Of a stretch of DNA of 64,000 nt, positions 1-64,000 are shown in pieces; the stretch's first letter is position 1; each line of letters begins with the position of its first letter. The DNA is taken from positions 124,001-188,000 of the forward strand of contig NZ_RKSM01000003.1 in the NCBI RefSeq assembly GCF_008729015.1, written 5' to 3'. The notes below the pieces were generated by a model. The model ran no database searches. It was given only the letters and a program-made list of their open reading frames with translations, and was not told the origin of the DNA. The DNA comes from Haloarcula sp. CBA1129. Its GTDB lineage: Archaea > Halobacteriota > Halobacteria > Halobacteriales > Haloarculaceae. Both the position numbers and the translations under genes were made by a program.

Positions 1-31
1 GAGATTGCGTCTGTCATTGTCGTCAGTTTAG

Positions 32-1171
32 TTAGTCGTTCGTCGGTTGCGCGCTGCTCGTCTCTGCCCCGGTGTCGACACGGTCCTCGAAGTCCGGTTT
101 GATAACCGTCGCGATGACGGCCGTCACGAGCGATCCCAGCAGGATACTGCCGAGGAACGCGAGTGGCCGGTTCGACAGCAGGACAACGAAGATACCGCCG
201 TGAGGGGCGGGCATCGTGACACCAAGAGCCATCGAGGTCGCACCGCCGACGGCGCTGCCGGCGACGATAGCCGGGATGACACGGAGCGGGTCCGCGGCCC
301 CGTACGGAATCGCACCCTCAGTGATGAACGACAGGCCGAGCAAGATACCGCTTTTTCCGTTCTCGTACATCTCGGCCGCGTACTTGTGCGGGGCGATGAA
401 ATTCGAAAGTGCGAGGCCGATCGGCGGGATCATGCCGCCGATCATCACCGCGGCCATCGGCGCGTATATCCCCTCGGTGATGAGTCCGGTCGCGAACACG
501 TAGGCGACCTTATTGACCGGACCGCCCATGTCAAAGGCCATCATCCCACCGAGGATGAGGCCGACGACGATAGCCTGACCGCCCTGCATCGACTGCAGGA
601 AGGAGGTCAAGGCCTCGTTGGCGAGTGCGACGGGAACACCCAGCACGAACAGCATGATGGGCGTCAGGACGGCCATTGTCGCGACAGGGATGAGCAACAC
701 TGGCATCATCGGCTGGATGAACTCAGGGACGTCGAGGTTCTTGAAGAAACGCGCGACGTACCCGGCCAGTAGGCCAGCGACGATGGCTCCGAGGTAGCCG
801 GCCCCAGCCTCACCGCCAGAAATGCCGATAACTGTCGCCGCCTCAGCGACGACGTTGCCCTGCTGGAGGATGTACGCCAGCAGGAACCCCGGCGCGAGTC
901 CCGGTCGGTCAGCGATGGCGTACGCGATGTAGCCACCGAGGATGGGCACCATAATCGTCAGCCCGGCGGTGCCAACCTGTGCGAGGAACCAGCCTGCTGA
1001 GCCGGTGTTGTCGAACACTGTCTGTGTATCCCCGACCAGGTACGCGACGGCGAGGAAGATGCCGCCGATGGTCACGAAGGGGATCATGAACGATACGCCC
1101 GTCATCAGGTCCTCCTTGACGGAGGTTACGTGAGAGCGAAGCGCACTCTCGGCCCGGTTTTGATCTGTCAT
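32..1171 (-). CDS. ptfC: PTS fructose-type permease, EIIC component
   Basis: Membrane EIIC subunit of a phosphoenolpyruvate-dependent sugar phosphotransferase system, expected to move fructose across the membrane while it is phosphorylated by an EIIB partner. The roughly 379-residue protein is almost wholly hydrophobic with about nine or ten membrane segments and carries the EIIC hallmark FITEGAIPYGA. It has no fused EIIA or EIIB domain; those partners presumably lie left of the window. An upstream in-frame GTG at 1183 exists, but ATG 1171 gives the more natural MTDQNRAES start. The TATA-like element at 1205-1213 supports its own promoter. Fructose specificity is from family knowledge. Confidence 0.88.
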   Translation of the reverse strand: MTDQNRAESALRSHVTSVKEDLMTGVSFMIPFVTIGGIFLAVAYLVGDTQTVFDNTGSAGWFLAQVGTAGLTIMVPILGGYIAYAIADRPGLAPGFLLAYILQQGNVVAEAATVIGISGGEAGAGYLGAIVAGLLAGYVARFFKNLDVPEFIQPMMPVLLIPVATMAVLTPIMLFVLGVPVALANEALTSFLQSMQGGQAIVVGLILGGMMAFDMGGPVNKVAYVFATGLITEGIYAPMAAVMIGGMIPPIGLALSNFIAPHKYAAEMYENGKSGILLGLSFITEGAIPYGAADPLRVIPAIVAGSAVGGATSMALGVTMPAPHGGIFVVLLSNRPLAFLGSILLGSLVTAVIATVIKPDFEDRVDTGAETSSAQPTND

Positions 1172-1204
1172 GGTCAACGACACCGACAGCTACGCCCATT
1201 GTGT

Positions 1205-1213
1205 GATATAAAG
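1205..1213 (-). promoter_or_regulatory. TATA-like promoter element of ptfC
   Basis: On the minus strand this reads CTTTATATC, about 35 bp before the ATG at 1171, as expected for a haloarchaeal promoter with a short leader. Confidence 0.5.
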
Positions 1214-1332
1214 GTACACGTTTGAGTGTGTTATTTATTGGAATTGTTTGCTATCTGGATTTGGGCGATTGTTTCTGCATGGAACTAGGTCCACAGATTC
1301 GATGGAATAACAGACATATGCTTGTTATCCGC

Positions 1333-1371
1333 CGGCACCTATTGGGATGAAAATCCGAATGGGCGGTGCCG
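1333..1371. repeat. Inverted repeat before the SMC-related gene
   Basis: CGGCACC at 1333-1339 is perfectly complementary to GGTGCCG at 1365-1371 (7-bp arms, 25-nt spacer), 45 bp before the chosen ATG at 1416. It could be an operator or a leader hairpin. No function can be assigned. Confidence 0.3.
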
Positions 1372-1415
1372 TGCGCGTCATAGTACTTATGCCCGTCACT
1401 CGCCCACACCGGAAT

Positions 1416-3374
1416 ATGGATTCATTCTCGGTATCCGGGGAGGTGGCGACTGTCACCGTCGAGAAGATCGGGGGGATCGACGAGACGACAGTTGAGGTCC
1501 CAGCAGGGGTGACAGTGCTCCGAGGCCGAAACGCGACTAATCGGACATCGTTTCTTCAGGCGGTGATGGCCGCTCACGGGAGCGAGTGGGCGAGCGTCAA
1601 AGGTGACGCCGACCAAGGGCACGTCGAACTCTCACTGGGGGCGGAGACGTACACCCGAACACTGACCAGAACCGCCGACGGGGTTGCTGGGTCGGGTCTC
1701 GGCCTGCTTTCCGACTCGACTGTTGCGGACCTGTTTGCGTTCCTGCTCGAAGACAACGAAGCCAGACGAGCCGTCGAGCGGGGTGAGGACCTTCGAGAGA
1801 TCATTATGCGGCCCGTCGATGTGGCGTCTATCCACCGACAGATACGGACAGCCGAACAGCGCAAGGAAGAGATCGACGAGGAACTCGACCGTATCGCGTC
1901 ACTCAAGCGCGACCTCCCTGATCTCGAACAGCAACAGGCAGCTCTGCGCGACGAGATCGCTGAGACCAGAGACGAACTCCAGCGCGTGGAGGAACGGATC
2001 GACGAGCGGGATGTAGATTTCCGGACGACCCAAAAAAACAGGGACGAACTCGAAACCGCCCTCGATGAACTCCAAGCGACTCGGTCCGAACTGAAACGCG
2101 TTCGCGATGATATTCAGTCAGAGCAAGAGAGTATTTCGGCGTTGCGCGACGAACGGGGTCGCCTCGCAGTCGAACGATCTGGTCTCCCGGAATCGCCGGA
2201 CGAACGACTCGAAGCGCTCGAATCGGACATCGAACGGCTCCGAGAGCGCAAGCGGGAGCTCTCAGAGTACACCACCCGACTGCAGAACGTCATCGGGTTC
2301 AACGAAGAGCTGCTATCCGGCGAGCACCGGGAGATAACCGATGCTATCGATGCAAAACCCGAGAGCGTTGGTGACATCACGGAGCAGCTCTATAAGGGGT
2401 CAAAGACGACCTGCTGGACCTGTGGCTCGCGAGTGAAGCCGGCGCGTATCGAATCGACGCTCCAGAGCATGCGTGACCATCTTCAGGAGACGGTCACGGA
2501 GATCAACGATATCGAAGACAAACTCGACGAACTGACGGACCAACGTGACGATATTGAGGAGACACGCACGCGAGCGCAGGAACTCACAGCAACGATTGAG
2601 GATGTCGACGCTGAGATCGAGCGCCGCCAGTCGACTGTCAGCGACCTGCGCGAGCGACGAGACAATCTCTCCACCCACGTCGAGGAGCTTGAGGAACGAG
2701 TCACGGCGCTCCGGACCGAAGAGTTCGACGAGGTGCTTGACCTCCATACAAAAGCGAACGAACTGGAACTGGAACTGGACCGGCTCGAATCTGAACGAGA
2801 CGAGGTAAGCGAAGAGATCGCCGACATCGAGTCGGCGATCCGTCGGAACGACGAACTGGCCACCCAGCGGGAAGACGTGGTTGACGAACTGATCGACCTC
2901 CGGTCGCGTATCGACCGTCTCGAAGCCGAGGCGACCGACCAGTTCAACGAGAGGATGGACGACCTCCTCGACATTTTGGGCTATGGCAACATTGAACGGA
3001 TCTGGATCGAACGGACTGACACACCCAAAGACCCGGTCCATAACAGCGACGACAGCGTCACAGGGTCGACGTTCACCCTCCACGTGGTCAGGAGTACCGA
3101 CGGTGGAACGGTCTACGAGGATACAGTCGGCCATCTGAGCGAGAGTGAGCGCGAAGTGACCGGGCTCGTGTTCGCACTCGCCGGCTACCTCGTCCACGAC
3201 GTACACGAAGAGGTACCGTTCATGCTGCTTGACTCGCTCGAAGCTATCGACTCGGAACGCATCGCCTCACTCGTCGAATACTTCGCGGAGTACCCCTCAC
3301 ATCTCGTCGTTGCGTTGCTCCCCGAGGATGCGCAGGCGCTCCCGGAGAGCTACAACCGAATTACTGATATCTGA
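1416..3374 (+). CDS. Archaea-specific SMC-related coiled-coil ATPase-like protein
   Basis: A 652-residue SMC/Rad50-like protein: N-terminal head half, two long coiled coils (about 140-310 and 350-560) around a zinc-hook CWTC (C333, C336), then the C-terminal head half. The ATPase motifs are unorthodox. The P-loop region reads GRNATNRTS (residues 37-45), so Arg stands where Walker A needs Lys; the signature reads LSESE; Walker B ends LLDS (D606, S607) without the catalytic Glu. ATP hydrolysis may be weak or absent. It converges with rdfA, only 41 bp separating the stops, and this pairing suggests a shared role in cell shape or chromosome architecture. ATG 1416 was chosen over 1347 because the residues upstream are basic and atypical. 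Confidence 0.8.
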   Translation: MDSFSVSGEVATVTVEKIGGIDETTVEVPAGVTVLRGRNATNRTSFLQAVMAAHGSEWASVKGDADQGHVELSLGAETYTRTLTRTADGVAGSGLGLLSDSTVADLFAFLLEDNEARRAVERGEDLREIIMRPVDVASIHRQIRTAEQRKEEIDEELDRIASLKRDLPDLEQQQAALRDEIAETRDELQRVEERIDERDVDFRTTQKNRDELETALDELQATRSELKRVRDDIQSEQESISALRDERGRLAVERSGLPESPDERLEALESDIERLRERKRELSEYTTRLQNVIGFNEELLSGEHREITDAIDAKPESVGDITEQLYKGSKTTCWTCGSRVKPARIESTLQSMRDHLQETVTEINDIEDKLDELTDQRDDIEETRTRAQELTATIEDVDAEIERRQSTVSDLRERRDNLSTHVEELEERVTALRTEEFDEVLDLHTKANELELELDRLESERDEVSEEIADIESAIRRNDELATQREDVVDELIDLRSRIDRLEAEATDQFNERMDDLLDILGYGNIERIWIERTDTPKDPVHNSDDSVTGSTFTLHVVRSTDGGTVYEDTVGHLSESEREVTGLVFALAGYLVHDVHEEVPFMLLDSLEAIDSERIASLVEYFAEYPSHLVVALLPEDAQALPESYNRITDI

Positions 3375-3415
3375 CCTCGTTGTGGCTCTCCCCAGAGACC
3401 GGAGCGACTGAGCGT

Positions 3416-4012
3416 TCACTCACAGTCACAGCCACCACGGTCGAGGAGGTCACTGATGCTGTAGCGCGTCCCGCAGTCCTGACAGCGAATATCGATGTGC
3501 ACGAACACTCGATACTCGCCGATAGTGAGTTTGTCTGCGGTGTTCAGCCGGTCGACTGTATCCCGGACAATTGTCTCGACGCGACTGCGAAGTCGGTCGA
3601 TAGTTCCGCGTTCCTGCTTGATCTGTTCAGTTTCGGATTCTGGTTCGTAGCTCACCCCACGAACCTCTGTCAGGTAGTAGCGAATCGCCTGATACGTGAC
3701 AAACTGGTTTTCCAGCGTATCGACGTCGATGCCAGCCCGTTCGAGCCGGTTCCGCGCTTCGATCCGTTTGCCGGCACTGACATCGTCATGGGTCAGGAGT
3801 CGATAGAAATTCGCCGGTTCGCCGTCGATTACATCCATGCTCGAATTGCGGATTGCAGCCACAAGCAGAGCTTGGTTGAACCGATCAGCGAGGTCACGGA
3901 GGCTCTGTCGTTCCCCGTTCTTCCCGAGCCACGCGTGCTCCAGTTCCGTACCCATCGACGTCAGTCCATACGTTTCGAGCAACTGTGCGACTTTCGACTG
4001 CGCTGACCCCAT
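3416..4012 (-). CDS. rdfA: Rod-determining factor RdfA
   Basis: A 198-residue cytosolic protein matching the haloarchaeal RdfA family, which is known from Haloferax to be needed for rod-shaped cells. Visible features are the N-terminal block KVAQLLETYGL, the family block SLRDLADRFN, and a C-terminal zinc-ribbon-like CQDCG followed by GGCDCE at the extreme end. The start at 4012 (MGSAQSK) fits the family N-terminus; an upstream extension to 4090 is basic and unlikely. The gene converges with the SMC-related gene, and direct repeats lie upstream in the 4013-4309 gap. The function comes from the family; the partner link is inference. Confidence 0.85.
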   Translation of the reverse strand: MGSAQSKVAQLLETYGLTSMGTELEHAWLGKNGERQSLRDLADRFNQALLVAAIRNSSMDVIDGEPANFYRLLTHDDVSAGKRIEARNRLERAGIDVDTLENQFVTYQAIRYYLTEVRGVSYEPESETEQIKQERGTIDRLRSRVETIVRDTVDRLNTADKLTIGEYRVFVHIDIRCQDCGTRYSISDLLDRGGCDCE

Positions 4013-4309
4013 TGTCACCAGAACGCGTCGGTCCGGTTTAGCCGTTTTGTTGCAATCTCTCCGTCTCTCGCCACCATTCCGCAGATACATCTATTGATTG
4101 GGCCATGACTCTCTCGAAAGCATATCCTCAGCCAGATATGCAGAATATAGACTAGCAAAGCCAGATATGGTGTCATAACATCTCTATTCGTGCGTGTATG
4201 AATATTGGCCGTAGGAAGCAGTCGTTTCTGAAGCTACTTCGAGTAATCTGGTGCGCTCTGGGCAACCACGAGAATTTTATACCTGACATTACAAGCGGGA
4301 AATTACACG
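4013..4309. promoter_or_regulatory. Divergent intergenic region upstream of rdfA and a lipoprotein gene
   Basis: A 297-bp AT-richer spacer. It holds a direct repeat AGCCAGATATG at 4130-4140 and 4159-4169 (29-bp period), which could be a regulator site for rdfA. A TATA-like TTTTATA at about 4274-4280 lies about 30 bp before the ATG at 4310. I see no convincing gene here. Confidence 0.45.
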
Positions 4310-5002
4310 ATGGTCCCCTCAACCCGACGTACCCTCCTCCACAGCGCAGGCGGGCTGGCGACAATGCTAGCCGGCTGTAGCGGAATGTTCGAGGGCAGCA
4401 ACGACTCAACACGCACTGCTTCCGAAAACAGTGGTTCGGGTACCTCCGGAGTTGGATCGGTATCTGACCCGGAGGCAGTTGTTACACGCGTGGAGGCCGA
4501 TCGTCAGCCTGTCTGGCTTGCTGATGGTGACAGTCGGCCGACTGAAAGCACACACTCCCGTCGACTGGAGTCAGATATTATCGATACAGCAGCCAAGGCT
4601 GACCGGGTCACTGTCGCCGAAGACGTGGACTGGTCGCCAATCAGAACCTTTCTCGACGAGACTGACTTCGACACGGAAACCGTCTACCTCCAGAACGTGA
4701 TGATCGAGGAGTGTTTCCGACTAACGCTCTGCCAGATCAGCTGGACGACGGACAACATCTCGACCGACTACGGTCGGGTGAGCCGACCCTACGACGAACC
4801 CTGCGCAGCGGGCAATAAGGTGTATGCGGTTTGGTTCATCCGGATTCCCGACACAGTAAAGGCCGACGACATCTCCAGTTACTCCTCTTCTATTGGAGGC
4901 AACAGCTGCGAGAGACAGCGAGTCGGTGTCGAGGGGGGAAGCGGGGGCGACTCAGCACCGAGTACTGACCGCCACACCGGGACCAGTGGTGAGCAGGCAT
5001 GA
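4310..5002 (+). CDS. Tat-exported lipoprotein of unknown function
   Basis: A 230-residue secreted protein. The N-terminus has a twin arginine (STRRTLL), a short hydrophobic stretch and the lipobox LAGC (Cys about residue 23), so it should be lipidated on the outer face of the membrane. A Ser/Gly/Thr-rich linker follows, then a compact domain with four cysteines (two close together in ECFRLTLC, then C in EPCAAG and C in NSCERQ) that could form disulfides, and a low-complexity acidic tail. I recognise no family. It is translationally coupled to the next lipoprotein (ATGA overlap), so the two probably act together. Confidence 0.75.
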   Translation: MVPSTRRTLLHSAGGLATMLAGCSGMFEGSNDSTRTASENSGSGTSGVGSVSDPEAVVTRVEADRQPVWLADGDSRPTESTHSRRLESDIIDTAAKADRVTVAEDVDWSPIRTFLDETDFDTETVYLQNVMIEECFRLTLCQISWTTDNISTDYGRVSRPYDEPCAAGNKVYAVWFIRIPDTVKADDISSYSSSIGGNSCERQRVGVEGGSGGDSAPSTDRHTGTSGEQA

Positions 5003-6306
5003 CCGACGAGCTGTCTGAGACCGGGGAATCCGCTCGGATGACTCGCCGTGGTGTGCTCGCCCTAGCTGGGGCCAGCGCTATCGCTGGCTGTAGTAGTATC
5101 GACAGTATGGGTGGGGGAGACGAGGCAACTATCGATGCCTACAATCTGCCCGATATCCCGCGCGACGAAGAGCGAGAATCCCCGGTACCCCCCTCGGTCC
5201 CGGTCGACATCGCAACGGGCCATTTCGACGCCGCGCGGGAGCGGGTTCGCTCGCTTCTGGCGACGCTTCCTACGCCGCTCGGTCCAGCGGAGATTCCGAA
5301 CGGCCACATCCGCCAGCACCTGACAGGGGCCGCCAGTGACGCCTCAGACGGCCTCGACGATGCGCGGACGGCCCGAACCGAGCTGATGGCACTCCGGTCG
5401 TTGCGTTGGGCTCGCGAAAACGCCCGCTACGCTGCTGCGGGGTGGGGTGTTGCCAAGAGTGGCCGTACCGCTGCTCCGCTCCGGGATGAATACGACCAGA
5501 CTGTGTCTGCAGCCCGCGAAACCCGGCAGGAGCACGAATACGTCGGGGCTGACCCGGTGCGCGCGGCGCTGGTCCACGCCCGCATTGAAGCGGGACTTGC
5601 GCGGGCCACCGACACGGATGTCACGCCAAGGGAGGAGTCAGCGCTGCTGTCTGTCGCCGAATGGGGTGAGACGGCCGAGTCGGCACAGGCGTATCTCAGC
5701 GACGCTCGCCATATACGGGCGCAGTTCGCTTCCTCACTCCCAGCCGATGCCGGGACAGTCAGGTCAAAACTGACCACCGCGGCGGAAGCACTGCTTTCGG
5801 ACATCCGCGACAGACAGGCGGACCTGCCACCGGAGACGGCCGCTGCCGACCGTTCGCCGGGGCAGATGGTTGTGGACGATCTCCGCTGGGAGGCCGAGAG
5901 CGGTGTTAGCCGTCTCGCGGATGCCATCGGACCGGCGCGCGCTGTTGTCGACGCGAATAGCCGACTCGCCCGGTTCCGAGCGCTCGACCGTATGCAGGCA
6001 CGCCGAGAGGCGGACGAACTCGCTCGGCCATCAGATGGGACAGCCGTTCGCGACATTAGGCAGACTGCGTACGATGCACTCACCGCGGCCCTCGAATCGA
6101 GTTCGCAGTCGGAACTGGTTCGGACGGCTCTCGTCGACGCCGGCCACAAGGTCATGGCCGCTGACCGTCAGTTGACGCATCACCGGGGCGAGATCGCGGC
6201 ATCCACGCTCGATAGAAGCGTTGCGGACTACTGGCACGCGACAGCGCTCGCCCGTTCGGCATCGGCAGCGACCCAACAGACCGTTCAGGCGCTGCAGTCC
6301 GATTGA
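4999..6306 (+). CDS. Tat-exported alpha-helical lipoprotein of unknown function
   Basis: A 435-residue protein with a twin-arginine signal (MTRRGVLALAG) and lipobox AIAGC near residue 31. The mature part is Ala/Glu/Arg-rich, helical and has almost no cysteine, with repeated segments such as AARERVRSLLA, suggesting a long helical bundle. Its start overlaps the stop of the upstream lipoprotein (ATGA), so the two form an operon. An internal ATG at 5038 (MTRRGV) sits directly at the Tat motif and is an alternative start. No enzymatic motif is visible; an envelope-associated structural or binding role is only inference. Confidence 0.75.
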   Translation: MTDELSETGESARMTRRGVLALAGASAIAGCSSIDSMGGGDEATIDAYNLPDIPRDEERESPVPPSVPVDIATGHFDAARERVRSLLATLPTPLGPAEIPNGHIRQHLTGAASDASDGLDDARTARTELMALRSLRWARENARYAAAGWGVAKSGRTAAPLRDEYDQTVSAARETRQEHEYVGADPVRAALVHARIEAGLARATDTDVTPREESALLSVAEWGETAESAQAYLSDARHIRAQFASSLPADAGTVRSKLTTAAEALLSDIRDRQADLPPETAAADRSPGQMVVDDLRWEAESGVSRLADAIGPARAVVDANSRLARFRALDRMQARREADELARPSDGTAVRDIRQTAYDALTAALESSSQSELVRTALVDAGHKVMAADRQLTHHRGEIAASTLDRSVADYWHATALARSASAATQQTVQALQSD

Positions 6307-6778
6307 AACGGAAGCGCGAACAACCTTCGAACGACGGTCGTGCCACGGAACCGGAGTGCTGGCTCGTGAAGCGCCGTCAGTACTGTTATGCGGCTCCTTC
6401 TTTGCAATAGTGACTTACATCTGACAGGTCCTGCGGGCTAATGTTGGTACGATTGTTATTCTCGCCATCCCTATCGACCGCGAGCATCTTGAACGGCTTC
6501 GCCGCGACCCTTCAGCTGGGCCATCTCCTCGGAATCGGTGCTGAAGTACCCTACAGCCCCCGTATTGTGAGTGATATCAGCACACTGGTGACCGAGCAGT
6601 CCCGTTGGGTGCACACACCAGCCCTGACCTGCCCCTGCATTGTAATCAGCGGCTGCACTGCACAAAATGAGTACCTATTGACAGAATGTGGTGGAAATCA
6701 GGATATCACCACTGGTATCTGATTACCGACGCGGTGGGGACAGAGGCTTTGTACGTCGAGTCCTCCTGTTAGGCTGTA
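6307..6778. other. Intergenic region with possible mobile-element relic
   Basis: A 472-bp stretch without a convincing gene. Positions 6438-6462 match 45819-45843, beside the intact insertion sequence, at 21 of 25 bases, so this may be a decayed element end. Open frames here on either strand are Cys-rich or lack haloarchaeal composition, and I do not call them. Confidence 0.4.
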
Positions 6779-7411
6779 ATGGATTCTCGGGAACAGGAGC
6801 CTGCACACCAGCACGATACTGCGACCCAACCGACAGACGGCTTCGACGAAGAGAAGGCGCGACGTGGCGCTCGCCTCCTGCTTGAAGCCGCTGGCCGTGA
6901 TCCCAATTCGGCAGGACTATCCGAGACGTGGAGCCGACGTGTCCCGGACATGTTCGAGACGCTGACGGAAGGCGCTCGGTCCGAATCGAAACCGGCCATG
7001 CGTACCTTCGACGCGGAGACGGATGGTCTCATCGTCAAGACCGGAATCCCGCTTCAGAGTATGTGCGAACATCATATGCTCCCCTTTGAAGGCGTTGCCC
7101 ATGTGGCGTATCGGCCCGGAGAAGAGATGGTGGGACTGTCAAAGCTCATCCGGTACGTTCGGTGGCAGTCACGCCAGTTGACGACACAGGAGACACTCAC
7201 CCGGAATATCGCAGTCGGTCTGGCCGATGAACTTGATGCACACGGAGTCGTCGTCGAGGTGACCGCAACGCATATGTGTGAAGTAATGCGGGGCATCGAG
7301 ACGGAGACTGAAACGACAACCCGCGAGCACGTCGGAACCATCGACGAAGCGGACCGCACGCAGTTCAGGGAGTCGATTCGACGGCACGCCGCCGGGCCAA
7401 ACGGTCACTGA
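6779..7411 (+). CDS. folE: GTP cyclohydrolase I
   Basis: Bacterial-type (FolE1) GTP cyclohydrolase I, 210 residues, converting GTP to 7,8-dihydroneopterin triphosphate at the start of folate biosynthesis. The zinc and catalytic motifs are complete: CEHHMLPF near residue 99 and HMCEVMRG near residue 164, giving the Cys-His-Cys zinc set. The first ~30 residues are an acidic, Gln/His-rich extension typical of halophiles. It stands alone but close to other folate genes (fchA, formate-THF ligase, folC-folP). Many archaea use MptA or ArfA at this step, so a FolE1 enzyme suggests acquisition from bacteria. Confidence 0.95.
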   Translation: MDSREQEPAHQHDTATQPTDGFDEEKARRGARLLLEAAGRDPNSAGLSETWSRRVPDMFETLTEGARSESKPAMRTFDAETDGLIVKTGIPLQSMCEHHMLPFEGVAHVAYRPGEEMVGLSKLIRYVRWQSRQLTTQETLTRNIAVGLADELDAHGVVVEVTATHMCEVMRGIETETETTTREHVGTIDEADRTQFRESIRRHAAGPNGH

Positions 7412-7811
7412 GTGCCCGCGATTGCATCCCGCAGACAGGGGTTACGAACCGAGTGATCCAGTCGTCGCAGTGGCTTGTTGTCACATGACCGTTCTTCGCC
7501 AGTGGACAGCGCGAAACTCATCACAGTAGATATGTTATACTACGTGATTCACTTACATCTAATCAGGCAGGTCCGTAGGCCCCGGGAGCTCAGTCTCGCA
7601 GGCGTTGAACTGCTCCGTCGGGACCCGACCGGGCGTAACGAGGGCGTCCAGAAACGCCGTCTGAGCTCCGGGCACAGCCCACGAACGGGTCTATGATGGG
7701 CGGCCAGATATCGGAGCCGAATACTGCCGGGGAAACAATTAGGCGAGCACGTCGAGACAATCGAAGTATGGCTACTCAACCACTGCTGCCGGCAACTGCT
7801 GTGTCCAGCAG
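7412..7811. other. Intergenic region holding a candidate structured RNA
   Basis: A 400-bp gap with no ORF of haloarchaeal composition. A TATA-like TATGTTATAC at 7531-7540 is followed by the nested inverted repeats at 7581-7672, listed separately. The remainder shows nothing I can name. Confidence 0.4.
7581..7672 (+). ncRNA. Candidate structured non-coding RNA
   Basis: The outer arms CCCGGGAGCTCAG (7581-7593) and CTGAGCTCCGGG (7661-7672) pair over 12 bp with one bulged G. Inside them GGCGTT (7601-7606) pairs with AACGCC (7653-7658), and inside that GTCGG/CCGAC (7617-7621 with 7625-7629) forms a tight hairpin. Such nesting in a non-coding gap, about 40 bp after a TATA-like element (7531-7540), suggests a folded RNA. 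The strand is inferred from that promoter only. It matches no RNA family I know. Confidence 0.4.
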
Positions 7812-8405
7812 ATGACGTTCGCGGACCAGTCAATCGACGAGTTCCTTGCTGCTGTCGCGTCAGGACAGGTGACGCCGAGTGGGGGTGCGGTCGCAGCCAT
7901 CGGCGGCGCGATGGGCGCGGCGCTCTGTGAGATGGTCTGCATCCACACAGTCGGCCCGAACGGGTCCGAGCCAGCGGCTGATGAGCTACGGGAAGTCGGT
8001 GACGCTCTGGCCGACTGTCGGGAACAGCTGCTTACCCTCGCTGACGAGGACGCGGCCGCAGTCGACGCCGTCGGGGCTGCATTCGAACACGGGGACGACG
8101 ACCGGATTCAGGCGGCCTCGAAACGCTCGACGGAGGTCCCACTGGAGACGGCTGAGGTCTGCCTCGGCGTCGTCAAACACGCCTGTACAGTGACTGCGAA
8201 GGGGACGCCGGTCGCTGTCCCGGATGCGGTCGTCGGCGCGCTGATCGCGGCAGCAGCACTACAGGCGTCTGCCGCAACTGTTCGTGCCAATCTCGACATG
8301 ATAAACCACGACTCGTTCGCGGCAGCGATGAAACAGCGGGTAGACGAGGCAGAAGCGGCCGGCGAAGCGGCGCTCGAGGAGGCGGTGGTAAACGCTGAGC
8401 AGTGA
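7812..8405 (+). CDS. fchA: Methenyl-THF cyclohydrolase / formimino-THF cyclodeaminase family protein
   Basis: A 197-residue protein of the FTCD_C/FchA family. Members interconvert methenyl- and formyl-tetrahydrofolate or deaminate formimino-THF. Visible signatures are TPSGGAVAAIGGAMGAAL near residues 20-37 and the helical block VPLETAEVCLGV near residue 100. No formiminotransferase domain is attached, as in the stand-alone FchA of acetogens and methylotrophs. The gene converges with formate-THF ligase, which uses its formyl-THF product. It overlaps in function with FolD later in the window, so it may serve a high-flux route. The cyclohydrolase reading is preferred over cyclodeaminase from context. 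Confidence 0.85.
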   Translation: MTFADQSIDEFLAAVASGQVTPSGGAVAAIGGAMGAALCEMVCIHTVGPNGSEPAADELREVGDALADCREQLLTLADEDAAAVDAVGAAFEHGDDDRIQAASKRSTEVPLETAEVCLGVVKHACTVTAKGTPVAVPDAVVGALIAAAALQASAATVRANLDMINHDSFAAAMKQRVDEAEAAGEAALEEAVVNAEQ

Positions 8406-8490
8406 GCGTCGTCCGCTCGTTAACCACTGAGCGGTGTCGACTGAAACGTGAGATGACCACACGCGAGAGACGGGGCACGAGGCCGGTTCG

Positions 8491-10236
8491 TCAGAACAGT
8501 CCCGAAATGTTGCCGTCTTCGTCGATGTCCATGTCGGCGGCGGCCGGTCGGGCCGGCAGACCGGGCATAGTTAGCGCGTCGGCCGTGAGAGCGACGAGGA
8601 AGCCCGCGCCGGCGGACGGGTATACCTCACTGATTTCGAGTTCCCAGCCCTCCGGCGCACCCTTCTGGCTCGCGTCGTCGCTCAGCGAGTGGAACGTCTT
8701 GGACATGACGACGGGGTAGTCGTCGAAGTCGAGTTCGTTCATCTGCTCGATGTCGTCGAGCGCGCCACCGGTGTATTTCACGTCGTCAGCGCCGTAAATC
8801 TCGGTCGCGACGGTGCGGATCTTCTCTTTGATACTGTCGTCGTCATCGTACAGCATCCTGAAGTCCGCCTCGTCGCTCTCCTCGGTCGCCTCGATGACGT
8901 TCTCCGCGAGATCGACGCCGCCCTCGCTGCCGTCCGAGAACACGTTCGACTCCGCGGCACGAACGCCGAGATCCTCTCGGCAGTGGTCCAGCACTGCCTG
9001 AATTTCCTCATCGGAGTCGTCCGGGAAGCGGTTGACGGAGACGACGACCGGGACACCGAACTTCTGGAGGTTCGTCGCGTGCTTGTCGAGGTTCGAGAAG
9101 CCTGCTTCGACAGCTTCGACCCCTGCCGCGTCGATTTCATCGTAGTCGACCGGCCACTGGTCCAGTCCGTGGTATTTGAGTGCACGGACCGACGCTACCA
9201 GCACGACGGCGTTCGGCGTCATCTCGCCTTTGCGACAGACCACGTCCATGAACTTCTCGGCCCCGAGATCAGAGCCGAAGCCGGCCTCGGTGACGAGGTA
9301 GTCGCCCATGCCGAAGGCGGTCTTGTCAGCGACGAGTGAGTTCGTCCCGTGGGCGATGTTCGCGAACGGCCCGCCGTGGACCAGCGCCGGCGTCCCCTCG
9401 ATGGTCTGGACGACGTTCGGCTTGATGGCGTCACGGAGCAACATCGTGGCCGGGCCAGTTGCCTCGATATCGTCGACCGTGACCGGGTCGCCGTCCTCGT
9501 CGTAGGCGACGATGATGCGACTGACTCGCTCCTTGAGGTCTCCCAAGTCGCTCGCCAGACACAGCACGGCCATCAGTTCTGAGGCGGCGGTAAGGAGGAA
9601 GCTGTTCTCCCGCGGCGTCCCACCGGTTTTGCCGCCGAGACCGACGACGGTTTCTCGGAGCGCACGGTCGTTCATGTCGATAGCCCGTGGCCACGAGACG
9701 TTGTTGATGTCGATATCCAGCTCGTCACCCTGCGAGATTTTCGCATCGAGCATCGCCGCGATGAGGTTGTGCGCGGAGGTGAGAGCGTGGAGGTCGCCGG
9801 TAAAGTGGAGGTTGATATCCTCCATCGGAAGGACCTGTGACCGGCCGCCGCCTGCCGCACCGCCTTTGACCCCGAATACTGGGCCGAGAGAGGGTTCTCG
9901 GATGGCGATCATCGCTTCCTCGCCGACGTGGTTGAGCGTCTGCCCGAGACCGACAGTCGTTACCGTCTTGCCCTCGCCTTTCGGCGTCGGCGTCATCCCG
10001 GTTACCAGAACGAGGTTCTGCTCCTTGTCTTTGGCCTGTTCACGGAGGCGTTCGATGGCGTGGTGTTTGACTTTCGCGGTGTATTCGCCGAAGTACTGGA
10101 GGTCGTCGAGGCCGAGTCCCCACGGCTCGACCAGTTCCCAGATCGGCTCCATGTCGGTCGACTGGGCGATGTCGTAGTCCGTCGGGATCGGCTCCTGTGT
10201 CTCTTCGCTCGCGGATTGCTCATCCTGTGAAGACAT
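8491..10236 (-). CDS. fhs: Formate-tetrahydrofolate ligase
   Basis: A 581-residue cytosolic enzyme joining formate and THF to 10-formyl-THF with ATP, or running in reverse to release formate and make ATP. It has the family P-loop PTPKGEGKTVTTVG near residues 75-88, the block GGAAGGGRSQVLPMEDINLH, and the family C-terminal region. The acidic leader MSSQDEQSASEE is halophile-like, and ATG 10236 is preferred because the sequence upstream is basic. It sits tail-to-tail with the FchA-type gene and head-to-head with folC-folP, placing both ends of formyl-THF metabolism together. In a demethylation pathway the reverse direction would feed the formate dehydrogenase near 58-61 kb. Confidence 0.95.
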   Translation of the reverse strand: MSSQDEQSASEETQEPIPTDYDIAQSTDMEPIWELVEPWGLGLDDLQYFGEYTAKVKHHAIERLREQAKDKEQNLVLVTGMTPTPKGEGKTVTTVGLGQTLNHVGEEAMIAIREPSLGPVFGVKGGAAGGGRSQVLPMEDINLHFTGDLHALTSAHNLIAAMLDAKISQGDELDIDINNVSWPRAIDMNDRALRETVVGLGGKTGGTPRENSFLLTAASELMAVLCLASDLGDLKERVSRIIVAYDEDGDPVTVDDIEATGPATMLLRDAIKPNVVQTIEGTPALVHGGPFANIAHGTNSLVADKTAFGMGDYLVTEAGFGSDLGAEKFMDVVCRKGEMTPNAVVLVASVRALKYHGLDQWPVDYDEIDAAGVEAVEAGFSNLDKHATNLQKFGVPVVVSVNRFPDDSDEEIQAVLDHCREDLGVRAAESNVFSDGSEGGVDLAENVIEATEESDEADFRMLYDDDDSIKEKIRTVATEIYGADDVKYTGGALDDIEQMNELDFDDYPVVMSKTFHSLSDDASQKGAPEGWELEISEVYPSAGAGFLVALTADALTMPGLPARPAAADMDIDEDGNISGLF

Positions 10237-10561
10237 CTCGACTAGCCCTTCCCTACACCGTCGTAATAATGTTAGTGAAGCTGATACTATTGGGATAGGA
10301 TGTGTTCGAGACGCCGTTGCAGACCGCGTAAGCCACATCATGTATCTCGTCTTACGAGATTGGTTCCGTGGCCCGACATTGGACTGGACAGCAGCGGCAG
10401 CGACGTCGGGAGCAACGGGATCATTCGACCACTGTCTCCGCGCTGCCACTGAGGCGTTTCCCGCGGATTTCGGCTTGGTGAGGCCGCTTCACTTCGGTAC
10501 GTGCTATCGACGCAGAACGCCGGGCGATAAATTAATCAGGCCGCCGGCGACCAATTATGGT
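10237..10561. promoter_or_regulatory. Divergent promoter region between fhs and folC-folP
   Basis: A 325-bp spacer. A perfect 17-bp palindrome ATCTCGTCTTACGAGAT lies at 10344-10360 (7-bp arms, 3-nt loop). A TATA-like element in CGATAAATTAATC at about 10528-10540 lies just before the folC-folP start. The palindrome is a candidate operator for one or both genes. Confidence 0.4.
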
Positions 10562-12961
10562 ATGAAGTACCACGAGTCGGCGGACTACCTGCAGTCGCTA
10601 CAGCGTCGTCGGCCCAAGTTGGGGACCGATACGACGGCGCGAATGCTCGCGCACCTCGGGGACCCGGACGACAGCTTCGACAGCGTACAGATCGCCGGGT
10701 CGAACGGAAAGGGCAGCACTGCCCGCATGACCGAGAGTGTGCTCAGAGCCGCAGGACTGGACGTTGGTCTGTTCACCTCGCCGGGGTTGAACGGCTTCCG
10801 GGAGCAAATCACGGTCAACGGCGGACGGATACCGAAAGAGCGGGTCACGGAGTTCGTCGAGCAGATCGAGCCCTGTATCGACCAGCTAGCCGCTGAAGAC
10901 GACAAGCCGACGCATTTTGAGGTACTCACCGCGCTTGCGCTCTCTCATTTTGATGTCGAGGATGTCGATGTGGCAGTTCTAGAAGTCGGTATCGGTGGCC
11001 GGTACGACGCTACAAGTGCAGTTGCCCCCGTTGCAAGCGCGGTCACGAGCATCAGTTTAGAACACACCGACCTGCTCGGCGACACAATCGAAGAAATCGC
11101 TCGCGACAAAGCACAGGTCGCACCCCGAGACGCCCCGCTCGTGACGGGGGCAGCCGGCGCTGCCCTCGATGCGATCGAAGAGAGTACCGACACCGTCACC
11201 GTCGGCGGCGAGTCAGCCGACATAACTGCCGTGGAGAACGGCATGCGCTCGGCCGTCGAGAACCGCATCTCACTCACGGGGCCGGACTGGGCGCTCGAAT
11301 CGAATCTCAAATTACTCGGACAGCATCAGGCCGAAAACGCCGGCATCGCCGCGACGCTGGCCCGACAACTCACCGACGTTGACACGGAGACCGTATCGGA
11401 AGGGCTGCGGGCCGCGACCTTGCCGGGCCGGTTCGAAATTCGGTCGACCGACCCGATGGTAGTCCTTGACGGATCCCACAACCCCGGTGCGATGGAGACG
11501 CTGACAACACTTATCGAGCGGTACGAGTACGACGACCTCCACGTAGTCTTCGCCGCGATGCGGGACAAGGAGTACGAGCAGATGATCGAGACTCTTCCGG
11601 CCATCGAGACGGCGTTCGCCACGCGACCGGGGCTCGACCGAGCGGCGAGCACCAAGTCGCTCGCTGCGGCGTTCGAGGGGCAGGCAGCCCGGGTACAGCA
11701 GGTCGAGTCCGTCCCCGAGGCCACCGAACGTGCAATAGCGGCCGCCGACGCGGACGACTTCGTGCTCGTGGCCGGGTCGCTCTACGCAGTCGCCGAGGCC
11801 CGGGACCGCTGGAGTCGGCTGGTCGTTCCAAAGGAGAACCTGCAACAGACGGCGACGGGAGAGACTGTCAGAGCCGGAAGTGAACCGGAGATCCGAGAGA
11901 AGGTAGTATCGGTCACGCTGCGACGTGATCAGGCGGGCGTGGTAACACAGGTGTTCGAGGACTGCGGCGGCACCTGTGCCCGGTCCTCCGCCGGGATGCC
12001 GGAGAAGCTCGTCGACATGACGCTGTCGGGAACGCTGCGGCAGTTTCACAGGCTCACCGACCGGCTGGCTTCGGCGGGCTTGGGGCTCGGTCGACTCGCC
12101 ACGCAGCTCGAAGCCACGCTGTCCGACAGGTCGTTTCCGCCGCCGTTCGATAGTGAAGCGGCGGCCGTGATGGGTATTCTCAACGTCACGCCCGACAGTT
12201 TCTACGACGGCGGCGAGTACGACCGTCGCGACCTTGCGATCAGCCACGCAGAACAGATGATCGAATCCGGGGCGGATATCGTCGACATCGGCGGCGAAAG
12301 CACGCGTCCCGGAGCAGACCCGGTGGCCGTCGAAACAGAGATTGACCGCGTAGTGCCCGTTATCGAGGCCGTGTCCTCGCTCGGCACGACTGTCTCCGTA
12401 GATACCCGAAAGGCCGCCGTCGCTGACGCGGCGCTGGACGCCGGGGCCGACATTGTCAACGACGTGTCGGGACTATCGGACCCGGAGATGCGGTTCGTGG
12501 TTTCCGACCACGACGCATCTATTATCCTGATGCACAGCCTTTCAGCCCCGGTGGACCCGGGCCGGTCGGTGACTTACGACGATGTCGTTGAGGACGTGCT
12601 TCGGGACCTCACGGAGCAGATACTGCTCGCCGAGCAAGCCGGTATCGACCGCGAGCAGGTTATCGTCGACCCCGGCTGTGGTTTCGGGAAGAACGCTGCC
12701 GAATCGTTCGAACTCGTCGACCGGCTCCATGAGTTCCACGCGCTTGACGGTCCGGTGCTGGTCGGACACTCCCGGAAGTCGATGTTCGCCGACGTGAGCG
12801 ACGCAAGTGCGGACAGGCTGCCGCCGACACTGGCCACGACAACGATGGCCGCTGAACGCGGGGCTGACGCCGTCAGAGTCCACGACGTCCCCGAGAACTA
12901 CGCCGTGCTCAAGACGGTCTCGGCGACGGCGTCTCGACCATCACAGCTTCGACAACAGTGA
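10562..12961 (+). CDS. folCP: Fused folylpolyglutamate synthase / dihydropteroate synthase
   Basis: A 799-residue two-enzyme fusion. Residues about 1-420 are a Mur-ligase-type FolC with P-loop AGSNGKGST (K50) and downstream NPGAMETL, adding glutamates to folates. Residues about 530-799 are FolP, with MGILNVTPDSFYDGG, DIGGESTRPGA, DPGCGFGKN and GHSRKSMF, joining p-aminobenzoate to the pterin. Between them (about 420-530) is a linker with CGGTCARS that matches neither enzyme. Such fusions are known from haloarchaea. ATG 10562 follows a TATA-like element and begins the FolC domain; longer starts upstream are not credible. Its pABA could come from the pabB/pabA-type pair at 49.5-51.6 kb. Confidence 0.93.
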   Translation: MKYHESADYLQSLQRRRPKLGTDTTARMLAHLGDPDDSFDSVQIAGSNGKGSTARMTESVLRAAGLDVGLFTSPGLNGFREQITVNGGRIPKERVTEFVEQIEPCIDQLAAEDDKPTHFEVLTALALSHFDVEDVDVAVLEVGIGGRYDATSAVAPVASAVTSISLEHTDLLGDTIEEIARDKAQVAPRDAPLVTGAAGAALDAIEESTDTVTVGGESADITAVENGMRSAVENRISLTGPDWALESNLKLLGQHQAENAGIAATLARQLTDVDTETVSEGLRAATLPGRFEIRSTDPMVVLDGSHNPGAMETLTTLIERYEYDDLHVVFAAMRDKEYEQMIETLPAIETAFATRPGLDRAASTKSLAAAFEGQAARVQQVESVPEATERAIAAADADDFVLVAGSLYAVAEARDRWSRLVVPKENLQQTATGETVRAGSEPEIREKVVSVTLRRDQAGVVTQVFEDCGGTCARSSAGMPEKLVDMTLSGTLRQFHRLTDRLASAGLGLGRLATQLEATLSDRSFPPPFDSEAAAVMGILNVTPDSFYDGGEYDRRDLAISHAEQMIESGADIVDIGGESTRPGADPVAVETEIDRVVPVIEAVSSLGTTVSVDTRKAAVADAALDAGADIVNDVSGLSDPEMRFVVSDHDASIILMHSLSAPVDPGRSVTYDDVVEDVLRDLTEQILLAEQAGIDREQVIVDPGCGFGKNAAESFELVDRLHEFHALDGPVLVGHSRKSMFADVSDASADRLPPTLATTTMAAERGADAVRVHDVPENYAVLKTVSATASRPSQLRQQ

Positions 12962-12986
12962 TACCGCTGCAGCCCGAACAGTATGT

Positions 12987-13220
12987 ATGGTACAGTTTCC
13001 GGTTCAGCTTGGTTCGGGCCTACTCGAATCTGTCGGGCAGATAGCGGCAGCCGCTGGAACCGTCGTCCTCCTGCTGATACTCGTCGGTCTGGGTGCCTTC
13101 GCGTACAAGAGCCTCGTCGGCGACGGTATCCGCTGGCCCGACGAGCGTGACGAAACGGACCCTGACGATGACGACGGCGTCGTCCAAGGAAGCCGTGAGG
13201 ACGACTGGAAGTACTACTGA
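12987..13220 (+). CDS. Small single-span membrane protein
   Basis: A 77-residue hypothetical protein: one membrane segment at about residues 15-40 (TVVLLLILVGLGAFAYKSL) and a strongly acidic C-terminal tail (DETDPDDDDG) ending WKYY. It lies 25 bp after folC-folP and may be co-transcribed with it. The acidic tail supports a real haloarchaeal gene. I recognise no family. Confidence 0.6.
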   Translation: MVQFPVQLGSGLLESVGQIAAAAGTVVLLLILVGLGAFAYKSLVGDGIRWPDERDETDPDDDDGVVQGSREDDWKYY

Positions 13221-13324
13221 GGACGGAACCACATCTGCTTGCTGTAACTGAATAGCGCCCCGGTGGTGGTGTCGGAGCCGTCACAGAGCACCGCATGGCA
13301 GCAATCGGCGGTGTATCCGCCGTC

Positions 13325-13756
13325 TCAATCGGTACTGCGGTCGTAGGAGTGTTTGAACTCCCAGTGGTACCGACAGTCCGTGCAGGTCGCCCACTCGGGG
13401 ATGTCGAACCGCTCGGGGTGGCGCTGCCCGTGTTCCATCCGGCTCCGACAGACCGGGCAGGTGAGATACAGGAGCGTCATGTCGGCGAACTCCTCGTGAC
13501 TGTACTCGCCGACACACCGCGGACAGTCGATACTGTCACGCGCGTTATGCTGGAAGATTTCTGCTGCACAGCGCGGACATTCGACCGTGGCCGGCGGTCG
13601 ACTCGCCCACCCAATATCGCCGTCGTACGTCGTCGTTGCCGTGTCCATGCTCGACAGTCTGAACTTGTTCGGCCCGCCACTCCGCCGGAGTGGTGCGGCG
13701 ACCCGCTTGCCAGCCGAAACAAGCTTCGAGAGCAGAACTGCGAGCCATCCAGACAC
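13325..13756 (-). CDS. Small zinc-ribbon protein
   Basis: A 143-residue hypothetical protein with three CxxC pairs: CPRC twice and CPVC, followed by CTDC near the end, suggesting two zinc ribbons. The block DGDIGWASRPPATVECPRC looks conserved and functional. I place the start at GTG 13756 because it adds the segment VSGWLAVLLSKLV and lies about 30 bp after a TATA-like TTTAAG at 13783-13790; the alternative is ATG 13648. Its role is unknown; nucleic-acid or protein binding is a guess from the zinc ribbons. Confidence 0.6.
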   Translation of the reverse strand: MSGWLAVLLSKLVSAGKRVAAPLRRSGGPNKFRLSSMDTATTTYDGDIGWASRPPATVECPRCAAEIFQHNARDSIDCPRCVGEYSHEEFADMTLLYLTCPVCRSRMEHGQRHPERFDIPEWATCTDCRYHWEFKHSYDRSTD

Positions 13757-13861
13757 TGTGGTATGGTACGTCTTCTGATGGCTTAAATTTCCGGGCCTGC
13801 CGACGCTGATCCGGTGCTGAGCGGTCGATAGGTTTTCACGGCGACCCACGGTATGTGTCGT

Positions 13862-14470
13862 ATGAGTGTTGACGCAGTTGTCAGCGTCGCGCCGACCGTC
13901 CCGGGACTGGCGGCACCCGTTGTGAATCCCGTCGTGGGACAACTGGACCCAGTCGTTGCCACCGACCTATCGAGGCCACTCCGGGGACTCGTCTCGTTCG
14001 TTCTCGTGCTTGCTTCCGGTGCATTGGTCCTTCGACTGCGACGAAACGACGTCAACAAGGCGATCGATGCAATTTCGGACAGCCCGGCGGTGTCCGTCAT
14101 CTACGGGGTGGCCGGATACATGATAGTCGGTATCGTCGTCCTCTACGGGGCAACAACGCTGGCTCGCCTCAGCCTCGCTGGCGGCATCCTCGTCCGGACG
14201 GGAGTCATCATCAGTACGGTGTTTGCTCTGTTACTCACCGGCTTTGGGTTCCTCGTGGTCGGCACGCTGCTGACCGACATCTTCGACAGCCGCCGCCCAG
14301 CGTACGGGCTCCTCATCGGGGCGTCTCTCAGTGCCGTTACGTGGCTCTTGTTCTCACCCACAGGCAGTGTGGTAGCCAGTCTGGCCATCGCCGCGTTCGG
14401 AATCGGTGGCTCTGTCCGGGTCTGGATACACTCAGAGCGAACGGTCAAGACAGAGATAGAGGCCCGCTAG
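13862..14470 (+). CDS. Multi-span membrane protein of unknown function
   Basis: A 202-residue protein with about five membrane segments, beginning after an N-terminal hydrophilic region that contains RLRRND. It has no transport or enzymatic motif that I can name. The C-terminus (HSERTVKTEIEAR) is cytosolic and charged. It converges with the BCCT carrier gene, 70 bp away, with no sign of joint function. ATG 13862 is favoured; the nearby ATG at 13853 adds only MCR. Confidence 0.6.
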   Translation: MSVDAVVSVAPTVPGLAAPVVNPVVGQLDPVVATDLSRPLRGLVSFVLVLASGALVLRLRRNDVNKAIDAISDSPAVSVIYGVAGYMIVGIVVLYGATTLARLSLAGGILVRTGVIISTVFALLLTGFGFLVVGTLLTDIFDSRRPAYGLLIGASLSAVTWLLFSPTGSVVASLAIAAFGIGGSVRVWIHSERTVKTEIEAR

Positions 14471-14540
14471 CGTGGATTCCCGCCACCTGCGTCGCTCGTG
14501 CGTGTCGATACTTTCGCCTGCACGCTAAAACGAGAGTGCG

Positions 14541-16301
14541 TCAGTCGGTACCCGTCGCCGTGTCGTCACCGCGGTCGGAGATGTCCGTCACCATCTCGTC
14601 GCCAGCGGTCACGACGTCTACGTCCTCCCGTTCGGAGAGGTCCTGAATGGTTTCTGCGAACTCCTCAGACTCGAGTATCTGATACTCGTTGTCGAGCCCC
14701 AGATACACCGTATAGCACATCAGGCACAGGATGAGCGCGAACGGTAGTCCTGTGGTGATAGCGGCCGTCTGGAGCGCCGTCAGGCCCCCACCGATTAGCA
14801 GGATGGACGCGACGAGGCCTTCGGTAAGAGCCCAGAAGATCCGCTGCGTTCGCGGGACGTCGTGCTTACCGCCCGAAGTCAGGTGGTCGATGACCAGTGA
14901 ACCGGAGTCTGACGACGTGACGAAGAACGTGACAACCAGCAGGGTTGCGAGCAGCCCGCTGATGATTCCCAGCGGGAACTGCTCCAGCAGCGCGAACATC
15001 GCGACGGTCTGGCCAACCTCGTTGTAGGTCGCGAGCGCCTGTCCGTTCCCATTTATCGAGTTGAACATGGCGCTACCGCCGAACACCGACAACCAGAGCG
15101 TCGAGAACAGCGACGGAAGGAACAGAACACCTAGGATGAACTCCCGGACGGACCGGCCCTTCGAAATACGCGCGATGAACATCCCCACGAACGGCGACCA
15201 CGCGATCCACCAGCCCCAGTAGAACACAGTCCAAGCGGTTGGCGTCCCGTTGGCCGCTTCGTTGAGCGTGCCGGTAAAGAACCCGAGCGCAAGGATGTTA
15301 CCGAAGTACGCGCCGAGCCCTTCGGTCCACGTCCCGAAGATGTACACCGTCGGGCCGACGATAACGAGGAACCCGAGCAGTGTGAACATCAGATAGAGGT
15401 TGAGCGTACTCAGACGCTTGACACCGCCGTCGAGCCCCGCCGCAACAGAGAGAGTTGCAATGAGCGTGATCCCAGCGATGAGCGCGACCTGCGGCCATGT
15501 TCCCGTCGGAACATTCACCGCGCCGAGCATATCACCACCGACGTATGAGAGGCCTGTGTTGACCTGTGCAACACCGAGCCCCAGCGAGGTTGACAGTCCG
15601 AACAGCGTCGCGAACACCGTCACGAGGTCGATGACGTGACCGGGCCAGCCGTAGATCCGATCACCCAACAGGGGCCAGAATATCGACCGGAAGGTCAGCG
15701 GGAGCCCGCGGTTGAACGAGAAGAACGCGAGACCGAGTCCCACAAGACCGTACACCGCCCACGGGTGGAAGCCCCAGTGGAAGAACGTCTGTGCCATCGC
15801 AGCGGACGCCGCCGCACCGGTTCCGGCCTCGGCTCCGAAGAAGCTGGGTGGGTTCTGGAAGTAGTACAGTGGTTCCGAGACGCTGAAGAACATGAGCCCG
15901 ATGCCCATGCCGGCGCTGAACAGCATTGCCATCCACGAGAAGTCACTGAACTCTTTCTCGGCTTTGACCCCGCCGATTCTGATTTTGCCGTACCTGCTGA
16001 ACGCGAAGTACAGCAAGACGATGATGAACACGTTCACCGCCAGCAGGTAGAACCAGCCGAAAGTGTCCCCGATAGTGTTGAACATCCATGTGTACGCTGA
16101 GGAGGCCGTGTCACCCAACAGTATCGTGATCGCAATGAACAGCGCAATAATCACCAGCGCGACTGGGAAGACCACCGGATGGATGTCGAATCCCGCCGCC
16201 TGAATGTTCGTATCACCGGGCTCCCGGTCGGATTCCGGATGGAACAGTTCGACCTGCAGCCCATCCGACATTTCTCCGGCTTGGTCGTCAGTGTCTGACA
16301 T
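14541..16301 (-). CDS. BCCT-family betaine/choline/carnitine transporter
   Basis: A 586-residue, 12-span secondary carrier. The family glycine motif appears as AGMGIGLMFFSVSEPL, and the signature GWWIAWSPFVGMFIARIS is intact. GMGIG in this position is the form seen in sodium-coupled glycine-betaine carriers, so betaine with Na+ symport is the likely function. A short acidic N-tail and an acidic C-tail (ISDRGDDTATGTD) flank the core. It lies beside the methylated-osmolyte catabolism block and would supply that block as well as act in osmoprotection. Substrate identity is inference. Confidence 0.9.
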   Translation of the reverse strand: MSDTDDQAGEMSDGLQVELFHPESDREPGDTNIQAAGFDIHPVVFPVALVIIALFIAITILLGDTASSAYTWMFNTIGDTFGWFYLLAVNVFIIVLLYFAFSRYGKIRIGGVKAEKEFSDFSWMAMLFSAGMGIGLMFFSVSEPLYYFQNPPSFFGAEAGTGAAASAAMAQTFFHWGFHPWAVYGLVGLGLAFFSFNRGLPLTFRSIFWPLLGDRIYGWPGHVIDLVTVFATLFGLSTSLGLGVAQVNTGLSYVGGDMLGAVNVPTGTWPQVALIAGITLIATLSVAAGLDGGVKRLSTLNLYLMFTLLGFLVIVGPTVYIFGTWTEGLGAYFGNILALGFFTGTLNEAANGTPTAWTVFYWGWWIAWSPFVGMFIARISKGRSVREFILGVLFLPSLFSTLWLSVFGGSAMFNSINGNGQALATYNEVGQTVAMFALLEQFPLGIISGLLATLLVVTFFVTSSDSGSLVIDHLTSGGKHDVPRTQRIFWALTEGLVASILLIGGGLTALQTAAITTGLPFALILCLMCYTVYLGLDNEYQILESEEFAETIQDLSEREDVDVVTAGDEMVTDISDRGDDTATGTD

Positions 16302-16680
16302 ACGTTACCCCTCTCGAACGCGGTCCTGAACTGTGGTGTCTCATTATCGTGGTCGTGTCTGTCATGGTCCGTCGCTACCGACGTGCCAGCGACAACCCGG
16401 CATAGCGCGTCTGCAACGGTCACATCCTGTCTGGCTCACTGTACGCTTCGGCGGGCACGGCGTGCCCACGTCGTTGTTGTCGACGTGCTTATGTGCTATA
16501 CAGTCTCATACTTACCCAATAATGCAACTCTATTAAAACTTCACCTTAAACCCCAGTATATGACGGATTGAGGCGTTTTAGCGTCGTTCCCCGATATAAA
16601 TATAGATTATCTGATGGGTTGAGGTTCCCCGAGGTCGCCGAAGGATGGAAATTTATTCCGGGCATCCGTCTACGGCCAGT
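16302..16680. other. AT-rich intergenic region
   Basis: A 379-bp gap holding the BCCT upstream region (right side of the minus-strand gene) and an AT-rich stretch around 16520-16620. A TATA-like AATTTATT at 16649-16656 lies 27 bp before the ATG at 16681, the spacing for a leaderless transcript. No gene seen. Confidence 0.4.
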
Positions 16681-16842
16681 ATGGGACGACTTCTGGCAAC
16701 GGGCGCGGCCGCAGTGGCGGCGCTGCTGATGGGCATCGGCCTCATCGCGATGACGGTTGGCGACTTTCGACTCGCAGGATTCAGCTTCCTCAGCGCCAGT
16801 CTGATGATCTACATACGCGAGACGCGCCTGATAGACGCGTAG
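16681..16842 (+). CDS. Small two-span membrane protein
   Basis: A 53-residue hydrophobic protein with two membrane segments (about residues 3-24 and 31-45) and a short charged end YIRETRLIDA. ATG 16681 lies 27 bp after a TATA-like element. No family is recognised. Its stop is five bases from the convergent UspA gene. Confidence 0.5.
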   Translation: MGRLLATGAAAVAALLMGIGLIAMTVGDFRLAGFSFLSASLMIYIRETRLIDA

Positions 16843-16847
16843 CGGTG

Positions 16848-17291
16848 TCAAATATCGTTGACGCTCATCCGCTGGCTGATGACCGGAACGCTTGACGTCC
16901 GGACTACCTTATCGGTCGTCCCGCCGAGCAGGTTCCCGAGTTTCCCCCGGAACGCCGAGCCCAAGACGATAGCGTCCATGCCCCTATCCTCGGCGAACTC
17001 GACAATTTCCTCGCTGGGTGCGCCGGACCGGAAGTGCGTCTCGTAGGCGACTCCATGGCTCTCGGCGACGCTGCCCAGTTCCGACAGGACCTCTTCCCCG
17101 TAGTTCCGGTACTCCTCGCGCATCTCCTCCTCATCGTCTCTGAGCGCGAGCGCGCGCGGCGTCCCCGGTAGATCGATTACGTACAATGCATGGATTGTCG
17201 CGCCGAGGGCAGCGGCGAGCTCGATGCCGTGTTCTGCCCCTCTCCGAGCCTCATCGCTGCCGTCATACGGGACGAGTATATGGTCGTACAT
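16848..17291 (-). CDS. UspA-family universal stress protein
   Basis: A 147-residue single-domain Usp. It opens with the family start MYDHILVPYDGSDEA and has the nucleotide-binding block GSAFRGKLGNLLGG followed by the terminal strand VPVISQR, so it is probably the ATP-binding class. Its role is usually stress signalling or binding a partner. The next gene on the strand is threonine dehydratase, with no obvious operon link; a nearby BCCT gene may hint at osmotic stress. Confidence 0.9.
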   Translation of the reverse strand: MYDHILVPYDGSDEARRGAEHGIELAAALGATIHALYVIDLPGTPRALALRDDEEEMREEYRNYGEEVLSELGSVAESHGVAYETHFRSGAPSEEIVEFAEDRGMDAIVLGSAFRGKLGNLLGGTTDKVVRTSSVPVISQRMSVNDI

Positions 17292-17382
17292 GGTACCTGA
17301 CTCATGTGTACTTCCACCACAATCCTGTTATAGGTTTCCCCGCTCATGGCGTCGGTCCGCCTGTCTGAACGCTGGTTCCGGC

Positions 17383-18645
17383 TTACAGTGTCTCGTTTTG
17401 TGCCTTCCGTGCGACGTTGTCGACAGGGTAGCCCGCATCGCGTATCGCTGTGATGATGGCTCCTGCGTGCTCGGCACCGCTTGTCTCGACGTTGAAGACA
17501 AGATACGCCTCTCCGATCTCGAGATTTTCGACGGACCGCTCGTGTCGGACATCGTGGATGTTGGCCCCCTGTCTGGCGATGACACCCGAGATCTCTTCCA
17601 TCACACCCGGCTGGTCGTCGATACGGACCCGAAGCTGGAGGAGTTGCTGGCGCTCCGTGAGTGCGTGGATGAGAACCTCACGCATCTGTGTCATGTCGAG
17701 GTTGCCGCCACAGAGCAGCGGCATCACCGTCTCGCCCGACACGTCGAGGTCGTCGCTCAGTATGGCAGCCACGGAGGCGGCCCCGGCACCTTCCACGACC
17801 TGTTTGGCCCGTTCCATCAACAGGAGAATCGCCTGTGCGATGTCGGTGTCGGTAACCGTCACGACCTCGTCGACGTTCGCCTCGATGATGTCGAGCGTCG
17901 TCTCCGAGATACCGCCGGTAGCGATACCGTCGGCGATGGTGTCGACCTCGTCGAGCACGACCGGAATCCCCTTGTCGAGACTTTCGTGGACTGTCTCCGC
18001 GCCGGTCGCCTGCACACCGACGACGCGCGTCTCGGGCGAGAGGTGTTTGATTGCGGTCGAGACACCGCTGATGAGCCCGCCGCCGCCGATGGGGACGACG
18101 ACTGTGTCGACATCGGGGCAGTCGTGGTACATCTCCGTCCCGAGGGTCCCCTGTCCGGCAATTATATCCAGATCATCGTAAGCGTGAACGAACTCGGCAT
18201 CGGTCTCCTCGACGATGGCTTTGGCGTGTGACATCGTCTCCTGAAAGTCGTTACCGACCAGCTCGACGCTCCCGCCATAGCCTCTCGTGGCATCGATCTT
18301 GGCCTGTGGCGCGTTCTCCGGCATGAAAATCGTCGAGTCCGCCCCGCATTTTGTCGCAGCGAGGGCGACGCCCTGCGCGTGGTTACCGGCGCTGGCAGCA
18401 ACGAACGACTCCACGCCGTCAGCAACGTCCTGTGAGATCTTGTTGTACGCGCCTCTGGTCTTGAACGAGCCTGTCCACTGGAGGTGCTCCATCTTCAGGT
18501 GTACCTCGGCGTCGACGAACCCGCCGAGGGACGTGCTCCGTTCGACCGGGGTCTTCTTGACGACCGTGTCGTCGTCTAAGCGTTCGCGGGCGCGTTCGAT
18601 GTCCGCGTATGTGACAGGCAGCGTGTCCGATTCGGTTTGTGTCAT
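17383..18645 (-). CDS. ilvA: Threonine ammonia-lyase with C-terminal ACT domain
   Basis: A 420-residue PLP enzyme deaminating threonine (and perhaps serine) to 2-oxobutyrate. The PLP lysine lies in GSFKTRGAY (K62), the phosphate-binding loop is GGGGLISG, and residues about 335-405 form an ACT regulatory domain (VRIDDQPGVMEEISG). The single short ACT domain resembles the catabolic/short IlvA class. EutB of hydroxyectoine degradation is a related alternative; the deacylase at 24489 makes that worth noting, but no other ectoine gene is here. The gene lies directly beside the FAD/GcvT block on the same strand, 56 bp from it. Confidence 0.85.
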   Translation of the reverse strand: MTQTESDTLPVTYADIERARERLDDDTVVKKTPVERSTSLGGFVDAEVHLKMEHLQWTGSFKTRGAYNKISQDVADGVESFVAASAGNHAQGVALAATKCGADSTIFMPENAPQAKIDATRGYGGSVELVGNDFQETMSHAKAIVEETDAEFVHAYDDLDIIAGQGTLGTEMYHDCPDVDTVVVPIGGGGLISGVSTAIKHLSPETRVVGVQATGAETVHESLDKGIPVVLDEVDTIADGIATGGISETTLDIIEANVDEVVTVTDTDIAQAILLLMERAKQVVEGAGAASVAAILSDDLDVSGETVMPLLCGGNLDMTQMREVLIHALTERQQLLQLRVRIDDQPGVMEEISGVIARQGANIHDVRHERSVENLEIGEAYLVFNVETSGAEHAGAIITAIRDAGYPVDNVARKAQNETL

Positions 18646-18701
18646 ATGTTCATATCGTCACGGGCCGTATGTCAAAGTTGGTGGGTCAGTGCGCTGTCCT
18701 G

Positions 18702-21254
18702 TCATTTGATGATACGCTCCCGGGCCGGATCGAACAGCGGCTCGTCGCGCACCGTCGCATCGTAGGTCTCGCCCTCACACTGTATCTGGACCGAGGTGCC
18801 GGCTTCGGCGTGTTCGGTCGGAACGTACGTGTACGCGATTGATTCGCCGATACTGTAGCCGTAGTTCCCGGCCTGCACGTAGCCGATAGCCTCGCCGTCT
18901 TTCAGCACCGGCCGCCCGCTCAGCATGATGTCCGTCGAGTTATCAAGGGTCAGCGGCGTGATTTTGCTGTCGATGCCCTCCTCGCGGGCTGTCTCCAGCG
19001 TGTCCTTGCCGATAAATTCAGTATCCATATCGACGGCGAAAGGCAGCCCGGCCTCGAAGGGGTTCGAGTCTGTGTCGATGTCCGTCCCCCAGAGGCGGTA
19101 GCCTTTCTCCAATCGCATGGAACTGAGCGCGCCGCCGCCCATCGGTCGGAGGCTGAGGTCGTCGCCGGCGTCCCGCAGCGTCTCCCAGAGCCGCTGACCG
19201 TACTCGGTCGGCGCCCACAGCTCCCAGCCGAGTTCGCCCACGTACGAGACCCGGAGCGCGATGACCGGCACGTCGCCGACGTACATCTGCTTGGCACTGA
19301 AGTACGGGAATCCTTCGTTTGTCACGTCCGCATCGGTGCAGCGCTGGAGGAGGAGGCGGGCATTGGGCCCCCAGAGCCCGATTGTCGACTTCGCGCCTTC
19401 CTCGATGTGGACCGACACCGTCTCCGGAGCCTCGTCTTCGAGGTGGCCGCCGTGGATTCCCGGTGAGTTGCCGCCACCGGTCGTGACCATGAACTCCTCG
19501 TCGTCGAGCTTGACGACAGTGATGTCCGCGAGAATGCCGCCACCGTCGTTCAACAGCAGCGAGTAGCGGACCTGCCCGGTTTCGATGTCCATGTCGTTGC
19601 TACAGACCCGCTGGAGGAACGCCTGACTCCCCTCGCCCTCGACCATAATCGAGCTGAACGTCGTCATGTCGAACATCGACACTTTCTCGCGGGTGTGGAG
19701 ATGTTCGGCAGCCTCGATTTTCGAGCGATTGATTCCCTGCCAGCCGTCTTGGTCGGGAATCCGGTCTTCGTACTTTTCGACCAAGTCGGCGTTAGATTCG
19801 TAGTACTGTGGCGTCTCCCAACCGCCGCTCTGGTAGAACTCCGCGCCGAGTTCTTTCTGCTGGTGATAGAACGGGCTCGTCCGGAGTTTCCGGTGGTCGT
19901 CGGGCTGCCAGCGCGGCTCGACGATGCTGTAGACCTGCTCGTAGCGCTTGGCCCCGCGGTCGACGAAGTAGTCTTTCTTGCCTGCGTGCGGTTCGAACCG
20001 CCGGACGTGAATGCCGCCGGTGTCGACTGGGCCCGAGGGCAGTCGGGGGACGCCGTTCTCCATCCACTCGGCGAGGATGCGGCCATAGCCGCCGGAGTGG
20101 GTCCACCAGATAGCCAGCCCGGTCCAGAGGCCGTCGACCTGCGCCGTCTCGCCGACGGCCGGCATCCCGTCGGGCGTGAAGACGAAGATGCCGTTCTCCG
20201 TGGCCTCGTACTCCACGTCCTGTGTCGCCGGCAGGAGTTCGTCGAAGGCCTGCTTCGCGGACTTGTCCCGCCCGCGGTGAGTCGGCGTCTCCCAGTGCTC
20301 TTTCGTGAACCCTCTGACTGAGGCCTGACGCTCCTCGGTGTTTTTCCCCATCGCTTCGGGGTCGACCGAAAGCGTCTCGTGGTTGTACGATCCCATCCCG
20401 AGCGCGTCGCCGTGGGTCCGGAAGTACAGCGAGTGGTCTTGGTCGCGGCCGACGGGCTGGTGTGGCCCTTCGCTCATGTACTCCGCGATAGAACGGTCTC
20501 CGGGTACGTCTAGCCCGGTCGTGTTGTCACCAACCGAGGATTCAGCGTCGGCGAGCTCCTCCATCGGTTCGGTGACGACGTACTGGTGCTCTACCGGGGC
20601 AATTGGGAGATCGAGCCCGGCCAGCTGGCCCGTCTGGTAGCCCCAGTTGTTCGTCGCGATGACGGCTCGCTCGCAGTCGATGCGGCCCTGATCCGTCTCG
20701 ACGCCGTTGATTTCTCCCCCGGAAACAGCCAGATCCGTGACCTCTGTGTTCCCGTAGAACGACGCCGTGGAGTTCTCCATGTACCACTGGAGCGCGCCGA
20801 TACCGTCGACGCGCCCGTCAGTTGGCGAGTAGTAGCCGCCCAGAATCTCGTCTTCGTCGACCATCGGGAGGTGCTCGGTGACCTCTTCGGGCGAAAGCAG
20901 TTGGGGTTCCGGGAGCCCGTAGGAAGTCGCCCATTCGACGCGTCGACGGAGGTAGTCCATCCGCTCTTCGCTCCGGGCAACCTCGATGCCACCGACCTCG
21001 TCGTAGACGCCGGCATCAGAAAGGAGTCGACTCGTGTAGTAGGCTGTCTTCGTCTGTATCTTGGACGGCGACGTTTGGAACATTATCCCGGGAGCGTGGA
21101 CCGACGACCCGCCAGTGACGGGCAGCGGGCCCTGATCGATGACCGCGACATCCTCCGCGCCGAGTTCGGTCAGATGATACGCGACGCTACACCCGACGGC
21201 CCCGGCACCGATAACGACTGTATCCGCCCGAGACGGGGGAGTCTCTGTGCTCAT
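18702..21254 (-). CDS. FAD-dependent dimethylglycine/sarcosine dehydrogenase-type protein with GcvT domain
   Basis: An 850-residue fusion. The N-terminal FAD oxidoreductase domain (about 1-370) has GAGAVGCSVAYHL and the motif GSSVHAPG with His53, the position used for covalent FAD in dimethylglycine dehydrogenases. A connecting domain precedes the C-terminal GcvT-type THF-binding domain (about 450-850), with blocks such as MTTGGGNSPG and LRVSYVGELGWELW. The reaction is oxidative N-demethylation of a small methylamine (dimethylglycine or sarcosine are candidates), passing the one-carbon unit to THF. A homologous gene follows at 21470. Exact substrate cannot be read from sequence. Confidence 0.88.
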   Translation of the reverse strand: MSTETPPSRADTVVIGAGAVGCSVAYHLTELGAEDVAVIDQGPLPVTGGSSVHAPGIMFQTSPSKIQTKTAYYTSRLLSDAGVYDEVGGIEVARSEERMDYLRRRVEWATSYGLPEPQLLSPEEVTEHLPMVDEDEILGGYYSPTDGRVDGIGALQWYMENSTASFYGNTEVTDLAVSGGEINGVETDQGRIDCERAVIATNNWGYQTGQLAGLDLPIAPVEHQYVVTEPMEELADAESSVGDNTTGLDVPGDRSIAEYMSEGPHQPVGRDQDHSLYFRTHGDALGMGSYNHETLSVDPEAMGKNTEERQASVRGFTKEHWETPTHRGRDKSAKQAFDELLPATQDVEYEATENGIFVFTPDGMPAVGETAQVDGLWTGLAIWWTHSGGYGRILAEWMENGVPRLPSGPVDTGGIHVRRFEPHAGKKDYFVDRGAKRYEQVYSIVEPRWQPDDHRKLRTSPFYHQQKELGAEFYQSGGWETPQYYESNADLVEKYEDRIPDQDGWQGINRSKIEAAEHLHTREKVSMFDMTTFSSIMVEGEGSQAFLQRVCSNDMDIETGQVRYSLLLNDGGGILADITVVKLDDEEFMVTTGGGNSPGIHGGHLEDEAPETVSVHIEEGAKSTIGLWGPNARLLLQRCTDADVTNEGFPYFSAKQMYVGDVPVIALRVSYVGELGWELWAPTEYGQRLWETLRDAGDDLSLRPMGGGALSSMRLEKGYRLWGTDIDTDSNPFEAGLPFAVDMDTEFIGKDTLETAREEGIDSKITPLTLDNSTDIMLSGRPVLKDGEAIGYVQAGNYGYSIGESIAYTYVPTEHAEAGTSVQIQCEGETYDATVRDEPLFDPARERIIK

Positions 21255-21469
21255 GTATCTCGTTTGGGACTGTTTCTGTCATAATCTTAAATACACCGGT
21301 GACAAGAGACCGACAGTGAGAGAAAACGAGTATAGAACGCCGCTATTGGTATTCTATCGCGTATTCGTCAGAGCAGCAAGCCCAGCGAACCGACAGAAAT
21401 GAAGCCGTCAGGTCCGAACCACAGCGTGTTATTTATGCGATAGGACCAGTCGAGTGCGGCAAGTCGCCG

Positions 21470-24040
21470 TCAGACGAGCGGCTCCTCTTGGACAGTCGCG
21501 TCGTACCGCTCTCCCTCGTAGCGGATTTCGACGCTTGTGCCGGGTTCGGCGTACTCGGGTGGCAGATACGTGTAGGCGACGCACGCGCCTTCGGTGTAGC
21601 CGTACTCGGCGCTGTGGAGATAGCCGATGGTTTCGTCGCCGTCGAGGACTGGCTTGTTGTCGAGCACAACAGCCTCCTCGTCGTCAAGGGTCAGGCAGGC
21701 GACCTTGTGGTCGATGTTGTCGCCGTCGGCGGCCGCCGCGACCGCCTCCTTGCCGATGAAGTCGGTTTCGAGGTCGACGGCCCAGCCCAGGCCGGCCTCG
21801 TAGGGGTTGTGCTCCGTGTGGAGGTCCTTCCCCCAGAGGCGGAACCCTTTCTCGATTCGGAGCGAGTCGAGCGCGCCGTTGCCGTACGGGCGGATGCCGT
21901 ACTCCTCGCCGGCCTCCATGATGTGCTCCCAGAGGCGCTCGCCGTACTCCGAGGGCGTGTAGAACTCCCAACCGAGTTCGCCCGCATACGAGACACGCAG
22001 CGCGGTCACGGGAATGTTCTTCACGAAGAACTGCTGGCTCGTGAAGAACGGGAAGGCGTCGTCCGAGAGGTCGACATCGGTGACCTTCGACAGGACTTTC
22101 CGGGCGTTCGGCCCGGTACAGACCATCGCCGCCAGACTTGAGGTCACGTCGTTGACGACCACGTCGTCTGGGGACTGCTCGCGCACCCACGCGACGTGGT
22201 TGTTCCCGACCTCACGGCCGGTCGTCAGCAGGAGGTAGCGGTCCTCGTCGGTTCGCGTGACCGTGATGTCCGCCCGGACCCCGCCGGCTTCGTTGCACAT
22301 CAGCGTGTACTTCACGTCGCCCACGTCGATGTCCATGTCGTTCGTACAGAGGTACTGGATGAACTCGCCAGCATCGCTCCCGATGACTTCCATCTTGTTG
22401 AAGGCGGTCATGTCGTGGAGGCCCACGTTCTCGCGGACGTTCAGCGCCTCGGCACCTTCGATCGGCGACCAGTACTTCGCCTCCCAGCCCTCTCGGTCGG
22501 GAATCCGGTCGCCGTACTCCGCCAGCAGGTCAGCATTCGATTCGAACCAGTGTGGCGCTTCCCAGCCGGCCTCTGCCCACAGTTCGGCGTCGTACTCCTT
22601 GTGGGTGTGGTACATCGGGGTCCGGCGGATGTCCCGCTGTTTGTCGGTCCAGACCCATTTCGGGTGCATGATGTTGTAGACGATGCGGTACTCCTCGCCC
22701 CCGATGTCCCGGGCGAAGTCCCAGCTCCCCTCGTGCTCGTCGAACCGGTTCACGTCACAGTGGGCGAGATCAATCGGGCCGGACGGGAGCCGTGGACTAC
22801 CGTTCTCCATCCACTCAGCGAGCGCTTTGCCGGCACCGCCGGCGTGAGTGACCCAGATGGCCGCCGCCGTCCAGAGGCCGTCGTACTCCTGTACAGGACC
22901 CATCACGGGAAGGCCGTTGGGTGATTCAGCGAACATCCCGTTGTACTTGTGTTCGAGCTCCTTGCCGGCCGTTGCCGGGAGGAGTTCGTCGCTGGCCTGA
23001 CGCGGGGCCTTGTCCGGCCGGTCCGGATGGGTCGCGTTGTCCATGTGGTAGTCAGTAAAGTCGTGGACCGACCCCTGCTCGCCGTCCGGGTCGTTCCCGC
23101 CCAGTTCCTGCGGGTCGGGCACGATTGGCTCGTGGTTGTACGAGCCGATACCGTAGGAATCCCCGTGGTTCCGGTAGTACATCGCGTTGTCCTGATCGCG
23201 CAGAATCGGCCGGTCCGGGCCGACGAGCAGCCGCTTTGCTTTCTCCCCGGAGACGTTCTCGTAGTTCTCGAACAGCGGGTGGTCGGTGATGTCGACCGCA
23301 CTGTCTGCCAGTTCCTCAAGCGACTCCGTCATCGTGTACTGGTGCTCGACCGGCGTCACTGGCAGGTTTACGTCGAGTTTCTCGCCGAGTTGCCGGGCCC
23401 AGATGTTCGTCGCGACGACGACCTCGTTACACTCGATACTGCCGTTCTCCGTGATAACGGCCCGTACCGAGCCGTTTTCGGTTTCGACGTCTTCCGTTCT
23501 CGTGTGCGGGACGAACTTCGCGCCCCGGTCCATCGCTTCACGGGCCAGCGCGTCACACGCGACGACACCGGAGACCTGCCCGTCCGTCGGGGAGTAGTAG
23601 CCGCCCTTGATCTGGTCGGCGTCGACAAGCGGGAGGTGTTCAGTCACTTCCTCGGGCGAGAGCAGCTGGGGGTCCTCTATCCCCCATGCCTTGGCGTACT
23701 CGACGCGTCGCTGGAGGAAGTCCATGCGCTCCTCGCTACGTGCGACTTCGATGCCACCTGTTTCGTTGTATGCTTGATGTCCATCGGCCCCTTCAAGATC
23801 CGAGTACAGCCGCCGGCTGTAGTCCGCGAACTGGCTGAGGACCTTCGGTTCCGCGGTCTGGAACATGATTCCAGGGGCGTGCGTCGACGATCCACCGGTG
23901 GTGGGCATCGGCCCCTGATCAACTACGACCACATCTTCACGACCGAGCTCTGTCAGCTGGTAGGCGATGTTGCAGCCGACGATTCCAGCGCCGACGATCA
24001 CGGTGTCGGCCTTGGTCGGCAAGCTATCGGTAGGCTCCAT
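21470..24040 (-). CDS. Paralogous FAD-dependent dimethylglycine/sarcosine dehydrogenase-type protein with GcvT domain
   Basis: An 856-residue protein with the same architecture as the gene at 18702: GAGIVGCNIAYQL, GSSTHAPG with candidate covalent-FAD His54, and a GcvT half with LTTGREVGNNHVAW and LRVSYAGELGWEFY. Divergence from its neighbour is considerable, so this is an old tandem duplication and the two may act on successive substrates such as dimethylglycine then sarcosine. The start at 24040 (MEPTDS) is chosen because residues upstream are not halophile-like. The 215-bp gap to the downstream gene includes its own TATA-like AATCTTAAATAC (21284-21295), so the second gene has a separate promoter. 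Confidence 0.88.
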   Translation of the reverse strand: MEPTDSLPTKADTVIVGAGIVGCNIAYQLTELGREDVVVVDQGPMPTTGGSSTHAPGIMFQTAEPKVLSQFADYSRRLYSDLEGADGHQAYNETGGIEVARSEERMDFLQRRVEYAKAWGIEDPQLLSPEEVTEHLPLVDADQIKGGYYSPTDGQVSGVVACDALAREAMDRGAKFVPHTRTEDVETENGSVRAVITENGSIECNEVVVATNIWARQLGEKLDVNLPVTPVEHQYTMTESLEELADSAVDITDHPLFENYENVSGEKAKRLLVGPDRPILRDQDNAMYYRNHGDSYGIGSYNHEPIVPDPQELGGNDPDGEQGSVHDFTDYHMDNATHPDRPDKAPRQASDELLPATAGKELEHKYNGMFAESPNGLPVMGPVQEYDGLWTAAAIWVTHAGGAGKALAEWMENGSPRLPSGPIDLAHCDVNRFDEHEGSWDFARDIGGEEYRIVYNIMHPKWVWTDKQRDIRRTPMYHTHKEYDAELWAEAGWEAPHWFESNADLLAEYGDRIPDREGWEAKYWSPIEGAEALNVRENVGLHDMTAFNKMEVIGSDAGEFIQYLCTNDMDIDVGDVKYTLMCNEAGGVRADITVTRTDEDRYLLLTTGREVGNNHVAWVREQSPDDVVVNDVTSSLAAMVCTGPNARKVLSKVTDVDLSDDAFPFFTSQQFFVKNIPVTALRVSYAGELGWEFYTPSEYGERLWEHIMEAGEEYGIRPYGNGALDSLRIEKGFRLWGKDLHTEHNPYEAGLGWAVDLETDFIGKEAVAAAADGDNIDHKVACLTLDDEEAVVLDNKPVLDGDETIGYLHSAEYGYTEGACVAYTYLPPEYAEPGTSVEIRYEGERYDATVQEEPLV

Positions 24041-24488
24041 ATCTCTGGGTAAAACGTACGAAGGCGTGGCAATATAGTTACCGCCTAACCCGACCCCCTT
24101 TGCAAAATAACAGCGAAGTATCACTTAGTGTTTCAAAATAACAGGAGTACCACTGTTAATAAGTCAACGTCTCTTGCGGCGATTGTTGCTGCCGGACGGG
24201 GCTGTGGTATCGCTCAACGCTAGGTATCTGTCATATCGAGTACTATGTTACCAATTCACTATCAATCAATACGTCGATGTGCCCCGTCTCGTTCCGGCAA
24301 ATCCAGCCGAACAGGGTCCAGTCACCACACGGGGTCCAGACGCTGCCATTGAGTGGGAATACTGGTCACGTCGTTGAACGCTGTATCCGTCAGTGCCTCT
24401 GTGTCGAGGGAACATCACAGCATGACTAATCAACCGAATAATGTTTCGGCTCCCGGTGTTTTTTGTCTGTACGCCGCCGGGCAGTAGT
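24041..24488. promoter_or_regulatory. Divergent spacer between methylamine dehydrogenase and deacylase genes
   Basis: A 448-bp region carrying both promoters. Position 24110 onward is AT-rich with the sequence TTTCAAAATAACAG. I see no clear operator or gene inside it. Confidence 0.35.
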
Positions 24489-25445
24489 ATGGAATACACG
24501 TCCGTCACGCACACGACATCTGACCGACAGCTCGGACGGTTGCCATCGGGGAGAGACGTGTCCGTGACCGTGCACCGATACGTCGGCGGCCCCGGCCCGA
24601 CAGTGTACATTCAGGCGGCACAACACGGTATCGAACTCAACGGCCCAGCCGCGTTACGGCGGCTCCACGACCACCTTGCTGACGCGTCCATCGCTGGCAC
24701 AGTCATCGTCGTTCCGGTGGTGAACCAGCTCGCGTTCGACCACCGGTCGTACATGACTCCCGGCGAGTACGACGTGATGAACCCGAACCTCAACCGCGTG
24801 TGGCCGGGCGACGCGGCCGGGAGCCTACAGGAACAGTTCGCGGCTCGCCTGTGGGAACTCGTAACTGACGCCGACGCGGCGGTCGACCTCCACACCGGCA
24901 CAGCAGACATGCTGGAGCACGTCAGGTGTCGGGCGGGCGACCCCGCCGCCAAGCGCCTCGCCGAAGCGTTCGGCACTGCATACAGGCTGACCGACGGACA
25001 CGAGGACGCCGGCGACAACGGCTCTGGTGGGACGTTCCGCGCTGCGGCTTCGGCGGCCGGGATTCCGGTTATCACCGCGGAGCTCTCGAACAGTCGCCGG
25101 ATAGCACAGGACGCGGTTACGGCTGGTGTCGACGGGATACGGAATCTCCTGCGCGAACGGGCAGTTCTTCCGGCAGAGCCCGAGGCCCGGACTGAGCAGA
25201 CGGTGCTTCGAAACGACGCAGAAGCGGTCACCGCAGCAGAGTCGGGACTGTTCGAGTGTCGGTCGGATATCGCCGTCGGCGACACCGTCGATGCCGGGGA
25301 ACGGCTGGGGACGGTCTACGAGCCCTCCTCGTTCGAGCAACAACAAATCGTCTCAGCGACAGAACGAGGGGTACTATTCTCACTTGCCAAGGAATCTGTG
25401 GTCGTCAAAGGGGAGCGTCTCGCCGGTATCGCAACACCACGGTAA
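24489..25445 (+). CDS. Succinylglutamate desuccinylase/aspartoacylase-family deacylase
   Basis: A 318-residue zinc-dependent amidohydrolase of the AstE/AspA family, related to DoeB-type N-acetyl-diaminobutyrate deacetylases. Zinc ligands are visible in AQHGIELNGP (His and Glu) and AVDLHTG (His). Residues about 235-318 are a C-terminal beta-rich domain that could act in substrate gating. The start at 24489 (MEYTSV) gives a halophile-like N-terminus. No other ectoine genes are close, so an ectoine role is only one possibility; N-acyl amino acid hydrolysis is safer. Confidence 0.75.
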   Translation: MEYTSVTHTTSDRQLGRLPSGRDVSVTVHRYVGGPGPTVYIQAAQHGIELNGPAALRRLHDHLADASIAGTVIVVPVVNQLAFDHRSYMTPGEYDVMNPNLNRVWPGDAAGSLQEQFAARLWELVTDADAAVDLHTGTADMLEHVRCRAGDPAAKRLAEAFGTAYRLTDGHEDAGDNGSGGTFRAAASAAGIPVITAELSNSRRIAQDAVTAGVDGIRNLLRERAVLPAEPEARTEQTVLRNDAEAVTAAESGLFECRSDIAVGDTVDAGERLGTVYEPSSFEQQQIVSATERGVLFSLAKESVVVKGERLAGIATPR

Positions 25446-25518
25446 CCGGCGCGAATCCAGTGAATTGCCGACGGGCACTGTTTTGAGTGTGTATTGGTAG
25501 CCACAGTTTTGCGGGAGT

Positions 25519-25533
25519 TTATAAATGGGTTCG
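25519..25533 (+). promoter_or_regulatory. Promoter element shared with metF (copy 1)
   Basis: TTATAAATGGGTTCG, containing a TATA box, 65 bp before the ATG at 25584. The same 15 bases occur at 26791, again 65 bp before the next gene's ATG. Confidence 0.65.
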
Positions 25534-25583
25534 GTATTCCACACCTATCTCTACAGCATAACGTGTCATAGTCACGCAATGAC

Positions 25584-26777
25584 ATGGGACTTCACACCGC
25601 GTTCACGGCGCTCGCGGAGGTCATCGGTGCGTACGAATCCCGCGGTCGGTCCATCGAGACCGTCGAAGCATCGCCGGCCGATGCCGGTGCTGCAGTCCTC
25701 GATGTGACGGTTGCGATGCCGGTCTCGCTTCGGTCCGGTGGCGGCGCTGATGAGGGTCTCACGCCGGAGAAGGCGAGGCTAACCGCCAGTGGTGATCTCG
25801 AAGTAACGTTCTCACCGTCGGCCACTGACCTCCCGTCGACTGCCGGTGCCTCACTGTCGATAGGCGACACCTCGGCTACGGTCACCGACGACGGCTTGCT
25901 CCTGACGATACAGCTGACAATCGACGCCGCAACTGCGCCAGACGAGGGGACCAGCGTCGACTGTGAGCCCGAACAGGCCAGTCCTGCTGACGCAGCGACA
26001 GTCAGCGCAGTGAGTTCGACCGACACCGTCAGTGGCGCATCGCCCGATGGTTTGGACGTCTCTCATTCGGAGTCTGTCAGCGGCGTAGACAACTCAGAAG
26101 AGAGCCCAACGTCGGACGGCACGGCTACGGCGGATACCCGATCTGGGTGCGAGACTGGCCCTGAATCCGACCCGTTCACCGCTGTCCGCGACGACTCCGT
26201 GCCACCGTACGAGGACACCGACTACCTGCAAGCCCTGTACGACGAGTGCGACAACTTCAGAGAAATCGCTGAGCAGATACAGATGGATGTCTCCTCTGAG
26301 ACTGTCCGCCGGTACATGATAGAAGCGGACATCCACGTCCCGAACACGTACGACACCGCCAGCGACGACGAGGAAGAACCATCGACCAAATCGGAGCCCT
26401 CGGACGAGGGTGCGAGCCAGTCTGGGGCTATGGACGAGGACGGACAGTTCAGTGCGGCCGAACCCGTCGCAGCCGAGTCAGCCGGGTCCGCCGAAGGGTC
26501 GGTCAGGGAACTCCCCGACGAGCAACTGATCACTGACGGGATTGGACTCCCGGCTGATGTCCAGTTGCACGACGTCGCGGTCGCAGTCGTCGATTCAGAC
26601 ACAGTGTATGAGGTCCAGCGGTGTCTGCGTCTCGACCGTGGCCAGACCCGCGACCTGCTGGAGGAACTCAATCTGTTGGATCTCGTCCTGTGTCGGCTCG
26701 CAGAAGAGCCAGAACACGGCGTCTCATACGAGACTGTGGCGAGTCGAATCCGACAGTGTACGCCACACAGCGCGTGA
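25584..26777 (+). CDS. Halophilic acidic protein with HTH-like segment, possible regulator
   Basis: A 397-residue protein I do not recognise as a whole. The N-terminal part (about 1-120) has beta-rich repeats with ADGGLLL-like strands. A long Ser/Asp/Glu-rich, disordered linker follows. A segment near residues 210-250 (YDECDNFREIAEQIQ and VSSETVRRYMIEA) looks like a helix-turn-helix, and a helical C-terminal domain (about 315-397) ends SRIRQCTPHSA. The gene shares its promoter element exactly with the metF-like gene downstream, so it may regulate or serve one-carbon metabolism. The GC content is ordinary. A function is not assigned. Confidence 0.6.
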   Translation: MGLHTAFTALAEVIGAYESRGRSIETVEASPADAGAAVLDVTVAMPVSLRSGGGADEGLTPEKARLTASGDLEVTFSPSATDLPSTAGASLSIGDTSATVTDDGLLLTIQLTIDAATAPDEGTSVDCEPEQASPADAATVSAVSSTDTVSGASPDGLDVSHSESVSGVDNSEESPTSDGTATADTRSGCETGPESDPFTAVRDDSVPPYEDTDYLQALYDECDNFREIAEQIQMDVSSETVRRYMIEADIHVPNTYDTASDDEEEPSTKSEPSDEGASQSGAMDEDGQFSAAEPVAAESAGSAEGSVRELPDEQLITDGIGLPADVQLHDVAVAVVDSDTVYEVQRCLRLDRGQTRDLLEELNLLDLVLCRLAEEPEHGVSYETVASRIRQCTPHSA

Positions 26778-26790
26778 TTGGGCGCGTTGG

Positions 26791-26805
26791 TTATAAATGG
26801 GTTCG
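26791..26805 (+). promoter_or_regulatory. Promoter element shared with the HTH gene (copy 2)
   Basis: Identical TTATAAATGGGTTCG, 65 bp before the ATG at 26856. The same distance and sequence as at 25519 argues for one shared promoter design and co-regulation. Confidence 0.65.
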
Positions 26806-26855
26806 ATGCCCCACCCATAGAGAAAAGTACGGGTACGCCTAATCTCTGGCAAATC

Positions 26856-27716
26856 ATGGCCCTCGGAACTCGCGCTGTCGCAGACAGTCAGGGTGTCAGG
26901 ACGCTGCTGACGAGCGCCCGGTTCGAACTGATGCCGTTCGAGAGCTTCGACGAGGAGATAACCCACCTCCCCGACAACGCCACTATCGCGATCACGACCT
27001 CGCCACAGCTCGGCATCGAGAAGACCGTCGAGAAGACGGAGGAAGCCGCGGAGATGGGGTACGATGTCGTGCCACACATCGCGGCTCGATATGTAGAGGA
27101 TAGAGAACAGCTCGAAGAGATCGCCGAGCGGCTGGCACAGGCAGGCATCACCGACATCTTCGTCCCGGGCGGTGACCGCGAGGAACCGGCCGGTGAGTAC
27201 GAGTCGGCGCTCGACCTGCTCGAAGCGCTCGCAGAGACCGAGTACGCCTTCGAGGAAGTCGGCATCACGGGCTACCCCGAAGGCCACGACTTCATCGACG
27301 ACGAGACGCTGGCGGAGTCGATGGCACAGAAAGCGCCACATGCGACGTACATCGTCACCCAGCTCTGTTACGACCCGGATACGGTGCTGGAGTGGGTCGG
27401 AGACATCCGTGCTCGCGGTGTCGACCTCCCAGTCGAGGTGGGAATCCCGGGTGTGATGAACTACCAGCGGTTAATGCAGATTTCCCAGAAAGTCGGCGTC
27501 GGTGACTCGATAAAGTTCCTCAGGAAAACGACGGGCATTCTCGGATTCGTCAAGCAACTCGTTGGCTCCCGGGGGACCTACGAACCCGATGAACTCATCG
27601 ACGGCCTCGCGCCATACGTCGGAGACGACGAGTACAACATCCGCGGCATCCACATCTACACCTTCAATCAGACGCCCGATACGGAGCAATGGCGGCGCAA
27701 CCGTCTCGATACCTGA
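26856..27716 (+). CDS. metF: Methylenetetrahydrofolate reductase-family protein
   Basis: A 286-residue TIM-barrel protein resembling MTHFR: VVPHIAAR near residue 70, the FVPGGD motif, the ITGYPEGH block, VTQLCYD, and the VEVGIPGVMNYQRL block. The enzyme interconverts 5,10-methylene-THF and 5-methyl-THF. Downstream, on the opposite strand, is the DmdA-like demethylase, whose product would be 5-methyl-THF; thus oxidation of methyl-THF is the attractive direction. The start at 26856 follows the TATA element at 26791. It lacks the C-terminal regulatory domain of eukaryotic MTHFR. FAD and NAD(P)H use are family knowledge. Confidence 0.82.
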   Translation: MALGTRAVADSQGVRTLLTSARFELMPFESFDEEITHLPDNATIAITTSPQLGIEKTVEKTEEAAEMGYDVVPHIAARYVEDREQLEEIAERLAQAGITDIFVPGGDREEPAGEYESALDLLEALAETEYAFEEVGITGYPEGHDFIDDETLAESMAQKAPHATYIVTQLCYDPDTVLEWVGDIRARGVDLPVEVGIPGVMNYQRLMQISQKVGVGDSIKFLRKTTGILGFVKQLVGSRGTYEPDELIDGLAPYVGDDEYNIRGIHIYTFNQTPDTEQWRRNRLDT

Positions 27717-27845
27717 GCCCACTCGTACTGCAGAGACTCAGACTCCGGCTACAAGTAGCCTATTCGTGACCGTCACAATCTGGCCCGAAAAGCGTGTCAG
27801 GCAACAGATGGGTAAGTAGGGTTGCCGGGACAGGCGGAGTAGGGA

Positions 27846-29222
27846 TTAGTCGTCGCTTTCAGCCTCTTTCCGGGCGTTGAGCTTCGCCTGCTCTCGGGCG
27901 CTCGGGTTGACGGACTCCTTGAACGGCACCTTCGCGGCGGTCGCGAACACCGGTTCGCCGGGTTCTTCAGCGTACTCCTCGGGGAGGTGTACTTCGAACT
28001 CCAGATCCAGCTCCTCGTCGTAGATGTCGTCGTTGAGCGGCGTGTCGGTGACTTCCTGAATCTTTTCGGCCGGGACGAAGCCCATCCCGATGTTCGTCTC
28101 GAGGTCCGGGTTCCACCACGGGGAGGTGAGGTAGCCGCATTCCTCGCCCGTGTCCGGGTCGGAGATGAGCCAGAAGTCGGGAGCGTAGTCACGGATCGGC
28201 TCGCCGGCGATCTTCAGGCCGATGAGCTTGTGTTCGAACGGGTAGTTGCCGTTCTCGATCTGTTCTTTCTGCTCTTCGAGCGTCTCCTTCCCGATGTAGT
28301 CGGCGTCCTTGTCGTCAGGAACCTGATATCCGAGGTTGACCTGGAACGGGGAGGTCTCGTGGTCGAGGTCCTGTCCCCAAGACATGATGCCGGCGGCAAT
28401 CCGGCGGTGGTGGCCGGGTGCGATCTGGCGGCCGTCGTGGTCCTTGACCGACGCCATGACAGGGTCCCAGACCCGTTCGGCGTTTTCCATCGCGGCCTTG
28501 ACGTAAATCTCGAAGCCTTCCTCACCGGAGAAGCCTGTCTGACTGATGAGCACGTCGGAACCGTTGATTTCGGCGTCCATCAAGCCGTAGTACGGGACAT
28601 CTTTGACCTTGTCGCCGACGACGTCGATCATTACGTCGAGCGCTCTCGGGCCCTGAATCTGCATCGGTGCAACGTCGATTTCGTCGATCTCGACGTCAAA
28701 GTCGTTGTCGACGTTGACGCCCTGTAGCCACTGCATCAGCGTCGAGTCCGAGATGGAGAACCAAAACTCGTCTTCCTCCGGGCGCAGGAGGACGGGATCG
28801 TTGAGGACGCCGCCGTCCTCGTTACAGAGGACGACGTACTTCCCGTCCATGGCGTCCATGCTCGTCACGTCACGGGTGACGACGTAGTTAGTCAGCGCCT
28901 CGGCGTCTGGGCCCTTGACACGGATCTGGCGCTCGACGGCGACATCCCAGAGGGTGACGGTGTTTGTCAGTGCATCATACTCTTTCATCACGCCACCGTC
29001 CTCTGGTTCGATGAGGCCACGCGGGTGATAGAGTCGGTTGTAGACCGTCGCCCGCCACGCACCCTCCTCGTTGAAGGACTTGTGGAAGAACGGGGATTTT
29101 CGAACGCGCGTCGACACCAACATCTCGATGTTGGGGTCACCAGTCTGGCGGAGATTACGGGGGACGGTCCGGTCTGACTGGTCGACACTGGGATGGTTAG
29201 GATGTTCCTCGGAACCGGTCAT
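27846..29222 (-). CDS. DmdA-like, GcvT-family THF-dependent demethylase
   Basis: A 458-residue GcvT-fold protein. Blocks such as TVYNRLYHPRGL, LWDVAVERQIRVKGPDA, GGVLNDPVLL, IQGPRALDVM and TGFSGEEGFEIYV match those of DmdA, which transfers a methyl group from dimethylsulfoniopropionate to THF. Related GcvT proteins act on glycine betaine or other methyl donors, so the donor here is open. It is longer than typical DmdA, with an extended acidic C-terminus containing EEYAEEPGEP. It faces the metF-like gene across a 129-bp gap, a pairing that fits oxidation of the 5-methyl-THF product. The start is ATG 29222. Confidence 0.75.
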   Translation of the reverse strand: MTGSEEHPNHPSVDQSDRTVPRNLRQTGDPNIEMLVSTRVRKSPFFHKSFNEEGAWRATVYNRLYHPRGLIEPEDGGVMKEYDALTNTVTLWDVAVERQIRVKGPDAEALTNYVVTRDVTSMDAMDGKYVVLCNEDGGVLNDPVLLRPEEDEFWFSISDSTLMQWLQGVNVDNDFDVEIDEIDVAPMQIQGPRALDVMIDVVGDKVKDVPYYGLMDAEINGSDVLISQTGFSGEEGFEIYVKAAMENAERVWDPVMASVKDHDGRQIAPGHHRRIAAGIMSWGQDLDHETSPFQVNLGYQVPDDKDADYIGKETLEEQKEQIENGNYPFEHKLIGLKIAGEPIRDYAPDFWLISDPDTGEECGYLTSPWWNPDLETNIGMGFVPAEKIQEVTDTPLNDDIYDEELDLEFEVHLPEEYAEEPGEPVFATAAKVPFKESVNPSAREQAKLNARKEAESDD

Positions 29223-29459
29223 GCCTGTGAAAGGAGATGTGAAATGCTAATAAAAGATATTGTTACTTACTTCTGGGGTTTATGTACGGGGGAGATTTTG
29301 CGGGCAGTGACTACACTTGGGACCGCTGTGTAACAGCCCGTAAGCATGAATATTCCACAGAATCCGGTGTCGTGTTACGTGGCTGAGACTGGCTGCTGTA
29401 GTACGACACGACCGGCACGGAACACGACCGAGCAACCGCCCAGACTGCTCGGGAATCCG

Positions 29460-29957
29460 TCATGCCGAGTCGCTGCCGGTTCGAGTGTATCTCACAATCG
29501 CAAACTCGGGGTGTGTCGTCCGATCCGTCTCAGTCCAGTCCGACCACTCGACTGTCGGGAAGACGGTATCGCCGTCGAAAGCTGCTGTTAGTTCGGTCAG
29601 AATTAGTTCGTCGGCCGCTGGGAGAAACTGCTCGTACACGGTAGCGCCGCCAACGACGTACGTCGTCGATGCACCACTGTCGGCCGCTTCAGCTAATGCC
29701 GCCGTGGTCGACGTAACGGCCGTGACAGAGTCAGGAAGCCGTTGCGGCGTCGAGGTTAGAACAATGTTCAGCCGCTCCGGAAGCGGACCGCCGAGGTCAC
29801 ACCGAATACTTTCGAAGGTCCGCCGCCCCATAATCACCGGATGGTTGACAGTCGTCTGTTTAAAATGTGTTAGGTCTTCGGGATACTGCCACGGTATGTC
29901 GCCGCCAGCACCGATTACGCCGTTTGCCGCGACGGCGGCGATCAGTGAGAGTTTCAT
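29460..29957 (-). CDS. folA: Dihydrofolate reductase
   Basis: A 165-residue DHFR, reducing dihydrofolate to tetrahydrofolate with NADPH. Family positions visible are [13 protein letters not shown] near residue 11, [13 protein letters not shown] near residue 40 and [12 protein letters not shown] near residue 97. Numerous acidic residues fit the well studied halophilic DHFRs. It lies in the methyl-THF block and completes tetrahydrofolate production along with folC-folP. No operon partner is close. Confidence 0.93.
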
Positions 29958-30212
29958 ACATTTCCTTTGTCGGGTTAGTGGTAATAAATTCGTCCCAACC
30001 GATGTGTGGGCCTCCGCTCAAAACCTACGTATCCATCCTCTCTCTGCCTGAGTTGTGGAGTGATGTTCTCGGGGGAACAGGTGGCACTTCCGACAGCGGA
30101 ACTCCCAAGAGTTGAGACCGAACCAGTGCGACATTGCAACACCAGTGCTAGCCCGGACCTTGATAGCGTATCTCGCGCGCGACTTATGTGGGTCAGCCAT
30201 ATAAAATCCCGT

Positions 30213-30488
30213 ATGGATACGATTCACCTGTCGCCCGGTCCCGTCGCTGCGCAGGCGTTTCGACTGGGGATCATCGCGAGTGCTGTCGGTGGGCTCGCTG
30301 GAATCGCGACATTGTACTGGCTAGATGTCCTGACACTGGTGTTTGCTGGATATACACTCATTCTGCTGTTTCCCGTGTATCTGGTCTTCGCCGCGACAGC
30401 GTTGAGCGTGTGGTTGGGATACAACAAAGACGTGACGGCGCTACGGCCGGTCTACCGTCAGAAGGACTCAGACGGGCGATCAGAGTAG
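30213..30488 (+). CDS. Small membrane protein
   Basis: A 91-residue protein with two membrane segments (about residues 15-35 and 40-68) and a short basic-acidic tail RQKDSDGRSE. ATG 30213 is used because the longer frame upstream has poor composition. No family is recognised. Confidence 0.5.
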   Translation: MDTIHLSPGPVAAQAFRLGIIASAVGGLAGIATLYWLDVLTLVFAGYTLILLFPVYLVFAATALSVWLGYNKDVTALRPVYRQKDSDGRSE

Positions 30489-30654
30489 TTTATCTCGGCT
30501 GGATGGGTCTCATCGCGGCCACTGTCTCGTTTTCTCTGGACTTGTACCTACAGAGCATGAATTCAGACGTGGTTCGACGACATAGAACTGAGTTTGAAGC
30601 GGAGACAGTGACGATGAACGCTATCCGAGCGCTCTCGAGTCTATATCTGGGAAC

Positions 30655-31308
30655 TCATTCCTCCCTGTCAATTATCGTTGCTGCAATGAGGTTCCGCATT
30701 CCTCGCCGGAGTCGGCCGCTCATTGCTGTCGAGGACAGTCCGATTTCGTCAGCGACTTCGTTCAACGAGATATCTCTGGGCTCCCCGAAATAGCCGTTTT
30801 CGTATGCGGTAATCAGCGCAGTTCGCTGTTCGTCGGTTAACCCGTATGACGACTCGCCGCCGGTGTCCGTGTTTCCGTATATTTCGATGATATCGAGGGA
30901 AATGTCGTTCTCGTTGGCAAACTCCCAGATCGTGTTGAGTGCCTCGCGGTCTGGGAGCAAAAGCCGGACGAGCCACCCGTTACCCTTCGTCTCTGTATGG
31001 ACGAGAAATCCGTTGACATCAGTAACGACAGAGCTGATGAGTTTCGTTGCGGTGGTATGTTCGATGTAGTAGATCCCGGTCTGATCGGTCCAGTCGACGA
31101 GTTCGTAGCTCTGAACTGTCGGGTCGGTATCGAGTGCCTCTTCGAGTCGTGCCCTGTCACGATATTCGATGAGGAACGGAAACACAGTGGACCCCGGATC
31201 AGTATTTCCCTGCGTGATGACACGGATCGCGATGTCTTCGAGGTTCTGTAACGTTGGAACCAGAGCTAGGCGTTCGTGTTCGATGTGTATCTTCGTCGTT
31301 ATTGACAT
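30655..31308 (-). CDS. Bat-type HTH_10 transcriptional regulator
   Basis: A 217-residue regulator of the bacterio-opsin-activator family, known only from haloarchaea and relatives. The N-terminal half is a GAF/HTH-associated ligand domain, and the C-terminus is the HTH_10 DNA-binding domain, recognisable from LTDEQRTALITAYENGY and IGLSSTAMSGRLRR. The start at 31308 gives MSITTKIHIEHERLAL, the family beginning. An inverted repeat TGTGTAC-N8-GTACACA at 31414-31435 lies upstream. The target genes are unknown; it stands next to an AT-rich gap. Confidence 0.85.
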   Translation of the reverse strand: MSITTKIHIEHERLALVPTLQNLEDIAIRVITQGNTDPGSTVFPFLIEYRDRARLEEALDTDPTVQSYELVDWTDQTGIYYIEHTTATKLISSVVTDVNGFLVHTETKGNGWLVRLLLPDREALNTIWEFANENDISLDIIEIYGNTDTGGESSYGLTDEQRTALITAYENGYFGEPRDISLNEVADEIGLSSTAMSGRLRRGMRNLIAATIIDREE

Positions 31309-31413
31309 TGTGTGGGAAGGGGACGCTATCGAGGCATCACAGATCAAGACTAGCCAGACATCTGAGTACCATCATCGGTGAGTTGCTGTGTATCTGTCGA
31401 GTCGCCACGTCAA

Positions 31414-31435
31414 TGTGTACATGCACAGGTACACA
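31414..31435. promoter_or_regulatory. Palindrome upstream of the Bat-type regulator
   Basis: TGTGTAC, an 8-nt spacer, then GTACACA, about 105 bp upstream of the regulator's ATG. A candidate operator, possibly for its own regulator. Confidence 0.35.
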
Positions 31436-31705
31436 CACGAGGGCAAAAATATAAAGCTGTCTGTAATCTGAAGGGCTCTAAGGAGCGCACATTTTCACTG
31501 ATAAAAACAGAGCCATGAGTGTATTTCAGGGACAAAATAGCGGATAACAGTACAAAAGCCGAATGTCAATAGCTCACTCAATTCGGCCAAAAGGACACGT
31601 TCTAATGGTTATCTGTGTTAACAATCATTGAAAATTAGCTGTAATAAATACCTGTAATTATCCACCGATAAGATTAGGCTGCTATAGCCAGTATATGATA
31701 TTGAA

Positions 31706-31873
31706 ATGAGTAACCCACAGAACAAGACCGTAGAGAACAGCAAGTTCTCGAACGACGATTTTTATCTGCCGGCAGTCGCGCTCCCACCGAATTTCGGTCG
31801 TATTGAATCGGTCGTTTCCGACCTCCTTGATCTCCACGGTGTCGTGTTGATTCCGGACAGTTACAACAAGTAA
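31706..31873 (+). CDS. Possible small protein in AT-rich gap
   Basis: A 55-residue open frame starting ATG and ending TAA, encoding an N-terminal polar stretch then FYLPAVALPPNFGRIESVV. Its lower-GC context suggests acquired DNA or a fragment of a lost gene. I recognise no family, and expression is uncertain. Confidence 0.3.
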   Translation: MSNPQNKTVENSKFSNDDFYLPAVALPPNFGRIESVVSDLLDLHGVVLIPDSYNK

Positions 31874-32178
31874 CGCTGCAGAGATGGATTTGCAGTCCTG
31901 TTAGGAATAGACTAACCACGACTGATTAGTCAGTCAGAGCGTCTGTAACCGTTTCAACACCCTCGGCAGGAACGTCGTGTTCGTTGGAGTCGTCACCGCC
32001 ACCCGACGTTTACTAGTTCGAGGAGATGAATCTGCCAACTAGACAAGGAAATTGGATGCAGGACCGACAGAGGGCCAGTAACCACATAGCAAGGGTTATG
32101 CATGCAAGCAATTCTAGACTGCCCCTTATTCTCGAATTTTAATTGTAATATTTAGCGATTCAGTGATATATAGGCCAC

Positions 32179-32961
32179 TTATCCGTCTATAGTACTGTAT
32201 TCGTAGTACTGACTTCGAACTTCGATTTCGTTTTTCGTATATCGGAGTATTTCTAATAGGTTTGCCATATATCTGGAGGTGAATCTATCTCTGGGTCCAG
32301 TAATACCGAGAGACACCATGACTTCCTGTTCGTCGTTGAATATCGGAACAGCGACACCTCGAACACCCCTGAGATGCTCCTCATCGTCTATCGCATAGCC
32401 CTGCTCGCGGATTCGCTCAAGCGCCGCTGCAAGATCAGAGCGGGATGACAACGTGTTATCAGTCCCTTTTGGAAGCCCGTGATCGGCAACGATTTGGTTT
32501 CGTTTCTCAACAGGAAGATGCGCCAGAATAACTTTACCCAGCGACGTCCAGTGCATCTCCGTGTGATTCCCGATAGGAATTTCGTCGCCCGCGGCTTTCC
32601 CGCCGGAACTTCTGTAGAGGATGACCCGCTGACCGTTCTCCTCGATGCCGGCACCAGCAATCTCACCGGTTTCTCTGCTGAGTTCTTCAACTTTATTGCG
32701 CAGTAGTCGGCCGATGTCTAGCCGCTGCCGAACACTGCCACCGAGCTCCAGAAACCGGAAAGAGCGACGATACTGCCCGGATTCCTTGACAACGTAGTCC
32801 CGCTGGACTAATGTGTTGAGATGAATGAAGACAGTGCTTGTAGGGATATCTAGATGAGACGCGAGATCGGAGAGACCGACCGGTTCTAGTTTTCCGAGCG
32901 CGGCGAGAATATCCAGTGTTGTCTCAACCGCACTGATTGTTTTTTTGTTCTGCGGAGGCAT
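32179..32961 (-). CDS. IclR-family transcriptional regulator
   Basis: A 260-residue regulator. The N-terminal winged HTH (about residues 8-70) contains SDLASHLDIPTSTVFIHLN, and the C-terminal effector domain (about 80-250) carries AGIEENGQRVILYRS and the conserved GYAIDDEEHLRGVRGVAVP. IclR proteins bind small acids or sugar intermediates and usually control adjacent catabolic operons. This one is divergent from the ABC importer cluster, and two palindromes lie between them (33012-33032 and 33226-33244). Start 32961 is chosen over 33099 because the extension lacks halophile composition. Confidence 0.9.
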   Translation of the reverse strand: MPPQNKKTISAVETTLDILAALGKLEPVGLSDLASHLDIPTSTVFIHLNTLVQRDYVVKESGQYRRSFRFLELGGSVRQRLDIGRLLRNKVEELSRETGEIAGAGIEENGQRVILYRSSGGKAAGDEIPIGNHTEMHWTSLGKVILAHLPVEKRNQIVADHGLPKGTDNTLSSRSDLAAALERIREQGYAIDDEEHLRGVRGVAVPIFNDEQEVMVSLGITGPRDRFTSRYMANLLEILRYTKNEIEVRSQYYEYSTIDG

Positions 32962-33011
32962 AGATGGGCTTTTTCTTGCAGAGTGAAATAGATTCCGCCG
33001 AGAGACAAAAT

Positions 33012-33032
33012 GTTTCCAACCATAGTGGAAAC
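33012..33032. promoter_or_regulatory. Candidate IclR operator 1
   Basis: Perfect palindrome GTTTCCA-N7-TGGAAAC, about 50 bp upstream of the iclR start. A likely autoregulatory site. Confidence 0.5.
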
Positions 33033-33225
33033 TGACGCTACCTCCTAAGACTGTCCTGCATAACAAGAGTACATGTGTTATTTCGCGGGCCGTTCCCACT
33101 CACGAAGAGTGGCAACATACCACATGAACATACGGGACGCAATATTCTATCCCTAATTCAGCAGTTACAGCCACTCTGGCATCGTTTTGTGACATTCGTA
33201 TATTCTGCACGGGCCCAACAAGTGG

Positions 33226-33244
33226 CTTTCAATCTCATTGAAAG
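33226..33244. promoter_or_regulatory. Candidate IclR operator 2
   Basis: Perfect palindrome CTTTCAAT-CTC-ATTGAAAG (8-bp arms) between iclR and the importer operon. Its half-sites resemble operator 1 (TTTC-A/GAAA), so the same regulator could bind both. Confidence 0.5.
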
Positions 33245-33490
33245 TAACTGAGAACGCTCTGATTCCATTTTTTTGCGAAGTAATAGGTCCCTGCTCCGTA
33301 TTCTGTATCACAGTATGATGTCGTACTTGGGGGTGTGATATTTTGATCCCGGTACAGAACCGCCGGCTACGCAGTCATTCCGAACGTTGCTCCGCATGCG
33401 CTCCGCGGATTTTGACGTGATTGGTTTGCCTGACCGTGCCAGTACTACGAACATTTATTACTGATGATTGCGATGCTTCTTCTACTCGGT

Positions 33491-34588
33491 ATGAGCGAAG
33501 TTACACTATCAAACGTCAGCAAGGTATACGACGACGACGTCCTTGCGGTCGAGGACCTTTCTCTGGCCGTCGAAGACGGGGAGTTTGTCGTCGTTGTCGG
33601 TCCGTCCGGCTGTGGCAAGTCGACCACACTGCGGATGATTGCCGGGCTCGAAACGGTTACCGACGGTGAGATTGCTATCGGCGGGGACGTAGTCAACGAC
33701 GTCCGACCACAGGACCGGAACATTGCGATGGTGTTCCAGTCTTACGCCCTGTACCCGCACATGACCGTGCGCGATAACATGTCCTTCGGGCTTCGGCTGT
33801 CGGGCGAGTACGATGACCAGATCGAGCAGCGCGTGACTGAGGCCGCCGAGTTGCTGGAGATTTCGGACCTCATGGACGACCTACCGAAACAGCTCTCGGG
33901 TGGTCAGCAACAGCGTGTTGCACTTGGTCGGGCGATTGTCCGCGACCCGGAAGTGTTTCTCATGGACGAACCGCTGTCGAATCTCGACGCCAAGCTTCGG
34001 ACCCAGATGCGCACGGAGATCCAGCGGATTCAAGAAGAATTAGACGTGACGACCATTTACGTAACGCACGACCAGACGGAAGCGATGACGATGGCGGACC
34101 GAATCGTAATTCTCAACCAAGGTGAACTTCAGCAGGTTGCACCACCGGAACACTGCTACGATACGCCCAACAACAAATTTGTCGCGGGGTTTATCGGGTC
34201 ACCATCGATGAACTTCTTCGAAGTGAGTGTGACAAATAAGGGCGGGCGCACGACGTTGCACTCAGCAGATATCGAGTTTACACTCGACGTCGACATTCCG
34301 GATGGGGAGTACACGCTGGGCGTCCGACCGGAGGATTTCGTCGCCGAAAGCGCCGGTGCGTACATCGAGACGGTTGTAGACGTCGTAGAGCCCATGGGGT
34401 CTGACAACTTCCTCTATCTAGAGGCTGCTGGCGGGTCGAAAGAGGTCGTCGCCCGGGTCGACAGCGAATACCGCCCCGAGCGAGGCGACGAAATCGCGCT
34501 AGGGTTTCATACGGAGGACATGCATCTGTTCGGTCCTGATGGCGAACGAGTGGAGCTGAACCAGCTACAGCGGACGGAATCAGCGTAA
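33491..34588 (+). CDS. ABC transporter ATP-binding subunit, sugar-type (UgpC/MalK family)
   Basis: A 365-residue importer ATPase. It has Walker A GPSGCGKST, signature LSGGQQQR and Walker B FLMDEPLSNLD, with a C-terminal TOBE domain (about 240-365). It supplies energy for the permeases at 36805 and 37740. The next gene (creatininase family) starts one base after its stop, and the TATA-like ATTTATTA at about 33451-33458 precedes the start. The ATPase comes first in the cluster, separate from its permeases. Confidence 0.92.
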   Translation: MSEVTLSNVSKVYDDDVLAVEDLSLAVEDGEFVVVVGPSGCGKSTTLRMIAGLETVTDGEIAIGGDVVNDVRPQDRNIAMVFQSYALYPHMTVRDNMSFGLRLSGEYDDQIEQRVTEAAELLEISDLMDDLPKQLSGGQQQRVALGRAIVRDPEVFLMDEPLSNLDAKLRTQMRTEIQRIQEELDVTTIYVTHDQTEAMTMADRIVILNQGELQQVAPPEHCYDTPNNKFVAGFIGSPSMNFFEVSVTNKGGRTTLHSADIEFTLDVDIPDGEYTLGVRPEDFVAESAGAYIETVVDVVEPMGSDNFLYLEAAGGSKEVVARVDSEYRPERGDEIALGFHTEDMHLFGPDGERVELNQLQRTESA

Positions 34589-34589
34589 C

Positions 34590-35390
34590 ATGTTGTACGA
34601 AACTATCGGCCAGAAAGAGAGCGAGTGGGCCGGGATGACTTCGGGTCAGATCCGAGACATCGGCGACGAGTCGGGCTCTGTCCTCGTTATTCCGGTTGGC
34701 AGCGTCGAGCAGCACGGTAACCACCTCCCGGTCGTCACCGACACACTCCTAGTCGAGGCGATGGTCGACACTGCTATCGAGCGGCTGGAGGACGTTCCTG
34801 TCGTCATGACACCGCCGGTCTGGAGCGGGTTCTCACCCCACCATCTGTCGTTCGGTGGGACCCTGTCACTCGAGTTCGCGCACTTGCGAGCAACACTTGA
34901 GGATATCGCACACGCCGGCATCCAGAACGGCTTCGATGCAGTGCTGTTCGTCAATGGTCACGGCGGGAACAGCGCGCTCATCGACGCCGTCGTGAGTACC
35001 GTTGGCGTCGACACTGAGGCGGAAGTACTCGGAACGACGTACTTCCGTCTGGCGTCGGATCAAATCGAGGAACTCCGAACGACCGATACAGGGGGAATGG
35101 CCCACGGCGGAGAGTTCGAGACATCCCTCATGCTTGCGCTCCGACCAGACCTCGTGGGTGACCCGGCGGTCCGCGACGGCGAACCAATGGACGAACACTA
35201 CAGATGGGGCGGGCAGGACTTGCTCGACGGGGGCAACGTCGCGGTCTATCGATCGTTCGACGAATATTCCTCGTCCGGTGCCATCGGTTCGCCAAAGCAG
35301 GCGACTGCGGAGACAGGCGAACGAATCCGATCGGTCATCGGCGACGAACTCGCGGCCCTCATGGTTGCGATTCACGAGACCAATGCCTGA
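34590..35390 (+). CDS. Creatininase-family amidohydrolase
   Basis: A 266-residue metal-dependent amidohydrolase. The family opening IPVGSVEQHGNHLPV and the FVNGHGGN loop bear metal ligands, and GGMAHGGEFETS matches the later ligand block. The family includes creatinine amidohydrolase, the ArfB deformylase of archaeal riboflavin/F420 synthesis and mycofactocin-type enzymes, so the substrate is open. It is inside the ABC importer operon, making cleavage of a cyclic or formylated imported compound a reasonable idea. Confidence 0.85.
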   Translation: MLYETIGQKESEWAGMTSGQIRDIGDESGSVLVIPVGSVEQHGNHLPVVTDTLLVEAMVDTAIERLEDVPVVMTPPVWSGFSPHHLSFGGTLSLEFAHLRATLEDIAHAGIQNGFDAVLFVNGHGGNSALIDAVVSTVGVDTEAEVLGTTYFRLASDQIEELRTTDTGGMAHGGEFETSLMLALRPDLVGDPAVRDGEPMDEHYRWGGQDLLDGGNVAVYRSFDEYSSSGAIGSPKQATAETGERIRSVIGDELAALMVAIHETNA

Positions 35391-35442
35391 CCAATGAGCC
35401 ACGCAACACAAAGAACTATGTACATGGAAATAGGTGACATTA

Positions 35443-36795
35443 ATGATGCAGCCCGATAACAACGACAGGTCTGGCGAGGACAGTATCGACCGCCGACGGC
35501 TTCTCCAAGCACTCGGCGCAGGCGGCGCCATCGCCATCGCCGGGTGTAGCGGCGGCGGTGAGAGCGGTGGTGACGGCGACAGTGAAAGCGGCGGTGGGAG
35601 CGGCGACAGCGGTACGCAGAGCGTGCAGTTCCTCACGATGGGCGTTGGGGACAATATCAAGCAGTTCTTCGAGGAGAACAACGCGGCCTTCGAGGACGAA
35701 CACGACGTCGACGTGGAGTTCACCAGCGTTACGTGGGACAACGCGCGGCAAACCGTAAACAACCGTGTCGACGGCGGTGAAGCACCTGATGTCAGTCGGT
35801 GGCCGGCCCGCTGGATTCCCCAGCTCGTTGGCAAAGACGCACTCGAACCCCTCGACGACATGATGGACGGTGAGTTCGGCGAGCAGTTCTACGACGGCGT
35901 CGCCGAAGGAACAGTGTACAACGGCTCGCACTACGGCGTCCCGTGGGCCGCCTCAAACAAGTGCCTGTACTACAACAAGGACGTCTTCGAGACGGCGGGG
36001 CTCGACCCCGAAGACCCATCACTCGATTCGTGGCAGGATATGCTGGATGCCGCAACGCAGATCCGCGACAGTGATGCGAGCGTCCCAGCGCTGGGGCTTG
36101 CAGGGGCCGACGCAATCGAGACCGGGTCGCAGTACTACCACTACCACTGGTCACATGGCGCAGACCTTGTCGATGACGAAGGAATGCCAGTCGTGAACTC
36201 CAGTGGCGCTGTTGACGCCCTCTCGCTGTACACCGACCTCCACCTCGAACACAATGTCACGCAGTCCTCACCGCTCTCCTCGACTCGGCAGGACATCCGA
36301 CAGCTGTTCGAGAACGGTGACCTCGGGATGGTCATCGGGCACGTGTACACGGGGCTCAATATCACCGCCGCAAAAGAAAACGATGAGGTCGACTTCGACT
36401 ACGGTATCGTTCAGGTACCGCGTGGACCAGAGGGACGGTACAGCCTCTTTACTATCGACACACTCGCCATCCTGAGCCAGAGCGAGCACAAGGACCTCGC
36501 ACGGGACCTGATTCGGTTCTACTTCGACGAGGAACGGCGGTTCCAGTACTCGAAGCAGAAAGGGTTCCTCCCCGTCGTCGAAGCCGTCGGTGAGCGCTCG
36601 TACTTTTCTGACTCGGAGAACTGGGGACCGTTCGTCGAGGCGGGGCAGTACGCTCGTGCCCGGCCGAAGCTCAGTAACTTCAGTGAGTTCAACGACCGGA
36701 TGGTCCAAGCCATTCAGGAAGCACTGGCAGACCGGAAGTCACCGCAGAAAGCGCTCAATGATGCCCAGAGTGATCTCGAAGATGCCATGGAGTGA
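35443..36795 (+). CDS. ABC transporter solute-binding lipoprotein (Tat)
   Basis: An extracellular binding protein of about 450 residues. It has a Tat-like signal (IDRRRLLQALGAGGA) and lipobox IAGC, a Ser/Gly-rich spacer, then a family-1 (sugar-type) binding fold with DVSRWPARWIPQLVGK and YSLFTIDTLAILS. ATG 35443 is preferred, with 35446 and GTG 35434 as alternatives; GGTGA lies just upstream. It should capture the substrate of the operon. Such proteins bind sugars, polyols or sugar-like compounds, and no substrate can be read off here. Confidence 0.92.
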   Translation: MMQPDNNDRSGEDSIDRRRLLQALGAGGAIAIAGCSGGGESGGDGDSESGGGSGDSGTQSVQFLTMGVGDNIKQFFEENNAAFEDEHDVDVEFTSVTWDNARQTVNNRVDGGEAPDVSRWPARWIPQLVGKDALEPLDDMMDGEFGEQFYDGVAEGTVYNGSHYGVPWAASNKCLYYNKDVFETAGLDPEDPSLDSWQDMLDAATQIRDSDASVPALGLAGADAIETGSQYYHYHWSHGADLVDDEGMPVVNSSGAVDALSLYTDLHLEHNVTQSSPLSSTRQDIRQLFENGDLGMVIGHVYTGLNITAAKENDEVDFDYGIVQVPRGPEGRYSLFTIDTLAILSQSEHKDLARDLIRFYFDEERRFQYSKQKGFLPVVEAVGERSYFSDSENWGPFVEAGQYARARPKLSNFSEFNDRMVQAIQEALADRKSPQKALNDAQSDLEDAME

Positions 36796-36804
36796 CAGCA
36801 AGGG

Positions 36805-37743
36805 ATGAGTTTAGCAGAGGAATACACCGAGGCGTCCGATAACTCACATCTTGAACGAGGGGTGGCGTACGTCCAGCGCAACAGCCGGGCGTACCTCCTC
36901 ATTGCACCTGCAGCCGTGTTCCTGCTGGCCGTCGTCGGGTATCCGATTATCGAGACGTTTCGGCTGTCACTCTACCAGTCACCTGCCGACTCAAACATCG
37001 AGACGTTCGTCGGACTCCAACACTACGTCGAAATATTCGACAGCGACATCTTCTACCGCCTGCTCTGGCAGACCGGTCGCTGGGTCGTCGCCGGTGTTGC
37101 GGGCAAGACGCTGCTTGGACTGCTGATAGCCGTTCACCTCAAGGGAGATATCCGCGGTCGGAAGTTCTTCCGGACAGCGTTTCTCATCCCGTGGGGGATT
37201 CCCTACGCTATCTCTGCGGTCGTGTTCCGCTGGATAGAGCACCCACAGTTTGGCTACCTCAACGCGATCTTGCTGAAACTCGGCATCATCGAACAGGGAG
37301 TCGGTATCCTCGGGAACCCGAGTATCGCATGGCTCGGTGTCGTTGTCGCCGATATCTGGATCGGAACGCCGTTCATGGCGATTATTTTCCTTGCCGGCCT
37401 GCAGTCGATACCGCAGGAGCTGTACGAGGCAGCCGCCATCGACGGTGCCGAGAAGTGGCATCAGTTCCGGTACATCACGCTCCCGCAACTGAAGAGCGTC
37501 GTCCTGATTGCCACGCTACTGTCGACGATATGGACGTTCGTCAGTTTCGACGTTATCTGGACGATGACCGGCGGCGGGCCGATCAGCTCGACGGCGACGC
37601 TCGTCATCCACATCTATCAGGTAGGGCTCCAGAACGGGAACCTCGGACGCGGAGCCGCCTACAGCGTCATCGGGTTCCTGTTCCTGTTCGTCTTCGCTAT
37701 CATCTACCTGCGCATCTACACGCGCGGGGGTGACGAGCTATGA
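36805..37743 (+). CDS. ABC transporter permease, sugar-type (MalF-like)
   Basis: A 312-residue, six-span inner permease. The EAA-type loop reads EAAAIDGAEKWHQFRYITLP, the ATPase-coupling motif. It starts 9 bp after the binding protein and its stop overlaps the next permease (ATGA), so it belongs to one transcript with the neighbours. Confidence 0.92.
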   Translation: MSLAEEYTEASDNSHLERGVAYVQRNSRAYLLIAPAAVFLLAVVGYPIIETFRLSLYQSPADSNIETFVGLQHYVEIFDSDIFYRLLWQTGRWVVAGVAGKTLLGLLIAVHLKGDIRGRKFFRTAFLIPWGIPYAISAVVFRWIEHPQFGYLNAILLKLGIIEQGVGILGNPSIAWLGVVVADIWIGTPFMAIIFLAGLQSIPQELYEAAAIDGAEKWHQFRYITLPQLKSVVLIATLLSTIWTFVSFDVIWTMTGGGPISSTATLVIHIYQVGLQNGNLGRGAAYSVIGFLFLFVFAIIYLRIYTRGGDEL

Positions 37744-38585
37744 CGATGGCAGGCCACGACCGGAGCAATCTCCGCAAAGTCCGCCTCTACGGCGTGCTGA
37801 TAGCGCTGCTCGGGCTCATGATGTTGCCGTTCTATGCGATGTTCTCGAGCACGCTCAAACCGGAATCGGAGATTTTCGCTGCACCGGCGACACTGGTTCC
37901 CAGCGACCCCAGCATTCAGGCGTATCTGCAGGTCTGGACACAGACCGACGTGTTGCTCTGGGTCGGAAACAGCTTCATCATCTCGGTTGGGACGGTCGTC
38001 CTGACGCTTCTGTTGGCGATACCGGCCGCGTACTCGTGTGCCCGGAACGACTTCGTGGGGAAACGAACCTTCCTCCTCTCCGTGCTGGTCGTCCAGATGT
38101 TCGCGCCGGTCGTGCTAATCGTCGGCCTCTTCGACGTTATCACCCAGATGGGGCTGTTCAACACCTATCTCGCTGTGATCGTCCCGGCAGCGGCGTTCAC
38201 GCTGCCGTTCAACGTCTGGATGCTGTACGGGTATTTCAAGACAATACCCGTCGCGCTCGAAGAATCGGCGCGTATCGACGGCGCGAGCCAACTGCAGATC
38301 CTGACGAAGATCGTGCTCCCGCTGACGAAGCCGGCGCTGGTCGCCAGTATCACCTACACCTTCCTCTACGCGTGGAATCGGTTGCTGTTCGTGCTCACCT
38401 TCCTCACGGACAGTGCGAAGTACAATATCCCGCGTGGAGTCTTCTCGATGGTCGGCGCGTTGCAGACCGACTGGCGGATGATGCTCACCGTGTCTGTGAT
38501 CGGGATTATCCCGCTCCTGATTCTGTTCGCCTTCCTCGAGGAGTATATCGTCGCAGGGATGACGGCCGGCGCGGTCAAGGAGTAA
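37740..38585 (+). CDS. ABC transporter permease, sugar-type (MalG-like)
   Basis: A 281-residue, six-span permease overlapping the previous gene by four bases. The coupling loop reads EESARIDGASQLQILTKIVLP. Together with its partner it forms the transmembrane channel of the importer. Confidence 0.92.
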   Translation: MTMAGHDRSNLRKVRLYGVLIALLGLMMLPFYAMFSSTLKPESEIFAAPATLVPSDPSIQAYLQVWTQTDVLLWVGNSFIISVGTVVLTLLLAIPAAYSCARNDFVGKRTFLLSVLVVQMFAPVVLIVGLFDVITQMGLFNTYLAVIVPAAAFTLPFNVWMLYGYFKTIPVALEESARIDGASQLQILTKIVLPLTKPALVASITYTFLYAWNRLLFVLTFLTDSAKYNIPRGVFSMVGALQTDWRMMLTVSVIGIIPLLILFAFLEEYIVAGMTAGAVKE

Positions 38586-38593
38586 CCGCCTCT

Positions 38594-38624
38594 ACTTTTA
38601 TTACCGCCGCGATAGTTGATCGCG
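38594..38624 (+). promoter_or_regulatory. Internal promoter with inverted repeat
   Basis: CTTTTATTACC at about 38594-38604 is a TATA-like box, followed by CGCGAT-N5-ATCGCG at 38608-38624 (6-bp arms), directly before the ATG at 38626. It suggests an independent, regulated promoter for the second half of the cluster. Confidence 0.45.
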
Positions 38625-38625
38625 T

Positions 38626-39774
38626 ATGGAATTTGCGATGTGGGCGTACCCGTGGGACCTTCTGGACGAAGGTCCGACAGAGGTGGAAACGCGACTGCGT
38701 GACATCGGTATTGACGAGCTAAACCTCGCAACGAACTATCATACAGTACAGGCATTCACGCCACACAATCCGGAGCGACGGACGCTGTTTGCCCGTGCGA
38801 GTTCGTATTTCCAGCCCGGCCCGGAGTATGGCGACCTCGAACCAGTGCCGTACGAGCGGATGGACGGCGACTGGATCGCAGACGCCGCCGACGGCCTATC
38901 GGAACTGACACTCAATTCATGGACAGTCGGCTGCCACAACTCACGGCTCGGGATGGCCAATCCCGAGTACACGCTGGAATCGGCACACGGTGACGACCTG
39001 ATCTTCGGCCTGTGTCCGTCCCAGCCAGCGGTCCAGACGTATCTCTCGGCACTCGTTTCGGATCTGGCGTCCCGCGACGAGTTCGCTCGTATCGAACTGG
39101 AGACGTTCGATTACTTCTACGGAACGGGCTTTGGATGGCACCACCAGAAGATTCACGCGCAGTTAGGCACACTCGGCGAGTTCTTGCTTGGGTTGTGTTT
39201 CTGTCCACACTGTCGTAAGAATGCGACGGCCGCAGGTGTCGACACTGAACGGGCGCGCTCGACTGTCGCTGACACGCTAGACGAGATTGTTGCCGGCGAT
39301 GTGGCACACGACCGTTCGCCGGAGGGCTGGCTCGGGGAGCACGAGACCGTCGCCGCATACGTCGATGTCCGAGAGCAGACGCTGGCGTCACTGTACGCCA
39401 CACTGGCTGACGCCGCTGGAACGACGCCGCTTGGCTACTACGTCGGCGCGCCGGAACCCGGCCGCGAGTGGATCGTCGGGGCCGACCTGCAAGCGCTCTC
39501 GGACCACGTCGATTACTACTGCCTTCCGGCCTACGAATCAACGAGCGAAGCGGTCATCGAAGCGTACAATGCCGTCGAGACGGTGGTCGACGACGTGCCA
39601 CTGCACGTTGGTCTCCTGCCGGGACATCCAGCCATCAACGACGAAGCTACCGTGGTCGATATCGTGCGGACCCTCGATTCGAAGGGCGTGCCGCGGCTCT
39701 CGTTTTACAACTACGGACTGTTACCGAAGCAGTCACTAGAGTGGGTCGGAACCGCCATCGATTCGGTGAGCTGA
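38626..39774 (+). CDS. Uncharacterised protein, probable TIM-barrel/glycosidase-like
   Basis: A 382-residue cytosolic protein. The block ATNYHTVQAF, RIELETFDYFYG and FCPHCRKNATAAG (a CxxC pair) are distinctive, and the alternating strand-helix pattern suggests a TIM barrel. It resembles families annotated as putative glycoside hydrolases but I cannot name a clear one. Position between the importer and the enolase-superfamily enzyme suggests it processes the imported compound or an intermediate. It has its own TATA-like element and palindrome upstream. Confidence 0.6.
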   Translation: MEFAMWAYPWDLLDEGPTEVETRLRDIGIDELNLATNYHTVQAFTPHNPERRTLFARASSYFQPGPEYGDLEPVPYERMDGDWIADAADGLSELTLNSWTVGCHNSRLGMANPEYTLESAHGDDLIFGLCPSQPAVQTYLSALVSDLASRDEFARIELETFDYFYGTGFGWHHQKIHAQLGTLGEFLLGLCFCPHCRKNATAAGVDTERARSTVADTLDEIVAGDVAHDRSPEGWLGEHETVAAYVDVREQTLASLYATLADAAGTTPLGYYVGAPEPGREWIVGADLQALSDHVDYYCLPAYESTSEAVIEAYNAVETVVDDVPLHVGLLPGHPAINDEATVVDIVRTLDSKGVPRLSFYNYGLLPKQSLEWVGTAIDSVS

Positions 39775-39821
39775 GAGGGGGAAGCGGTAGTTTGATATCG
39801 GTTCACGAACGACAGGTTTGC

Positions 39822-40991
39822 ATGGAGATAACCGGCGTGTCAGCGGTGACTGTAGACGTACCGTTGGCCGACCTAGATGCGCATCTCGGAATCGGGCCGT
39901 ACGTGACCAATCACGGGAAGCTACATTCGATGGAGCGCGTCCTCGTCCGTGTCGACACAGATGAGGGGATTAGCGGCTGGGGCGAGATGCGTGTCTTCCT
40001 GTCACCGGCGGCCACTGAGTCGATTATCGAAGACGGCGTTGGACCGATGATTGAAGGCCAGTCGCCGTTCGAAATCGAGCGGCTCCGCCGACAGGTGTTC
40101 GTCGAGTACACGAACGTCGATATGTTCTTTGCGGCGGTCGAAACAGCCTGCTGGGACATCGTCGGCAAAGCCCTCGACAAGCCGGTGTACGAGCTTCTCG
40201 GCGGGTGGACGGCACCGACACAGGGCACTCAGCAACACCGGCAAAACGTCGACGGCAACAGTGCTGCACCTGCTGCTGTCCCCGTTGCGTTCTGCCTTGG
40301 CATCCTCTCGCCCGAAGAGTCCCGTCTCAAGGCCCGAGAAGCGCTCGAAGCTGGCTTCACTGTCCTCAAGACGAAGGCCGGTCGGGACTGGCGACAGGAT
40401 GTCGAGCGGATCAAAGCCATGCACGACGAAGTCGACGGGCAGCTAGAGTTCCGACTCGACCCGAATCAGGGCTGGACGCTGGACCAAGCAGTTCGGGTCG
40501 GCGCGATGCTCGAAGACGAGAATATCTACCTGCAGTACATGGAACAACCGATCCGAGTCGATTCACACAGATCGCTAGCCCGACTCCGGCAACGACTCCG
40601 CCAACCAATCGCACCGAACGAGGATACGTACATCTCGCATAATCTGCAATCGCTTGTGGAAGCTGGCGCGATGGATGTCGGCGTTATCGATCTGACTCCA
40701 GCCGGCGGCATCAGTGGTATTCGACAGCAGGCCGCCATCCTCGAAGACGCCGGGGTTCCCTTCACGCACCACTGTGCGTTCGACCTTGGGGTTCGGACTG
40801 CTGCGATTCTTCATGCGTTCACCGGCATCCCGGGCTTTTCGTTGCCCCCGGATTCGACGTATTACGGCTGGGAGGCAGACATCATCGAGACGCCGTTCGA
40901 GGTCAGCGACGGCTGCCTTCCGGCCCCGGAGGGTCCCGGCCTCGGTGTCACTGTGGACATGGCCGCTATCGAGGAGTATCGAATCACATGA
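39822..40991 (+). CDS. Enolase-superfamily (mandelate racemase subgroup) dehydratase or racemase
   Basis: A 389-residue enzyme of the mandelate-racemase subgroup. The lid domain is followed by the barrel with KTK (K183, K185), metal ligands D213, E241 (MEQP) and E267 (NED), and a general-base Asp-His pair D290 (IDLTPAGGI) and H316/H317. This set belongs to acid-sugar dehydratases and related enzymes. ATG 39822 begins MEITGVSAV, the family start. It probably dehydrates or epimerises an acidic intermediate that the SDR next door oxidises or reduces. Confidence 0.85.
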   Translation: MEITGVSAVTVDVPLADLDAHLGIGPYVTNHGKLHSMERVLVRVDTDEGISGWGEMRVFLSPAATESIIEDGVGPMIEGQSPFEIERLRRQVFVEYTNVDMFFAAVETACWDIVGKALDKPVYELLGGWTAPTQGTQQHRQNVDGNSAAPAAVPVAFCLGILSPEESRLKAREALEAGFTVLKTKAGRDWRQDVERIKAMHDEVDGQLEFRLDPNQGWTLDQAVRVGAMLEDENIYLQYMEQPIRVDSHRSLARLRQRLRQPIAPNEDTYISHNLQSLVEAGAMDVGVIDLTPAGGISGIRQQAAILEDAGVPFTHHCAFDLGVRTAAILHAFTGIPGFSLPPDSTYYGWEADIIETPFEVSDGCLPAPEGPGLGVTVDMAAIEEYRIT

Positions 40992-41040
40992 GGGGACAAG
41001 AGCAACTTTCAAGAGGGCAGCTAACGTGGGTGCTCGTGTC

Positions 41041-41883
41041 ATGGTAGAGCTATCATTAGCGGACCGGCCAGCCATTGTGACTGGAGCGTCGCGGGGTATC
41101 GGGCGAGAGATCGCGGCCCGATTCGCCGAATCGGGTGGTGATGTCGTCGTCTGCTCGCGCACCTACGAGGACGTTGAAGCAGTTGCGACGGAGCTGACCG
41201 ACACACATGACGGTCGTGTTGTCCCGGTCGAATGTGACGTGACAGATCGGGACGCAGTGCAGGACCTCGTCGACACAACCATCGAGGAATTCGGGGATAT
41301 TCGGGTGCTCGTGAACAACGCTGGTGGCGCGGACGAGTCCGCCAATCTGTTACACCGCTGTGACGAGGAGACCTTCGAGTCGATGCTTGACCTGAACCTG
41401 AAAAGCCAGTTCCTCCTGAGCAAAGAGGTGCTGCCGGCGATGGTCGCCGCTGGCGGCGGGTCGATGATCCATATGGGCTCGGTCAACGGCCTGTTCGGCA
41501 TCGGGCTCTCCGGCTACTCCGAGGCCAAAAGCGGACTACTGGCACTCTCTCGGAACATCGCCGCCCACTACGGGCAGCACGGCATCCGCTCGAACGTTAT
41601 TTCAGCGGCGACCATCGAAACGGCGAACAGGCGGGCAGAGATGGAAAACACGGAAGAACGGACCGGTGAGACAAGCGCACGAGAGCGCTGGCTCGACCAG
41701 TACCCGCTCGGTCGGTTCGGCACGCCGAGAGAAGTCGCCGATACGACCCTGTTCCTTGCCTCCGAGCTGTCGAGTTTCGTTACCGGTGAGAATCTGGTGC
41801 TCGATGGGGGGCTGACGACGAGCCTGCCGACATCGTTCATCAACGAAGTCTACGACGCGGACGACCAGCCGACTACCAATTGA
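41041..41883 (+). CDS. SDR-family oxidoreductase
   Basis: A 280-residue NAD(P)-dependent short-chain dehydrogenase. It has TGASRGIG at residues 12-19, NNAG, and the catalytic YSEAK (Y159, K163). The ATG at 41041 gives MVELSLADRPA. It is 49 bp after the enolase-superfamily gene and probably co-transcribed. Substrate is likely a sugar acid, polyol or hydroxy acid, from context only. Confidence 0.88.
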   Translation: MVELSLADRPAIVTGASRGIGREIAARFAESGGDVVVCSRTYEDVEAVATELTDTHDGRVVPVECDVTDRDAVQDLVDTTIEEFGDIRVLVNNAGGADESANLLHRCDEETFESMLDLNLKSQFLLSKEVLPAMVAAGGGSMIHMGSVNGLFGIGLSGYSEAKSGLLALSRNIAAHYGQHGIRSNVISAATIETANRRAEMENTEERTGETSARERWLDQYPLGRFGTPREVADTTLFLASELSSFVTGENLVLDGGLTTSLPTSFINEVYDADDQPTTN

Positions 41884-41893
41884 CTCACAACCC

Positions 41894-42268
41894 ATGAAAG
41901 AGCTAACGACTGACGACGCACCGGATAGTATCGGCCCGTACTCACAGGGAATCGCAAGCGGCGACCGGATTTACGTTTCCGGACAGGGGCCAGTCGACCC
42001 GGACTCCGGCGAGGTAATCCAAGGGACGCCCGCTGAACAGACTCGACGCACGCTCCGGAACGTCGCGGCCGTTCTGGAGGCCGGTGGCGCTTCGCTCGAC
42101 GATGTCGTGAAAGCGACGGTATTCGTGAAGGATATGCGGTACTACGACGAGGTGAACGAGGTGTACGGTGAACTCATGTCACCCCCCTATCCCGCACGCA
42201 GTGCTGTAGAGGTCGTTAAATTGCCAGTCGATATCGATGTCGAGATAGAAGTCATTGCGGAACGATAG
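41894..42268 (+). CDS. RidA-family enamine/imine deaminase
   Basis: A 124-residue Rid protein, hydrolysing reactive 2-imino/enamino acids to oxo-acids. The active-site arginine lies in YPARSAVEV. It is 10 bp after the SDR and one base before the HAD gene. A RidA here suggests a nitrogen-containing intermediate in the pathway. Confidence 0.9.
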   Translation: MKELTTDDAPDSIGPYSQGIASGDRIYVSGQGPVDPDSGEVIQGTPAEQTRRTLRNVAAVLEAGGASLDDVVKATVFVKDMRYYDEVNEVYGELMSPPYPARSAVEVVKLPVDIDVEIEVIAER

Positions 42269-42269
42269 T

Positions 42270-42908
42270 ATGTCGCATCTAGTAGTGTTCGACCTCGACG
42301 GGACGCTCACTCGACAGCGCGGTGGGTTCGAGCTGTTGCACACCCTCTACGGAACGACACCGGAAGCCGAGACGCTGATGGATCGGTTCGAGGCGGGTCA
42401 AATCACGTTTGCAGAGTGGTGTCGAGGAGCGGTCGACGTGTGGCGTGCGAACGATGTTACCCGGTCAGATATCACTCGTGCGACCCGGGCTGTCAAGCCG
42501 AAAGCGGGAGCGGTCGAGCTCCTCGAACACCTCCAGCAAGCTGATATCCGATTCGGCATCCTCAGTGCCGGCGTTGCGAACCTCGCCACACAATTCGACC
42601 CATACGATCCAGCGTTTGTTCACGGAAACTGGATTCAGTTCGAGGATGACCGGGTTTCGGGCATCGATGTCCATGTTGGCCCGGATGAAAAGGGGAAAGT
42701 ACTTCGAAAAATCCGAGTCGAGCAGGGCCCTACGTCAATCACCTATATTGGCGATTCGCACACTGACACCGAGGCCTTCATCGAGGCAGATACCGCGGTG
42801 TTGTTCGACCCGGACGAGCGGATTCCCGAAGCAGCAATCGACGCAGCAGATACAGTCATAGAGTGTGAAGATATAGCGGAGGTCCAAACGCTCCTCCCGG
42901 CAATTTAG
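42270..42908 (+). CDS. HAD-family phosphatase (SerB-like)
   Basis: A 212-residue HAD hydrolase. It has motif I FDLDGTLTR, a motif III lysine in VKPKAG and motif IV IGDSHTDTEAF. The arrangement resembles phosphoserine phosphatase, but the substrate is unknown. It ends the ABC-linked cluster on the same strand. Confidence 0.85.
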   Translation: MSHLVVFDLDGTLTRQRGGFELLHTLYGTTPEAETLMDRFEAGQITFAEWCRGAVDVWRANDVTRSDITRATRAVKPKAGAVELLEHLQQADIRFGILSAGVANLATQFDPYDPAFVHGNWIQFEDDRVSGIDVHVGPDEKGKVLRKIRVEQGPTSITYIGDSHTDTEAFIEADTAVLFDPDERIPEAAIDAADTVIECEDIAEVQTLLPAI

Positions 42909-43235
42909 TCTTGCACCACCCGAGGAAGATATCTATACCCAAATTACGCATTTTCTTAGTATCTCTTGTGGTATATGGGTCCAGAAACGCCGAATTTCGT
43001 TCCATAAACTGCATATTATATTTACGTGCTCTTCTTGACGAGCCTTGCTTCCGGTGTGAGTTGGACTGCTGTCGAAATCACGTACTGGTGCACTGGTCCC
43101 GGTTGGGAATCACGCAGATAGATCCAGCATACCCGTCAGCACTGCATCAGGTATGTGCCAGTGCAGTGGCACCATCCAGCAATTTGCAACGGGCTTCGAC
43201 GGCTCTTTTACCGTCGGGTGGTGATCAATAACTGA
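42909..43235. promoter_or_regulatory. Intergenic region with two inverted repeats
   Basis: A 327-bp gap. A hairpin GTGCCA-N6-TGGCAC lies at 43155-43172. A second pair CGACGG/CCGTCG (43197-43202, 43211-43216) brackets the TATA-like CTCTTTTA, about 28 bp before the EamA start. That layout looks like an operator around the promoter. Confidence 0.45.
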
Positions 43236-44168
43236 ATGAGTCGCTATCGAACGACCGGTTGTTTTCTCCTTCTGGCTGCAATCTGGGGTACTGCATTCAT
43301 GGCGACAGATGTCGGCCTCGCCGACCTGCCGCCGGTACCGTTCGCCGCCGCACGCTTCGACATCGCTTCCGTTCTCCTGTTTACCGCGTTAGCTGTCACA
43401 GGTTCCTTAGAACGGCCACAGACCCACGACGATTACGTGTACGTCCTCGCTGGCGGGACGCTTATGATCGGCATACATCACGTATTCCTGTTCACCGGGC
43501 AACAGTACGTCACCGGGGCCGTCGCCGCCGTGCTACTCGGTCTCGTTCCAGTCGTGACGCCCGCACTCACGAAACTCGCATCCAGCGATGACACGTTCAC
43601 TGCAAACACTGGTGTTGGCGTAGTACTCGGGTTCACCGGCGTCGTCGTGATTGCTAACCCTGACCCGGCGGATCTCCTCGGCAGCACCATCGGAATCGCG
43701 CTCGTGTTCGCGTCGGCGCTGGCGTTTGCCATCCCGGCCGTCGTCACGCACGACACCAGCCCGTCGATGTCATTTCTGGCCACACAGGCGTGGCTGATGG
43801 CTATTGGGGCGGTTGTCCTCCACATCACCGTGCTCGTGCTCCCCGGACAGTCGTTTGCAGACGCATCGTGGACGCCGTCCGCGTTTGCGGCGCTGTTGTA
43901 TCTGGCCGTCGTTGCCGGTATCGGTGGCTTCCTGCTGTACTTCCGGTTACTCGACCAGTTGGGCCCTATCGAGATGAGCTTCATCGAGTACGTCATCCCT
44001 CTGTTCGCCGCACTCGCCGGCTGGCTCGTCCTCGGGCAACCGGTCACGCTCGCTACCATCGGTGGATTCGGATGCATCCTGATGGGCTTCCTCGCGGCAA
44101 AATGGCGGACGTTACGAGCAGAACTGCGTCGAGTCGCCGAGCCGAAACCCAGTCCACCAGCCGACTGA
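43236..44168 (+). CDS. EamA/DMT-family transporter
   Basis: A 310-residue, ten-span transporter with duplicated EamA halves (AIWGTAFMATDVGLADLPPV near the start, GFLLYFRLLDQLGPIEMS in the second half). Members export amino acids, nucleotides or other metabolites. It follows the catabolic cluster but has its own promoter (CTCTTTTA inside a palindrome at 43197-43216). Confidence 0.88.
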   Translation: MSRYRTTGCFLLLAAIWGTAFMATDVGLADLPPVPFAAARFDIASVLLFTALAVTGSLERPQTHDDYVYVLAGGTLMIGIHHVFLFTGQQYVTGAVAAVLLGLVPVVTPALTKLASSDDTFTANTGVGVVLGFTGVVVIANPDPADLLGSTIGIALVFASALAFAIPAVVTHDTSPSMSFLATQAWLMAIGAVVLHITVLVLPGQSFADASWTPSAFAALLYLAVVAGIGGFLLYFRLLDQLGPIEMSFIEYVIPLFAALAGWLVLGQPVTLATIGGFGCILMGFLAAKWRTLRAELRRVAEPKPSPPAD

Positions 44169-44437
44169 CCGAAAACAGGCAACAGGCCGTCACTGAACTC
44201 GGGCCGCCCTGTCCAGTCCAAGAAAGCGAGCAGTCAAGCTAGAAACGGTAAGAATGGCCGACAGACAGGAGTGATAGCGGCGTCGCCCTTCTGGAAACAA
44301 GCGAATTCTAGCCGTCATTCCGCTATCTTTTCGGAGAATCAGCGGCATGGGTTGCGGTTTACCGACAAACCCGTCTGTAAACGAAATCTTGTAAGCGACA
44401 GGCCCATCATAGCCGCGTGCACATACTGGTGGTGCTG

Positions 44438-44461
44438 ACGGGTTTTTATAAGACTACCCGT
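44438..44461 (+). promoter_or_regulatory. TATA box flanked by inverted repeat
   Basis: ACGGGT (44438-44443) and ACCCGT (44456-44461) enclose TTTTATAAG, about 27 bp before the ATG at 44473. Binding here would block TBP, so it is a candidate repressor operator. Confidence 0.5.
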
Positions 44462-44472
44462 TGCTGTGTAGT

Positions 44473-45777
44473 ATGATACAACCCATTCGCACGCTATGGA
44501 GTCGGTATCGATCCATCCCACTCATTTGGCGTATCTTTGTCGCCTTCGTACTGGGAGCAGGTGCCGGTATCGCGTTCGGGGAGCAGATGGCCGTGGTCAA
44601 ACCGTTGGGCGACCTCTTCCTTCGACTGCTCAATATGCTGGTCATCCCGATCATTGTCTTCACGCTGCTTACCGGTATTCGGCAGCTCTCGCCCGCGAAA
44701 CTAGGGAAAATCGGCGGTGCGACAGTCGGACTCTACGCTCTGACAACGACTCTCGCAGGCATCATCGGCCTCGCAGTTGCAAACGTACTCCAACCCGGCC
44801 GCGGGCTCGAATTCAGCGGCGGTGAGGCACAATCGAAAGCGCCGCCGTCGTTGCTGGACGTGGTTCTCGGTATCGTGCCGAACAATCCCGTCGCGGCACT
44901 TGCAGAGGGGAACCTGCTGGCGACAGTCTTCTTCGTCATCGTGTTCGGCATCGCGCTGACGTACGTCCGCGCCCAGCAAGACGCGCTCGCGGATAGCGTC
45001 GATTCGGTGTTCGAGGCCTTCGAAGTTGGTGCTGAAGCGATGTTTGTCATCGTTCGAGGCGTCCTCGAGTTCGGTGTGCTCGGTGTATTCGCGTTGATGG
45101 CCTCCGGTATCGGAACTGAGGGTATCGGGCTGTTCTCCTCACTGGGCGAGCTCGTGTTGGCAGTCACCATCGCAATCATCATTCACATCGGTTTCACCTA
45201 TCTCGTTCTCTTGATGGGCTTGGTTGTCGACGTGTCACCGATTGCGTTCCTCAGCGGGGCGAAAGACGCGATGGTGACCGCGTTCGCGACTCGGTCATCA
45301 AGCGGGACGCTGCCTGTCACGATGCGCAACGCGGACGAAGACCTGCGAATCGCCGAGCGGGTGTATTCGTTTACGCTCCCGGTCGGTGCAACGGCGAACA
45401 TGGATGGGGCCGCCATCCGACAGGCAGTAACCGTGATGTTCGCCGCGAACGTCGTCGGACAGCCACTGGTGCTTACTGAACAGGTCTTCGTCTTGATCGT
45501 GGCTGTCCTCATCAGTATCGGCACCGCCGGCGTTCCGGGGGCGGGTATCGTCATGCTCACTGTAATTCTCACGCAGGTCGGCCTCCCGCTGGAGGTCGTA
45601 GGGTTCGTCGCCGGCGTCGACCCGATCCTCGGACGGATTGCGACGATGAACAACGTCACCGGCGACCTCGCAGTTTCGACCGTTGTCGGGAAATGGAACG
45701 ACGGACTCGATCTCGATGAGGGAGTCTGGTCGCGGCACCTGAGCGGAGCCGCCGAGTTCGTTCCCGGTGACGACTAG
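44473..45777 (+). CDS. Dicarboxylate/amino acid:cation symporter (DAACS family)
   Basis: A 434-residue carrier of the glutamate/aspartate-sodium symporter family. It has the SSSGTLPVTM hairpin motif and the NMDG sequence (NMDGAAI) that binds sodium and substrate. Substrate is probably glutamate, aspartate or a C4-dicarboxylate. The start at 44473 (MIQPIRTL) is preferred over TTG 44461 because of the promoter position. Confidence 0.9.
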   Translation: MIQPIRTLWSRYRSIPLIWRIFVAFVLGAGAGIAFGEQMAVVKPLGDLFLRLLNMLVIPIIVFTLLTGIRQLSPAKLGKIGGATVGLYALTTTLAGIIGLAVANVLQPGRGLEFSGGEAQSKAPPSLLDVVLGIVPNNPVAALAEGNLLATVFFVIVFGIALTYVRAQQDALADSVDSVFEAFEVGAEAMFVIVRGVLEFGVLGVFALMASGIGTEGIGLFSSLGELVLAVTIAIIIHIGFTYLVLLMGLVVDVSPIAFLSGAKDAMVTAFATRSSSGTLPVTMRNADEDLRIAERVYSFTLPVGATANMDGAAIRQAVTVMFAANVVGQPLVLTEQVFVLIVAVLISIGTAGVPGAGIVMLTVILTQVGLPLEVVGFVAGVDPILGRIATMNNVTGDLAVSTVVGKWNDGLDLDEGVWSRHLSGAAEFVPGDD

Positions 45778-45848
45778 GGGTATCAACGCCGGGAAATCAA
45801 GTGTGTGAGTTGTAGAGACTAATGCTGGTACAGTTGTTATTTTAACCC

Positions 45849-45863
45849 AGGGTGTCATAGAAC
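45849..45863 (+). repeat. Left terminal inverted repeat of the insertion sequence
   Basis: Fifteen bases, perfectly complementary to 46901-46915. Confidence 0.85.
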
Positions 45864-45902
45864 GGTTACCACACCAAAGAGCAGGGTGAATGCTGAGGTG
45901 GT

Positions 45903-46895
45903 ATGGACTCAGCGACCCTGCAAGATGATCCTTCGGTAGAGTCGTTCTTCAATGTCGCGGAGACGGAGACGTTAGCGTTGCTTGAGCATCTCTCCTTCGA
46001 GTTTCTCGCAGAGTTCGACGTGTTCGCCCCGGCGGAGACGGGGCGAACACGAGAGCACGAGCCACCAGAGCTGATGCGTGGCTTCCTCCATTGCTACTAC
46101 AAGGACATCTACGGCATTCGTCCGGTTGAGCGGGAGCTTCAGAACACGGTAGTTTGGCTGAGCTGTGGCTTCGATCGACCGCCGTCAAGAGACGCGGTCG
46201 ATCGCTTTCTCACCGATCTCGAACACGTCGTTGGCAAGGTCTTCGACCACCTCGTCGAGCAGGCCGTCTGGCGCGGCCTGCTCGACTTGACCTACTGCAT
46301 TGATTCGACCGACGTGAGAGCGATGCCTGCCGATCAAGACGCTTCGAAGTGCTACGATCCCACCGACGACGAGTACTACTACGGCTACGGCTGTACGATC
46401 GTCTCGACCGGGCAAAAGATCCCAATTGCAGCCGAGTTCACCGAGAGCAAACAAGCGCCAGAGGAGACGGCGATGCGCGTCACGCGTGACGCGCTCGCCG
46501 TCACCAAGCCGAGATGGATGATTGGCGATAGCGCCTACGACACGCTCGACTGGCACGACCACCTGCTGGCCGCAGGGGTCGTGCCAGTCGCTCCGTACAA
46601 CGCGCGAAACACCGACGATCCGAAAGACATCGAGTACAGGGTCGAAGACCGTATTGAGGAACACAGCAAGGACGTTCAGCTGAAGCAATCAACCTTAGAC
46701 GAGACGTACAACCGCCGCACTGGAGTCGAACGAACCAACGAATCAGTCAAGGACTGCGGCCTCGGGCGAACGCACGCCCGAGGCCGCGTCCACGCCCGAG
46801 CACAGGTGTTTCTCGCCCTGTGTCTTCGTCTCGTCGTCGCAATCACCAACTACGAACGCGGAGACAATCCGGGAAGTACGCTCATCACGGTGTGA
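45903..46895 (+). CDS. IS5-like DDE transposase
   Basis: A 330-residue transposase. The DDE triad is visible as the Asp in CIDSTDVRAM, the Asp in MIGDSAYD and the Glu in GVERTNESVKD. It fills almost the whole element and has no stop or frameshift, so it is probably functional. The start ATG 45903 gives MDSATLQDD. Confidence 0.88.
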   Translation: MDSATLQDDPSVESFFNVAETETLALLEHLSFEFLAEFDVFAPAETGRTREHEPPELMRGFLHCYYKDIYGIRPVERELQNTVVWLSCGFDRPPSRDAVDRFLTDLEHVVGKVFDHLVEQAVWRGLLDLTYCIDSTDVRAMPADQDASKCYDPTDDEYYYGYGCTIVSTGQKIPIAAEFTESKQAPEETAMRVTRDALAVTKPRWMIGDSAYDTLDWHDHLLAAGVVPVAPYNARNTDDPKDIEYRVEDRIEEHSKDVQLKQSTLDETYNRRTGVERTNESVKDCGLGRTHARGRVHARAQVFLALCLRLVVAITNYERGDNPGSTLITV

Positions 46896-46900
46896 GAAGA

Positions 46901-46915
46901 GTTCTATGACACCCT
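46901..46915 (-). repeat. Right terminal inverted repeat of the insertion sequence
   Basis: GTTCTATGACACCCT, the exact complement of the left end. Confidence 0.85.
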
Positions 46916-47060
46916 CTATAAAAAAGGCAACACAGCTCGCGACTGTACTTCTCATAACAGTGTGGGCGTCCACCAGTCTCGGTACACCAGCCAGAGACGC
47001 TCGCCCGGCGCGGTAGTAGTAGCTATCGCGTTTCAGAAGCCGAGCGGTACCAGTTCCCGT

Positions 47061-47924
47061 TTATTTAGTTCGTTTCCGTTCCTGTGTCGGGTGGTCTGTG
47101 ACGTACACTTTCGTATCGTCCGGAACGTCGTCGGTGACCCAAGAGTTCGCACCGATGCTGACGTGATCGCCGACACTGATAGCGCCCAGAACTTTCGTGC
47201 CCGCACCGATGACGACGTGGTCGCCGATATCCGGGTGGCGTTTGTACCCCTTTTTCAATCTGTGCTCGTCGCTCTCGTCGGCCTCGAAGTGGAGTGCGCC
47301 AAGCGTCACGTCCTGATAGAGCCGAACCCACTCCCCGACAGTCGCAGTTTCGCCGATGACGACACCGGTTCCGTGATCGATGAAAAAGTAGTCGCCGATT
47401 TCAGCGCCGGGGTGGATGTCGATACCAGTCTCAGTCTTGGCGTACTCGGTGAGTTCGCGGGCGTACTCGGAGGCCCCGGCATCATAAAGTGTGTGTGCGA
47501 CCCGTTGTACGAGTATCGCCATGAATCCCGGATAGGACCGGATTATCTCCATATATGTCTTTGCTGCCGGGTCACCCTTGAACGCGGCCTCGACGTCCTT
47601 TTTGAGCCGTGTACGGATCGTTGGGAGTTGGTCGATGACAGCGTCGACTGTTTCGGCGGGATCCGATCCGGAGTACGGTCTAATACCAGCAAAAAAGAGG
47701 CCACCAAGGGTGTCGAGACGGTCCAGAACGGCGAGTTCGTCTCTAACGAGTTCGGCGGCGTTCCAGCAGGTCGGAAAGAACAGTCGTTTGAGGATGTCGA
47801 CTTCCGGTCGTCGGTGTTCCCGGCGCGGAAACTCCATTTGTGTCTGGGTCGGGAACGGGTCTTCGTCGGCCCGGTACGCCTCGAACAGGTTCTCGTGTGT
47901 GTCGCCCGTGTAACAGTAGTCCAT
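47061..47924 (-). CDS. cysE: Serine O-acetyltransferase
   Basis: A 287-residue enzyme acetylating serine, the first step of cysteine synthesis. After an N-terminal helical region, residues about 180-280 carry hexapeptide-repeat turns (IDHGTGVVIGETATVGE, VIGAGTKVLGAI), making a left-handed beta-helix. It is divergent from the small zinc protein gene and stands apart from any cysK here. Confidence 0.9.
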   Translation of the reverse strand: MDYCYTGDTHENLFEAYRADEDPFPTQTQMEFPRREHRRPEVDILKRLFFPTCWNAAELVRDELAVLDRLDTLGGLFFAGIRPYSGSDPAETVDAVIDQLPTIRTRLKKDVEAAFKGDPAAKTYMEIIRSYPGFMAILVQRVAHTLYDAGASEYARELTEYAKTETGIDIHPGAEIGDYFFIDHGTGVVIGETATVGEWVRLYQDVTLGALHFEADESDEHRLKKGYKRHPDIGDHVVIGAGTKVLGAISVGDHVSIGANSWVTDDVPDDTKVYVTDHPTQERKRTK

Positions 47925-48075
47925 ATCGGATGGTTGGTCTGAACGACCTTAGTCTTGAAACAACAACTGTATTTTCGGCTATGTGTTGTGTTCTTGTTGG
48001 CACTGCTGCCTCGGAAACGGGCAGAACCGCACACTGAAAGGTAGCTATTTGACACTGGCCTGTCACCGAGTCTGT

Positions 48076-48276
48076 ATGAACGGCGAGTGCTACTTCTGTC
48101 ACGGCATTGTCTCCGCACCTGAAGAGGGTCACATCTGGCTGCGTGAGCACGACAGCCACGAGGTGTACATGCACGAACAGTGTGCCAGCGGACACAACGT
48201 CATAGAAGGGGGACAGGGCTCAGCGGGTGAGCTCCTGATTACTTGCCCGGAATGTGGTGAAGTCGAAGCCGTCTAG
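48076..48276 (+). CDS. Small zinc-ribbon-like protein
   Basis: A 66-residue protein with CYFC at the start and CPEC at the end, separated by a conserved-looking HIWLREHDSHEVYMHEQC. It is probably a zinc-binding micro-protein, with unknown function. ATG 48076 is chosen because the longer upstream frame is Cys-rich and unlikely. Confidence 0.65.
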   Translation: MNGECYFCHGIVSAPEEGHIWLREHDSHEVYMHEQCASGHNVIEGGQGSAGELLITCPECGEVEAV

Positions 48277-48318
48277 CAACGCGCGCAGGTAGCCCTGCGA
48301 ACGGGCAGCAGCCCCAGC

Positions 48319-49212
48319 CTACGGAAGTGTAATACCGACGCCGGACTGCAGGCTGGCCGCTCTCACAGTGTTGTACATCAGCATCGCGATGGTGAGCGGG
48401 CCGACGCCGCCCGGAACCGGCGTGATGGCGTCCGCCTTCGTCTTCGCACTCTCGAAGTCCACGTCCCCGACGAGTTTGTACCCTTTGTCCGTGTCAGCGT
48501 CGACCCGGTTGATACCGACATCGATGACTGTCGTACCCTCTGAAAGCATCGATCCGTCTATCACTTCTGGAACCCCAGCGGCGGCGATCACGATGTCCGC
48601 GTCGCGGGTCTTTGCGGCGAGATCCTCAGTTCGGGAGTGACACACGGTCGTCGTCGCGTTCCCGCCCGGCCCGTACTGGATGAGTAGATTCGCCATCGGT
48701 TTGCCGACGATGTCCGACCGGCCGACGACGACGGCGTCTTTCCCCTCCGTCTCGATACCAGTCTCGGCGAGGATCTTCTGGATTCCGTGAGGCGTGCAGG
48801 GCTTGTATCGCGCGTTCCCCGCGACGAGTCGACCGACGTTCTCGGGATGGAACCCGTCGACGTCTTTCATCGGGTCGATGCGCTCCAATACGTCGCGCTT
48901 GGTCACGTGGTCGGGGACCGGCATCTGCACGAGGATTCCGTGGACGGCCGGATCCGCGTTCAGTTCGTCGATGGTCGTAAACAGCGTCTCGGCCGGTTCG
49001 TCCGCGCTGATCTCGTGATGGAACCCCTCGATACCGATCTCCTCACAGGCCTGTTGTTTCATCGAGACGTATGTTTCACTCGCGCCGTCGTCGCTCATCA
49101 GGACTGTCGCCAGCCCCGGTGTGATGCCCTCGCTAACGAGTGTATCCGTACACGCTGCGACGCCCTCTTTGATCTGGTCGCCGATTTCGTTACCGTCGAT
49201 TATTGTAGTCAT
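48319..49212 (-). CDS. folD: Bifunctional methylene-THF dehydrogenase/cyclohydrolase
   Basis: A 297-residue enzyme converting 5,10-methylene-THF to formyl-THF. It has the YVSMKQQACEEIG motif with the catalytic Lys, the block DVDGFHPENVG and the nucleotide-binding block GRSDIVGKP. ATG 49212 gives the family start MTTIIDGNE. It is the middle step between the methyl-THF genes near 27 kb and formate-THF ligase, and it overlaps the FchA-type cyclohydrolase reaction. Confidence 0.94.
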   Translation of the reverse strand: MTTIIDGNEIGDQIKEGVAACTDTLVSEGITPGLATVLMSDDGASETYVSMKQQACEEIGIEGFHHEISADEPAETLFTTIDELNADPAVHGILVQMPVPDHVTKRDVLERIDPMKDVDGFHPENVGRLVAGNARYKPCTPHGIQKILAETGIETEGKDAVVVGRSDIVGKPMANLLIQYGPGGNATTTVCHSRTEDLAAKTRDADIVIAAAGVPEVIDGSMLSEGTTVIDVGINRVDADTDKGYKLVGDVDFESAKTKADAITPVPGGVGPLTIAMLMYNTVRAASLQSGVGITLP

Positions 49213-49528
49213 TATTGCTGAGTTCGCTGTCGGCCCGGAAACCCCCGGGCAGGCGTCCAGAGCGGGACTTCCTGCTGGTCGGTCTGCTGTCGGGCCAGTC
49301 AAGCGTTCGATACCCGCCTCAAACCCAGAGAGCTTAGTGGGTAATGGGGAATAGCCAAGCCTTTGAAGTGACATCGGCTATTCGTCCAGTGAGCAACCAC
49401 AAGCGGTCGACAAGTCGACAGTATTTCCGGCAGAGGTTCGGGGGACCGAAGGTTTTTGTCCAGACCCATGCTTGGTCTACGCAACCACACCGAGAGGCGT
49501 TGGCCTCTCGTCCGGGAGCAACTGCACT
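49213..49528. other. Divergent spacer upstream of folD and the pabB-type gene
   Basis: A 316-bp region with both promoters. No additional gene seen. Confidence 0.4.
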
Positions 49529-51040
49529 ATGACTGAGATTCGGTTCAGCACCGACGAAGAATCGTTCATCGAAACCGCGAGGACTGCAGCGGACGGCGCT
49601 CGTGTACCGGTCGAAGCGCGCGTCACAGTCCCTGATCCGTTCGAGGCGTATCGCCGCGCTCGGGATGGAAACACAGATGGATTCTACCTTGAGACGACCG
49701 GTGGGCAGTCCGGCTGGGGGTACTTCGGCGTCGACCCGGTCGAACAGGTCGAGGTCCCTTCGGGGGCGGCGCCCGCACAGGACGGCGGGAGTCCGAGCAT
49801 CGAAACCATCGACGAGCTACTCGAAGGTGAGCAACTGGAACGCGGTGACTGTACGGTTCCATACCCGTGTGGCGCGTTCGGCTGGCTGTCGTACGACGTG
49901 GCGCGGGAGCTCGAAGACATCCCGGAGACGACTGTTTCGGATGGCCTCCCGCGGCTCCAACTGGGCGTGTTCGACTGTGTCGCCGCGTGGGAGGAGCCAC
50001 ACGACGGGCCGGTCGAACTGCACGTGACGGCATGTCCAGTCGTCGACGGGTCGCCCGAGGCGGTGTACGAGCGCGGCTGTGAGATGGCCCGCGAACTGGC
50101 ACAGAACGCCATCCGCGGGGAGACACACGTCCAGCCCCAGCCGACGGCTGCAAGTCAGGCAACGTTCGAGAGCGAGTGCGGCGAGGCGGCCTTCGCCGAC
50201 CGCGTCCGACAGATAAAACAGTACGTCAGGGACGGCGACACGTTCCAGACGAACGTCTCACACCGCCTCACCGCTCCGGCGGCCGTCCACCCGGTCGACA
50301 CCTTCGACGCTGTCCGCAGGGTGAACCCCGCCCCGTACTCGGCCCTGCTTGAGTTTCCCGGCGTCGACCTCGTCAGTGCCAGCCCGGAGCTGTTACTTGA
50401 CGTAGATGGCGACCAGTTGCTCACAGAGCCGATTGCCGGGACGCGCCCCCGAGGCGCGACGCCGGCCGAGGACGAGGAACTGGAGGCAGACCTCTGTGAC
50501 GACGAGAAGGAGCGGGCCGAGCACGCGATGTTGGTCGACCTCGAACGCAACGACCTCGGCAAAGTCAGCGAGTACGGGACCGTCGACGTCGCCGAGTACC
50601 GCCGCGTCGACCGGTATTCCGAAGTGATGCACCTTGTCTCTCTCATCGAGGGAGAACTGCGCGACGACGTGAGCATCGCTGATGCGGTCGCTGCGGTGTT
50701 CCCCGGCGGAACTATCACCGGCGCGCCGAAACCGCGGACGATGGAGATTATCGACGAGGTGGAGACGACGCGGCGGGGCCCCTACACCGGCAGTATCGGG
50801 GTGTTCGGTTTCGACGAGCGAGCAACGCTGAACATCACCATCAGGACGCTGGTTCACTACGACGGCGAGTACCGCCTCCGCGTCGGGAGCGGCATCGTCC
50901 ACGACTCCGTCCCGGAAGCGGAGTATCAAGAGACGCTGGACAAGGCCCGGGCGCTCGTCACCGCCGTCGATGAGGCGCTCGGCGAACAGGGGTCGTTTGC
51001 GGTCGAATCCGGGACCGAGCAGATGGAGGGGATGCGATGA
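49529..51040 (+). CDS. pabB: Chorismate-utilising synthase component I (pabB/trpE type)
   Basis: A 503-residue chorismate enzyme with the C-terminal chorismate-binding domain (blocks [40 protein letters not shown]). It makes either aminodeoxychorismate (folate) or anthranilate (tryptophan). The PIAGT motif is the anthranilate-like form, whereas many PabB proteins have PIKGT; no trp genes are present and the folate genes around favour the pABA role. I treat PabB as likely but not proven. It overlaps the glutaminase gene by four bases. Confidence 0.72.
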
Positions 51041-51609
51041 TACTCATCATCGACAACTACGACTCCTTCGCCTACAATCTGGTCCAGTACGTCGGGGAGT
51101 TCGATGACGGTACCGTCCGCCGAAATGACGCTATCGACGTGGCCGGCATCCGCGACCTCGACCCGGACGGTATCATCGTCTCGCCGGGCCCCGGGACGCC
51201 GGCGGAGGCCGGCGTGTCAATCGACGTCTTCGCCGAGACAGCGTACCCGGCGCTTGGCGTTTGCTTGGGCCATCAGGCGCTCTGTGCTGCCCACGGAACC
51301 CCTGTCGGCCATGCACCAGACGTGGTCCATGGGAAACCCTCTGAAATCCGTCACGACGGAACAAGGCTGTACGACGGGGTCGACGACCCGTTCGAGGTCG
51401 GTCGGTATCACTCGCTAGCTGTCGAGGCCACAGAGCTCCCGGACGCGCTTGATGAAACAGCCCACACGAACGACGAGCAGGGCATCGTGATGGGCGTCCA
51501 GCACGCCGAAAAACCACACATCGGCGTCCAGTTCCACCCGGAGAGTATCCTCACCGACGCCGGGAAACAACTCATCGAGAACTTCTGTACCGCGATTGCT
51601 GGGGCCTGA
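51037..51609 (+). CDS. pabA: Glutamine amidotransferase component II (pabA/trpG type)
   Basis: A 190-residue class I glutaminase subunit feeding ammonia to component I. The catalytic Cys lies in GVCLGHQAL and the His-Glu pair in FHPESI. It overlaps the preceding stop as ATGA, so the two are translationally coupled. The pABA/anthranilate ambiguity is the same as for its partner. Confidence 0.85.
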
Positions 51610-51629
51610 CATTCTCGGGATGGCGCGAC

Positions 51630-53486
51630 CTACTTCTTTTCTGGCGGGTCGACATCATGATGTGTCTGGATGTCCGGCAGTTTCCTGACGGCACGCCTGA
51701 GGAGAGACGTGTGGCCCTGTTCGTCCCGGTACCAAGTCACTGTCAGCCCACCGACCGCCACGAGCGATATCACGGCGAACGGGCCACCGGTCAGGACAGC
51801 CAGAGCCTGAAGCGTCTCGGCACCCCCGAGCAGTAACACTGAAACGGCGACTGCACCCTGAAAGACGCCCCAGAAGCCGATATGCGTCGCCGATGGCGCT
51901 ACCCCCCGCCGCGTCGCCAGCACCGAGACAACGAGCGTCGAGGTGTCCGCCGAAGTGGCCATGAACACGATGATGAGCGCGAGAAACAGGAACATCAGGA
52001 GCTGTCCCAGCGGTAACGACGCGAACAGCGGGAATCCGGCGACGGCCTCCGACCCGCCGCGTTGTGCGATGGCGGCGAGGACGTCTGCCTGTCCCGTCTG
52101 CTGGACGAACAGCGACGTCCCACCGAGCAGCAGGAACCAGACCATCGTCGCCGTCGAGGTTGCGACGACGCTCGTGAATATCACCGTCCTGACACGCCGG
52201 CCACGGGAGAGCGCGGCGACGAACAGCCCCGCGAAGGGAGCCCAAGAGAACCACCACGACCAGTTCCAGACGGTCCACTCTGCCACCCATTGCCCGCCCG
52301 TGTAGAGGCTCAACGGCACGAACTCCAAGACGTATGTTCCGAGTGCCTGCGTCCCCCGCTGGAGGATAAACGACCGGGGGCCGACCGCGACGACGAGGAG
52401 CGCGAACAGGCCGAACAGGACGACGTTGAGGCCGGCGATGCGGCGGATACCGCGGTGAATCCCTGTCGCGCTGGAGACAACGAATATCAGCGTCAGGCCG
52501 CCGACAAACAGGACTGGTCCGATGTCGCCGGTTGCCACGTCCCACTGGTAATTGATACCGGCGAGGAACTGTTCACTGACGAGTGCGACCGAGGTGGCAA
52601 TGCCTCCGATAGTGGCGAAGACGGCCAGCGTGTCGACGAGTGTGGTCCACACCGAATCCAGTCCGTCAACGCCGAGTACCGGTGCCAGTACCGTCGAGAC
52701 CCGGAGCGGCGCGTCCCGCGTGAATGCGAAGTACGCTATCGGGACGCCGATGACGGCGTACGCGCTCCAAGCCGAGACGCCCCAGTGAAAGAGTGTGTAC
52801 ACCAGTGCGCCGTTGATAGCTGCCGGCGATTGAGCGGTTGCGCCGACGTAGGGCGGCGGCTGGTCGTAGTGAAACAGGGCCTCCGTCGGCCCCCAGAACA
52901 CCAGCCCGGCCGCGATGCCGGCGGTAAACACGAGCGTAAAGTACGTCGGGTAGGTGTAGCTGGGCTCCGTGTCCGGACCGCCCAGCTTGATGTCGCCCCA
53001 AGGACCCACCAGCAGGAACAGGCAGTAACAGACCGAGAGAAAGACGGCGGCGAGAAACAACGGACCACCAGCAGTCAACACCGTGGCCGCCGCGGCGTCT
53101 ACAGCGCTTGTCGTCCGTGTTGGGAACGCGATCTGGAGCCCGAAGAACGCGGCGAACACGAGCACCGGGAACGCGAGGACAGCCGACTCGTGCTGCGTGA
53201 GGAACTCCCGGACGGCCCGCCGGACATCGGTCCGACGAACGCGGAGCAGAACATCGGCCGCGGCCGGCGCGGTGCTGTCCTCGGAGTAGGGCAACAGTGC
53301 GATGTAACACAGCCCCGAACTGAAAAACACGAGGGCAACGGTCAGCCACGCCGGGCCGGTGACGGCCTCGCCGACGAGCGTCGGAAAGAAAAAGCCCGCA
53401 AGCACGAGCGCCCCGGACGCGGCACAGAGTGGCACCAGTAGCCGACCGATGGTCTCCGCAAGGCCACTGGCGTCCGAGGGTGCCAT
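51630..53486 (-). CDS. BCCT-family transporter, divergent paralogue
   Basis: A 618-residue, 12-span carrier with family signature WNWSWWFSWAPFAGLFVAAL. Its substrate glycine motif reads FTAGIAAGLVFWGPTEALF, differing from the GMGIG of the first BCCT protein here, so substrate or ion coupling may differ. It also lies outside the osmolyte block, tail-to-tail with pabA, and has a longer N-terminal membrane extension. Substrate is unknown. Confidence 0.88.
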   Translation of the reverse strand: MAPSDASGLAETIGRLLVPLCAASGALVLAGFFFPTLVGEAVTGPAWLTVALVFFSSGLCYIALLPYSEDSTAPAAADVLLRVRRTDVRRAVREFLTQHESAVLAFPVLVFAAFFGLQIAFPTRTTSAVDAAAATVLTAGGPLFLAAVFLSVCYCLFLLVGPWGDIKLGGPDTEPSYTYPTYFTLVFTAGIAAGLVFWGPTEALFHYDQPPPYVGATAQSPAAINGALVYTLFHWGVSAWSAYAVIGVPIAYFAFTRDAPLRVSTVLAPVLGVDGLDSVWTTLVDTLAVFATIGGIATSVALVSEQFLAGINYQWDVATGDIGPVLFVGGLTLIFVVSSATGIHRGIRRIAGLNVVLFGLFALLVVAVGPRSFILQRGTQALGTYVLEFVPLSLYTGGQWVAEWTVWNWSWWFSWAPFAGLFVAALSRGRRVRTVIFTSVVATSTATMVWFLLLGGTSLFVQQTGQADVLAAIAQRGGSEAVAGFPLFASLPLGQLLMFLFLALIIVFMATSADTSTLVVSVLATRRGVAPSATHIGFWGVFQGAVAVSVLLLGGAETLQALAVLTGGPFAVISLVAVGGLTVTWYRDEQGHTSLLRRAVRKLPDIQTHHDVDPPEKK

Positions 53487-53584
53487 ACCCCGATATTCAG
53501 GATCGGATACATATATTACTATCCCACAGTACGGTTGGAACCGCTGTCAGAGCGGCCGATACCGCCGCTTGTGGGCTTGGGCGT

Positions 53585-54832
53585 TCAGTCGCGGGCGTCT
53601 CCGCTCCCCCCGTCGTCCGCGGCGATGTCGTCCAGTACTGGTTCGCTTGACCCGCGATCCAGCACCGACCGACCGAGGAGCCGACCGCCGATAGAGCGGG
53701 GATTGATAACTTCGTCAGCCCCGACCGCGCGGAACTTTTCGACGTGTTTCTCGGCAGTCGCCGCCGCAACTGTTCGGATGTCCGGATTGACGTTTTTCGT
53801 CGCAATGACGGCTAGTACGTCGCGTGCATCGTCGTTGCTTCCAACCACGACGCCGCGCGCGGTCCCGACGCGTGCGTCCCTGAGGACGTCCTCGTCGGTG
53901 GGGTCGCCGGTGAGCAGATTCACGCCCTCGCCCTGCAGCGACGCGACCGTGTCCTCGTCGGGCGTGACGACGACGACCTCCGTCTCGTCGTCGAGTTCCT
54001 CAAGCAGCGATGCCGTAACGTCGCCGTACCCGAGGACTACGATGTGGTCCTCGAGAAGTGTGAGTTCTGATGCGGTCATGACTCCGAAGGCTGTCGCCAT
54101 TCTGGATTCGATAGCCGGCCCGATGAGCGCGCCCACGGCAACAGTGAACGCACCGGTCCCGAACAGGATGATAGAGAGCGAGAACCACCGGGCCTCCGCG
54201 GTCACTGGGGTGATGTCGCCGTACCCGACCGTCGCGATGGTGACGACGACGTAGTACACGGCGTCGCCCCAACTGTCGAGTTCGAGGAACTGGCCACGCA
54301 GCCCGTAGGCACCGACGGTCCCGTAGAGTACGACCCCGAAAATCGCCGACAGCGACGCGATCTGAATCGGCGAGAGGTCAAGAGACTGGTCGAACCGGTG
54401 GCGGTTTCGGACCAGCAACGGGTACGTGACCAGCGTCATCAGCAACAACGGGATGTCAGTGGGCTGGAACGTGGCAAGCGGCAGCAGTATCAGGCCCAAC
54501 AGGACGACGGTCGCAACACGCCAAGAGAGCCGTTTCCGCCGCTGGAGCCCGACCGTCACGATGCCCAGTATGAAGGCGAAAAACACCCCGCCGAACCGAA
54601 CAAAAGCTACGGGGAGATCGACGACTGCAGTCAGGGGGCCATCGAGAGCAAGCGACGCGTGACTGAGGTTCGAAAGCCCGGTCACGAACGCGAGGAGCGT
54701 GACGACACCAGTCAGGATCACCGTCGGTTTCGCGCCGGAGAACTCGTCCCACTCGACGAACGGAATCCTGTCGGCCGGATAGAACACGTCTTCTAGGGTC
54801 TGCTCTGACGAACCCTCAGGGGCGTTAGCCAT
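53585..54832 (-). CDS. Potassium channel with C-terminal TrkA-N (RCK) domain
   Basis: A 415-residue protein: several N-terminal membrane segments, then the pore with selectivity filter TVGYGD, then a cytosolic RCK/TrkA_N domain (VVLGYGDVTASLLEEL, NAD-binding-like) from about residue 260. It should conduct K+, which halophiles use as an osmolyte. ATG 54832 is used; ATG 54838 is two codons upstream and also plausible. A TATA-like TTTTTATATC lies at about 54855-54864. Confidence 0.9.
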   Translation of the reverse strand: MANAPEGSSEQTLEDVFYPADRIPFVEWDEFSGAKPTVILTGVVTLLAFVTGLSNLSHASLALDGPLTAVVDLPVAFVRFGGVFFAFILGIVTVGLQRRKRLSWRVATVVLLGLILLPLATFQPTDIPLLLMTLVTYPLLVRNRHRFDQSLDLSPIQIASLSAIFGVVLYGTVGAYGLRGQFLELDSWGDAVYYVVVTIATVGYGDITPVTAEARWFSLSIILFGTGAFTVAVGALIGPAIESRMATAFGVMTASELTLLEDHIVVLGYGDVTASLLEELDDETEVVVVTPDEDTVASLQGEGVNLLTGDPTDEDVLRDARVGTARGVVVGSNDDARDVLAVIATKNVNPDIRTVAAATAEKHVEKFRAVGADEVINPRSIGGRLLGRSVLDRGSSEPVLDDIAADDGGSGDARD

Positions 54833-55004
54833 TAGCATACTGTTGTCGGAGTCGATATAAAAAACACCCGACAAGCGGACACCGGACTCAAGAGGGTCGG
54901 TCGCTTACAACCGTTTCGATGGGTCGACTGCACACGATTAGATGTCGCTTTTCGGCCGGGGCGGACACTATTGACTGGAGCCGGCACATGCGGGGGCCGA
55001 GCAG

Positions 55005-55415
55005 ATGAACGCCGCCGTGCTGTTCGGACTCGGGACGATGATCGCTTGGGGATTCTGGATAGCGCTCGGAAACATCGCGTCAAGTACGATGGACCCCGAA
55101 ACAGCGGCGTTCGTGTCGTACGCGACCGCAACTGTCGCAACTGGGATATACGTCGTCGCCTCGGACGCATCGTTCGTCGTCACGAACCGAGGATTGGTGT
55201 TCGCGGGTGCGGCGGGTGTCGCAGCGGCCGTCGGCGTGGTCTCAACATTCGTCGGCGTGACTGTGGGGCCCACGTCGATTGTGTCCACTATCGGTGGGAT
55301 GTACTTCATCACTGCCGCGGTCATCGGCGTCATCGCGTTCGGAGAGTCGATGACGCTGACGAAAGCCGCCGGCATCGGTCTGGCGCTGATAGCGATTGTC
55401 ATCATCAACCAGTGA
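55005..55415 (+). CDS. EamA-type half transporter
   Basis: A 136-residue, four- or five-span protein with one EamA half (GTMIAWGFWIALGNIAS). Such single-domain members pair as dimers. Substrate unknown. The reading frame is clean and runs into a RidA gene 90 bp later. Confidence 0.75.
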   Translation: MNAAVLFGLGTMIAWGFWIALGNIASSTMDPETAAFVSYATATVATGIYVVASDASFVVTNRGLVFAGAAGVAAAVGVVSTFVGVTVGPTSIVSTIGGMYFITAAVIGVIAFGESMTLTKAAGIGLALIAIVIINQ

Positions 55416-55505
55416 CCGGACACAACTGGTAAGCGTTCGAGAATGTTGTGCGAGCGTGACCTGTCACGGCAGGGGTTTATCAGATGGGGGCAGGTACGGC
55501 CGGAT

Positions 55506-55886
55506 ATGAAGCGTGTAATCAGTACCGACGAGGCCCCGGCCGCGGTCGGCGCGTACAGTCAGGCAACCACAAACGGGGACCTCCTCATTACTGCCGGACA
55601 GCTCCCGCTGACGACAGACGGCGAACTGCTCGACGACGAGCCAGTCGCCGACCAGACGCGACAGTGTCTCCGTAACGTCGAGGCGATTCTGGAGTCGGAA
55701 GGCCTCTCGCTGGACCACGTGCTCAAGACGACCGTCTACCTCGACGATATCGACGACTTCGACGCGTTCAACGAGGCGTACAGCGAATTCTTCGAGTCGG
55801 AACCACCGGCACGGAGTGCCGTCGGCGTGGGTGCGGTCCCGAAAGGTGCAGCGGTCGAAATCGAAGCCATCGCGACCACTGAATAA
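55506..55886 (+). CDS. RidA-family enamine/imine deaminase, second copy
   Basis: A 126-residue RidA protein with the active-site arginine in PPARSAVGV. It is distinct from the cluster copy at 41894 and is probably the housekeeping enzyme that removes 2-aminoacrylate-type intermediates. Start ATG 55506 gives MKRVISTDEAP. Confidence 0.9.
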   Translation: MKRVISTDEAPAAVGAYSQATTNGDLLITAGQLPLTTDGELLDDEPVADQTRQCLRNVEAILESEGLSLDHVLKTTVYLDDIDDFDAFNEAYSEFFESEPPARSAVGVGAVPKGAAVEIEAIATTE

Positions 55887-55907
55887 CGAGCGCGTTCGGT
55901 TCTGTCC

Positions 55908-56177
55908 TTATCGCAGTTCCATCTGCTCGGCCCGCTCCGCGGCGAGGGTCGTCAGTTCGTCGACGCTGCTGTCCGAGCGGTCCGCGAGGACGCGAAGCAG
56001 CATTCCGAGCTGTATCGCCGCCGCCTCACGAAGTTCGGCCGCCTCCTCGGTGTCATTGCCGAAGTAGTACTCGTGGCGGCCGTCTTCGTGGATGAGACCG
56101 GTGTACACCGAGCGCAGATCGTCCTCGGTCACTGCGGCCGACGCCTCCGTCTTGACCTCCTCGAATCGTGGGTTCAT
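55908..56177 (-). CDS. Small uncharacterised acidic helical protein
   Basis: An 89-residue protein without a recognised family. It is rich in Glu/Ala/Leu helices (TEEAAELREAAAIQLGMLL) and shows GRHEYYFGN as the only distinctive motif. ATG 56177 is chosen; ATG 56210 adds eleven residues. It is divergent from the formate dehydrogenase pair, so it may be a regulator or accessory, but only by position. Confidence 0.55.
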   Translation of the reverse strand: MNPRFEEVKTEASAAVTEDDLRSVYTGLIHEDGRHEYYFGNDTEEAAELREAAAIQLGMLLRVLADRSDSSVDELTTLAAERAEQMELR

Positions 56178-56356
56178 GGTTTCGGTTCGGGCAACGGCCT
56201 GCTGCCTCATTGTTTCGACGGACCGAATCGACCAGCACTGTCCAATCAGTGCATAAGCAGGTGATATGTTGTGGGATTCGTGGATACCGGTGCAACCGGT
56301 GGCTATCACGGACCGCTCGGCAGGGGTTTTTAGTCGTTCAGCACGACGCACAGAGT

Positions 56357-57880
56357 ATGACACAGGAAACCACGGCCCTCGCTCATCCGACCGTCGTCCG
56401 GGTGTCAACGGACGGGCAGTCACAGCGCGGGGACCGGGTCCGCTCCGCGGCGCGGACAGCGGCGGGTTCGGTGCCGGTCGTCCGGACGGGACCGACAGGC
56501 ATCACAGCGGCCACGCCGCTGGTGATGGTCACGAGTGGCGGACGGACAGCCTTCTACGGTGACCCGTCACCGTCGACCGTCCGCGAAGCGGTCACGGAGT
56601 TAGAAGACGGAACAGTACCGACAGCCGACGCGGACACCGTCGTCGAGCACGACCCGGAAACGGCGTCCATTCCCGTCCCGGAACACGGCCCGCTCTCGGT
56701 CGGCCGTCGCGACGTGCTGGGCCCCTGTGGCTGGATCGCGCCGCTGGAACCAGCCGACTGGTCGTTCGTCTCAACCGAGCCGACTGCCGATGTCACTGCG
56801 GGGGCCGAGCTGCTGGGGCGCGGCCGCGGGGACGCTGCCGCTGACAAACCGGTCGCTGATGCGTGGGAAACGGCCAGCTCGACCGACGGCGACCCGGTAG
56901 TCGTCTGTAACGCCAACAACGCCAGTGGTCTCCCGACGGGCGACGAAACGCTGCTGTCCGGGGCACCGATGGCAGTTCTGGACGGCATCGCGGCGGTGGC
57001 CGAGTACGTGGACGCCGAGGACGCCGTCGTCTACGTCAACGAGTCGGAGACGGCCTTGCAGGCGGACCTCCGGGAGGCAATCGACGCAGCCGCCGACACC
57101 CTGCCCGTCGTTCCACAACTGGTGGCCGGCCCGGACGAGTTCCGCGCCGGCGAACCGACGGCGGCACTCGAAGCGTTGGAAGGGGCCGACCGCATCGAAC
57201 CGCGGCTCCAGCCGCCCTCGCCGGCCAAGCACGGCCTCTACGGCCGCCCGACAGTCATCCATACCCCGCGGACGTTCGCGCAGGTCCAGCGGGCCATCGC
57301 CGAGCCCGATAGTGTCGACGCCGACGCCGCGGACCCCGGAACCCGAATCGTCACTGTCGCCGGCGACGTTGCCGACCGGGCGACAGTCGAACTCGGGTCA
57401 AGCGCCAGCCTCTCGGCGGCCAGCGAGGGAGTCGAGATGGACGGTTCGTTCAAAATGGCCTGTGTCGGCGGCGTCCTCGGCGGCATCACTCGGAGCCTCG
57501 ACGTCGCGCCGACCGCCCAGTCGCTTCGGGCTGCCGGTCTCGGAACCGACGGCGTCGTCGAACTGTTCGACACCGACCGCTGTGCCGTCGAGACGGTCGG
57601 CAAACGGGCCCGGTTCGCGTCGATGGAGAACAGCGGCCGCTGTGTCCCCGGTCGCGAGGGAACGAAGCAGCTCGCCGAACTGCTGCGCGAGATATATGAC
57701 GGCTCGTTCGAAAGCGACAAGATACGCGAACTCGGCCGTGTGATGCGCCAGTCGAGCAACTGCCAGATCGGCGCGCACGCGCCGCGGCCGGTGACCACCG
57801 CCATCGACGAGTTCGAACCCGAGTTCCGCGCCCACACAGACGGCCACTGTCCCAGCGGCACCTGCACGGAGAAACTATGA
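56357..57880 (+). CDS. NuoF/FdhB-like subunit with degenerate cofactor sites
   Basis: A 507-residue protein with the overall plan of NuoF/HoxF-type subunits and a four-base overlap with the formate dehydrogenase gene. Its C-terminus matches the NuoF iron-sulfur domain, but where the N3 cluster needs four Cys it has ENSGRCVPGR: Ser426 and Gly432 replace two, leaving Cys429 and Cys469. The glycine-rich NADH/FMN loop GRGGAGFPTG reads GRGRGDAA, and the GEETAL motif reads GEPTAAL. The thioredoxin-like N-terminus reads VRTGPTGITAATPLVMV, without cluster Cys. It could be a structural partner or use another acceptor. Start ATG 56357 follows the TATA-like TTTTTAG at 56327. Confidence 0.82.
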   Translation: MTQETTALAHPTVVRVSTDGQSQRGDRVRSAARTAAGSVPVVRTGPTGITAATPLVMVTSGGRTAFYGDPSPSTVREAVTELEDGTVPTADADTVVEHDPETASIPVPEHGPLSVGRRDVLGPCGWIAPLEPADWSFVSTEPTADVTAGAELLGRGRGDAAADKPVADAWETASSTDGDPVVVCNANNASGLPTGDETLLSGAPMAVLDGIAAVAEYVDAEDAVVYVNESETALQADLREAIDAAADTLPVVPQLVAGPDEFRAGEPTAALEALEGADRIEPRLQPPSPAKHGLYGRPTVIHTPRTFAQVQRAIAEPDSVDADAADPGTRIVTVAGDVADRATVELGSSASLSAASEGVEMDGSFKMACVGGVLGGITRSLDVAPTAQSLRAAGLGTDGVVELFDTDRCAVETVGKRARFASMENSGRCVPGREGTKQLAELLREIYDGSFESDKIRELGRVMRQSSNCQIGAHAPRPVTTAIDEFEPEFRAHTDGHCPSGTCTEKL

Positions 57881-60800
57881 GCACAGACAAGTCGATTCCA
57901 CGAGTTCCCGACCTACACGACCCACAGCCTGAGACACCCGTCACCCGCGAGTTCGAGACCGGAACCGCCAACGACCCCGACGTGGGGACCGACGCGGACG
58001 AACCGACATCACTCACCGTCGACGGCGAGCCAGTCACTGTCGACCCGGGCTCGACCATCATCGACGCCTTACAGGACCTCGACGACGACATCGTCAGCGT
58101 CGACCCCGGCGCGGAGGGCGTCGAAGACGACGCCGACGTGCCGGCACTGTGTTACTACGACCGCGACGGGGACTGCAGCGACGAGGTCGGCCCGCGAAGC
58201 GAGTGTCGCACCTGCATGGTCGAGACCGAGCAACACGGTCTCGTCCCGTCGTGTTCGTTCCCTGCTGAAGACGGTCTCACCGTTTCAACGGACACTCCCG
58301 ACGCCGAAGAAGCCCGCAGTGTCAACCTCGACCTCGTGCTGTCGAACCACAACCTCCGGTGTACCACCTGCAACGGCAACGGCCGCTGTGAACTGCAGGA
58401 CGCCGCCATCAGCGAGGGCGTCGACCATCCCCGCTACGGTGTCTTCGACGAGCGCGACCAGTACGAACCCATCGACGACACCTCCTCGTTCATCCAGATT
58501 GACCGCAACAAGTGTATCCTCTGTAACCGCTGTGTGGACGCCTGCAACGACGTGCAAGTCGAGGGCGTCCTTCGCATCGAAGGCCACGGCGAGGACACCC
58601 GTATCGGCTTCCAGTCCGACGCCGAGACGATGCACGACTCGGAGTGTGTCTCCTGTGGCCACTGCGCGACGGTGTGTCCGACTGGCTCGCTCACCGAGAA
58701 GGGAATCGGCGGCCAAGCGACGCTTCCACTGCCGGGCTTCACTCAGCGAAACTCCATCGGGAAGGTCATCGAACACGAGGACGCCGAAACTATCGACGAC
58801 ACCACCGCCCCGAACCGCGGGTTCGAACCCGGCGACCCGAGAGCGGCGAAAGGGAAGAAAGGCCTCGCCAAGTTCGCGTCAGCGGCGAAACGCCGGGCCG
58901 GCGACATCGCCAAGGACTACGGTAAGAAGGCGTTCCTCGCCGGCGAACACACCGCCGAGAGCATCGCGGCGAACACAATGCCAGAGGGTCGACTGTTCGA
59001 CATCGCCGACAAGGTCAGCGACTACCGCCTCTCGAAAATCGACACGGAAGAGACCACCTGCGGGTTCTGTGCTGTCGGCTGCCGGTTCGAGATGTGGGGC
59101 AAAGACGGCGACTCGCTCGGCGTCGTCCCAGTTGAGGACCCCGACGACGCGCCCGCGAACAACTTCTCGACCTGCGTGAAAGGGAAGTTCGGCCACGAGT
59201 TCGCCAACAGCAAACAGCGGGTCACCGAACCGATGGTCCGCAACGACGACGGGGAACTCGAACCCACAAGCTGGGACGAGGCACTCGACTACGTGGCCGA
59301 ACGCTTCACCGAGATTCAGGACGAGCACGGCATCGACGCGCTGGGCTGTCTCGCCTCCTCGAAAGGGAGCAACGAGGAGGCTTACCTCGTCCAGAAGTTC
59401 GCCCGGCAGGTGCTGGGGACGAAGAACATCGACAACTGCGCCCGGCTCTGTCACTCCTCGACCGTCGCAGCGCTCCAGCAGACGCTCGGCTACGGCGCGA
59501 TGACCAACCGCATCAACGAGGACATCGGGGAAGCCGACGCCTACCTCATCAGCGGTTCCAACACCACGGAATCGCATCCGGTGCTCGCCACGCGCATCAA
59601 GCAGAACGTCCGCGAGGGAGCCGACCTCGTCGTGTTCGACCCGCGGAAAATCGGCATCGCCGAGCACGCCGACCAGTACACCCGGACCAACCCCGGCTAC
59701 GACGTGGCTTGGCTCAACGGCTTGATTCGGTACATCATCGAAAACGACCTCCACGACGAGGACTTCATCGATCGCAACACGAAGAACTTCGAGGAAGTCA
59801 GAGAGAAAGTCCAAGCGTTCACGCCCGAGAAGGTCGAGGAGCTGGCGGGCGTGTCGCCGGATGACCTCGCTTCGGCGGCCGAGACCCTCGCCGAAGCCGA
59901 CAGCGTCGTGTTCGGCTGGGCGATGGGAATGACCCAGCAGAGCCACGGGACGGAGAACCTCATCGCGATGGCCGACCTCGCACTCGTCTTGGGTCAAGTC
60001 GGCAAGCCCGGCGCCGGCCTGTCGCCGTTCCGCGGCCAGAACAACGTCCAAGGCGGCGGTGGCGACATGGGAACCCTGCCCGGAAGTCTCCCGGGCTATC
60101 AGAACCCGGCAGACGACGAGGTCGGTGAGAAGTTCGCGGACGCCTGGGGCGAGCGGCCCCCCGAAGAGCCCGGCCTCAAAGTGCCGGAGATGCTCGCCGA
60201 GGCCCACGCGGGGAACCTCCGCGGGATGTACGTCGTCGGCGAGAACCCGGCGCTCTCCGAGCCCGACATCCAGCACGCTGCCGAGGCGCTGGCAGACATG
60301 GAGTTCCTCGTAGTGCAGGACATCTTCATGACCGAGACGGCAGACTACGCCGACGTGGTGCTGCCCGCTGCCACGTCGCCGGAGAAACACGGTACTTTCA
60401 CGAACACCGAGCGGCGCATTCAGCGGGTCCGGCCCACGTCGGAGCCGCCGGGCGAGGCCCGCCAAGACTGGGAGATAACGCAAGCGCTGGCCCGGCGGCT
60501 GGGCTACGACTGGGACTACGATCACCCGCGGGAGGTCATGGACGAGATCAATTCCCTTGCGCCCATCTACGGCGGCGTCACGTACGACCGCCTCGAATCC
60601 GGTGACCAGCACGGCCTGCAGTGGCCTTGCTGGGACGAGGACCACGAGGGCACGCCGTACCTGTACGACTACGAGGACGGGAATTTCAATTTCGAGGACG
60701 GAAAGGCCCGCTTCGTCCCCGCCGACGGCGGCCACCCCGGCGAGATTCCGGACGAAGAGTACCCGCTGACGCTCACGTCCGGGCGCGTGCTGTATCACTG

Positions 60801-61188
60801 GCACACGGGCCAGATTACCCGCCGCGTCGAGGGGCTGATGAGCCACGTCGGCGAGAGCTTCGTCGAGGTGCATCCCGAGACGGCCGAGAAGCTCGGCATC
60901 GCCGATGAGGAGTACGTTCGGGTCGAGTCCCGACGGGGCGACATCGTCGTCAAGGCACAGGTCACGGACCGGGTCGGCCCGGGGACGCTGTTCATTCCGA
61001 TGCACTTCGCCGCCGGTGCGGTCAACAAACTCACCGGCGAAACGTTCGACCCGACCGCCGGCATCCCCGAGTACAAAGTGTCGAGCGTCCGCGTGGAAGT
61101 GCTGGGCCCGGAAACGGACGAGACAGTACTGCGGACGCCCGACGCTGGTGGGAAACAGATCCGGAAGCGAGGCGCTGGCGACGACTGA
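57877..61188 (+). CDS. fdhA: Formate dehydrogenase catalytic subunit (FdhA-type, NuoG-like N-terminus)
   Basis: An 1103-residue molybdopterin (Mo or W) enzyme oxidising formate to CO2. Residues about 45-160 hold a [2Fe-2S]/NuoG-like region (CYYDRDGDC, SECRTCMVE); HNLRCTTCNGNGRC is a His-Cys3 cluster site; two ferredoxin clusters follow (CILCNRCVDAC, CVSCGHCATVC); then the molybdopterin domain, with CGFCAVGCRF, and active Cys525-His526 in RLCHSS, the Cys form rather than selenocysteine. It overlaps the NuoF-like partner gene (ATGA). In the folate pathway it would oxidise formate released from formyl-THF. Confidence 0.9.
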   Translation: MSTDKSIPRVPDLHDPQPETPVTREFETGTANDPDVGTDADEPTSLTVDGEPVTVDPGSTIIDALQDLDDDIVSVDPGAEGVEDDADVPALCYYDRDGDCSDEVGPRSECRTCMVETEQHGLVPSCSFPAEDGLTVSTDTPDAEEARSVNLDLVLSNHNLRCTTCNGNGRCELQDAAISEGVDHPRYGVFDERDQYEPIDDTSSFIQIDRNKCILCNRCVDACNDVQVEGVLRIEGHGEDTRIGFQSDAETMHDSECVSCGHCATVCPTGSLTEKGIGGQATLPLPGFTQRNSIGKVIEHEDAETIDDTTAPNRGFEPGDPRAAKGKKGLAKFASAAKRRAGDIAKDYGKKAFLAGEHTAESIAANTMPEGRLFDIADKVSDYRLSKIDTEETTCGFCAVGCRFEMWGKDGDSLGVVPVEDPDDAPANNFSTCVKGKFGHEFANSKQRVTEPMVRNDDGELEPTSWDEALDYVAERFTEIQDEHGIDALGCLASSKGSNEEAYLVQKFARQVLGTKNIDNCARLCHSSTVAALQQTLGYGAMTNRINEDIGEADAYLISGSNTTESHPVLATRIKQNVREGADLVVFDPRKIGIAEHADQYTRTNPGYDVAWLNGLIRYIIENDLHDEDFIDRNTKNFEEVREKVQAFTPEKVEELAGVSPDDLASAAETLAEADSVVFGWAMGMTQQSHGTENLIAMADLALVLGQVGKPGAGLSPFRGQNNVQGGGGDMGTLPGSLPGYQNPADDEVGEKFADAWGERPPEEPGLKVPEMLAEAHAGNLRGMYVVGENPALSEPDIQHAAEALADMEFLVVQDIFMTETADYADVVLPAATSPEKHGTFTNTERRIQRVRPTSEPPGEARQDWEITQALARRLGYDWDYDHPREVMDEINSLAPIYGGVTYDRLESGDQHGLQWPCWDEDHEGTPYLYDYEDGNFNFEDGKARFVPADGGHPGEIPDEEYPLTLTSGRVLYHWHTGQITRRVEGLMSHVGESFVEVHPETAEKLGIADEEYVRVESRRGDIVVKAQVTDRVGPGTLFIPMHFAAGAVNKLTGETFDPTAGIPEYKVSSVRVEVLGPETDETVLRTPDAGGKQIRKRGAGDD

Positions 61189-61413
61189 GTTGGCCCGGAT
61201 AGTTGGCCATGATTCCGCGTTCCGATTCGGTTCGAACCAAAGGTACCTCCTAATACCTCCGCGATGTAACTAAATAGAGATATATGAGCAGACGATTCTG
61301 CATTTCGATTTACTGTCAGTGAACTGTGTGCCCACCTTGTGCGTAAATGAATTCGAGATGGCGGAAATAGATAAGAAAACGCGATTTCTATCGGTATATT
61401 TAGCCCCCGTGGC
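61189..61413. other. AT-rich convergent spacer
   Basis: 225 bp between the formate dehydrogenase and the creatininase-family gene, AT-rich around 61260-61400. No gene or clear structure recognised. Confidence 0.35.
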
Positions 61414-62145
61414 TCAGTCCCGCGGTCCGACCGGCCGATCCGCGATTTCATCAAGAAGGTCGAGAAGCGACTCGGTCGCCAGTTCCAGCAGCGTCTCGCC
61501 GCGTTCGGCGCTTCCCTCGCGAGGGTCGCCGACGACGCCGTTCTCCGTGAACTCGTCGGAGTCAAACGCGAGGTTGACGCCGCTTTGCCACTCTCCCCAG
61601 CCGTCGCTGCCGCCGTCTGCGGCCTCGTCGAGTCGGTCCTCGTGGACTGTCTCTGGATTCGTCCGCTGGAGCACCGAGGTCTCAAGCGGCCCGCCATGGC
61701 CCATATCAGCGCTGTGGTCACCGACCGCGTTGAACCACGTAAACGGGACGGTAAAGGCCTCGTCGTGGCGGGTTATATTTCCGGATACTTCTCGCAGTGC
61801 GTCGATGTTGCCGCCGTGGCCGTTGACCAGTACCACGTGGTCCCAGCCGTGGCTCGCGAGGCTCCGGACGATGTCCCGGACGTAGGACCGGAACGTCGAC
61901 TCGGAGGTCCACAGCGTGCCGGTAAACGCTCGATGTTCCTCGGCGACGCCAACGGGAACTGCCGGTGCGACGACAACGGGGTCGTCGTAGCGCTCGGCAC
62001 CGCGTTCGGCGATAGCTTCGGCGTCGAGCGTGTCCGTCCCGAGCGGTGCGTGTGGGCCGTGTTGCTCCGTACTCCCGACGGGGAGAAGGGCCAGATTCGT
62101 CTCGACGTCCGCCATATCGGTCCACGTCTCCGTCTGCAGATCCAT
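61414..62145 (-). CDS. Creatininase-family amidohydrolase, second copy
   Basis: A 243-residue metal-dependent hydrolase with LPVGSTEQHGPHAPLGTD, LVNGHGGNIDAL and MGHGGPLETSV. It is shorter than the ABC-operon copy and resembles the ArfB deformylase of archaeal riboflavin/F420 synthesis in size. That role is a possibility rather than a call. Start 62145 begins MDLQTETWTDM. Confidence 0.82.
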   Translation of the reverse strand: MDLQTETWTDMADVETNLALLPVGSTEQHGPHAPLGTDTLDAEAIAERGAERYDDPVVVAPAVPVGVAEEHRAFTGTLWTSESTFRSYVRDIVRSLASHGWDHVVLVNGHGGNIDALREVSGNITRHDEAFTVPFTWFNAVGDHSADMGHGGPLETSVLQRTNPETVHEDRLDEAADGGSDGWGEWQSGVNLAFDSDEFTENGVVGDPREGSAERGETLLELATESLLDLLDEIADRPVGPRD

Positions 62146-62271
62146 AGTGAAATCTCTGTACGGGACGGAATAAAGCCCGGTCTCTCCCCACCTGTTACGG
62201 TTGAGTGCTATGTGCCAACGAAATCGAATACGCACGGACGGCCCAGACCCATTCAAATGGGGAGCGACTGG

Positions 62272-63150
62272 TCAGTCCCCGGTCGAGGCGGAGATCGTCC
62301 GCTGTGACCAAATAAGCGGTGTCTCGTCAGAGTCTCCTAGCCGAACAGTGAGGGAGACCAGCGAGACGATGGCGGCGTACTCGATCACGCTGGCCACCAG
62401 ATGTAGCTCGGACGGGATGCTCACCGAGACGATGATCGGCGGGTGGTTCATCGACGCATGGAACAGGGCGACGAGCCAGAGGTTGCCCGTCAGTGCATAT
62501 ACGCACCCGTAGGCGAGTCCCATCAGTGTCAGCCCGAGGAGTCTGACTGCAAGCGCGGACCCGACACCGTGCCCCGATGCGAGAAACCACCGCGGGAGGT
62601 GAAACAGGGCGAACAAGAGTGCGACGAGACCGATGCCAGACAGCGCTGCACGCCGAGTCGCACCACCGGCCAGCCTCGTGAATTTCTGCTGCAGGTACGT
62701 GCGAAAGAGGAGTTCTTCCGGGATCGCAGTGAACAGAAGCGAACTGAAAAGCGCCGCAAGATACAGCAGCGGGTGGGACGCAGTTCTCGACAGCGAGGCC
62801 TCGAACCCGGAGATGCCACCCATTGCGAGGGCGACCGCAACAAGGTTGTACAGCCCCCAGAACGCGGTGACCACCCCAATCACGGGTACCAGTGTGCGAA
62901 CAGGCGGGAGCAGAGGGCGCAGTGAGCCGGTCTCGATTCTGAGCACACCAATCGTGAGTGCAACAAGGAAGACACCCCAGATCATTCCCAAGACGGGCGG
63001 CGGCGACGCGCCGGCGGAGATGGTCACCAGTCCGGAGAGCACGACAATCACCAAGAGGTACGTTACAACGGGAACCAGCGGCCCGCCGCTGAATCTCGGC
63101 AGGCCAATGTCAGGGCGCAACATCCAGTCGGAGTCCAATGGCGAGCCCAA
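62272..63150 (-). CDS. CPBP-family intramembrane metalloprotease
   Basis: A 292-residue, seven- or eight-span protein of the CAAX/CPBP family. The Glu-Glu motif IPEELLFR, the HLPRW motif and the HASMN motif are all present, the set expected for membrane proteolysis. Substrate unknown; a role in membrane-protein processing or stress is family knowledge. ATG 63123 (MLRPDIG) is an alternative start. Confidence 0.88.
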   Translation of the reverse strand: MGSPLDSDWMLRPDIGLPRFSGGPLVPVVTYLLVIVVLSGLVTISAGASPPPVLGMIWGVFLVALTIGVLRIETGSLRPLLPPVRTLVPVIGVVTAFWGLYNLVAVALAMGGISGFEASLSRTASHPLLYLAALFSSLLFTAIPEELLFRTYLQQKFTRLAGGATRRAALSGIGLVALLFALFHLPRWFLASGHGVGSALAVRLLGLTLMGLAYGCVYALTGNLWLVALFHASMNHPPIIVSVSIPSELHLVASVIEYAAIVSLVSLTVRLGDSDETPLIWSQRTISASTGD

Positions 63151-63681
63151 AATTAGCTTCTATCTCGTATTCGGGATGAATCCGTCGACGACAAGTATCG
63201 AGTCATGGCAGTTGTTTACAACCCTCGTTGCTCGATGTTTAAAACCAGTTTTTAGTCTCTGATAGTTTTAGTATGCTCCCGGCCGACAGTTCAAACGCCG
63301 GCGACCGCCTGAGACGGTTCCCGGCTGCCAGCGCCCTCCCCGTGCGCCGCGGTTTCCACGAATCGGAATCCATCCCAGTCCGGTTGTCCACACGACAGCG
63401 GGTACAACCCGCCCTCCCCGTTGTCGAGTGCTCAGTTCACAGTGGGTCGGTGCTACTGTTGGACCCACATCACAGAGCAAAAGTACTCATGAAACGACGT
63501 GTACGTCGATTAGACTGTTGCGATGTAAATATGCCTGCGTCGAGATGCAGAGACGACGTGGTCTGCGATGTGTCTCACCGAGGAGTCGGACATCTCGGTA
63601 CGGCACTCGATACCCGGGCAATGTTCGCTACGAGACCGACGCTCCACATCCCGGCGGTAGTATCGCGGAAGGTGGTCAGCA
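63151..63681. other. Intergenic region before the subtilisin-like gene
   Basis: 531 bp with AT-rich patches (63180-63270) containing TTTAAAA and TTTTTAG-like promoter signals. The open frame 63273-63689 within it is listed with low confidence. Confidence 0.4.
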
Positions 63682-63689
63682 GTGCGTGA
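63273..63689 (+). CDS. Doubtful small basic ORF
   Basis: 138 codons, running eight bases into the subtilisin-like gene. The predicted protein is Arg-rich (DRLRRFPAASALPVRRG) and not acidic, and codon use weakens toward the end, so it could be a chance frame. It follows a TATA-like box. Confidence 0.2.
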   Translation: MLPADSSNAGDRLRRFPAASALPVRRGFHESESIPVRLSTRQRVQPALPVVECSVHSGSVLLLDPHHRAKVLMKRRVRRLDCCDVNMPASRCRDDVVCDVSHRGVGHLGTALDTRAMFATRPTLHIPAVVSRKVVSSA

Positions 63690-64000
63690 TCGGACCGTAT
63701 TGTTACTGGCCGTCGTCGCAATCGTCTCACTCACTGGTAGCATCGCGACGCTCGCAGTGACAGAGTCGGCAGACTCCCGCCTCGATCAGACCGATGACAC
63801 ATCAGTATCGGTGTCGGACGGAGCAACCGGCCGGTTCGCACGTCTCCACGCAGCCGGCGTCACAGGTTCAAACGTCTCGGTCGGCATCGTCGATCCGACC
63901 GGATTCGACACGGAGTCGAAAACGATTGCCGGGCAGGTCGCCGAAACGCGGGGCTTCGGTGTTGGGCCCGTACACAATACCCGCGAGACACACGGAACCG
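63682..64000 (+). CDS. Subtilisin-like (S8) protease-like protein, N-terminal part
   Basis: Incomplete: the window ends after 106 residues. The GTG start at 63682 is the first possible one after an in-frame TAG at 63658. A signal segment VRDRTVLLLAVVAIVSL is followed by VSVGIVDPTGFDT, with the catalytic Asp of subtilases, and the strand THGT holding the catalytic His. The serine region lies beyond the window. Probably secreted. Confidence 0.7.
   Translation, partial: MRDRTVLLLAVVAIVSLTGSIATLAVTESADSRLDQTDDTSVSVSDGATGRFARLHAAGVTGSNVSVGIVDPTGFDTESKTIAGQVAETRGFGVGPVHNTRETHGT

Follow-up and report, generated by a model that had tools for sequence, protein, structure and literature searches.

GbcAB, BHMT, and MtgBCD are the known systems for the demethylation of glycine betaine to dimethylglycine (PMC12478193), the step that we propose here for a haloarchaeal protein. 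They depend on O2, homocysteine, and cobalamin, respectively, unlike the proposed route, in which the methyl group would pass to tetrahydrofolate (THF). The GcvT-family protein DmdA, represented by the Pelagibacter enzyme (3TFH) and the SAR92-type enzymes of HTCC2207, H921, and H231, shares its fold, ancestry, and presumed methyl transfer to THF with the haloarchaeal protein; a dmdA mutant regained the ability to demethylate DMSP when complemented with the three SAR92-type enzymes (PMC10746254). In Pelagibacter, a DmdA-related AMT adjoins metF (SAR11_1265/SAR11_1264), an arrangement that by its description resembles ours, and a role in a second demethylation of the DMSP pathway was proposed for it in 2011 (PMC3160333). 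Sphingobium SYK-6 likewise combines THF-dependent demethylases, LigM and DesA, whose donors are aryl O-methyl groups, with an oxidative methylene-THF reductase (MTHFR, MetF), which, according to a 2026 review (PMC13001107), favors the oxidation of methyl-THF and has coevolved with LigM. Dimethylglycine dehydrogenase (DMGDH) and dimethylglycine oxidase also contain a GcvT domain and belong to the pathway proposed here, but they are fused FAD oxidoreductases, whereas the haloarchaeal protein has no oxidoreductase domain. As for haloarchaea, a 2011 genome survey (PMC3102087) reported genes for dimethylglycine oxidase close to BCCT transporters and left the first-step enzyme unnamed. A study of DmdA evolution (PMC7487153) used a Halobacteriales calibration, which makes it probable that haloarchaeal homologues were among its sequences; it contained no functional analysis of them.

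The Gene Pair and Its Surroundings

We analyzed a 64,000-nucleotide stretch of DNA from Haloarcula sp. CBA1129 (hereafter the window), which lies on a 528,641-bp contig in a genome of 4.05 Mb. The first-pass annotation had described a GcvT-type protein with DmdA-like blocks facing a MetF-like protein across 129 bp, and we confirmed both open reading frames, the blocks (TVYNRLYHPRGL and LWDVAVERQIRVKGPDA, in the GcvT-family protein), and the 129 bp between the two convergent genes (Table 1). The MetF-like frame is open from 26778, and the choice of the in-frame ATG at 26856 as its start agrees with the annotated size of the Haloarcula hispanica MetF-like gene (861 bp). The same gene order occurs on the H. 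hispanica plasmid pHH400, where the two genes are annotated as "glycine cleavage system protein T" and "methylenetetrahydrofolate reductase"; the demethylase gene of H. hispanica ATCC 33960 is HAH_RS18290. Close homologues are carried on Haloarcula plasmids. FolD, FchA, formate-THF ligase, and formate dehydrogenase, which had also been reported from the window, were all located, the FchA-like protein below its model cut-off. Absent from the earlier description were two genes of the DMGDH/sarcosine dehydrogenase (SarDH) type, 4 to 9 kb away, and a betaine-type BCCT transporter gene. These genes provide most of the functional signal.

Table 1. Features of the window relevant to the putative demethylation pathway. 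Scores are in bits against the named models.
Feature	Position	Strand	Evidence
DmdA-sister GcvT-family protein, 458 aa, putative THF-dependent glycine betaine demethylase	27846..29222	-	NF009133 246.8, PDB 3tfh, tree
MetF-like 5,10-methylene-THF reductase, 286 aa, putative methyl-THF oxidase	26856..27716	+	PF02219 55.7; PDB 7xg9, E 4e-38
DAO-FAO_M-GcvT-GcvT_C fusion, dimethylglycine/sarcosine dehydrogenase type 1	21470..24124	-	Domains; recurs with demethylase
DAO-FAO_M-GcvT-GcvT_C fusion, dimethylglycine/sarcosine dehydrogenase type 2	18702..21254	-	Domains; recurs with demethylase
Threonine/serine ammonia-lyase (predicted: glycine-derived serine to pyruvate)	17383..18645	-	TIGR01127 433, above cut-off
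BCCT transporter, betaine type	14541..16301	-	TIGR00842 473.6, above cut-off; NF047988 (glycine betaine BCCT) 518.7, below cut-off 650
Second BCCT transporter	51630..53486	-	NF047988 359.5, below cut-off
AstE/AspA-family (DoeB-like) deacylase, recurrent in cluster	24441..25445	+	PF24827; 12/39 loci
Acidic protein, recurrent MetF neighbor	25584..26777	+	No Pfam/family match; 21/39 loci
Dihydrofolate reductase	29460..29957	-	PF00186 164
HTH_10 (Bat-type) regulator	30655..31347	-	PF04967; 28 sampled group-1 loci have a homologue
FolD methylene-THF dehydrogenase/cyclohydrolase	48319..49374	-	NF010764 548, above cut-off
FchA-like methenyl-THF cyclohydrolase	7812..8405	+	NF045657 117, below cut-off 275
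Formate-THF ligase	8491..10449	-	NF010030 796, above cut-off
FolC-FolP fusion (folate biosynthesis)	10340..12961	+	TIGR01499 and TIGR01496, above cut-offs
FolE-like GTP cyclohydrolase I	6779..7411	+	NF006826 160.3, cut-off 162
Formate dehydrogenase alpha subunit	57877..61188	+	TIGR01591 830, above cut-off
NuoF-like subunit adjoining formate dehydrogenase	56168..57880	+	TIGR01959 119, below cut-off

Family Placement of the GcvT-Type Protein and MetF

The DMSP demethylase model NF009133 was the best curated match of the GcvT-family protein, which scored below its cut-off (246.8 versus 410 bits). The protein was also below the cut-offs of the GcvT models TIGR00528 (142.8 versus 235.85 bits) and NF001567 (156.9 versus 300 bits), and LigM/DesA models gave only 44 to 53 bits. 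Pelagibacter DmdA (PDB 3tfh) was the top structural match by sequence and by predicted fold; in the Foldseek search, DmdA ranked first with GcvT nearly tied, the query being an AlphaFold model of moderate quality (pLDDT 71, pTM 0.70). A maximum likelihood tree was constructed from 80 sequences, including 35 haloarchaeal ones and reference DmdA, GcvT, DMGDH, and TMAO-demethylase (Tdm) GcvT domains. The haloarchaeal proteins were monophyletic (support 100/100) and sister to bacterial DmdA, a clade that includes the SAR92-type enzymes of HTCC2207, H921, and H231; the joint clade had support of 100/99, and GcvT, DMGDH, and Tdm sequences fell outside it. Identity to DmdA was about 26 to 39% (35 to 38% for the SAR92-type enzymes), and the window protein has longer N and C termini. 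Thus, the first-pass description as DmdA-like rather than GcvT holds by tree, signature residues, and best NCBIfam and PDB matches, but the sequence comparisons indicate that the protein is a sister of the DmdA clade and not a DmdA member. Grouping with glycine-cleavage GcvT, which the first-pass annotation had named as grounds for refutation, was not observed.

Twelve of the 20 columns specific to DmdA are also found in the haloarchaeal sequences, and the residues common to DmdA and the haloarchaeal protein include Y61-N62, E97-R98-Q99, N141-D142-P143, W154, S156, and S232. In all haloarchaeal sequences, Asn141 occupies the position of the GcvT catalytic Asp (Asp97 in Escherichia coli), as expected for the transfer of a methyl rather than an aminomethyl group; the structure of the E. 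coli T-protein D97N mutant (PDB 3a8k) was among the fold-search matches. By contrast, four positions strongly conserved in the other compared families are changed in all haloarchaeal sequences, namely, R194 to Q228, W/Y197 to F231, E241 to A276, and E259 to Q294 (first residue in 3tfh numbering), which leaves the active-site function of these proteins less than assured. These changes, together with the GcvT fold of the predicted structure, could fit a T-protein of glycine cleavage that has diverged, or a regulator that binds folate and has no methyltransferase activity. We consider such an identity highly improbable, since the tree placement, the scores below the GcvT cut-offs, and the Asn at the Asp97 position all argue against it, and the same genome encodes a separate GcvT (C1:1660878, 258.8 bits). 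An ordinary T-protein was ruled out by the models, the tree, and the Asp-to-Asn change.

The MetF-like protein exceeded the gathering score of PF02219 (55.7 versus 24 bits) and was far below the cut-off of the classical MetF equivalog TIGR00676 (67.2 versus 293.7 bits). Its best solved match was not an E. coli-type MetF but 7xg9, aligned over nearly the full length (E 4e-38), which we take to be the Sphingobium SYK-6 MetF. DesA/LigM-like proteins are GcvT-family THF demethylases, and in haloarchaea, they accompany second MetF copies and, in three genomes that lack the DmdA-like gene of the main group (group 1, defined below), MetF itself; by coordinates, MetF and a DesA/LigM-like gene are close neighbors in at least 12 genomes. 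In the MetF tree, rows L087 and L092, which look like mispicked open reading frames, were ignored. Gene linkage to a THF-dependent demethylase, a trait of oxidative, LigM-partner MetF, was likewise found for the DmdA-like gene: in 28 of 39 sampled group-1 loci, MetF is no more than about 10 kb away. The prevalence of MetF alongside a THF demethylase supports methyl-THF oxidation as the probable role of haloarchaeal MetF, as proposed for the pair in the first-pass annotation.

The MetF in the window is the only MTHFR of its genome, and methyl-THF or some other methyl pterin has been predicted as the methyl source of the split MetE of haloarchaea (PMC7857596). The pair could therefore work in the biosynthetic direction or supply methyl-THF for methionine, the GcvT-like protein playing an auxiliary part. 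However, 289 of 391 haloarchaeal genomes (74%) lack both the group-1 gene and MTHFR, so methionine synthesis can do without them. This, the 7xg9 match, and the frequent position of MetF beside DesA/LigM-like demethylases elsewhere make such a role very unlikely, and supply of methionine was demoted as an explanation.

Distribution Among Haloarchaea

In a survey of 391 haloarchaeal genomes, 98 contained a DmdA-like protein. Three of them, with only a group-2 paralogue or a fragment, were left out, which gave 95 group-1 genomes. MTHFR was present in all 95 and in 7 of the 296 others (Fisher p about 3e-83, inflated because related genomes are not independent), so that the reported pairing with MetF is not due to chance. 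Among these seven genomes, a DesA-like survey provided a partner demethylase for three (G057, G221, and G378) and recognized none in four (G263, G297, G354, and G371). An FAO_M (DMGDH/SarDH) protein, representing the dimethylglycine and sarcosine dehydrogenases characteristic of a betaine pathway, was also present in 95 of 95 group-1 genomes and in 47 of the 296 others. The definition of group 1 by identity and tree, like the Rieske threshold used below (at least 61 bits), was chosen after the data had been seen.

In eight of the 39 loci, the demethylase gene is followed by MetF on the same strand, with 53 to 242 bp between the matched stretches, and this codirectional arrangement is likely an operon. 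The other neighbors were FAO2 (17 loci), FAO1 (14), Ser/Thr dehydratase (13), BCCT (12), FolD (11), and FTHFS (7), and GlyA recurs in nine group-1 loci. The window and the surroundings of 60 haloarchaeal DmdA-like loci contained no dmdB, dmdC, or dmdD homologue, although these genes are linked in many bacterial relatives.

A genome-wide family search detected no member of the BHMT, Rieske alpha subunit (including GbcA), or MttB (including MtgB) families in the window's own genome. Elsewhere in haloarchaea, we found a quaternary-amine-type Rieske alpha subunit whose nearest relatives are GbcA among models and carnitine monooxygenase among solved structures (PDB 6y8j); it scored 141 bits against a GbcA cut-off of 670. 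FAO_M was present in every genome with this Rieske protein, and among the 46 FAO_M genomes without any DmdA-like match, 40 had it within 20 kb of FAO_M. The 142 FAO_M genomes comprised 72 with the demethylase only, 44 with the Rieske protein only, 23 with both, and 3 with neither, compared with 24.8 expected for neither under independence (odds ratio 0.022, p 7e-16 at the genome level, where kinship inflates significance). The safer genus-level comparison gave 22, 12, 9, and 2, respectively (p 8e-4). In 20 Rieske clusters, FAO_M was accompanied mostly by Ser/Thr dehydratase and BCCT and often by a monomeric sarcosine-oxidase-like protein, and MetF was mostly missing. MTHFR occurred in only 4 of the 44 Rieske-only genomes, as expected if the Rieske enzyme releases formaldehyde. 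With a score so far below the GbcA cut-off, the betaine activity of the Rieske protein is itself putative. The complementary distribution is the pattern expected if both proteins fill one step, from which the demethylase would release the methyl group as 5-methyl-THF and the Rieske protein as formaldehyde.

Proposed Pathway and Methyl Donor

Taken together, the clade, linkage, and distribution suggest, with a probability of roughly 0.6, that the DmdA-sister protein is a THF-dependent glycine betaine demethylase that feeds MetF and the C1 oxidation genes and delivers dimethylglycine and sarcosine to the two neighboring dehydrogenases. Substrate, direction, and flux are read from gene content as follows. 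The protein would transfer a methyl group from glycine betaine to THF, yielding dimethylglycine and 5-methyl-THF, which MetF would oxidize to 5,10-methylene-THF; FolD/FchA, formate-THF ligase, and formate dehydrogenase could then carry this carbon to CO2. The two FAD/GcvT fusions would convert dimethylglycine to sarcosine and sarcosine to glycine with formation of methylene-THF at each step, and serine hydroxymethyltransferase with the Ser/Thr ammonia-lyase may convert glycine to pyruvate. The first-pass annotation, partly supported as a whole, had left the donor open; the linked DMG/sarcosine-type dehydrogenases and betaine-type transporters, together with the Rieske complementarity, point to glycine betaine as the most likely one and disfavor DMSP. 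Among the points that count against betaine are the 23 genomes with both the demethylase and the Rieske protein, the changed conserved residues, and the activity of SAR92-type DmdA, the only tested relatives, on DMSP (PMC10746254).

Since DMSP is the substrate of the closest relatives that have been tested, a true DMSP demethylase has to be weighed, with BCCT uptake of DMSP, transfer of the methyl group to THF, MetF oxidation, and formation of methylmercaptopropionate. The sister position to functional DmdA, the best curated model, and the restoration of MeSH production in a dmdA mutant by the SAR92-type relatives (PMC10746254) agree with this reading. We nevertheless consider it unlikely and demoted DMSP as the first-choice donor, given the absence of dmdB, dmdC, and dmdD, the linkage to DMGDH/SarDH genes instead, the Rieske complementarity, and the score below the family cut-off; the haloarchaea-specific residues Q228, F231, A276, and Q294 also distinguish the protein from DmdA. 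Carnitine, choline, proline betaine, trimethylamine N-oxide, or several such N-methyl compounds could be donors if the DMGDH genes were there for a different reason. GcvT-family THF demethylases indeed vary in their donors (LigM, DesA, and DmdA), and carnitine monooxygenase and GbcA are equally close to the Rieske counterpart. This possibility is quite unlikely in our judgment, because the cluster also encodes a Ser/Thr dehydratase and two dehydrogenases of the DMG/sarcosine type, which point to betaine products, and among the annotated part of the recurrent neighbors no further osmolyte-specific gene was recognized.

We know of no precedent for direct attack of THF on a quaternary ammonium methyl group. 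An earlier report of a GcvT-family betaine demethylase was not found in the literature searched, which comprised few subscription papers. With glycine betaine as donor, it seems reasonably probable that about one quarter of haloarchaea use a DmdA-sister enzyme, in combination with an oxidative MetF, for direct, cobalamin-free, and O2-independent transfer of a methyl group to THF from a quaternary ammonium. If so, quaternary ammonium would join sulfonium and aryl ether compounds as donors for direct THF demethylation, a further way of betaine demethylation would be added to GbcAB, BHMT, and MtgBCD, and the first-step enzyme left unnamed in the 2011 haloarchaeal survey (PMC3102087) would have a candidate. 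Haloarchaea would then be divided between an O2-using Rieske route that releases formaldehyde and a folate route through methyl-THF, whose first step would need no oxygen and conserve the methyl electrons. Such a role would also caution against labeling archaeal DmdA-like genes as DMSP genes. Glycine betaine is likely abundant in brines.

MetF and FolD adjoin DmdA in some bacterial relatives as well (Marinobacterium, Amphritea, and Lichenihabitans), and a search with a bacterial DmdA relative returned matches mostly from marine gammaproteobacteria.

DesA/LigM-like genes and the second MetF

By sequence match, 22 of the 391 haloarchaeal genomes encode DesA/LigM-like tetrahydrofolate (THF)-dependent O-demethylases, which mostly scored 400–536 bits against NF047633, below its cut-off of 800. 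A second methylene-THF reductase-like protein (MetF) is often encoded next to these genes, hinting that some haloarchaea may O-demethylate methoxy-aromatic compounds. Besides the locus in the table, the sampled loci L218, L219, and L221 provide examples of DesA/LigM-like genes. Two loci, L212 and L220, have an IclR regulator close to a diverged MetF of 53% identity, and no GcvT-family demethylase was detected beside this MetF.

Paralogous and paired DmdA-like genes

The paralogue of the window-type DmdA-like proteins (group 2; loci L102–L121) is 66–71% identical and stands alone, with no MetF around it and, with one exception, no dimethylglycine dehydrogenase-type protein; an HTH_10 regulator is the related downstream gene in 12 of 20 loci. 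One genome carries both types in tandem. In the bacteria Marinobacterium and Amphritea (L126, L127, L131, L132, and L137), two DmdA-like genes lie ≤9 kb apart, accompanied by MetF, FolD, and often PurU.

Other genes of the window

The AstE/DoeB-like deacylase could release an acylated osmolyte, and the acidic protein is possibly a regulator or partner. The gene for rod-determining factor RdfA adjoins that for the archaea-specific SMC-related protein (ASRP).

Locations of the features discussed
Feature	Location	Remarks
DesA/LigM-like gene	L217:6289-7635	MetF at 7944-8801
Tandem group-1 and group-2 genes	G129:C114:105238-108411 (L083)	
AstE/DoeB-like deacylase	window 24441-25445	recurrent in 12/39 clusters
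Acidic protein, 397 aa	window 25584-26777	no Pfam or NCBIfam match; homologues near MetF in 21/39 loci
ASRP	window 1347-4090
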